DNA from: Streptomyces sp. DvalAA-14
GTDB lineage: Bacteria; Actinomycetota; Actinomycetes; Streptomycetales; Streptomycetaceae
NCBI RefSeq assembly: GCF_900091855.1
Contig: NZ_FMCH01000014.1
Span: 1-33,755 of the forward strand
Direction of reading: 5' to 3'
Length of the DNA: 33,755 nt
In this document: positions 1 to 33,755 of the stretch, in pieces
How the letters are laid out: each line of letters opens with the position of its first letter
How positions within the stretch are numbered: the first letter of the stretch is position 1
Program-made: the position numbers and the translations under genes
The notes under the pieces: generated by a model
What the model was told of the DNA's origin: nothing
The model's input: the letters and a program-made list of their open reading frames with translations, nothing else
The model's database searches: none

Positions 1-252
1 GCCGGCCCCGGCGGTCCCGCCGCCCGCCCCGCGGAACGTTCCGGGCCGCCCCCGGCCCGGGCCGCCGCCGCGGCGCCCAGCGGCTACGAGAGCCCGCCGC
101 CCCCGCCCGACGACCACCCGGACTACGCCCCGATCGAAGACGACATCCCGGAGGACGACGACCCCGGCCTGGTCGACTCCGCACCCAGCGGCCACGACCT
201 GTTCATCAAAGAACTGGGTGCCACCGTGATCGAGGAGATCAGCCATGGCTGA
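1..252 (+). CDS. dnaX: DNA polymerase III subunit gamma/tau, C-terminal end (partial)
   Basis: The frame is open from the first base and ends at TGA 250-252, giving 83 residues. They are proline/alanine-rich, then acidic, and end ...FIKELGATVIEEISHG. This matches the disordered tail and terminal helix of actinobacterial DnaX, the clamp-loader subunit of the replicative polymerase. The AAA+ and zinc-binding parts lie upstream of the window, so the assignment rests on the tail plus the dnaX-ybaB-recR order common in bacteria. The acidic-then-helical end is typical of streptomycete proteins as I recall them. The segment alone would not identify the gene without its neighbours. Confidence 0.8.
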   Translation, partial: AGPGGPAARPAERSGPPPARAAAAAPSGYESPPPPPDDHPDYAPIEDDIPEDDDPGLVDSAPSGHDLFIKELGATVIEEISHG

Positions 253-539
253 CGCGCTGGCCGTGGCTGGCTGACCTGCGGATTCGATGAGACGGACCTG
301 GCGTCGTACCGGCCTGGTTCCGGCGTCCTGCTCCCGGTGGACGCGACATCGTCCTGATCCTCCGTACGGTGTAGGGCGCTGCGCCGTACGAGCACGTAGG
401 CTCGCCCTGTCATGCGGTCGCGCGCCGGGCGGCACTCCAGCCGCACCCCAGCCATCCGGCCAGTTCACCGGCCAGTTCACCGGCCAGCCCACCCGACCAC
501 TCAGCCACAGCCGCACAGTCGCACGTCAGGAGCGAGACC
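253..539 (+). promoter_or_regulatory. dnaX-ybaB spacer with -10-like box, hairpin and 12-bp repeat
   Basis: I see no convincing gene in these 287 bases. A perfect 7-bp inverted repeat (CGTACGG 363-369 with CCGTACG 384-390) lies just before TAGGCT at 397-402, which fits the -10 box of streptomycete housekeeping promoters. No good -35 box is visible. A 12-base unit, CCGGCCAGTTCA, occurs twice in tandem at 456-479 with a partial third copy to 487. A separate promoter for ybaB-recR with a leader of about 130 nt is inferred. Confidence 0.4.
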
Positions 540-872
540 ATGATCCCCGGTGACCAGCCGAACATGCAGGCGCTGCTCCAGCAGGCCCAGAAGATGCAGC
601 AGGATCTCGCCGCCGCCCAGCAGGAGCTGGCCGACGCCGAGGTGGAGGGTTCCGCGGGCGGTGGCCTGGTCCGGGCAACGGTGACCGGCGCCGGCGAGCT
701 GCGCGCGCTGGTGATCGACCCCCAGGTCGTCGACCCGGATGACACCGAAACCCTCGCCGACCTGGTGGTGGCCGCCGTCCACAACGCGAACGAGGCCGCT
801 CAGCAGCTGCAGCAGACCAAGCTGGGCCCGCTCACCGAGGGCCTCTCCGGCATGCCCGGCCTCCCGTTCTGA
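540..872 (+). CDS. YbaB/EbfC family nucleoid-associated protein
   Basis: This 110-residue protein has the usual YbaB/EbfC length and layout. An N-terminal amphipathic helix ([20 protein letters not shown], about residues 10-29) is followed by a small beta sheet ([20 protein letters not shown]) and a C-terminal helix rich in Ala/Asn/Gln. The family forms dimers that bind DNA and is nearly always encoded between dnaX and recR, as here. The ATG has a clear ribosome site (AGGAG) 8 bases upstream. It is probably co-transcribed with recR, which starts 65 bases later. The family is certain; its precise role in this organism is not known from the sequence. Confidence 0.95.
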
Positions 873-937
873 TCCGTGAGTGACCGTCGACGTTCCGACA
901 GCCGGGCAACGCAACCAGTGAAGGAAGGCGCGTAGGC

Positions 938-1537
938 GTGTACGAAGGCGTGGTTCAGGACCTGATCGACGAACTGGGCAGGCTGCCCGGCGTGGGTCCG
1001 AAGAGTGCTCAGCGGATCGCCTTCCACATCCTGCAGGCCGACCCCGCCGACGTACGCCGCCTCGCGCACGTGCTTTCCGAGGTCAAGGCGAAGGTGCGGT
1101 TCTGCGCGGTGTGCGGGAATGTCGCGCAGGACGAGCTGTGCCGGGTGTGCCGCGATCCGCGCCGCGACCCCACGGTGATCTGCGTGGTCGAGGAGCCCAA
1201 GGACGTGGTGGCGGTGGAACGCACCCGCGAGTTCCGGGGGAAGTACCACGTCCTGGGCGGCGCGATCAGTCCGATCGAGGGTGTCGGTCCGGACGACCTG
1301 CGGATACGGGAGCTGCTCGCCCGCCTCGCCGACGGCACGGTCACCGAGCTGATCCTGGCGACGGACCCGAACCTGGAGGGGGAGGCGACGGCCACGTACC
1401 TGGCGCGAATGGTGAAACCCATGGGGCTGCGGGTGACGCGGCTGGCCAGCGGGCTTCCGGTGGGCGGCGACTTGGAGTACGCGGACGAGGTCACGCTGGG
1501 GCGGGCCTTCGAAGGAAGGCGGTTGCTGGATGTCTGA
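938..1537 (+). CDS. recR: Recombination mediator RecR
   Basis: At 199 residues this is full length for RecR, which works with RecF/RecO to load RecA at gaps. A helix-hairpin-helix segment ([17 protein letters not shown], 16-32) is followed by a four-cysteine zinc finger (C56, C59, C68, C71). Next comes a Toprim domain starting [11 protein letters not shown] (80-90) and carrying [12 protein letters not shown]. The C-terminal Walker-B-like region [19 protein letters not shown] is also present. The start is GTG, preceded by GAAGGAAGG. The last 8 bases overlap the next gene, which suggests coupled translation. Confidence 0.97.
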
Positions 1538-2444
1538 CACTGTGGCGAGCCGGGATGCGACCGGTACGGGCGGCGTGACGGCCGGGACCGACGCGGCGGT
1601 CGGAACGGATATGGCGGTCGGGACGGATGTCGCGGTAGGGGCGGTCGGGACCGATGTGGCCGTCGGGACGGACGACGCGGCCAAGGGTCTCCGGCCCGGC
1701 GGCGCGCCGGAAAATGTGACCAAAAACGTGGCCGGGAACGCGAACAAGAAGCTGAACGAGAACGTGACGAAGAGTGTGACGAAGAACGAGAAGAAGGGCG
1801 CCTCCGGGGGCGCCGAGGAGCCGGACGAGTTCGCCGTGCAGATCACGGACCAGATCGAGAGCTTCATTCTCGCGGTCCGCGAGGTGGCCAAGGGGGACGA
1901 CCCCGACAGCGCGGTGCCCTACCTGCTGCTGGAGGTCTCGCAGCTGCTGCTGGCCGGCGGGCGGCTCGGCGCGCACGAGGACATCGTGCCGGACGAGCGC
2001 TACGAGCCGGATGTCGGTCCCGAGCCGGACGAGGACGACCTGCGGCAGCGGCTGGCCGCGCTGCTGGAGCCGATCGACGTCTACTCGGAGGTCTTCGACC
2101 CGTACGTGCCCCGGTCCACGCCGGTGGCCTGCCGCATCTCGGACGACATGGCCGACGTGGTCGCCGACCTCACCCATGGGCTCGCGCACTTCAGGGCCGG
2201 GCGGATCTCCGAGGCGCTGTGGTGGTGGCAGTTCTCGTACCTGTCCAACTGGGGGTCCACCGCGAGCGCGTCGCTGCGGGCGCTGCAGTCCCTGGTCGCA
2301 CACGTACGGCTGGACAGTCCGCTGGACGAACTGGACGGTCTGGACACCGGCGGCGACGGGGACGACGAGGAGCAGTTGGCCCAGGAGGCCGGCAAGGTGA
2401 TGGAGGCCGAGCTGGGCACCATAGGCAGGCGCCGGCGGCGGTAG
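1530..2444 (+). CDS. DUF5063 domain protein with repeat-expanded N-terminus
   Basis: From about residue 97 ([20 protein letters not shown]) to about 275 this matches the DUF5063 family that follows recR in streptomycetes; its function is unknown. Conserved-looking blocks include [18 protein letters not shown] and [16 protein letters not shown]. Residues 1-96 are unusual: a VGTD-type tandem repeat (about 21-50) is followed by an Asn/Lys/Val stretch ([20 protein letters not shown]). As I recall, homologues have only a short leader there. The ATG overlaps recR by 8 bases with GGAAGG upstream, so the long N-terminus is probably translated. An internal start is possible, but I see no clear ribosome site for one. 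Confidence 0.85.
1590..1679 (+). repeat. In-frame degenerate repeat coding for AVGTDxAVGTD
   Basis: Imperfect copies of a roughly 15-18 base unit (consensus GCGGTCGGGACGGATGT) code residues 21-50 of the DUF5063 protein. The copies vary at third positions but keep the frame, so this looks like a coding minisatellite rather than an assembly artefact. Confidence 0.75.
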
Positions 2445-2446
2445 TC

Positions 2447-2550
2447 GCTGGTCGGTGGCCCATCGGTAGCAGGTGGCCATCGGTAGCGGGTGGCCACTGG
2501 CAGTGGGTGGCGTCGGCAGCGGTGGGCGTCGGTGGCGGGCGGAGGGGCGA
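2447..2550 (+). repeat. Degenerate tandem repeat upstream of ask
   Basis: About five imperfect copies of an 18-base unit (like GTGGCCATCGGTAGCGGG) fill the 5' half of the 262-base gap between the DUF5063 gene and ask. The repeat is G-rich on the plus strand. The rest of the gap holds a TAAACT -10-like box at 2665-2670 and the ask ribosome site, with no gene. Confidence 0.6.
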
Positions 2551-2706
2551 GCGGGCCTCGGGCGGCTGGCCGTTGGCGGCGTGCTGGGGTGAACGGCGCG
2601 CGGCCGAGGGCCGAACGCGCTGTCTCATCATGCGATACGTCCCGGGCGCACCCGAAGTGCTCGTTAAACTGGGCCGACCGCATTCAACCCTGAGCGAGGA
2701 GCGCAC

Positions 2707-4065
2707 ATGGGCCTTGTCGTGCAGAAGTACGGCGGCTCCTCTGTCGCTGATGCCGAAGGCATCAAGCGGGTCGCCCGCCGGATCGTGGACACGAAGAAGT
2801 CCGGCCATCGGGTCGTCGTCGTGGTGTCCGCGATGGGCGACACGACGGACGAGCTGATCGATCTGGCCGAGCAGGTATCGCCGATCCCGGCCGGGCGCGA
2901 GTTCGACATGCTGCTGACCGCCGGAGAGCGGATCTCCATGGCTCTGCTGGCCATGGCGATCAAGAACCTCGGTCACGAGGCGCAGTCCTTCACCGGCAGC
3001 CAGGCCGGTGTGATCACCGATTCGGTGCACAACAAGGCGCGGATCATTGACGTGACCCCGGGCCGTATCCGTACCGCGCTCGACGAAGGCAACATCGCGA
3101 TCGTGGCCGGCTTCCAGGGCGTGTCCCAGGACAAGAAGGACATCACCACGCTGGGGCGCGGCGGCTCCGACACCACGGCGGTGGCGCTGGCCGCCGCGCT
3201 GGACGCCGAGGTCTGCGAGATCTACACGGACGTCGACGGTGTGTTCACCGCCGACCCGCGGGTGGTGAAGAAGGCCCGCAAGATGGAGTGGATCGCCTTC
3301 GAGGACATGCTGGAGCTGGCCAGTTCGGGCTCGAAGGTGCTGCTGCACCGTTGCGTCGAGTACGCGCGACGCTACAACATCCCGATCCACGTCCGCTCCT
3401 CGTTCTCCGGGCTTCCGGGCACCTGGGTCAGCAACGAGCCCCCGGAAGGGCACCAGCCGCTGAAGCGGACCATGCCGGGATCAGCAGCGGGAGCGGGAGC
3501 AGGGTCGGGATCGGGTTCGGCGTCAACGCAAGGGGACAAGTCGATGGAGCAGGCGATCATCTCGGGTGTCTCGCACGACACGTCCGAGGCGAAGATCACG
3601 GTGGTCGGGGTGCCGGACAAGCCGGGCGAGGCGGCGACGATCTTCCGGGCGATCGCGGACGCCGAGATCAACATCGACATGGTGGTGCAGAACGTGTCGG
3701 CCGCGGCCACCGGGCTCACCGACATCTCCTTCACGCTGCCGAAGTCCGAGGGTCACAAGGCGATGGAGGCGCTGACGAAGGCGCAGACGCTGATCGCCTT
3801 CGATTCGCTGCGCTATGACGACCAGATCGGCAAGATCTCGCTGGTCGGGGCAGGGATGAAGACCAATCCGGGGGTCACCGCGACCTTCTTCGAGGCGCTG
3901 TCCAACGCCGGGGTCAACATCGAGCTCATCTCGACCTCCGAGATCCGCATCTCGGTGGTGACCAGGGTCGACGACGTGAAGCCGGCCGTGCAGGCGGTGC
4001 ACTCGGCGTTCGGGCTCGACAGCGACAGCGACGAAGCGGTCGTCTACGGGGGCACGGGCCGCTGA
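2707..4065 (+). CDS. ask: Aspartate kinase (alpha subunit, full length)
   Basis: This enzyme phosphorylates L-aspartate with ATP, the first step towards lysine, threonine, methionine and diaminopimelate. The N-terminal kinase domain opens with [20 protein letters not shown] and contains [20 protein letters not shown] and [15 protein letters not shown]. Two ACT domains follow (about 300-440: [19 protein letters not shown] and [20 protein letters not shown]), the usual feedback sites for lysine plus threonine. At 452 residues it is some 25-30 longer than the usual streptomycete enzyme. The excess is a Gly/Ala/Ser linker ([15 protein letters not shown], about 260-274) just before the internal beta start. 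The ATG has GAGGAG upstream. A hairpin at 4124-4156 probably ends the transcript. Confidence 0.97.
3544..4065 (+). CDS. Internal in-frame start for aspartate kinase beta subunit
   Basis: ATG 3544 (residue Met280 of Ask) is preceded by AAGGGGACAAGTCG, a good ribosome site. It would give a 173-residue protein holding both ACT domains. Overlapping in-frame alpha and beta subunits (alpha2beta2) are established for aspartokinases of corynebacteria and some other Gram-positive bacteria. That the internal start is used here is inferred from the ribosome site and its position right after the disordered linker. Confidence 0.55.
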
Positions 4066-4123
4066 CGGAGTGCGGCCGGGCGGCACGAGGTTGACGCCGG
4101 CCGGCCGACGGCAGGAGAACGAC

Positions 4124-4156
4124 GCGGGGCGCGACGATGAAATCGTTGCGCCCCGC
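4124..4156 (+). terminator. Strong hairpin downstream of ask
   Basis: Two 15-base arms (4124-4138 and 4142-4156) pair fully, with a single G-U pair, around a GAA loop. There is no U-tract, which is common for actinomycete terminators. The hairpin lies 58 bases after the ask stop codon. Confidence 0.75.
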
Positions 4157-4434
4157 ATGCGTGTGTGACAAAGCCGCAGGTCTGGACCACTTGATCCTTT
4201 CGACCTCCCCGTTGGACAATTTGCTCTCCCTCGGCTGCAACCGACCGCCGTGGGGGAACGTCTTTGTGTCAGCGCACTGCGCCTTTGGCGCTGCACACCG
4301 AGCGTGATCCGGGGACATAGTCGGTGCAATAAGGGCATTGAGGAAGAGCTGGTACGCATGGGGATAACCGGCGCTCCGCGGGGCGGCCTGTCTTGCGCGT
4401 ACAACCCTGAGGGGGGGATGCGTGTCCAACTGGC
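4157..4434 (+). promoter_or_regulatory. Leader/promoter region of the sigma factor gene
   Basis: With the preceding hairpin this makes a 369-base gap after ask. No asd gene or remnant can be read in any frame. A GGGAAC element at 4254-4259 resembles an ECF -35 box, but I find no matching -10 at the right distance. A very strong purine stretch (GAGGGGGGG, 4409-4417) sits directly before ATG 4419. That ATG opens a 33-codon frame, out of phase with the sigma gene, beginning MRVQLAWWRLWASRRY. Confidence 0.35.
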
Positions 4435-5088
4435 GTGGTGGAGGCTTTGGGCATCGAGACGGTATTCGGACGGCGGGGCGGGACGCTCGCCCCGCCGCGG
4501 GGCGGTGGTCTGCCAGTGATCGCGCCCTGGCCGGTCCGGGTGGCCGGCACCAGTACCACCACCGACCACGGGGACGCTGACACCGCGATGGCAGTCGGCA
4601 CCACGGTCGACCATCTCACCGAGACCTACCGCGCGCACTACCGCTCCTTGCTCGGACTGGCCGCACTCCTGCTGGACGACACCGCTTCCTGCGAGGACGT
4701 CGTCCAGGAGGCATTCATCCGGGTGCACTCGGCCCGCAGCCGGGTGCGCGATCCAGAGAAAACGCTCGCGTATCTCCGGCAGACCGTGGTCAACCTTTCC
4801 CGGTCCGCGTTGCGCCGCCGCATCCTGGGCCTCAAACTCCTCTCCAAGCCGATGCCCGACATGGCCAGCGCGGAGGAGGGGGCGTACGAGATCCTGGAGC
4901 GTGACCAACTCAAGGCAGCCATGCGGTTGCTCCAGCGCCGGCAACGCGAGGTGCTGGTCCTGCGCTACTTCGCTGATATGACCGAGGCGCAGGTCGCCGA
5001 GGCCCTCGGAATCTCCTTGGGCTCGGTGAAGGCGTACGGTTCACGTGGCCTCGCGGCGCTGCGCGTCGCGATGGAGGCACCGGCATGA
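4435..5088 (+). CDS. ECF/SigE-like RNA polymerase sigma factor
   Basis: Region 2 is at about residues 60-125 (YRAHYRSLLGLAALLLDD, then CEDVVQEAFIRVHSA and AYLRQTVVNLSRSALRRR). Region 4 is at about 160-213 (LQRRQREVLVLRYFADMTEA, then ALGISLGSVKAYGSRGLAALR). The two-domain layout without regions 1 and 3 is that of ECF sigma factors, closest to the streptomycete SigE-like family. The start is unsure. GTG 4435 (217 aa) has no ribosome site at a usable distance; GTG 4516 (GGTGG 7 bases upstream) and ATG 4588 are alternatives, all ahead of region 2. The stop overlaps the next start as ATGA, so the downstream membrane protein is probably its partner or regulator. Confidence 0.88.
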   Translation: MVEALGIETVFGRRGGTLAPPRGGGLPVIAPWPVRVAGTSTTTDHGDADTAMAVGTTVDHLTETYRAHYRSLLGLAALLLDDTASCEDVVQEAFIRVHSARSRVRDPEKTLAYLRQTVVNLSRSALRRRILGLKLLSKPMPDMASAEEGAYEILERDQLKAAMRLLQRRQREVLVLRYFADMTEAQVAEALGISLGSVKAYGSRGLAALRVAMEAPA

Positions 5089-6398
5089 CCACCCCCAACG
5101 CTCCCGACGACGCACACGGTATGGATCCGCAGAGCTTCCCGAACTCCCCTGACGATCGCCTTGGCGCCAAGCCCGGCGACGACCTCGGCGACCGCACGGA
5201 CGATCGCCCGGACGATCGCGGTAGTGATCGCAGCAGTGATCGCCGTGATGACGGCAGCCGTGACGGCAGCGGTGACGGCATTGGCGACGAGATCGACGAC
5301 GACATCGACCACCGTTTCGGTGAGGTGATCGGCGACGACTTCACCGAGACGGTCGATGAGGCGGCACTGCGCGCGATGATGCAAGAGGCCGTCTCCGGTC
5401 TCCACGGATCACCCGACGCGCTCGACCATCTCCGCCGGGCCATTCCGATCCGTCGCCAGCGCCGACGGCAGGCCCTGGTCGGCGCGGCGGCCGTACTGCT
5501 GCTGGCGGGCATGGCCGTGCCCGCGCTGCTCCGGGCCACCGGTACCGGCCACGGCGCCGACACGACGGCTGCGAGCACGGCCAAGTCCCACACCGGCGCG
5601 CCCGGCGAGGACGGACACACCAGCGCCTGGGGCGCGTCCAGTGGCCCTGCCGGGCACCCTTCCGCAGGACCGGGCCAGGGGCCGAAACAGCAGCAGCACC
5701 CCACCGGCGGCGCTGATGGGCCGTCAAGCCGTCCCACCAGGCCGTCGGACACGGTCGTGCCCGTACCTGAGTGCTCCGGCTCCCAGCTCGGCCAGGGCGC
5801 CAGCAACGCCGACGCCCCCGACTCCGGCGGCCGGGTCTACGGCTGGTTCCGCGTCGCGAACGTCTCCGACACCGCGTGTACGGTGCCCAGCGACGGCGTG
5901 GTCAACGCGGTGGCGCAGGGTGCCGCCGACTCCTCCAGGATCCAGATCGTGGACCACACCGCGGGCGACGCCGCCACCGGCTTGCCCAGCGCCCCCTCCT
6001 CTGGCCCCGTCGTCCTCAAGCCGGGCGAGGACTACGAGGTCGCCTTCGCGTGGGTGCCCGCGAGCGACGGCACCGGCGGCTGTCCGGTCGCTCCCACCAC
6101 CCCGCCCACGACGCCGACCCCGTCGCCCACCCCGACCGACACCGTCGGCACCGACCCGGGCTCCGCCGACCCGGGCAGCTCCGGCGGCTCGGGGAGCTCG
6201 GGCACGTCGGACAACTCCGTCTCGACCCAACTCGGCGAGGACGCCCCGGTGTCCCCCGCCTCGGGCAGCGTCACCCTGAACCACACCCCCGCCCCGGGCG
6301 CTCCCGTGGTCGACGGGCCGGTCATCCAGGACGCCTGCGCCGGCACCGTCTACACCACGGCTGCCATTCCGGAACCGGCCGACACCCCGGCGTCCTAA
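5085..6398 (+). CDS. Single-pass membrane protein coupled to the sigma factor (putative anti-sigma or sensor)
   Basis: This 437-residue protein has an extreme N-terminus (20-75) of Asp/Arg/Gly repeats (DDRLG, DDRPDDRGSDRSSDRRDD). An acidic helical part (about 78-118) follows, then a basic patch and one membrane segment (LVGAAAVLLLAGMAVPALL, 131-149). A Pro/Ser/Gly-rich stalk leads to an outer domain with four cysteines (230, 265, 333, 418) that may form two disulfides. The outer part (VYGWFRVANVSDTACTVPSD, LKPGEDYEVAFAWVP) resembles DUF4232-type exported beta domains. Its 4-base overlap with the sigma gene suggests it controls that factor. I see no zinc anti-sigma HxxxCxxC motif, so the role is inferred. 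Confidence 0.75.
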   Translation: MTTPNAPDDAHGMDPQSFPNSPDDRLGAKPGDDLGDRTDDRPDDRGSDRSSDRRDDGSRDGSGDGIGDEIDDDIDHRFGEVIGDDFTETVDEAALRAMMQEAVSGLHGSPDALDHLRRAIPIRRQRRRQALVGAAAVLLLAGMAVPALLRATGTGHGADTTAASTAKSHTGAPGEDGHTSAWGASSGPAGHPSAGPGQGPKQQQHPTGGADGPSSRPTRPSDTVVPVPECSGSQLGQGASNADAPDSGGRVYGWFRVANVSDTACTVPSDGVVNAVAQGAADSSRIQIVDHTAGDAATGLPSAPSSGPVVLKPGEDYEVAFAWVPASDGTGGCPVAPTTPPTTPTPSPTPTDTVGTDPGSADPGSSGGSGSSGTSDNSVSTQLGEDAPVSPASGSVTLNHTPAPGAPVVDGPVIQDACAGTVYTTAAIPEPADTPAS

Positions 6399-6463
6399 TC
6401 CGGCGAGCCACTGGCCCGGCGAGCCGGGCCTTCCGCGCCTGACCTGCCTCACCTTGCCGCTAC

Positions 6464-6498
6464 CGGCCCGGGAACCCTGACACGGAACTCCCGGGCCG
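6464..6498 (+). terminator. Hairpin after the sigma/membrane-protein operon
   Basis: Perfect 10-bp arms (CGGCCCGGGA 6464-6473 and TCCCGGGCCG 6489-6498) enclose a 15-base loop, 66 bases after the stop at 6398 and before the SURF1 gene. Confidence 0.6.
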
Positions 6499-6575
6499 AG
6501 AGGGCAGGTCCTGCCGGGAACCCGCTGCCGGGCTCCCATCCCGGGGCCGGTTGTCGTAGCGGGCGCGGCTCCCCG

Positions 6576-6589
6576 TACGGTGGTGGTTG
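6576..6589 (+). promoter_or_regulatory. -10 box of a probable leaderless SURF1 transcript
   Basis: TACGGT (6576-6581) fits the TAnnnT -10 pattern and ends 7 bases before GTG 6589, where transcription would start. No ribosome site precedes this GTG, which agrees with a leaderless message and decides the start codon. Confidence 0.5.
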
Positions 6590-7476
6590 TGTACCGGTTC
6601 CTGCTCACCCGTGGCTGGCTGGCAGTCAGCGTGCTCGCGCTGCTGGCCATCCCGTCCTGCGTGTTCATGGGGAGCTGGCAGCTGAGCCGGTTCGAGGCGC
6701 GGGTCGGGCAGGACAAGAACTCCCGCCACGACCAGCATGTGACCGCCACCGCGGCGCCGGTGCCGCTGCGGTCCGTGCTCCCCGGCCCCGGGTCCACCCT
6801 CCCCGGTGACGACTCCGGCCGCATCATCAGCGCCACCGGGCGGTACGACACCGGGCACCAATTCCTCGTCCCCGGCCGCACCCTCGACGGGCGCAACGGC
6901 TTCTACGTCCTCACCCCGCTGCGAGTCGCCGGTGGCGCCGCCCTCCCGGTCGTCCGCGGCTGGCTGCCGGGCGACGCGTCCGCCGCCGAGCACTCCGGTA
7001 CGGTGCCTGGCGCGCCGACCGGACCGGTCACGGTGGTCGGAGCCGCGCAGTACCCCGAGACCACCGACACCAGCGAAGCCCAGACCGGGGTGCTGCCGCC
7101 CGGCCAACTCGGCATGATCAGTGCGGCTTCTCTCGTCAACGTCCTCCCTTATCCGGTGTACGGCGGTTGGATCACCGCCTCGCAACCCGCCACGCCGCTC
7201 AAGGCAGTACCGCCCGCCGCGCCGCCGGACAGCGGTCTGGACCTCAAGGCATTCCAGAACCTCGGCTACACCGGGCAGTGGTTCGTCTTCGCCGGCTTCG
7301 TCGTTTTCATGTGGTTCCGGCTTGTCCGGCGCGAGGCCGAGACGCGGTCGGACGCCGCGCTCGGCCTCCTCCCGGAGGGCGATGATCCGGAACCCCGAGG
7401 CGGGGAACCCGACGGTGGGGAACCCGAGGGTGCCGGGCCGGAGAGTGCGGAGGCCGGGGCGGTTTCCCGCGCTTAG
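6589..7476 (+). CDS. SURF1 family cytochrome oxidase assembly protein
   Basis: SURF1 proteins help assemble the haem a/a3 centre of terminal cytochrome c oxidase in the membrane. This 295-residue protein has the family layout: an N-terminal membrane helix (about 10-28) running into GSWQLSRFEAR (28-38), then an outer domain with GRYD (85-88), RNGFYVLTPLRV (102-113) and LPVVRGWLP (119-127). A second helix is at about 226-245 (NLGYTGQWFVFAGFVVFMWF). A cytosolic tail with EPxGGEP repeats (268-287) is an addition. An upstream GTG at 6580 is possible, but family members start MYRFLLTR, matching GTG 6589. Confidence 0.9.
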   Translation: MYRFLLTRGWLAVSVLALLAIPSCVFMGSWQLSRFEARVGQDKNSRHDQHVTATAAPVPLRSVLPGPGSTLPGDDSGRIISATGRYDTGHQFLVPGRTLDGRNGFYVLTPLRVAGGAALPVVRGWLPGDASAAEHSGTVPGAPTGPVTVVGAAQYPETTDTSEAQTGVLPPGQLGMISAASLVNVLPYPVYGGWITASQPATPLKAVPPAAPPDSGLDLKAFQNLGYTGQWFVFAGFVVFMWFRLVRREAETRSDAALGLLPEGDDPEPRGGEPDGGEPEGAGPESAEAGAVSRA

Positions 7477-7704
7477 GCGGGGGCGGCTCGGCCGCCGGAC
7501 CGTAGCGGCCGGTCGGAGTCGCTGACCGGAGCTGGTGACCGGAGCCGGCCGCCGGACCCGCGGGCTGGACCCTCGGCCCGAGTGGGCAGCCGGCAGCCGG
7601 ACCGCCTGTCCGAGCCGCCGATCGGATCCCCACCCGGGCTGATCGGGACCCGGCGGGCCCGTCCTCGACCGGCCGCCTGCATCCCGGTCCCGCATGTCCT
7701 CCGC

Positions 7705-9555
7705 TCAGCGGGCCACGTGCCGCAGCGCGAAGGCCAACTCCAGGCGGACCTGCTTGATCCGCTCCTCCACCACCAGCGAGCCGTGCCCGGCGTCGTAGCG
7801 GTACACCTCGTGCGGCTTGTCCAGCTTCCGCAACTGCTCGACATAGTTGTCGATCTGGCGTATCGGGCAACGCGGATCGTTCGTTCCGGCGCTGATGTAA
7901 ACCGGGACGGCGACCTTGTCGACGTAGGTGAGCGGTGAGGACGCTTGGTAGCGGTCGGGAACCTCTTCCGGGGAACCGCCGAAAAATGTGCGGTCCAGGG
8001 ACTTCAGCGCCTCCATCTCGTCGGCGTAGGCCGTCGGATAGTCGGCGACCGGGACCGCGGCTATGCCCACCGTCCACGCCTCCGGCTGGGTACCCAGACC
8101 GAGCAGGGTCAGATAGCCGCCCCAGGAGCCGCCGGTCAGCACCAGCCGGTCCGGGTCGGCGAGTCCGGAGGAGACCGCCCACTCGCGGACGGCCGCGATG
8201 TCCTCCAGCTCGATCAGTCCCACCCGGTGTTTGAGCGCGTCCGTCCACTCCCGGCCGTACCCCGTCGAGCCCCGGTAGTTGACCCGGACCACCGCGAAGC
8301 CGTGGTCGAGCCAGGCAGCCGGCCCGGCCGCGAACGCGTCGGAGTCGTGCCAGGTCGGACCGCCATGGATCTCGAAGACGGTCGGATACGGGCCCACCGC
8401 CCGTTCCTGCCCGTCCTCGCCGTCGCCGGAGTCCGCGCCGGTCCGGGCCGGCCGCTGCACCAGCGCGTGGATGGGTCCGCCCGGCCCGTCCACCCACACG
8501 TCCTCCACCGGCACCGAGTCCGGTGCCCGCAGGCCCGGCGCCTCCAGTACGACGGCGCCCGCTGTGGACCGCACTATCGGGGGACGCTCGGCCGACGACC
8601 ACAGATATTCCACCGTGCCGTCCGGCCGGGCCGTCGCCCCGCCGATCGACCCCGCAGGGGTCTCGAGCGGTGCCAGACCGCCGGTCGCCAGGTCGTAGCG
8701 GAACATCTCGCCGCGAGCGTGGAAGTCGTGCACGACCAGCAGCGCCGAGCCATCCGGATACCACTCGGCGTGCACGTCGCCCGGCAGGTCGATCGACAGC
8801 GCGATCTCCTCGCCGCTCGCCACATCCCAGATCATCGGCAGCCACCGGTCGGCGCGCTGATGGCCGACGAGCAGCCGGGTGTCGTCGGGCACGGGTGCGA
8901 AGCCGAGGCAGTCCAGGCCCAGTTCGCGAGTGCCGCCTTCGGTGTCGTCCAGCTCGGCGACCGTCGAGCCGTCCGTGACCCGGACGACCCGCAGCGCGCT
9001 GTGCATCGCGTCACCGTGCTCGGTGTGCTCGATGACGACCAGCGTGCCGTCCTCCGAGAGATCTCCGACGCCCGCGGATTCGGCGTGCCGGTAGATCTCG
9101 TACGGCTCGGCCGCATCGGGCCGCACCACATGTACAGAGGTGCCCTCGTCGTCCGTGGACCGGCCGACCACCGCCGTTCCGCCGACGCCCAGCGCCAGCC
9201 CGGCCGGGTACGACGCAGTGAGCCCTGCTGCGGCCGGTATGTCCTCGCCACCGCCGAACGGCTGTTTCATCCAGACGCCGAACTCGTCCCCGTCCGTGTC
9301 CGAGAACCACCACACCCATTCGCCGTCCCGGCTCAGGGCGCCGTCCGTTGTGCCGTTCGGCCGGTCGGTCACCTGGCGGCGTCCGCCCGTCTCCCGGTTC
9401 CACGCATACAGTTCATACGTACCCGTCACGTTCGACACGAACAGGCTGCGCTCAGGGGCATCGGCAGCCCACTCCGGCAGACCGACGCGCGGCGCGCGGA
9501 ACCGCTTCTCCCAATCGGGCATGGACCCGCTCGCGGGTCCGGTGATCTCGTTCAT
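7705..9555 (-). CDS. S9 family serine peptidase (acylaminoacyl-peptidase-like)
   Basis: A 616-residue cytosolic peptidase of the prolyl oligopeptidase group. The first ~370 residues carry repeated beta-propeller strands (NVTGTYELYAWNRETGGRRQ, SRDGEWVWWFSDTDGDEFGV). The C-terminal alpha/beta-hydrolase has its nucleophile in GGSWGG (Ser477), then Asp560 (TNDPRCPIRQ) and His591 (YDAGHGS), a complete triad. There is no signal peptide. The ATG at 9555 has GATGGGGG just upstream and fits the family; a longer frame from 9723 would add low-quality sequence. It stands alone, convergent with SURF1. The 228-base gap between their stops holds only GC-rich imperfect repeats and no clean terminator. Confidence 0.93.
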   Translation of the reverse strand: MNEITGPASGSMPDWEKRFRAPRVGLPEWAADAPERSLFVSNVTGTYELYAWNRETGGRRQVTDRPNGTTDGALSRDGEWVWWFSDTDGDEFGVWMKQPFGGGEDIPAAAGLTASYPAGLALGVGGTAVVGRSTDDEGTSVHVVRPDAAEPYEIYRHAESAGVGDLSEDGTLVVIEHTEHGDAMHSALRVVRVTDGSTVAELDDTEGGTRELGLDCLGFAPVPDDTRLLVGHQRADRWLPMIWDVASGEEIALSIDLPGDVHAEWYPDGSALLVVHDFHARGEMFRYDLATGGLAPLETPAGSIGGATARPDGTVEYLWSSAERPPIVRSTAGAVVLEAPGLRAPDSVPVEDVWVDGPGGPIHALVQRPARTGADSGDGEDGQERAVGPYPTVFEIHGGPTWHDSDAFAAGPAAWLDHGFAVVRVNYRGSTGYGREWTDALKHRVGLIELEDIAAVREWAVSSGLADPDRLVLTGGSWGGYLTLLGLGTQPEAWTVGIAAVPVADYPTAYADEMEALKSLDRTFFGGSPEEVPDRYQASSPLTYVDKVAVPVYISAGTNDPRCPIRQIDNYVEQLRKLDKPHEVYRYDAGHGSLVVEERIKQVRLELAFALRHVAR

Positions 9556-9659
9556 GCCCCCATCATGCTCTGCCGCACGCACATTCGGTGAGATGGCCTG
9601 CGCAGCCTGTGGATAACTTCCGGCCGTGTTCGTCCCGCCCGCGCCGTCCGTTGTGTCGG

Positions 9660-10247
9660 TTATGCCGTCGCTGCTCCCGCGCCGGACTGGTCGGCCGTCC
9701 CGCGCACCACGACGACCGGGCACGGCGCGTGGAGTGTGACCGTATGACTGACGGAGCCGAGCAGCGTCGCGCGGAAAGTTCCGTGGCCGCGCACCCCCAC
9801 CACGACCAGTTCGGCGCCCACCGCACGGTCGAGAATGGCCTGAGCGGCATTGCCCATCACCACGACCTGGCTCAGCGGCGCGGCCTGCTCGCCCGGCAGC
9901 GCGGTGGCGACCGCCTCGAACAGTGCCTTGCGAGCCGGCTCCTCCAGATCGAGGTCGGCCGGCAGTTCAGGCAGTCCGGCCCAGCCCACGGCGCCCGGCA
10001 GCTCCCAGGCCATGACGGCTTCGACACTCGAACCGGTGAGGGCGGCCTGGCGGGCGGCCCACCGCAGCGCGAGCAGGGAAGGCTCCGAACCGTCCACGCC
10101 GACCACGATCCGGCCGGGGGCCGCCACCGATTCACTCATCGACGCGGCGGCCGCCGTGCCCAACGGTCCGGCGGGCGGTCCACCGGCCGGTTCGCCCGCC
10201 GGCAGTCCCTCGAACTCGCCGTCCGGATCGGCTGTCGGCTCGACCAT
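9660..10247 (-). CDS. Universal stress protein (UspA family)
   Basis: A single Usp domain occupies about residues 45-185 of 195. It opens RIVVGVDGSEPSLLALRWAA and ends with the nucleotide-binding signature G-2x-G-9x-G-S in VVVGVRGHGTFRATLLGSVS, so ATP binding is expected. A Gly/Pro/Ala-rich N-terminal tail of about 45 residues is not part of the domain. The start is ATG 10247, with GAGGAGA close upstream. In actinomycetes many such genes respond to hypoxia or redox; here the only regulatory hint is the AT-rich upstream segment with TATAGT on this strand (10336-10331), which would give a leader of about 75 nt. Confidence 0.93.
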   Translation of the reverse strand: MVEPTADPDGEFEGLPAGEPAGGPPAGPLGTAAAASMSESVAAPGRIVVGVDGSEPSLLALRWAARQAALTGSSVEAVMAWELPGAVGWAGLPELPADLDLEEPARKALFEAVATALPGEQAAPLSQVVVMGNAAQAILDRAVGAELVVVGVRGHGTFRATLLGSVSHTVTLHAPCPVVVVRGTADQSGAGAATA

Positions 10248-10698
10248 GGCCGTCTCCTCACGTTCTCCCCGCACACCTCTATACGCGGCTGCGCACGCCG
10301 ACCGACTGCCCCCGCGGCGGTAACACAAACACTATATTCAATTCGTATAACCCATATAATTCCGGAAAGAGAAATTCGATGGAATTCATTGTTTGCCGCT
10401 GTGTTTCCGTGGGATGATCTCTACGAGCCCCTCGGGCGGGTGCGGTCGGCAGACGCCGGTCAGCCGACGCCGCCCAGGGACGGTCGAGCCCACCGCGACA
10501 TCCCGCCACGCGGTCGGCCCTCCGTCATGAATGAGGTTGGGCAGCAGACACTTGAGCGTAATGGCCATCTGGTTCCTGCTGCCCACCGTGGCTCACGCCG
10601 CTCACCCGGTCGAGGGGAGCCCGGCGACGCCTGCGCCGGTAGCTTGCGGTCGCCCGAATCGTGGTTCGGGTAGTCGCGGGCGTCGGTCCCCTGCTGGC
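10248..10698. other. 451-bp intergenic region with an AT-rich island
   Basis: I recognise no gene here. Bases 10321-10390 contain only 21 G/C of 70, in sharp contrast to surroundings above 70%. The island holds GAATTC-type palindromes and a minus-strand TATAGT box suited to the universal stress gene. A 36-codon minus-strand frame (10389 to 10279) crosses it with three TTA codons and no ribosome site, so I do not call it. The right part has a weak hairpin (CCCGAA 10653-10658 with TTCGGG 10665-10670) that could end the TetR transcript. Confidence 0.5.
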
Positions 10699-11466
10699 TT
10701 ACGGGTGCGCCACGACGCATCCGTCCAGCAGCGGCCCCAACTCCTGAGCGACCGTGGTGAGCGCGCGAATGTTCTGTTCCGCGCGTGAGATGAGGATGGC
10801 ACCCTCCAGCGAACTGATCATGAGGGTGGCCAGAGAGGAGGACTGGACAGGCGGGACGCCCATCGAGGTCAGGGCCTGGGCGACGGGCACGTTCCAGGTG
10901 GCAAAGGCCGCTGCGGCGGCTTCCCGGGTGGAGGCGGTTGACTCCGCGCAGTCCACCGTCGCCGCGGCCACCGGGCAGCCGGGCGCGAAGCCGACGGCCT
11001 CGAACTCGTCCGTCCATTGGCGCACCATGGCCGCGAACAGCAGGCTGGGCGTGGGTTCCTCGGGCATAGCGGCGAGGAAGCGGGCGATGCGTCTGGCCGC
11101 GTAGCGGCCGGCCCAGGTGACGGCCTCGTTGACCAGTTGCTCCTTGCCGCCAGGGAAGTAGTGCTGGAGAGAGCCGCGGGGCGCCTGGGCATGGGTGGCG
11201 ACATCGCGCATGCCGGTCGCGTTCACCCCCTCGCGGCGGATGAGCTGGGCGGCGCTGAACACCATGCGCTCCCGAGGGCCGTGGGTGGGGCGCCTTGGGC
11301 CGCTGCTGGCGGTAATGGTGCCGGTGTCGGTGTGAGTGTCGGAGCCGGAGCCAGGTTCCGAGTTCGAGTCCGCGTGGGGTTCGCGGTTGGTGTCCGTGGT
11401 GGTGGGCGGCTGCTCGTCGTCGGCCGCTGTGCCCCCGCCTGCGGGCTGCCCTTTCGGAATCGCCAT
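10699..11466 (-). CDS. TetR family transcriptional regulator (LmrA/YxaF-like)
   Basis: The DNA-binding domain is at about residues 63-111 (RERMVFSAAQLIRREGVNAT, then RDVATHAQAPRGSLQHYF). The C-terminal half, with FAPGCPVAAATVDCAEST, matches the LmrA/YxaF subgroup of TetR repressors, whose known members sense drugs or flavonoid-like ligands. Before the HTH lies an unusual 60-residue hydrophilic leader (TDTNREPHADSNSEPGSGSDTHTD) not usual for the family. ATG 11466 has AGGAGAGGTGG upstream; an earlier ATG at 11514 is possible. The palindromes at 12066-12110, 600 bases away, are a plausible but unproven target. Confidence 0.9.
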   Translation of the reverse strand: MAIPKGQPAGGGTAADDEQPPTTTDTNREPHADSNSEPGSGSDTHTDTGTITASSGPRRPTHGPRERMVFSAAQLIRREGVNATGMRDVATHAQAPRGSLQHYFPGGKEQLVNEAVTWAGRYAARRIARFLAAMPEEPTPSLLFAAMVRQWTDEFEAVGFAPGCPVAAATVDCAESTASTREAAAAAFATWNVPVAQALTSMGVPPVQSSSLATLMISSLEGAILISRAEQNIRALTTVAQELGPLLDGCVVAHP

Positions 11467-11523
11467 CGCTGTCCGACCACCTCTCCTGATGAACGACCGC
11501 TCCATGTAGGACACGCCGGCTGA

Positions 11524-12081
11524 CTACCGCGCTCGCTGCGTCAGCCTATAGACGCCGGTCAGGCCCTCCCGGGTGCGAAGGCCACCGTCCGGTTCCAAGC
11601 GCCGGGCGAGGGCCGTCAGCAGCGCTGACCGTCCGTGCAGCACTGAGGCGGCGACTCGCTCCACCCCCCTGGCGCGGGCCCGGTGGAAGAGCAACTCGAG
11701 CATCGTGGTGGCCAGGCCTTGTCGCTGCCAGGCGTCGGCGATGAGCACGCCCAACTCCCCGACGCCCGGCTCCGGGCCGCAAGGAGCGGCGAGGCTGGCC
11801 AGGCCGAGCACATCGGTGCGGTCGGCGCCGTAGGCCACCACGGCGTCGTGCTCTCCGGGCGGCGCGGAGAGGGCGCTGTTCAAGTAGCCGCCGGGCCACT
11901 TCCGCAGCTGCCCGAAGAAGCGCAGGCGGATGGTTTCCGGGGAGCAGGCGGCGAACAGGGCCGCCAACGCGGGTCGGTCGGCCGGCTGGGCGGGGGCGAC
12001 ATGGCAGGGCAGGCCGGGCGGTGGGCCGGGTGGGAGCCGAAGGGCCGGAGAGTTGGACACATCCACTATGACAGCCGTCAT
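11524..12081 (-). CDS. GNAT family N-acetyltransferase
   Basis: The 185-residue product reads as a GNAT acetyltransferase: [15 protein letters not shown], then [20 protein letters not shown] (motif A, acetyl-CoA binding, ending QRQGLA) and [20 protein letters not shown]. The layout recalls bacterial acetyl-CoA-sensing or protein-lysine GNATs, but no substrate can be named. The chosen ATG (12081) lies inside the first palindrome. A minus-strand CATAAT box (12097-12092) ends 10 bases before it, so the message would be almost leaderless and transcription would be covered by whatever binds the palindromes. GTG and ATG alternatives nearby (12108, 12060) cannot be excluded. Confidence 0.82.
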
Positions 12082-12110
12082 AGAGCTCAGTATTATGTCG
12101 GCTGTCATAG
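12066..12110. promoter_or_regulatory. Double palindromic operator overlapping a near-consensus promoter
   Basis: CTATGAC-AGCC-GTCATAG (12066-12083) is a perfect 7-bp inverted repeat. A second, slightly imperfect copy lies at 12094-12109 (TATGTC-GGCT-GTCATA). Their outer halves also form a perfect 12-bp inverted repeat (12066-12077 with 12099-12110). On the plus strand ATGACA (12068-12073), 17 bases, then TATTAT (12091-12096) form a sigma-70 promoter with 5/6 matches in each box, reading into the dehydrogenase gene. The first palindrome covers the -35 box. The second covers the -10 box and start point. Binding by a dimeric repressor is inferred. Confidence 0.72.
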
Positions 12111-12207
12111 AGGGCAAGTCCACGAACCACCTGGTGGTCAGAAGAACGACCAGAAGAGCGGCCAAAAGAACGATCAGGAAATAATCGGAAGAAAGAGGCG
12201 GTGCAAG

Positions 12208-13155
12208 GTGACGACGACGGGTACGGCGGCGGGGGCCCAACGGGCAGCGGTGGCAACGGAAGTGGGTTTCCTCGGGCTGGGTGTCATGGGCCGGCCCATG
12301 GCGCTCAATCTGGCCCGGGCGGGCATCCCCCTCACGGTCTGGAACCGGACATCCGCGCGCTGCGCGCCGCTGCGCGCGGCGGGTGCGAGCGTCGCGAGGT
12401 CGCCGGCCGAGGTCTTCCAACGGACTGACGTCGTCTTCGTGATGCTGGCCGACGAGACGGCCATCGATACGACTCTCCGGCGGGGCACTGCGGAGTTCGC
12501 CGGATATGTCGGCGGCCGGACGATCGTGCACATGGGCACGACGTCCCCCGGCTATTCGCAGGCGCTGGAGGCCGACGTGGCTGCGGCAGGCGGCAGTTAC
12601 GTGGAGGCGCCCGTGTCGGGGTCCCGGGTTCCGGCTGAGCGGGGGGAATTGGTCGCGATGCTCGCAGGGGAGGAGGGGGCGGTCGGGCGGGTGCGTCCGT
12701 TGCTGGCACCGATGTGCCGAGAGGCGTTCGTGTGCGGCCCGGCGCCGAACGCGCTGCTGATGAAGCTTTCGGTGAACCTTTTCCTGATCACCCAGGTCAC
12801 CGGCCTGACCGAAGCATTCCACTTCGCCGAGCAACAGGGGCTGGACCGGGGACGGTTCCTTGAGGTGCTCGACGCCGGGCCGATGTCGAGCGGGGTGTCC
12901 AGGATGAAGGCGCCGAAGTTGCTGACGCGGGACTTCGCCGTGCAGGCGGCCGCGTTGGATGTGCTGAAGAACAACGCGCTGATCGCCGAGGCGGCCAGGA
13001 AATCGGATGTGGCGTCGCCGCTGTTGGACGCGTGCCATGCGCTCTTCGCCGAGACGGTCGCCCTGGGCCATGCGGACGGCGACATGATCGCTGTCCTGCA
13101 CGCGTTCGAGGCGCGCACGGCCGGCATACGCGAGGGCGGCCGGGTGACCGCCTGA
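12208..13155 (+). CDS. NAD(P)-dependent beta-hydroxyacid dehydrogenase (3-hydroxyisobutyrate dehydrogenase family)
   Basis: The Rossmann motif [20 protein letters not shown] (20-39) opens the NAD(P) domain, and VWNRT (44-48) suggests NADP preference through Asn-Arg after strand 2. The substrate motif [17 protein letters not shown] (132-148) and catalytic Lys186 ([10 protein letters not shown]) are present, followed by the all-helical C-terminal domain. Length (315 aa) is right for the family, which oxidises 3-hydroxyisobutyrate, tartronate semialdehyde or related acids, or reduces imines in some actinomycetes; substrate cannot be told here. The start is GTG with AGAGG 9 bases upstream. The leader of about 105 bases contains an A/G-rich repeat (AGAACGACCAG, AGAACGATCAG). 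It is divergent from the GNAT gene across the double operator. Confidence 0.9.
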
Positions 13156-13255
13156 AGAGAACCGGCTCCTGCGGCATGGGCGGACACGAATTCACCCTTT
13201 AGGCTGCAACCTCCGTACTTGCAGGATGAATTGACGTGAAGGGGAGGGCGGACCG

Positions 13256-13843
13256 ATGGGCGTGCCGATTCGGAGGGCCGGGCAGGGCGATCGGGAAGCG
13301 GCGGTCGGGTTGCTGCACAAGGCGTTCGCGCGGGACGCGGTCAGCCGCTGGGTCTTCCCCGACCCGGACCAGCTGGAACGGAAGCACGGTGCATTGATGG
13401 CGGCTTTCCTGGACATGGCACTGACGGAGGGCTATGTGGACCTCGCGGAGGACGGGTCGGCGGTCGCGCTCTGGACGTCCATACCCGCGGGCGACCACGG
13501 GGACGGCGACCCGGTCGGCTTCCGTGCCTCGATCGACCCGGACAACGAGCGGATCGAGCAGATCGCCCGCCTCACCGGCGCCGCCCATCCGAAGGACAGG
13601 GCCCACGAGTACCTGATGCTGATCGGCGTCGACCCCGACCTGCAAGGTCAGGGCCTCGGTGGGGGACTGATAGCCAACGTCCTGGCCCGTTGCGACCGTG
13701 AGGGCCGGCACGCCTATCTCGAAGCGAGCAGCCTCCGCAGCCGCGCGCTCTACGAACGGCTGGGCTTCACATTCATGGGCCACACGATCGACCTTCCGGA
13801 CGGTCCGCCGATGTATCCCATGTGGCGCGAGCCCCGGTCCTGA
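13256..13843 (+). CDS. GNAT family N-acetyltransferase
   Basis: This is a 195-residue acetyltransferase. Motif A is YLMLIGVDPDLQGQGLGGGL, with the Q/R-x-x-G-x-G/A acetyl-CoA loop (QGQGLGG). Motif B-like YERLGFTFMG is near the end. The N-terminal part (FARDAVSRWVFPDPDQLERK) matches GNAT proteins common in streptomycetes. The ATG has GGGGAGGG 6 bases upstream. No substrate can be named. It lies 100 bases after the dehydrogenase and could share its transcript, but the gap and its own good ribosome site leave that open. Confidence 0.92.
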   Translation: MGVPIRRAGQGDREAAVGLLHKAFARDAVSRWVFPDPDQLERKHGALMAAFLDMALTEGYVDLAEDGSAVALWTSIPAGDHGDGDPVGFRASIDPDNERIEQIARLTGAAHPKDRAHEYLMLIGVDPDLQGQGLGGGLIANVLARCDREGRHAYLEASSLRSRALYERLGFTFMGHTIDLPDGPPMYPMWREPRS

Positions 13844-13859
13844 CCGGACCCGTCCCCGT

Positions 13860-13916
13860 GCTTTCGGACGACATGCTTTCGGACGGCTGCTTTCCGACGA
13901 CAGGCTTTCCGACGAC
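13860..13916 (+). repeat. Four tandem copies of a 14-15 base unit
   Basis: The unit GCTTTCCGACGAC (first two copies read GCTTTCGGACG) begins at 13860, 13875, 13889 and 13904. The array fills the gap between the convergent GNAT and GGCT-like genes. Because TTCGGA and TCCGAA-type halves alternate, the copies could also fold back as a weak terminator. Confidence 0.7.
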
Positions 13917-13940
13917 CTCCGGGTCGCCGCTGACGGTGTG

Positions 13941-14717
13941 TCAGGGAGCGTTCCCCGCCGTGAGCAGGCGTACTTCCTCAGCCGTCCAGTGGCTGGCCGC
14001 GCCGGGCAGGTCGGCGAGGTAGGCCGCGGTCGAGGGGATGTCCCAGGCGTCGGCTTCGAGGAGGCCCGCTGCGAGGTGCTGGAGGTAAGTGGCGGAGGGC
14101 GGATTCCACTCGATCTCGGTCATCCGCCAGGGGGCTGTGAAGGTGAGCACGGGGAAGCCGTCGATCTCGCCGGGGCAGACCAGCGTCTCGTAACGGCCGG
14201 GGCCGAGTTGGGCGCGGCCTTCGGTGAGGGCGAGGGTCAGGTCGAGGTCGTGGCCGGGCGGGCCGTACATCTCCTGGGCGGCGATGTCGGCGAATTGGCC
14301 GGCGGTCACCAGGTGTGCCCTCGCCCGTACGCCGCCGGGCACGTCGGGGTCGTAGAAGGCCCGGCCGCCGGTCCAGACAAGGGACTCGGTGGCGAAGTAG
14401 ACCCTGCCGGGCAGTTCGAGGGCCAGTGAACGCAGGGGCATGCGGGGGTCGCGGCAGCCCGGGTAGGTCCGGGAGCCGCCGGGAGCGGGACCGCCGGTGA
14501 GGTAGGCGCGCAGCCGGGCGGTGTGCATGTTGGAGCCGTAAGCGGCGTACCAGACCCGGTCCGGGGAGGGGGGAGCGCCGCGACCGGCCGGGACGCGCCC
14601 GCCGACGCCGGCCCCGCCGGGCCTTCCGTCCGGCCCGCCCCCCGCCGCCCTCGCCGCCCCCTGCCGGGCCCGCCGCGGTGGACCCGGTGCACCGGTCGAC
14701 CGCCGGTCACGTGTCAC
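13941..14717 (-). CDS. Gamma-glutamylcyclotransferase-fold protein (often labelled histone deacetylase)
   Basis: The signature VWYAAYGSNM (55-64) is the nucleotide- or substrate-binding loop of the gamma-glutamylcyclotransferase (GGCT/BtrG-like) fold. The next blocks (RTYPGCRDPRMPLRSLALEL, VYFATESLVWTGGRAFYDPD, ARAHLVTAGQFADIAAQEMY) match a streptomycete family frequently mislabelled histone deacetylase. A cyclotransferase activity is possible but unproven. The start is uncertain. GTG 14717 gives 258 aa with GGAGAG almost touching the start codon, and an ATG at 14825 would reach the divergent DinB start. No start codon exists between GTG 14717 and the domain, so about 50 Pro/Gly/Arg-rich residues precede it. 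Confidence 0.78.
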   Translation of the reverse strand: MTRDRRSTGAPGPPRRARQGAARAAGGGPDGRPGGAGVGGRVPAGRGAPPSPDRVWYAAYGSNMHTARLRAYLTGGPAPGGSRTYPGCRDPRMPLRSLALELPGRVYFATESLVWTGGRAFYDPDVPGGVRARAHLVTAGQFADIAAQEMYGPPGHDLDLTLALTEGRAQLGPGRYETLVCPGEIDGFPVLTFTAPWRMTEIEWNPPSATYLQHLAAGLLEADAWDIPSTAAYLADLPGAASHWTAEEVRLLTAGNAP

Positions 14718-14830
14718 CTCTCCGCAAAGGGGTGGCGCCACCGCTGCCGGCCGGAGTCGAGGTGCGGCCCCGACGGACTCGGTCCCCCGGACACGGAGAC
14801 CGAAAACAACGCAGACAAGGAGCATGACGA

Positions 14831-15349
14831 ATGACCGCTGACCCGCTGGACCTTCGCATCGGCCCGCCCACCTTCGGCAGTGAACGCGAAATGCTTCGCG
14901 CCTTTCTGGACTACCATCGCGCGACCCTCGCCATGAAGTGCGAAGGACTCACCGACGACGAGCTGCGGCAGCAGTCGATGCCGCCCTCCACCCTCAGCCT
15001 GCTCGGCCTGGTACGGCACCTGGCGGAGGTGGAACGTGCCTGGTTCCGCCGGGTGTTCGAAGACGGCGCCGCGCCGATGCTCTGGTCCGACACCATCGAC
15101 TTCCAGGCGGCCTACGACGCGAGCCGGTCCTCGCGGGCGGAGGCGTTCCCGGCCTGGGAGGCGGAGGTGGAGAACTCGCGGCGCATCGAGCGGGAGGCCG
15201 AGTCGCTGGACGCGGCGGGTCGTCAGCCGCGCTGGGAGGAGGAGGTCTCCCTGCGGATGGTGATGATCCACGTCCTGCTGGAGTACGGCCGGCACAATGG
15301 CCACGCGGACTTCCTGCGCGAGGGCATCGACGGGACGGTGGGCGCCTGA
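14831..15349 (+). CDS. DinB family protein (DUF664)
   Basis: The 172-residue protein is a four-helix DinB-like metal-binding fold. Candidate metal ligands are His63 (LVRHLAEVERAWF) and His155/His158 (EYGRHNGHADFLRE), the spacing seen in DUF664 proteins of actinomycetes. Some relatives are thiol-dependent S-transferases using mycothiol or bacillithiol, so a mycothiol-linked detoxification role is conceivable but not shown. The ATG has AAGGAG 8 bases upstream. It is divergent from the GGCT-like gene, which could fit thiol or glutamyl chemistry, though that link is only positional. Confidence 0.92.
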   Translation: MTADPLDLRIGPPTFGSEREMLRAFLDYHRATLAMKCEGLTDDELRQQSMPPSTLSLLGLVRHLAEVERAWFRRVFEDGAAPMLWSDTIDFQAAYDASRSSRAEAFPAWEAEVENSRRIEREAESLDAAGRQPRWEEEVSLRMVMIHVLLEYGRHNGHADFLREGIDGTVGA

Positions 15350-15469
15350 GCCGTTGGCGTCCTGGGCCTGGGTCTCGGCGCGTTCCCGCCCGGGCCACGA
15401 CCGGGTGCCGCTACCGTGACGTTTCCGGAGAATCCCAGAACTCCCTGAGCTGAGGAAACACCGCAGCCG

Positions 15470-16663
15470 ATGCCCGCAGCAGACACCGCCCCGCAGCCCT
15501 CCGGCGCGCCCGTGATCATGGGCGGTACGCCTGGTTCCTTCGCCCGGAAGGTGCTCACCGAGCGACATCCGGCGCTCATCCAGCAGGTACGGGCCGCCAT
15601 CCCGTACGGGCCGCCGGAGCTGCAGGCGCTCCATGTGCTGCTGGCGGAGATCCAGGGGGAGGCGATCAGCCCGCTGCCGGCCGGTGCCCACGGCAGCGAG
15701 CACTGGAACGAGTGGGGAGCGGCCTACTTCGGCCGGTCATGGCTCGATGTGCCCTTCCTGTGGGCGGAGAGCTACTTCTACCGCAGGCTGCTGCAGGCTG
15801 TCGGCTACTTCGAGGCCGGGCCGTGGCAGGGCGTCGACCCGTTCGGGCCGGCCAAGCGCGCCGAGTTGAAGAGCAGGGCCGTCGCGGAGGAGTTGGCCGC
15901 GCTGGACGAACTCGCGGGTCTGCCGCCCGAAGCCCGGGACGAGGCGGTGCTGCAAGGGGCGTTGTGGGGCAACCGGGCGGATCTGGGGTTCCGCGTTTCC
16001 GCCGGCGGAGCAGCCGAGGGCGCCGGACCCGGCCACGTCATGGTGGATGACAGCGCCGTGCTGTGGGAGTCGGCGGTGCCGCCGGGCGCGGTCCATGTGC
16101 TGGCGGACAATGCCGGCCGCGAGTTGACCGCCGACCTGATCCTGATCGACCACCTCCTGCACACCGGGCGGGCGGCCACTGTGGTGCTGCACGTCAAGCC
16201 GTATCCGTACTTCGTCTCCGATGCCACGACCGCGGATGTCGTGGACTGTCTGCGACGTATGAAGGAGGCGACCGGGCGGGCGGCCGAGACCGGGGACCGA
16301 TTGTGGCAGGACATGAACAGCGGGCGGCTGGGGTTGCGGACGCATTACTTCTCCTGTGCGCCGCTGCCGTACACCGCCATGCCCGACGATCTGCGGGCCG
16401 ACCTCGCGCGCGCGACCCTGACCCTCTCCAAGGGCGACTTGAACTACCGCCGCCTCGTCGGCGACCAGCACTGGCCGGCCACCACCTCCTTCACCGAGCT
16501 GACCTCCTACGTCCCCGGCGACGGTCCGCTGATCGCCCTGCGCACGCTGAAGTCCGACGTCATGGTGGGCCTCGACGCCTCCACCCTCGCGGCGGCCGAG
16601 GCGAGCGGCGAGGCATGGCGCACGAGCGGCACGCACGCCGTGGTCCAAGCGCGCCGCCGATAG
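15470..16663 (+). CDS. ARMT1/DUF89 family damage-control phosphatase-like protein
   Basis: A 397-residue member of the DUF89/ARMT1 family, metal-dependent phosphatases thought to hydrolyse harmful sugar phosphates or other damaged phosphometabolites. The family blocks are in order: WNEWGAAYFGRSWLDVPFLW (79-98), GALWGNRADL (163-172), VLADNAGRELTADLILID (210-227), HVKPYPYFVSDAT (241-253) and LSKGDLNYRRLVGD (319-332). The presumed metal ligands Asp213, Asn214 and Asp251 are all present, so the enzyme looks active. The ATG has GAGGAAA about 15 bases upstream, a long spacing. It follows the DinB gene by 120 bases on the same strand. Confidence 0.9.
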   Translation: MPAADTAPQPSGAPVIMGGTPGSFARKVLTERHPALIQQVRAAIPYGPPELQALHVLLAEIQGEAISPLPAGAHGSEHWNEWGAAYFGRSWLDVPFLWAESYFYRRLLQAVGYFEAGPWQGVDPFGPAKRAELKSRAVAEELAALDELAGLPPEARDEAVLQGALWGNRADLGFRVSAGGAAEGAGPGHVMVDDSAVLWESAVPPGAVHVLADNAGRELTADLILIDHLLHTGRAATVVLHVKPYPYFVSDATTADVVDCLRRMKEATGRAAETGDRLWQDMNSGRLGLRTHYFSCAPLPYTAMPDDLRADLARATLTLSKGDLNYRRLVGDQHWPATTSFTELTSYVPGDGPLIALRTLKSDVMVGLDASTLAAAEASGEAWRTSGTHAVVQARRR

Positions 16664-16670
16664 TCCACCG

Positions 16671-16720
16671 CTGATAAGCCCGCAGCCCATAGGCCCGACC
16701 CTGATAAGCCCACAGCCGAT
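16671..16720 (+). repeat. 20-base direct repeat, 30-base period
   Basis: CTGATAAGCCCGCAGCCCAT (16671-16690) recurs at 16701-16720 with two differences. It lies between the ARMT1 gene and the -10 box of the next gene. Confidence 0.65.
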
Positions 16721-16735
16721 GGGGCGGCCCGGCCG

Positions 16736-16747
16736 CATAATGCGGAG

Positions 16748-16748
<1 letters not shown>
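16736..16748 (+). promoter_or_regulatory. -10 box of a probable leaderless transcript
   Basis: CATAAT (16736-16741, 5/6 to TATAAT) ends 6 bases before GTG 16748, placing the expected transcription start on the start codon. The GGAG right before the GTG is too close to act as a normal ribosome site. Confidence 0.5.
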
Positions 16749-18643
<1,895 letters not shown>

Positions 18644-18654
18644 TCACCATGGCC

Positions 18655-18684
18655 GGGCCCGGGGGCCCGGGGGCCCGGGCCCCG
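18655..18684. terminator. GGGCCC-repeat hairpin
   Basis: Several overlapping GGGCCC palindromes in a row directly after the PH-like membrane gene can fold into a very stable stem. A terminator role is inferred from position only. Confidence 0.4.
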
Positions 18685-18774
18685 CGGGGCGAGCGTGTGC
18701 GGCGTGTGCGGCAGGCGCCGTCACGGTCGGGCAACAAGCCCGCGCGCGATCGGGCCCGCTGACACACTGGCCGC

Positions 18775-19218
18775 ATGGCAGACGACGAGTACCTCCTCGA
18801 CGCAGCCCGGGCCGTGCGCCCGCACCTTCTCGAACTGGCGCCGGTCGCGGGCGAGTCGATCCGGACGGCGCTCAACCGGCTGCTGAACGCCCGCCCGGCC
18901 GGACCCGCCGAGGAGGTCGCCGCCGTCCTGCGCGCCGACGCGCGGGTGTGGACGTGGGTGCAGGAGTGGGTCCGGGAGTGGACAGCGCAGACCGGCGCCG
19001 ACGGTCTGCCGGGGGCCGTCCCGTCACCGGGCGGAAGCGACCCGGGGCGCGTCACGTTCCCGCGGATCACCCGGCAGGGGCCACTGGCCGTTCCGGCGCC
19101 GGGGTACAGCTGCCCGGTGCACCGCTCGGGGCGGCCGTGGTTTCGCCACAGTGTCGCCGACCCGGTGCCGAAATGCCCCGAGCCCGGCTGCGGCCGGCTG
19201 TTCACGCCGGTGGACTGA
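18775..19218 (+). CDS. Small protein with CxxH/CxxxxC zinc-ribbon-like C-terminus
   Basis: I do not recognise the family. The 147 residues split into a helical N-terminal half (EYLLDAARAVRPHLLELAPV, ADARVWTWVQEWVREWTAQT) and a C-terminal segment with YSCPVHRSG and KCPEPGCGRLF. The Cys-x2-His and Cys-x4-Cys pairs, about 20 residues apart, look like a metal-binding ribbon. CACACT (18763-18768) ends 6 bases before the ATG, and there is no ribosome site, again suggesting a leaderless message. The next gene starts 10 bases after its stop, so the two form an operon. A role with the convergent CHAT operon is possible but only by position. Confidence 0.75.
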   Translation: MADDEYLLDAARAVRPHLLELAPVAGESIRTALNRLLNARPAGPAEEVAAVLRADARVWTWVQEWVREWTAQTGADGLPGAVPSPGGSDPGRVTFPRITRQGPLAVPAPGYSCPVHRSGRPWFRHSVADPVPKCPEPGCGRLFTPVD

Positions 19219-19227
19219 GGCTCCGAC

Positions 19228-20148
19228 GTGCCTGTCTTCTGGAACGCGCTGACCACGAAGCTCACCGATCGTTGGGTTGCGTCCGCCGGGCCGGCGTCCG
19301 TGTACTGGCTGGGGCTGCTGGTGGCCTGGTACGCCGGGCACGGCGGATCGGCCGCCGCCAAGAGGCGATTGGACATGCTGGGCGCGCAGCCCGCGGGAGT
19401 GCAGGTCGCGACGCTCGCGGCCGCGCTGGTGGCACTGCTCGCCTCGGGTGTGATCGTGCAGCGCCTCACCTATCCGGTGTTGCGCCTGCTGGAGGGGCAC
19501 TGGCCCCGGTTCCTGGACCGGCCGCGGCGGCGGTTGGCCGGGCGGGCCGCGGGGCGTCGCGACGACCGCTGGGGACAGTGGTGCGAGCTGGAGGGGCGGA
19601 TCCACGACGGGACCGCCCGCGACGCCGACCTCGTCCGCCACGGGCGACTCGACAGCTGGCTGCGCCACCGGCCGGCCGGGGCAGAGGCGATGCCGACCAG
19701 GCTCGGCAACATCCTGGGCGCGGCCGAGAGCCGCTCGTGGCACAAGTACGGCCTCGATGCGGCTGTGGTCTGGCCACATCTCTGGCTGTTGCTGCCGCAG
19801 CAGACGCGCGAGGACGTGGCGGCGGCGCGCAAGCAGGTCGACTCGGCGGCGGCTGCCGGGCTCTGGGCGTTGCTGGCCCTGCCGGCCGCCGTGTGGACGC
19901 CGTGGGCGGCGCCGGCCGCGGTAGCGGTCGTGCTCGTCTGCTGGGGCTGGTTGCTGCCGGACGCCGCGGTGGATTTCGGTGATCTGCTGGAGGCCGCGTT
20001 CGATCTCCACCGGATCGATCTGTACCGGGCGCTGCGCTGGCCACTGCCCGCGAATCCCGTCGCGGAGAGAGCGGCGGGGGAGAGCGTGACGGCGTACCTG
20101 CACCGAGGCGGCATCCGCCCGGAACCGGAATTCACCGGCGACCGGTGA
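19228..20148 (+). CDS. Four-segment membrane protein of unknown function
   Basis: The 306-residue product has membrane segments at about 20-37 (ASVYWLGLLVAWYAG), 60-80 (ATLAAALVALLASGVIV) and a pair near 210-245 (LWALLALPAAVWTPWAAPAA, VAVVLVCWGWLLPDA). A soluble loop of about 120 residues between the pairs contains SRSWHKYGLDAAVVWPHLWL and QTREDVAAARKQVDSAAAA. A C-terminal soluble part holds FDLHRIDLYRALRWPLPANP. The GTG start has TGAGG (overlapping the previous stop) 7 bases upstream, indicating translation coupled to the zinc-ribbon protein. I cannot assign a family; transporter motifs are absent, so a membrane scaffold or sensor is as likely. Confidence 0.77.
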   Translation: MPVFWNALTTKLTDRWVASAGPASVYWLGLLVAWYAGHGGSAAAKRRLDMLGAQPAGVQVATLAAALVALLASGVIVQRLTYPVLRLLEGHWPRFLDRPRRRLAGRAAGRRDDRWGQWCELEGRIHDGTARDADLVRHGRLDSWLRHRPAGAEAMPTRLGNILGAAESRSWHKYGLDAAVVWPHLWLLLPQQTREDVAAARKQVDSAAAAGLWALLALPAAVWTPWAAPAAVAVVLVCWGWLLPDAAVDFGDLLEAAFDLHRIDLYRALRWPLPANPVAERAAGESVTAYLHRGGIRPEPEFTGDR

Positions 20149-20170
20149 CGGGCCGCCGCTGGGCGCGGCA

Positions 20171-20198
20171 GCCGCCAGCCGCCAGCCGCCAGCCGCCA
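20171..20198 (+). repeat. Four perfect copies of a 7-base unit
   Basis: GCCGCCA is repeated four times without error in the 101-base gap between the convergent membrane-protein and CHAT genes. No other feature is seen in that gap. Confidence 0.85.
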
Positions 20199-20249
20199 GG
20201 CCAGGAGGCCCGCGCCGGCGCCCGCGCCCGTCGCCCTCCCCCCTGTCCG

Positions 20250-23200
20250 TCAGGGACCGAAATGCACGAACGGCCCCCATACGAAGGGGGACGCCGCCTC
20301 GTCCCGCGCCGATCGCACGGCTTCGTGGAGCGCGCGCGCCGAGCGGTCGGCGTCGGTCGCCAACCGGTGGAAATCCGCGGCGACATGGGCCGCCGACCGA
20401 TCTCTGACGGTCCACTGCGTACCGATGACATGGCGGAAGCCGGCCACGAGGAAGGCGCCCGCGAGGTGGGCGACCTCGTCGGCCAGGTCCATCGTCCCCG
20501 AGGCGGTTTCGCAGGCGGAGAGGAAAGCCAACTCCGGTCCGTCCAGGGGCAGATCAGCGATGTCCGTCGCTTCGAGCAGTCGGCGGGTCGGCAGGTAGTC
20601 GTACGGGAGCAGACCGGCGGCGGCGTCGGGAGCCAGCGGGTCCTGGACGGCGTGCCCGGCGAAGTGGAACCAGGAGTGGCCGGGCAGTTCGTCCAGGACG
20701 CGCTGCCGGGTGGCGGCCGGGCCGATGAGGTCGGCGCCGAGCGGGCGGGTACGGCGTATCCGGGTGAGTTCGGCGACCGCGTGGGGCAGGGGCTCGGTAC
20801 CTGGCGCCTGGGGCGCCACCGCCAGCAGCCGGGGTGTGCCCGGCCGCGCGGCCGGCGGATCCGCGCTCGCCGTACGCCCGGCGAGCGCCGCCAGCGCCCG
20901 GACGGTCGGGGTGTACGACGACACCACGTGATCCAGCGTCCCGCCTGCCGGCGTCCCGCCCGCCGGACTCCCGTCCCCAACACTCCCGTCCCCAACACTC
21001 CCCTCCCCTGCAGGTCCGTTCCCCGCGCGCCCGCCTGCTGCGTTCGCCCCGACCCCGCGGTCGAACGGGTGGGACCCTGCCGCGTGCAGCGGCAGAAAGG
21101 AGAGCAGACCGGTCGGGCACCACCACACGCGCGGCAGGACACCGCCGGGCGCTCGCGGTCCGGCGAGGCCGAAACCGGTCAGCGCGGGAGCCACGGTGCT
21201 GTGCCACAGCCAGCGCAGCACGGCCGGAACCGTCGTACGCTCGGCGAACTGCCTTTCGTTCAGGGGCGCCTGGGAATCGCCGGCGGTACGTACCGCGGCC
21301 CGGAAGCGCGCGGTCTGCCGGATCAGGGTGTTCGCGGTGAGCGAGGGCAGCGGGCAGACCCGGATGCCGCCGCGGGCGATCAGGACGGCGTCGCAGCGGA
21401 TGCGGCTGACGTTGAGGACGATCACGGTGCGGTCGCCGATTCCGTCGGCCAGGCCCTGAAAGGCGGGTGGTTGGAGGAAATCCGCGAAGAGCGGCAGCTC
21501 GCGGATCGTCCGGAGCAGCCCGGCTCGTTCCTCGGCCCACCGCGCGCGCTGCTCGGATCCCGCGGAGGCCGCCTCGCGGTCGTGCAGCCGGCGGCTCAGT
21601 TCCACGAACCGCCCGGTGGTGCGCGGCAGATGACGTGACAGATCGTCGAGGACGGTCCGGCTCTCCCACGCCCGGTCCAGCAGGATGCTCCGGCCCTGTT
21701 CGAGCAGTTCCACCGCGTGGGCGGGATCACCGGCCTGCAGAGCGCAGGCCGCGGCGTCGGACGCGAGACCGAAGAAGTCCGCCGCCACTCTCTCCCGGGA
21801 GCGCCGGTCGAGCGCGGGGGATGCCGCCTGGTCCACCGCCGCCAGTGCGAGTTCGTACGCCGTCACGGCGCCGCGCCAGTCACCGTCAGCGGCGGCATAC
21901 GTGGCCCAGGCCACGGCTCCCCGGGCCCGGCGGGCATCGGGTACGTGCGCGGCGCCGGTGACGACGCCGCGCAGCAGGCCGATCGCTTCACGGCGGGGGG
22001 CGGGGTCGCCGGAGCGCTCGGATCGTGTCCGCAGGCAGTCCGCGAGGGCGAACACCGCGGCGGTGGCGTCGACCCGTTCGTCGGACCAGCGCCGGTGGAT
22101 GTCGCGCAGCAGGGCTTCCGCCTCGTCCAGGGCCGCCTGGCCGGCGTTGTCCGCGCCGACGCGGTCCAGCAGGGTCAGCGCGAGGTTGAACAGGGTTCGG
22201 TCGCGGTCCGGTGTGTCGAGGTTCTTTGCGAAGCGGCGCAGGATCTCCCGGTAGCCGGCCTCCGCGTCGCGCAGCGCCTCGATGTCCTTGGTCTCCTGGT
22301 AGAGGGCCCGGTGGGCGGAGGCCAGGTTGCCGATCTGGACCGACAGGTTGCCGTGCTCGTCCGGCGCGGCCTTGACGGCGGCCTCGTACGCCACCAGCGC
22401 CTCGTCGAGGTCGCGGCGGCGGCGGGCGGTGTCCCGGCCGATGCCGTGCCGGTCCAGCAGGGCGTTGCCGAGGTGGGTGAGGACCACTTGGCGGAAGGGG
22501 TCGCCCGCCGGAGCCGTCGGCTCCGCCTCGCGGAAGCAGCCGAAGGCGTGGTCGAGGCAGCTGACGTCGCCGGAGTGGGCGTAGCGCAGCAGGAGGATCT
22601 GGCCGAGCCCGTTGAGCGCCACCCCGTAGCTGATGTCCTCGCGGGGCAGGCCCTGGAGGGCTTCGCGCAGATCGCGCTCGGCCGCGACGAGCAGCCCCCG
22701 ACCGGGTTGCACCTGGTGCCAGTCCCCCAGGACGCCGGCGCGGTCGTGCAGGTGGCCGGACCGGGCGCCGTGGCCGGGCGGCAGGAGGTCGATCGCCCGG
22801 GTCAGTGCCGTGGTCGCCGCCTCGAAGTCCGCCGGTTCCTGGCTGCGTCCGGCCTCGGTCTGCAGGATGTTGCCCGACTGCGCGTGGAACAGGTGTACTT
22901 GGGGGTCGTCGTCTCCGAACTCCAGCGCCGATCCGATCGCCGCACGGGCCTGGACGAGCAGGTCGGCGTCACGGGTCACGTTGTACTGGTCGAGCAGGAC
23001 GACGGCCGCCGTGTAGGCGTTCATGGCATAGGCGGAGCTGCGGGTGGGCGTCATCCGGTAGGAGGCGACGGCGAGTTGGACGGCCTCGGCGAGCTTCCCG
23101 GTACCGGCGCCGTTCTGGTGCTGGGCCCTGAGGTTGCCGGCGAGCATGGTCAGCAGCGAGCCGCGGTGCGGCGAGTCCTCCGGTGCCAACGTGAGCGCCT

Positions 23201-23720
23201 CGCGGCAGGCGGCTTCCGCTGCCACCAGATCGGACGGCCGGTTGGAGATGTCGTGCCGATCGCCCAGCGCGGCGGCCAGGTTGTGCCGGTGCAGGTACGC
23301 TTCCTCACCGGCCGGGCTGAGCCGGACGGCCTCCTCCAGCACGTCGACCGCCTCGTCGAAACGGTCCATGCCCTCGCCGGCGTAGGCGTTGCGGCGGCGC
23401 AGGGCGCGCCCCAACAGGCCCAGGACAGGGGCTCGATAAGGACTGTCCGCAGTCAGCAGCGCCCGGGCGCGGCGTAGTTCGGCAATGGCGGCGTCGAGCG
23501 TGGCCACGTCGCCGGAGCCGAAGAAGGCCTCCAGCAGCGCCTCTCCGCGGCTTGCGGCGGCCAGGGCGGCGGCGTCGTCGGGCACGATCGGCGTCCCCTG
23601 CGTCCCCTGCGTCCCCTGCGTCCCCTGCGTCCCCGGCGAACCGGGTGCTGCCGGCCCGCCGGGGTTCCCGCTGTCCGAGGCGTCCCCGGCGTCCCCGCCC
23701 GCCGCCGGCGTCCTCGTCAT
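20250..23720 (-). CDS. TPR-repeat CHAT-domain protease (caspase clan)
   Basis: This is a 1156-residue effector-type protein. Residues about 60-740 are helical repeats of TPR kind (ADFEAATTALTRAIDLLPPG, RDLDEALVAYEAAVKAAPDE). About 770-1156 form a CHAT domain (PF12770), a clan CD cysteine protease. His1023 (WFHFAGHAVQD) and Cys1070 (LAFLSACETASG) form an intact dyad, and WTVRDRSAA plus the terminal WGPFVHFG fit the family. CHAT proteases such as separase-like TPR-CHAT (Craspase) cut partner proteins when triggered. Two repetitive low-complexity stretches (GTQ repeats near 30-45; GDGSVGDGSPAGGT near 930) are extras. ATG overlaps the previous gene's TGA by 4 bases, with GGGAGGG upstream. It is the last gene of a three-gene operon. 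Confidence 0.93.
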   Translation of the reverse strand: MTRTPAAGGDAGDASDSGNPGGPAAPGSPGTQGTQGTQGTQGTPIVPDDAAALAAASRGEALLEAFFGSGDVATLDAAIAELRRARALLTADSPYRAPVLGLLGRALRRRNAYAGEGMDRFDEAVDVLEEAVRLSPAGEEAYLHRHNLAAALGDRHDISNRPSDLVAAEAACREALTLAPEDSPHRGSLLTMLAGNLRAQHQNGAGTGKLAEAVQLAVASYRMTPTRSSAYAMNAYTAAVVLLDQYNVTRDADLLVQARAAIGSALEFGDDDPQVHLFHAQSGNILQTEAGRSQEPADFEAATTALTRAIDLLPPGHGARSGHLHDRAGVLGDWHQVQPGRGLLVAAERDLREALQGLPREDISYGVALNGLGQILLLRYAHSGDVSCLDHAFGCFREAEPTAPAGDPFRQVVLTHLGNALLDRHGIGRDTARRRRDLDEALVAYEAAVKAAPDEHGNLSVQIGNLASAHRALYQETKDIEALRDAEAGYREILRRFAKNLDTPDRDRTLFNLALTLLDRVGADNAGQAALDEAEALLRDIHRRWSDERVDATAAVFALADCLRTRSERSGDPAPRREAIGLLRGVVTGAAHVPDARRARGAVAWATYAAADGDWRGAVTAYELALAAVDQAASPALDRRSRERVAADFFGLASDAAACALQAGDPAHAVELLEQGRSILLDRAWESRTVLDDLSRHLPRTTGRFVELSRRLHDREAASAGSEQRARWAEERAGLLRTIRELPLFADFLQPPAFQGLADGIGDRTVIVLNVSRIRCDAVLIARGGIRVCPLPSLTANTLIRQTARFRAAVRTAGDSQAPLNERQFAERTTVPAVLRWLWHSTVAPALTGFGLAGPRAPGGVLPRVWWCPTGLLSFLPLHAAGSHPFDRGVGANAAGGRAGNGPAGEGSVGDGSVGDGSPAGGTPAGGTLDHVVSSYTPTVRALAALAGRTASADPPAARPGTPRLLAVAPQAPGTEPLPHAVAELTRIRRTRPLGADLIGPAATRQRVLDELPGHSWFHFAGHAVQDPLAPDAAAGLLPYDYLPTRRLLEATDIADLPLDGPELAFLSACETASGTMDLADEVAHLAGAFLVAGFRHVIGTQWTVRDRSAAHVAADFHRLATDADRSARALHEAVRSARDEAASPFVWGPFVHFGP
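23591..23635 (-). repeat. Five tandem copies of a 9-base unit in the CHAT gene
   Basis: GCGTCCCCT (plus strand) is repeated five times, the last with one change, coding the GTQGTQGTQGTQGTP stretch near the CHAT protein N-terminus. The copies are nearly identical, so the array is probably young and variable between strains. Confidence 0.9.
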
Positions 23721-24565
23721 CCCCCGTCGCCCTCCCCGCTCTCCTCCCACAGTCCCATCGGCAGATCGTCCCCGTGCCGCCAGAGCTGGCTTTTCGGACC
23801 GGTCAGGACTTCCTGGGCCTCGCGGACGAAGTCCCGCAGTGCCTCATGACAGCGCGGACTCCACGCCCACAGGAAATCGATCATGTCGTCGACCATGTTG
23901 ATCAAGCGATCGGTGGGACCGCCGCCGCGGAAGTGCTCGAGGAAGCGTTCCTCGGCCGCCTTGTCGTCAACCGTCCCGAACCAGATCATCGCGTTGAGGG
24001 TGAGCATCTGGCCGACGAGTTCGATGAGCGCGACGATGTTGTCCGGGGTGTCCGGTTTCCCCGTCGCGAAGAGGATTCCGCGGTAGTAGTCCGGCAGCAA
24101 CTCCGCGATGTCCCTCGGGGTGTTGCTGCCGGCGTTGCTCCGGGGCGGCGGTGCGAGCAGGTGGTTGTCGACGGAGACGGCCAGCAGATTGGCGGTTTGG
24201 TGGTCGAGGAAGCCCAGCACGAGTCCCGGGCCGTCGATCAGGGTGAGCATCGTGCCGTTCGGGCGGCGGCCCAGCCGGGTCCGGCTGATCCGGGCCGGCT
24301 CGTAGGAGCCGGTCACCCTTCCCTTGCGGGCGATGAGCAGCCGCCGGGAGGTGATCATCGCGACCCGGCAGTCGAACGCGTCCTCCACCGCGATGACGCG
24401 CACGATCTCGCCGGGCTGAAGGGCCGCCCGCAGTGCGTCCTGGTTGTCGGCGAGGCGGCGCCGGGCGACCTTCCCGTCGCCGCCCAGCCGCGCGGCCAGC
24501 CCTTCGTCCAGTTCAGGACGTGATCCGAACACAATCGTCCCCCGTTCCAGAAAAGTTGGCGCCAC
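23717..24565 (-). CDS. PH-like-domain protein, partner of the CHAT protease
   Basis: The N-terminal half (about 45-135) has a beta-rich pattern of a bacterial PH-like (YokE-type) domain: LQPGEIVRVIAVEDAFDCRV, ITSRRLLIARKG, RLGRRPNGTMLTLIDG, ANLLAVSVDNHL. The C-terminal half (about 155-275) is helical (IVALIELVGQMLTLNAMIWF, HEALRDFVREAQEVLTG) without a membrane segment. No enzyme motif is seen. GTG 24565 follows the previous stop directly (TGAGTG) and gives 282 aa. GTG 24532 has a much better ribosome site (GGGGGAC) and would give 271 aa. The ATGA overlap with the CHAT gene means the two are made together, so it probably regulates or targets the protease. Confidence 0.78.
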   Translation of the reverse strand: MAPTFLERGTIVFGSRPELDEGLAARLGGDGKVARRRLADNQDALRAALQPGEIVRVIAVEDAFDCRVAMITSRRLLIARKGRVTGSYEPARISRTRLGRRPNGTMLTLIDGPGLVLGFLDHQTANLLAVSVDNHLLAPPPRSNAGSNTPRDIAELLPDYYRGILFATGKPDTPDNIVALIELVGQMLTLNAMIWFGTVDDKAAEERFLEHFRGGGPTDRLINMVDDMIDFLWAWSPRCHEALRDFVREAQEVLTGPKSQLWRHGDDLPMGLWEESGEGDGG

Positions 24566-25105
24566 TCACCGGTCGATGCCGGTACGCGTTCCGGCCCCGG
24601 CCCCGGTCCCGGCACCGGTCGTCCCGGACTGCCGGGACGCTCGTTCCAGCGCCCGGAACGCGCGCTTGCGCTGCCGGATCAGGATGCTGGGCGCGTGTGC
24701 CACGCCGACCGCCGCGTAGACGCGGTTCATCACGGCGAAGCCCAGCGCCATCGGGCCGGGCCTCATAGCGCTCCCGTAGTGCGCCGGGGTGAGTTCCGCC
24801 GCCCAGCCGGTCACCCGGTACCCCCCGGCGCCGATGGGCCGTACCTCCATCGCCAGTACGCCGCCCTTGCTGCTCACCTGCCACTTCGCGCCGCGGGCGG
24901 TCCGTTCGGCGGCGAACGGCTTGCGGCCCAGCGTCCGGGTGATGACCGACGAGGTGGCCCGCCCGGCCACTGCCACGACGGTGTCGAGCGGAAGGTCCAC
25001 CTCGACGTATGCGGGTGTGCTGATGCGGGTGGTCAGGTGCTTGAGCCAGCCGACCCCGACCACGACGAGCGCGAGCAGGAGGAGCAGGAAAAGCGAGAAA
25101 CCCAT
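24566..25105 (-). CDS. Membrane-anchored small protein, first gene of the CHAT operon
   Basis: The protein has 179 residues. An N-terminal membrane segment (FSLFLLLLLALVVVGVGWL, 3-21) is followed by a soluble domain: YVEVDLPLDTVVAVAGRATS, KWQVSSKGGVLAMEVRPIGA, GYRVTGWAAELTP. The strand-and-helix pattern resembles a small SRPBCC-like or heat-shock-chaperone-type domain, but no family is certain. The C-terminal tail is a Gly/Thr repeat (GTGAGAGTRTG). ATG 25105 has GGAGGA 6 bases upstream. It opens the operon and abuts the PH-like gene, so it may tether or sense for the CHAT protease. Confidence 0.75.
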   Translation of the reverse strand: MGFSLFLLLLLALVVVGVGWLKHLTTRISTPAYVEVDLPLDTVVAVAGRATSSVITRTLGRKPFAAERTARGAKWQVSSKGGVLAMEVRPIGAGGYRVTGWAAELTPAHYGSAMRPGPMALGFAVMNRVYAAVGVAHAPSILIRQRKRAFRALERASRQSGTTGAGTGAGAGTRTGIDR

Positions 25106-25411
25106 GACGGTCCTCCGGTTGCTGTCGCAAAGAGCCCGGATTTCCCCAAATCCAGGCGGCCCGGGGGGCGGATCGGTACGATCGCGTCACCGAACCCGTA
25201 CCACCCGAATTCCGCACCATCCGGTCCTGTCGGGGATGGCGCTCCTGAAGGCGAGTGCGACGAGGTAGTGAGGGCGGCCCTCCCCCCCGGGGGGTCGGGA
25301 ACGTGTTCCCGGCCGGCCCCCGAGCCGCCTCGCACCAGAGTAGGGCGCGGGCCGGGCGGCATCGCGGTCCGTTGCACGACGGCACATCGGTTGCAATAAA
25401 GGAGGCGGCTC
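25106..25411. promoter_or_regulatory. Divergent promoter region with palindrome between CHAT operon and HTH regulator
   Basis: There is no gene in these 306 bases. GGGAAC-GT-GTTCCC (25297-25310) is a perfect 6-bp inverted repeat with a 2-base centre, typical of a dimeric repressor site. It lies about 190 bases before the CHAT operon start and 100 before the HTH gene. Near the HTH gene, TTGCAC (25373-25378) and CGGTTGCA (25388-25395) form a direct repeat, and AAAGGAGG (25398-25405) is its ribosome site. Confidence 0.5.
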
Positions 25412-27154
25412 GTGGCGAAGGTGGACCGCGGAAGGCCGCACCGCCCGGCTGGGGATCCGCAGGCGCACACCGGCCCGTTATCGGTACGGCACCGCACCGC
25501 ATGGCTGTTACGGGTGAACCGCCTCTACGGGACGAACGACGAATGGGCCACCCAGGGCTACGCGTTCGCCCGGGCCTTCGAAGGCGGCGCGTGGCCGCGC
25601 GAAGCGGATCCGAGCAAGATCTCCCGCTGGGAGACCGCCCGTATCGCGGTGCCGTGGCGGGCCGTTCGCCGCTACGAGGAACTGCTCGGCGTCCCGGCAC
25701 GTCAGCTCACCTCGGCCGTCGACACCATCAACCGCTACGCCGTCCCCTCCACCGGGCCGCTGCCCCTGCTCGCCCGGCCCCCGGCCGGGGACGAGGCGCT
25801 GGAGCGGCGGATCGACGCCGTCATGGAGGCGGTGACGGCCAACAGCCCCGTCTCCGCGGCGGACTGGGACGATCTGACCGCCGCGCTCGCCGCCGCCCCC
25901 GGCATCCGGTTGCGGGCCGGGGAGTGGACGGCGGTCGCGGAACGGCTGCTCACCGAGACGATCGTGGCCGACGGCCCGGAGTGGAAGCAGCGCTTCGAGG
26001 CGTTCAGCCGTCTGCTGGGGCACCCGTCGGCGCAGCGTGCCGCGGTGGCCGCGTGCGCCGGCTGGGCGGCGGACCCGACCAACCCGGCCTTCGTGGAGAC
26101 CGTCTGCCTGCTGGACACCAGCGCCCACCCGGACGCCGCCCGGCACGTACTGGCGCAGCTGACCGCCCCCACCAACGACGACGCCTTCTACGGCGCCCTG
26201 CTCGCCTGCGTGCGCAAGGTCAAGCACGGCCACTTCACACCTGAGCAGGTGCGCGAGGTCTGCGCGGTCGCTGTCTGCCTGCTGCACGACACGAGCGTCC
26301 GCTACGACGACGCCCGCAGCCTGGCCGGCTCCGTCCTCGCCCTCGTCCCGCCCGCCGACCGGTCGACCGAAGCACGCCGGACCCTGTACCGCCTGTCCCG
26401 GGCGGCCACCGAGGCTTCCGCTCCGCCGTCGCGCGCGGCCGAACGGTGGCGCGGGGAAGACGAGTTGACGTCCTCTGCCGGCGGGCAGCCCGGCAGCAAT
26501 CCCGGCGGTCGTCCGGGCGGTCACCCCGGTGCCCACCTGGTCGGCCATCTTGTCGCCGCCAGTGTGTCGTCGCTGCCGCGCGAGGTGCCGCGTTTCGTCG
26601 ACGGCGTCCTTCCGCTCCTCGTCGACGAGATCCTCCACGCGCCGGTGTCGGACGTACGGCTGCATGCCGCGCTGTTCCTGGCCGCGACCCCCTACCGGGG
26701 CCCGCTCGCCGCGGCGATGAGCGGCGAGACGGCCCGGTTGCATGTCGGGCGCGACGCGAGGGTGCTGGTGCGGCTGCTCCAGGCCCTGCGCAGCTTCGGG
26801 GGCGCCGCCGAACGGCCCATGGTGGAGCGGATGGTCCTCGGCGCCGGCATCCCGGCCCCGGTCGTCGAGGCCGCCGCGGGGGCCCTGGGTCATCTGGGCG
26901 GCCGCAGCACCGGGACTTTTTGGGACGCGGCCCTGGCCCGGCACGCTCCGCCGGCCCGCGCCGGAAACCAGGCCGGGGTCCGCGCTTTGGAGAGCGTCGT
27001 CTACTCGCTCGGCATAAGCGGCGAGGCGGCCCGGCTCAAACGCCTCGCGGACGACCCGCGCGCCCCGCACTCGGTGCGGTCCCGCGCCGACTGGTGGCTG
27101 CGCCTGCCGCCGTACGTCCGTTCCGGGCCGGCGGGGCAGTTGGCGCCCGGGTAG
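25412..27154 (+). CDS. Large HTH regulator with helical-repeat C-terminus
   Basis: The 580-residue protein has an N-terminal helix-turn-helix of XRE type: HRTAWLLRVNRLYG (27-40), then SKISRWETARIAVPWRAVRR (68-87), the second part being the recognition region. The remaining 480 residues are Ala/Leu-rich helices with repeated pairs (VRLHAALFLAATPYRGPLAA, VVEAAAGALGHLGGRSTGTF, SVVYSLGISGEAARLKRLAD) suggesting HEAT-like repeats. There is a Gly/Pro/His linker around 352-372. GTG 25412 has the optimal AAAGGAGG 7 bases upstream. Being divergent from the CHAT operon across a palindrome, it is the obvious candidate for its regulator and may also autoregulate. Streptomycetes carry many large regulators with this architecture; no orthologue can be named. 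Confidence 0.82.
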   Translation: MAKVDRGRPHRPAGDPQAHTGPLSVRHRTAWLLRVNRLYGTNDEWATQGYAFARAFEGGAWPREADPSKISRWETARIAVPWRAVRRYEELLGVPARQLTSAVDTINRYAVPSTGPLPLLARPPAGDEALERRIDAVMEAVTANSPVSAADWDDLTAALAAAPGIRLRAGEWTAVAERLLTETIVADGPEWKQRFEAFSRLLGHPSAQRAAVAACAGWAADPTNPAFVETVCLLDTSAHPDAARHVLAQLTAPTNDDAFYGALLACVRKVKHGHFTPEQVREVCAVAVCLLHDTSVRYDDARSLAGSVLALVPPADRSTEARRTLYRLSRAATEASAPPSRAAERWRGEDELTSSAGGQPGSNPGGRPGGHPGAHLVGHLVAASVSSLPREVPRFVDGVLPLLVDEILHAPVSDVRLHAALFLAATPYRGPLAAAMSGETARLHVGRDARVLVRLLQALRSFGGAAERPMVERMVLGAGIPAPVVEAAAGALGHLGGRSTGTFWDAALARHAPPARAGNQAGVRALESVVYSLGISGEAARLKRLADDPRAPHSVRSRADWWLRLPPYVRSGPAGQLAPG

Positions 27155-27170
27155 CGGAACTGACGTCTCA

Positions 27171-29585
27171 TCAGGTCTCGCGGTGCGGCGGTGTCACCGG
27201 CTGGTCGGCCCAGATCACCTTGCCGTTGGCCGTGGACCGGGTGCCCCAGCGGCGGCTGAGCTGCGCCACCAGCAGCAGGCCGCGGCCGCCCTCGTCGTAG
27301 GCGCGGGCCCGGCGCAGGCGCGGGAAGGTGTCGCTGCCGTCGGAGACCTCACAGATCAAGGTGGTCTCCTCCAGGATCAGCCGCAGATTGATCGGCCCCG
27401 AGGCGTGGCGGATGGCGTTGGTGACGAGTTCGCTGACGACGAGCTCGGTGGTGAAGGTCACCTCGTCCAGGCCCCATTCCTCCAGTTCCTGCGAGGCGTG
27501 CTCGCGGGCCGTGGCCACCGCCTCGGGATCGGCGGGGAGTTCCCAGGTGACGGTCTGGGACGAGTCCATGGCCCGGGTCCTGGCCAGCAGCAGCGCCACG
27601 TCGTCGGCGGGCGTCTCCCGTTGCAGTCCTGCGAGCACCCGGTCGCAGGTCTCCTCCAACGAGGCCTTCGGACCGGCGAGTTGCCGCTGCAGTTCGGCGA
27701 TGCCCTGGTCGATGTCCCGCTCGCGGGAGGCGATCAGCCCATCGGTGTAGAGGGCGAGCAGGCTGCCTTCGGGCAGGCGCACCTCGGCCCGCTCGAACGG
27801 CAGGCCGCCGAGGCCCAGCGGCGGGCCGGCGGGCACGTCGACGACGTCGACGCTGCCGTCGGGCAGGACGAGTACCGGCGGCGGATGGCCGGCCCGGGAG
27901 ACGGCCAGCCAGCGCGTCACCGGGTCGTACACGGCGTACAGGCAGGTGGCTCCGGCGTCGCTCTCGGGCTGCCGCTCGCTGGCGGTGGCGAACGGGCGGT
28001 CGATGAGGCCGTCGAGCTGGGTGAGCAGTTCGTCGGGCGGCATCTCGATGTCGGCCAGGGTGCGCACCGCGGTACGGAGCCGGCCCATGGTGGCCGAGGC
28101 CTGGATGCCGTGGCCGACGACGTCCCCGACGACCAGTGCGACCCTGGCCCCGGACAGCGGGATGACGTCGAACCAGTCCCCGCCGACCCCGCCCCGTACG
28201 TCCGAGGGCAGATAGCGGCTCGCGATGTCGACGGCGGTGTGCCGGGGCACGTCGTGGGGGAGCAGGCTGTGCTGGAGGGTCAGGGCGGTGGCGCGCTGGC
28301 GGGCGTAGCGCTGCGCGTTGTCGACGCAGACCGCGGCCCGGGTGCTGATCTCCTCGGCGAGCAGCATGTCGTCGGGGGTGAAGTCGTCGGGCCGCCGGTG
28401 GCGGTAGAAGCAGACCACTCCGAAGGTGCTGCCGCGGGCCCGCAGCGGGACGACCATGCCGGAGTGGAAGCCGAAGAGCTTCCCCTTCGCGTAGCGTTCC
28501 TCGGGCAGTCCCGCCCACTGGTCGATGTCCGGGTCGCCGACGATCTTGGTGATGTACGCCTCGCCGCTGGCCAGCGCCCGGGCGTTGGGCGAGGAGGCGA
28601 TGTAGATCTCGGTGTCCCCCGGCTTCAGCACCGATTCGGGGACGCCCCGCAGGACGGAGTTCTCCGCGAGCCGCCGCACCAGGGCCGGGCTCTCGGGCAC
28701 CCGGAGCGGCTCCTCCTCGGCGAGGACGGAGTCGAGGACGTCGACGGTCACGAAGTCCGCCAGTTCCGGCACCACGATCTGCGTCAACTCCATCGCGGTG
28801 GTGCGGACGTCGAGGGTGCTGCCGATGGTGGCGCTGGCCCGGTTCAGCAGGTTGAGCCGGGCCCGCGCCTCGAACTCGCGGGAGGTGTCGATGCCGAGCG
28901 TGTACAAACCGCGCACCTGGCCGGCGGCGTCCTTCAGCGGGGTGTTGTGGATGGCCCAGGCCTGGGTGCGGTATCCGCGCCGCTGCGTGGCCTCGTAGAT
29001 GCTGGGCTCGCCGGTGCGCAGCGACTGCAGGATCGACTCCTGGAATTCGCCGGTGCCTTCCTCGGTGCTGTCCTCCTCCACCGTCCTGCCGAGCAGGCGG
29101 TCGGCCGGTATCTTCCACAGCCGCCGGGCGTAGTCGTTCAGATGGACGTAGTGCGCCTCGGTGTCGAAGATCGCGCCGATGAACGGGACCTGGTCCAGCG
29201 CCCACGACTTCAGCGTTTCGGCGACATCGCGTTCGATGGGCAGTCCGCTGGCGACCAGCAGCCGGACCGGCGCGCCGTCGGCGTCCGGGCGCGGCGTGGA
29301 GATGAGTTCGACGGTGATGGGGTGGCCGTCCCGGTGCCGCATCACCACGGTCGACGTGCCGCCGGCCCCTTCCAGCATCCGCTGCCTGACGTCGGCCGGT
29401 ACCTCCGGGTCCAGCAGCGCGGCAATCGGCCGCCCCGCCATCTCGTCCCGTCCGAAACCCAGCAGCCGCTCGGCGCCGGGGGTCCACTCGCGCACATTGC
29501 CCTGGGCGTCCACAATGGCGGCCGCAAGGTACCTCACACCTTGCAGCTCCGCCTGCCCGTCGGTCTCGGCGTCACGTGGCTCCAT
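27171..29585 (-). CDS. PAS-PAS-GAF SpoIIE-type phosphatase with C-terminal HATPase (anti-sigma-like kinase) domain
   Basis: In this 804-residue signalling protein, domains in order are PAS (about 15-120), PAS (130-245), GAF (250-430), a PP2C/SpoIIE phosphatase (455-670) and a histidine-kinase-like ATPase (680-795). The phosphatase metal motifs are intact: GGDWFDV (468-474), GDVVGHG (487-493), YTDGL (613-617) and PADDVALLL (659-667). The ATPase has ELVVSELVTNAIRHA (714-728) and GGRGLLLV (767-774), as in RsbW/SpoIIAB-type anti-sigma kinases. Such proteins adjust anti-sigma-antagonist phosphorylation in the partner-switching pathway. The ATG at 29585 has GAGAG upstream; there is no membrane segment. 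No anti-antagonist gene lies nearby. Confidence 0.95.
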   Translation of the reverse strand: MEPRDAETDGQAELQGVRYLAAAIVDAQGNVREWTPGAERLLGFGRDEMAGRPIAALLDPEVPADVRQRMLEGAGGTSTVVMRHRDGHPITVELISTPRPDADGAPVRLLVASGLPIERDVAETLKSWALDQVPFIGAIFDTEAHYVHLNDYARRLWKIPADRLLGRTVEEDSTEEGTGEFQESILQSLRTGEPSIYEATQRRGYRTQAWAIHNTPLKDAAGQVRGLYTLGIDTSREFEARARLNLLNRASATIGSTLDVRTTAMELTQIVVPELADFVTVDVLDSVLAEEEPLRVPESPALVRRLAENSVLRGVPESVLKPGDTEIYIASSPNARALASGEAYITKIVGDPDIDQWAGLPEERYAKGKLFGFHSGMVVPLRARGSTFGVVCFYRHRRPDDFTPDDMLLAEEISTRAAVCVDNAQRYARQRATALTLQHSLLPHDVPRHTAVDIASRYLPSDVRGGVGGDWFDVIPLSGARVALVVGDVVGHGIQASATMGRLRTAVRTLADIEMPPDELLTQLDGLIDRPFATASERQPESDAGATCLYAVYDPVTRWLAVSRAGHPPPVLVLPDGSVDVVDVPAGPPLGLGGLPFERAEVRLPEGSLLALYTDGLIASRERDIDQGIAELQRQLAGPKASLEETCDRVLAGLQRETPADDVALLLARTRAMDSSQTVTWELPADPEAVATAREHASQELEEWGLDEVTFTTELVVSELVTNAIRHASGPINLRLILEETTLICEVSDGSDTFPRLRRARAYDEGGRGLLLVAQLSRRWGTRSTANGKVIWADQPVTPPHRET

Positions 29586-29797
29586 CGTCTCTCTCTTCGC
29601 ACATGGGGATATGCCAGGGGGCGAGGGTCCATTCGGGTCCCGATCGAGAGCACAAATCGGATGTCTTACTCCCAAGTGTACGGATTTGGGGGCGAGTGGG
29701 AAGTCGGACGCCGGATCGTCGATTTCTCTCCGTTACGATCGACTACTTTCTGCGACAAAGAGGTGTTCGGAGGCCCCCAGGTGGGGAGGATGCCGGC

Positions 29798-30493
29798 ATG
29801 ACACGTACCGAGACGGCCTGGGGCCCCTGGGAGCCCGCGCCCCTGCTCGACGTGGTCGCCCGCTTCTCGGCGCTGCCGGTGCCCTGGTGGATAGCGGGTG
29901 GCCACGCGATCGAGCTCGCCGTCGGCCACGCCTTCCGGGAGCACGGCGACATCGACGTCCTGCTGCTGCGCCGGGACCAGCTCGCGGCCCAGGACGCACT
30001 GCCGTCTTGGGAGTGGTGGGCGGCGGACCCACCCGGTACGCTCCGCCCCTGGCGGCGCGGCGAGATCCTGCCCGGCGCCGTCCACGACATCTGGTGCCGC
30101 CCCGGCCCCGGCGAGCCGTGGCGGATCCAGATCATGCTGGAGGAGTCCGAGGACGCCGAGTGGGTCTCCCGGCGGCACGCCACCGTACGCCGCCCCCTCC
30201 GCCGTCTCGGCGCGCGCTCGGCCACGGGCATCCCCTACCTCGCGCCCGAGGTCCAGCTCTACTACAAGGCCGAGCGCCCCCGGCCGAAGGACGAGCAGGA
30301 CTTCACCGCGACCCTCCCGACCCTGGACACCACCGCACGCCACTGGCTCACGGCCGCCCTCACCGAGTCCCACGGACAGCATCCCTGGCTCACGGCGCTC
30401 GCCGCGGGCGCGGGGCTCGGAGGGGTGAGCACGCGGCGCCGCCCGGCGCCCGCGTCCATACCGAGGGCGGGGCCCTGCCGCGGCGGCGGCTGA
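29798..30493 (+). CDS. Aminoglycoside 2''-adenylyltransferase-like nucleotidyltransferase
   Basis: The N-terminal core VPWWIAGGHAIELAVGHAFR and HGDIDVLLLRRDQL carries the GG and D-x-D motifs of nucleotidyltransferases. The next parts (GEILPGAVHDIWCRPGPGEP, WRIQIMLEES, VSRRHATVRRP, then YLAPEVQLYYKAERPRPKDE) fit the ANT(2'')-like family. Members modify aminoglycosides or lincosamides, but many chromosomal relatives have unknown substrates, so resistance is not implied. The ATG has GGGGAGGA 8 bases upstream; the product is 231 aa. It is divergent from the SpoIIE-type gene (212-base gap with GTCGAT/ATCGAC inverted repeat at 29718-29743) and its stop is 8 bases from the convergent permease. The C-terminal 30 residues (VSTRRRPAPA...) are not part of the domain. 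Confidence 0.85.
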   Translation: MTRTETAWGPWEPAPLLDVVARFSALPVPWWIAGGHAIELAVGHAFREHGDIDVLLLRRDQLAAQDALPSWEWWAADPPGTLRPWRRGEILPGAVHDIWCRPGPGEPWRIQIMLEESEDAEWVSRRHATVRRPLRRLGARSATGIPYLAPEVQLYYKAERPRPKDEQDFTATLPTLDTTARHWLTAALTESHGQHPWLTALAAGAGLGGVSTRRRPAPASIPRAGPCRGGG

Positions 30494-30501
30494 CGCTCCG
30501 C

Positions 30502-32124
30502 TCAGCGTTTGCGCAGTGCCGCCAGGTCCTCCAGGAGGGGCTCGTTCACCCGTAGGTGCCGGGCGGCGCCGCGCAGGCCGAACCAGTAACCGGCGAAGCC
30601 GATCAGCGCGGCCAGGAGCGAGTCGGCCGGGACGGGGATCGCGTGCAGGTGCATGCCGCCGTAGTTGCCGAGTTTGGACAGGGCGGCCAGTGCGATCAGG
30701 TAGGCGACCAGCCATGCGCCCGACGCCAGGTCGCGCATGCCGGACTTCTGGTTGAACCACTCCCAGCCGTAGCCGAGGACGGCGGCCGAGACCAGGACCA
30801 GGACGGCGATCCGCACGTGGGACCAGGTGGACCGGTAGAACAGCTCAGTGGCGAAGACGAAGCTGGCCGGCGCGATGATCCGGGTGCCGCGTACCCAGCC
30901 GGCCATCAACTCGGGGTAGCGGCGTTTGATGGCCTGTTCGGAAACCAGGCTGAGCGAGTAGCCGAAGAGGGTGAGCGCGCTGGCCACGGCCACCATGTTC
31001 GACCACTTCTGCAGGGTGAACAGGAACACCGTGCCGATCAGGGTGTTCACCACCAGTGCGCGGCGGGGGATGCCGGACCCGCGGTGCACCCTGGCGATCA
31101 TCGCGGGCAGCAGGCCGTTGAGCCCCATCGCGTAGACCGACCGGCCGCTCTCGGCGGTGTAGACCATGGAGGAACCGCCGGGGGAGGCGACCGCTCCGAC
31201 TTGCAGCACGATGAACAGCCAGCCCAGATTGAGGGCTTTGGCGAGGTCGACGAACGTCGAGTTGGTGTCCACGCCGTGCCAGCCGGAGATCTGGTTCAGG
31301 CGGGGGACGGCGCCGATGAAGGCGATCTGCAGGGCGATGTAGACGAAGATCGCCAGCACCAGGGCCGCGACGACCGCTCGCGGGATGTCCCGCTTGGCGT
31401 TGCGGGCCTCACCGGCCAGGTCGAGCGGCCCCTGGAAACCGGTGTAGGCGAAGAAGACCCCGCTGGTGGTGATCGCGGTGAGCGCCGGATCGTAGCCGAA
31501 GGGCGCGAATCCGTGGTGGGCGGTGACGTTGTGGGCGTGGAATCCGGAGGCGAACAGCGCGACCGCGGTCAGGACCGGGAAAGCGAACTTGCCAATGGTG
31601 AATGCCAGATTGACCCGGGCGAAGAGCCGCACGCCGTACCAGTTCACCACCACGAAGACGATCATGATGGCGAAGCAGACCAGCATGCCGAGCGTGCTCA
31701 GCCGGCTCGCCCCGGTCAGGTAGAGATGCAGCCGCGGGACGTGCAGGCTCAGGTACTGGACCATCGCCGCCGCCTCGCTCGGCGGGTTGATGGCGTAGGC
31801 GATCCAGATGCTCCAGCCGGCCATGGTCCCCACCAGCCGTCCGGAGCTGTGGAACGGCCAGCGCACCAGCCCCCCGGACAGCGGGACCGAGGCGCCGAGT
31901 TCGACCAGGACCAGGGACATCAGGACGAGCACCAGGCCGCCGACCGCCCAGGAGACGACCGCGGCCGGCCCTGCCGCGTTGGCCACCTTCATCGGGGCCA
32001 GCAGCCAGCCGGAACCGATCACGCCGCCCAGGGAGATACCGGTCAGGTGCCAGAAGCCCAGTTCGCGCTTGAGGTGCTGGTCCTCGGACGCCGGATCCGC
32101 CGTCAGCCGTGCCGTCGTCGTCAT
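30502..32124 (-). CDS. APC family amino-acid permease
   Basis: This 540-residue inner-membrane transporter has about 12-13 hydrophobic segments. Family features are the opening segment LGFWHLTGISLGGVIGSGWL with GGVIGSGW (substrate-binding unwound helix 1), SGVFFAYTGFQGPLDLAGEA (helix 6 region) and RNAKRDIPRAVV in the following loop. Polyamine/amino-acid exchangers of the superfamily share these. Substrate cannot be fixed. The C-terminus adds two segments and ends LRVNEPLLEDLAALRKR. ATG 32124 has GGAGGGGGAAAG upstream. It is convergent with the nucleotidyltransferase and divergent from the EACC1 gene. Confidence 0.93.
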   Translation of the reverse strand: MTTTARLTADPASEDQHLKRELGFWHLTGISLGGVIGSGWLLAPMKVANAAGPAAVVSWAVGGLVLVLMSLVLVELGASVPLSGGLVRWPFHSSGRLVGTMAGWSIWIAYAINPPSEAAAMVQYLSLHVPRLHLYLTGASRLSTLGMLVCFAIMIVFVVVNWYGVRLFARVNLAFTIGKFAFPVLTAVALFASGFHAHNVTAHHGFAPFGYDPALTAITTSGVFFAYTGFQGPLDLAGEARNAKRDIPRAVVAALVLAIFVYIALQIAFIGAVPRLNQISGWHGVDTNSTFVDLAKALNLGWLFIVLQVGAVASPGGSSMVYTAESGRSVYAMGLNGLLPAMIARVHRGSGIPRRALVVNTLIGTVFLFTLQKWSNMVAVASALTLFGYSLSLVSEQAIKRRYPELMAGWVRGTRIIAPASFVFATELFYRSTWSHVRIAVLVLVSAAVLGYGWEWFNQKSGMRDLASGAWLVAYLIALAALSKLGNYGGMHLHAIPVPADSLLAALIGFAGYWFGLRGAARHLRVNEPLLEDLAALRKR

Positions 32125-32251
32125 CTTTCCCCCTCCGCGTCCCCCCGCGACGCGTCCGGATGGCGCCGGCCGGAGCGGCCTACTCCGGAACCGCCCAAGT
32201 CATTCAATCCGCCCAAAGAACTGATCGGACATCATCACGATTCTCTCTTCC

Positions 32252-32257
32252 TATCAT
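32252..32257 (+). promoter_or_regulatory. Possible -10 box for the EACC1-caspase operon
   Basis: TATCAT (5/6 match to TATAAT) lies in a locally AT-richer part of the 190-base divergent spacer. There is no good -35 box. TACCCT at 32270-32275 is an alternative. Transcription would start 40-60 bases before the EACC1 start. Confidence 0.35.
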
Positions 32258-32314
32258 CCTGGCCACCAGTACCCTGGAGCTATCGAGAAATCGTCGGAAG
32301 TGGCCGGAGACACG

Positions 32315-32683
32315 GTGAACGTCACCTTCAACTGCGCGAGTACGGATCCGACGCAGGACCTCCAGTCGCTCAGAGAATGGCTGCCGAGGGCCGACCCGGG
32401 CCTCCAACTCGACTTCAGGGACCCGGCGCCGGGCGCGGGCACCCACCTCGGCCCGTCGGCCGACGAACTCTTCGCTGCGATCAGCGCGACGGCGGACTTC
32501 ATGGCACTCGGCGTCGCGGTCCGCGGCTGGGTGCACAACCGGTTCGGCCGCGATGTCGCCACCGAGGAACCGGTGATCGCCACCAACGGCAACGTCACCA
32601 CGATCGAGGTCGGCCCGGTCACCATCACGATCACCGGCACGTCCGGCGCAACGGCCCCCGTCATCGACCCAGATGAGGGCTGA
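32315..32683 (+). CDS. Effector-associated constant component EACC1
   Basis: The 122-residue protein matches EACC1, a small companion of variable effectors (caspases, trypsins and others) in bacterial conflict systems. An opening strand (VNVTFNCASTDPTQD) is followed by SLREWLPRADPGLQLDFRD, a helical segment (ADELFAAISATADFMALGVA) and RGWVHNRFG. It ends in two beta strands (NGNVTTIEVGPVTITITGTS). The constant part is thought to link effector and trigger, without enzymatic activity. GTG 32315 has CGGAG 6 bases upstream; an earlier in-frame GTG at 32300 has only GGAA touching it. It overlaps the caspase gene by 11 bases, so the two are translated together. Confidence 0.85.
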   Translation: MNVTFNCASTDPTQDLQSLREWLPRADPGLQLDFRDPAPGAGTHLGPSADELFAAISATADFMALGVAVRGWVHNRFGRDVATEEPVIATNGNVTTIEVGPVTITITGTSGATAPVIDPDEG

Positions 32684-33755
32684 GCACCCTCCGCCCGGAA
32701 CGCCGAGGGGCTACGGGCTGTTCATCGGGGCGTCCAGATTCCCGGACCCCAGATACGGTGACCGGCCCTCGGTGGCCGCGAGCGCGCGGGCGCTCGCCGA
32801 CCGGTTCGCCGACAACGGCGTATGGGACCTGCCGGCCGAACGGCGGGCGCTGCTCAGCGGCGAGGTCGAAATGCGGGCCGCGATGGACGCCCTGGTGCGG
32901 GCCGCCCGCGAGCAGGTCGACCTGCTCCTGGTCTACCTCGGCTGCCACGGCAAGCGCTTCTACGCCGACCCGGGGCTCAAACTGGCCTTGTCCGACGCGG
33001 ACTTCGACCACTTCGCCACCCATCTCCCCTTCAGCCAGGTCAAGGAGATACTCCAGCGCTCCGAAGCCCCGCTGAAACTGCTGCTGCTCGACTGCTGCTA
33101 CGCGGACGACTCCTATCTCGGCCGGATCGGTGACCCGCTCCAGCAGGAAGTGGCGGGTGTGTGCACGCTGGTGGCGACGGAGTACCGGATGGAGGCCGTC
33201 GCCCAGTGGCGCGGCACCGGATACACCGCTTTCGCCGGGGCCCTGTTGGAGGTGCTGCGGGAGGGCATCGCGCAGGGGCCCCAACTGCTCACCATCCACG
33301 ACGTCTTCAAGGCGCTGGAGGCCAAGCTGCGGCGCCACGGCATGCCCCAGCCCGGGATGCGCGGCAGCGACAGCGCCGGGGCCATGCCGCTCTTCCGCAA
33401 CCGGCACGCCGAAGCCGGCAAGGAGCCCGCGCTGCCGCCCCGGCGACCGGATTCCGTGTCGGCGGAACCCGCCGCCTACGCCAAAGACGTGGCGGACCTC
33501 GCCGCGCAGCCGGGGGAGGCGGCCGAGAGCCGGCGCCGGCTGGGCACCTTTGTCCAGCGACGCGAGCTGCCCGACGTCGCCGCCCTGGTACGGGCCTTCC
33601 TCGCGCTGGACCGGGCGGAACTCGCGGCCGCCGTGGTCGGCAGCGCCTGCACGCTGCGGGACGAGGCGGAGTTCGCGACCCTGGCGCACCTGCTGCACGA
33701 CGGCGCGGTCGGCGGCCACGACGACGTGCCGGCCGGGCAGCCGAGCGGGCGGTTC
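32673..33755 (+). CDS. Caspase-like (peptidase C14) protease, EACC1-associated, truncated by the window edge
   Basis: The frame is open from ATG 32673 to the last base (361 codons), so the 3' end is missing. The caspase fold begins RGYGLFIGASRFPDPRYGDR. The catalytic His92 is in LLLVYLGCHGKRF and the catalytic Cys142 in LLLLDCCYADD, the D-C-C position of metacaspases, so it looks active. The usual Ser-Gly after DCCx is Ala-Asp here. After the protease (to about 260), a Pro-rich linker leads into a helical region (RRLGTFVQRRELPDVAALVR, then AFLALDRAELAAAVVG) that continues beyond the window. The start overlaps EACC1 by 11 bases without its own ribosome site, implying coupled translation. Confidence 0.88.
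   Translation, partial: MRAEHPPPGTPRGYGLFIGASRFPDPRYGDRPSVAASARALADRFADNGVWDLPAERRALLSGEVEMRAAMDALVRAAREQVDLLLVYLGCHGKRFYADPGLKLALSDADFDHFATHLPFSQVKEILQRSEAPLKLLLLDCCYADDSYLGRIGDPLQQEVAGVCTLVATEYRMEAVAQWRGTGYTAFAGALLEVLREGIAQGPQLLTIHDVFKALEAKLRRHGMPQPGMRGSDSAGAMPLFRNRHAEAGKEPALPPRRPDSVSAEPAAYAKDVADLAAQPGEAAESRRRLGTFVQRRELPDVAALVRAFLALDRAELAAAVVGSACTLRDEAEFATLAHLLHDGAVGGHDDVPAGQPSGRF

Follow-up and report, generated by a model that had tools for sequence, protein, structure and literature searches.

Introduction

Multicellular bacteria commonly encode caspase-like proteases, and their targets and mode of killing are mostly obscure. Which proteins place such a protease in the cell, and which carry out its effect, is the question raised by a locus of Streptomyces sp. 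DvalAA-14, which was analysed here in a window of 33,755 nucleotides (the whole stretch of DNA considered). A preliminary description of the window had recognised an operon for a membrane-anchored protein (A), a PH-like protein (B) and a TPR-CHAT protease (C), in which the two partners would anchor or gate the protease.

Results

The operon belongs to a unit of five genes

The reading frames of A, B and C (Table 1) are all open, and their third-position GC contents (0.91, 0.87 and 0.88, respectively) are as high as in real genes here. The junctions were read directly from the DNA. The stop codon of A abuts the start codon of B without overlap (TGAGTG), and the stop codon of B shares bases with the start codon of C (ATGA). 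We placed the start of C at the ATG at 23720; the mechanical reading frame, which opens at a GTG at 23750, is 10 codons longer. The open frames, the coding-like GC and the two junctions show that the three-gene operon is real. Its surroundings had been drawn too small, since two genes on the opposite strand, D and E, were missed, and the gene unit comprises five genes, A to E, at about 18775-25105. The GC content of the window is uniform (67-75%), and no tRNA gene was found in it.

Table 1. Coordinates of the genes and domains in the window.
Feature	Position	Strand	Description
Gene A	24566..25105	(-)	179 aa; opens the operon; N-terminal membrane helix and a soluble domain without a Pfam family
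Gene B	23717..24565	(-)	282 aa; PH-like head and constant helical half; GTG start abuts the stop of A
B residues 32-137	24155..24472	(-)	Predicted PH fold, with seven strands framed by two helices
B residues 151-276	23738..24115	(-)	Constant helical half with motifs RDIP and DDMIDFLWAW, common to all 35 aligned rows whatever the head
Gene C	20250..23720	(-)	1156 aa; TPR-like helical repeats, with the CHAT protease domain at the C-terminus
CHAT domain of C	20256..20927	(-)	Pfam CHAT, 2.8e-37; contains His1023 and Cys1070 (ATG numbering)
Gene D	18775..19218	(+)	147 aa; N-terminal part helical, C-terminus with a zinc-ribbon-like Cys/His motif; runs towards C
Gene E	19228..20148	(+)	306 aa; predicted to be a membrane protein; its end and that of C lie 101 bp apart

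No Pfam model scored above its cut-off for A, B, D or E. Sequence searches of Pfam, NCBIfam, PADLOC and PDB gave nothing firm for A, B and E, and those of Pfam and PDB gave nothing firm for D, whose weak PDB rows were led by a sensor protein (E 0.0035). PADLOC matched none of A, B, C and E at 0.01 and none of 16 relatives of E at 0.1. In the mostly open-access literature covered here (abstracts and main texts on CATRA, CATASP, TPR-CHAT, EACC1, defence by CHAT-domain proteins and protease neighbours of gasdermins), no account of A, B, D or E was found.

Two further genes flank the unit. Upstream of D, a gene at 16748-18643 (+) encodes a 631-residue protein with a match just short of the cut-off to a bacterial PH family (bPH_6, 21.6 versus 22 bits), for which no relation to the module was shown. 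Diverging from A, a gene at 25412-27154 (+) encodes a 580-residue protein with a weak helix-turn-helix match, a possible regulator.

C retains the catalytic pair of CHAT proteases

C is a CHAT-family protein (129.2 bits versus a Pfam cut-off of 24) in which the catalytic His/Cys pair is retained, and protease activity is predicted from its sequence. Counted from the ATG at 23720, the pair falls on His1023 and Cys1070, exactly the positions given before. Both residues are present in 54 of 56 CHAT reading frames from related loci; in the remaining two the Cys is conserved and the alignment is gapped at the His, so the loss of the dyad in relatives, which would have spoken against the proposed system, was not seen. 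The long TPR sensor array that had been described is a weaker call: TPR matches are present in C, and all of them lie below the Pfam cut-offs (the best at 21.1 versus 25.7 bits).

The genome of the window has two CHAT matches in 7.94 Mb. The second protein (L009 2880-7070, contig C162) is 1396 residues long, and the PDZ matches at its C-terminus do not reach their cut-offs.

B combines a constant half with exchangeable heads and directly precedes TPR-CHAT genes

The description of B as a PH-like domain plus helices was borne out for the PH-like half by a confident predicted model and by structure matches. According to this model the N-terminal half of B is predicted to adopt a PH fold of the PH-domain superfamily, with putative lipid or membrane binding. 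The Foldseek and VIA structure matches span mainly residues 27-141 and barely cover the helical half, for which we make no claim of a new fold. Of 35 relatives of B, 18 carry a membrane helix at the start, in one case together with a PH domain, while 4 have a PH domain alone and 13 have neither. B is thus a constant helical half to which interchangeable heads are joined: a predicted PH fold, a membrane helix, both or neither.

B stands directly before a TPR-CHAT gene in all three loci fetched, namely the window, a Streptomyces geranii locus (L003) and a Saccharothrix locus (L004), and no homologue of B without CHAT, which had been named as evidence against the system, occurred among them. Among the 54 rows of the tree, the three CHAT domains linked to B group together as a single clade (support 100/97), and none of 500 label shuffles was equally clustered. 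In S. geranii, whose locus was found through B, the gene order is B1, TPR-CHAT, convergent E and D, and a second B; in two further genomes the locus tags place exactly three genes between two copies of B, as in S. geranii. B itself was found in no genome but the window's own, both among 35 congeners and among 394 genomes of the family (6 candidates scored per genome). A further sample of 199 genomes gave no B, another of 150 genomes gave one, which is S. geranii itself, and none was found on plasmids. B is rare, and in the three loci fetched it is tightly tied to TPR-CHAT.

The order in Saccharothrix is CATASP, CATRA, B, TPR-CHAT, CATASP, CATRA, with a further TPR-CHAT gene on the other strand. 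The two CATASP-CATRA pairs and the two TPR-CHAT genes occupy positions 2416-13590 of the locus, B lying between the first CATRA gene and its TPR-CHAT gene, and no reading frame of E was found in 15.1 kb. Since this B-CHAT pair lies inside a CATRA locus, B is tied to caspase-dependent CATRA conflict systems. B could then be a swap-in regulator of CATRA-type ternary systems, which binds and restrains TPR-CHAT instead of or alongside the CATRA protein, membrane placement being secondary. The gene order, in which a second CATASP-CATRA pair follows, agrees with this explanation, as do the 13 of 35 relatives without PH domain or membrane helix, by which membrane placement is not universal. We judge it rather improbable, as its evidence comes from a single Saccharothrix locus and none of the 19 window ORFs scanned matched CATRA or CATASP.

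D and E recur beside CHAT genes

E is conserved at the S. geranii locus (48% identity by BLASTP, 51% in the alignment), and in both loci it is preceded by a small gene D with the C-terminal Cys/His motif. Hydropathy gave three hydrophobic stretches for E and four for the S. geranii relative, and from its sequence E reads as a predicted all-helical membrane protein. The structure predicted from these two sequences (pLDDT 52.1) is of too low quality to compare folds; that E is a pore or channel is a guess.

A profile made from the two sequences matched 148 of 394 family genomes, the own genome included (5 candidates scored per genome), and we inspected 60 places. These are not random but three sets of 20: the best 20 profile matches apart from the window (G020:C128 skipped), the next 20 (G289:C2:5685615 skipped), and 20 weaker matches picked by hand (E about 5e-13 to 6e-10), the rest, including short partial matches, being left out. 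A CHAT reading frame lay within 1.2 kb of E in 49 of these 60 places and within 3 kb in 50, and it was not found in 10. With two CHAT matches in the whole genome of the window, such proximity is improbable by chance; we estimate that it would arise by chance in roughly one percent of cases or fewer, also in genomes with several times as many CHAT genes. When the window, the S. geranii locus and three plasmid loci were added (65 loci), CHAT and E were head-to-head in 32, co-directional in 20 and tail-to-tail in 2 (the window and S. geranii), and no CHAT was detected in 11. A profile of D detected the gene no more than 150 bp upstream of E at 24 of the 60 places (29 of the 65 loci), and at some E loci without a recognisable D other small genes occupy its position. 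D and E are therefore commoner partners of such proteases than A and B.

In a wider sample of the phylum, E was present in 5 of 296 genomes, two of them outside the family, and none was found in viral contigs or phage records. Five of the ten E places without CHAT (L067, L069, L072, L081 and L088, near 9500-10700) adjoin genes which we take to be succinate dehydrogenase genes. The absence of CHAT from ten places, five of them in these surroundings, suggested that E has other roles as well. At one of the five (L067), a DUF4132/DUF7737 protein is encoded next door.

D and E are carried by plasmids in two phyla

On a Rhodococcus opacus plasmid the gene order is D, E, TPR-CHAT. On the conjugative plasmid pC052_A of Nostoc sp. 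C052 (L105 8614-14722), D and E stand directly before a gene for a protein of 1557 residues with Peptidase_C14 (3.7e-12), NA-iREase1, NACHT and WD40 repeats, which has an NLR-like design. The pairing with TPR-CHAT in Rhodococcus and with this caspase-NACHT-WD40 protein in Nostoc suggested that D-E partners more than one kind of caspase-clan protease, and these parts of the module span two phyla. Of 10 plasmid records with relatives of E, nine were read (all but H7). A CHAT or caspase gene was annotated within about 2.1 kb in 6 (H4, H5, H6, H8, H11 and H13) and none in 2 (H10 and H12); the stretch in H9 carries no annotation. An Acaryochloris plasmid (H16) carries a relative of D for which the annotation shows no protease at distances up to 7 kb. 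In the S. goshikiensis plasmid locus, E and the CHAT gene are separated by a gene for 350 residues that matched no Pfam family (L106 9924-10976).

A, B, D and E could serve solely as regulators or anchors of a protease whose target belongs to housekeeping (mycelial development or the stress response, for instance) and not to defence. Some relatives of E do stand away from CHAT in apparently core chromosomal surroundings, and E is common in the family whereas B is not (148 versus 1 of 394 genomes). However, the patchy spread, the plasmid copies in Rhodococcus, Streptomyces and Nostoc and the pairing of D-E with the caspase-NACHT-WD40 protein look like a mobile conflict cassette, and we consider a housekeeping function unlikely.

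A is an accessory part at most

A has a single hydrophobic stretch, at residues 3-21, in agreement with the N-terminal membrane helix assigned to it earlier, and each of its five relatives has such a helix. In Streptomyces sp. NPDC090306, A and B bear consecutive locus tags. A more distant relative, a paralogue in the genome of the window (L008 9355-9951, contig C555), has no C-like reading frame in the surrounding 19.9 kb, and none of the other 34 congeners possesses it; the flanking genes presumably encode glycine/serine metabolism proteins and an Rhs-type protein. This is one case of the small-gene homologues without CHAT that had been expected to contradict the system. Given this locus and its absence from the congeners, A is an accessory part at most and the weakest link of the module.

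The claim that the partners anchor or gate the protease is partly supported. It is supported for B, which goes with TPR-CHAT of one clade in all three loci fetched and whose PH and membrane-helix heads fit anchoring. It is not supported for A, which is not a fixed partner, and it omitted the commoner partners D and E. That A and B adjoin C by chance and have no common function would fit the solitary A relative and the rarity of both genes. The TGAGTG and ATGA junctions speak against it, and so do the three B loci, which come from two families, all have B adjacent to CHAT and share one CHAT clade; on these grounds chance was rejected for B. We regard this explanation as very improbable.

Discussion

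Our preferred reading, in which we place about even confidence, is that A-E form a membrane-linked protease module where B would hold C at the membrane and active C would trip the predicted membrane protein E. The trigger, which may be a phage or stress product, is probably sensed by the TPR-like region of C, by analogy with other TPR-CHAT proteins. The constant half of B would dock C, and its head, a predicted PH fold here and a membrane helix in most relatives, would place the pair at the membrane. This tethering is suggested by the head exchange over one constant half and by the position of B, always directly before C. The active CHAT domain may then cleave or release D and/or E as its substrate, D being a candidate zinc-ribbon adaptor and E a candidate membrane effector by their linkage to CHAT. 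E would damage or depolarise the membrane and arrest the cell, an end of the abortive-infection type, and A, as a membrane part, would have an accessory role outside the core. Against the module stand the ten of 60 E places without CHAT, the recognition of D in only 24 of 60 places, the rarity of B, the B-CHAT pair without E in Saccharothrix, the A relative without CHAT and the lack of E matches among viral contigs and phage records.

In a broader and more tentative reading, which is possible but which we would not favour, D-E is a portable membrane executioner cassette for caspase-clan sensor proteases, B is a tether with an exchangeable PH or membrane-helix head, and the whole is an unnamed membrane-bound inflammasome-like module. 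In actinomycetes the cassette would be paired with TPR-CHAT proteins; in Nostoc its partner would be a caspase-NACHT-WD40 receptor. The locus provides B as a candidate tether and, besides it, the widespread but unnamed membrane protein E with its small zinc-ribbon-like partner D, both of which recur beside TPR-CHAT and once beside a NACHT-type receptor. With these candidates, the membrane target of a bacterial CHAT protease becomes directly testable.

Comparison with known systems

In bacterial gasdermin systems a protease gene neighbours a membrane-acting partner. The locus resembles them in this idea, but E has no PADLOC match and reads as all-helical. Csx29 of Craspase, in the available part of its description, has a TPR region followed by a CHAT protease and works with a CRISPR effector. 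Identity of C with Csx29 was rejected, as NCBIfam Csx29 scored 15 bits versus a cut-off of 300. The 19 window ORFs scanned gave no Cas match.

The preliminary description did not recognise a described system. This has to be qualified, since caspase/CHAT conflict systems, CATRA and EACC1, are described and B lies inside one CATRA locus. In the available part of PMC8195603, CATRA (CASPASE and TPR Repeat-Associated) systems are caspase-dependent ternary conflict systems; the main text of PMC7159879 does not contain the word CATRA. Like them, the window has a TPR-CHAT protease with small partners in an actinomycete, and the B-CHAT pair occurs within such a locus in Saccharothrix. However, the 19 ORFs gave no match to CATRA-N, CATRA-C or CATASP, and B, D and E are unrelated to CATRA proteins by Pfam. 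CATRA-N/CATRA-C and CATASP beside a TPR-caspase, the arrangement that marks these systems, is present in Saccharothrix and, by the 19 ORFs scanned, absent from the window.

EACC1-caspase systems, as given in the available part of PMC7159879, are two-gene membrane-associated systems prevalent in actinobacteria, with a small 5' gene encoding one membrane helix. The small membrane protein was proposed there to activate the caspase, with the trigger at the membrane. The window likewise has a small single-helix 5' gene ahead of a caspase-superfamily gene. In contrast, the caspase of EACC1 systems is N-terminal with variable C-termini in that part of the source, whereas the 3' gene here, C, carries CHAT C-terminally after TPR-like repeats, and the window adds B, D and E. 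A and B matched no Pfam model at E 0.1, a search that includes the EACC1 domain only if it is in the library. The window thus lacks the tested defining features of both systems and is classed with neither. In conclusion, it is most likely a membrane-tethered variant of caspase/CHAT conflict systems, whose closest described logic is that of EACC1 and CATRA.
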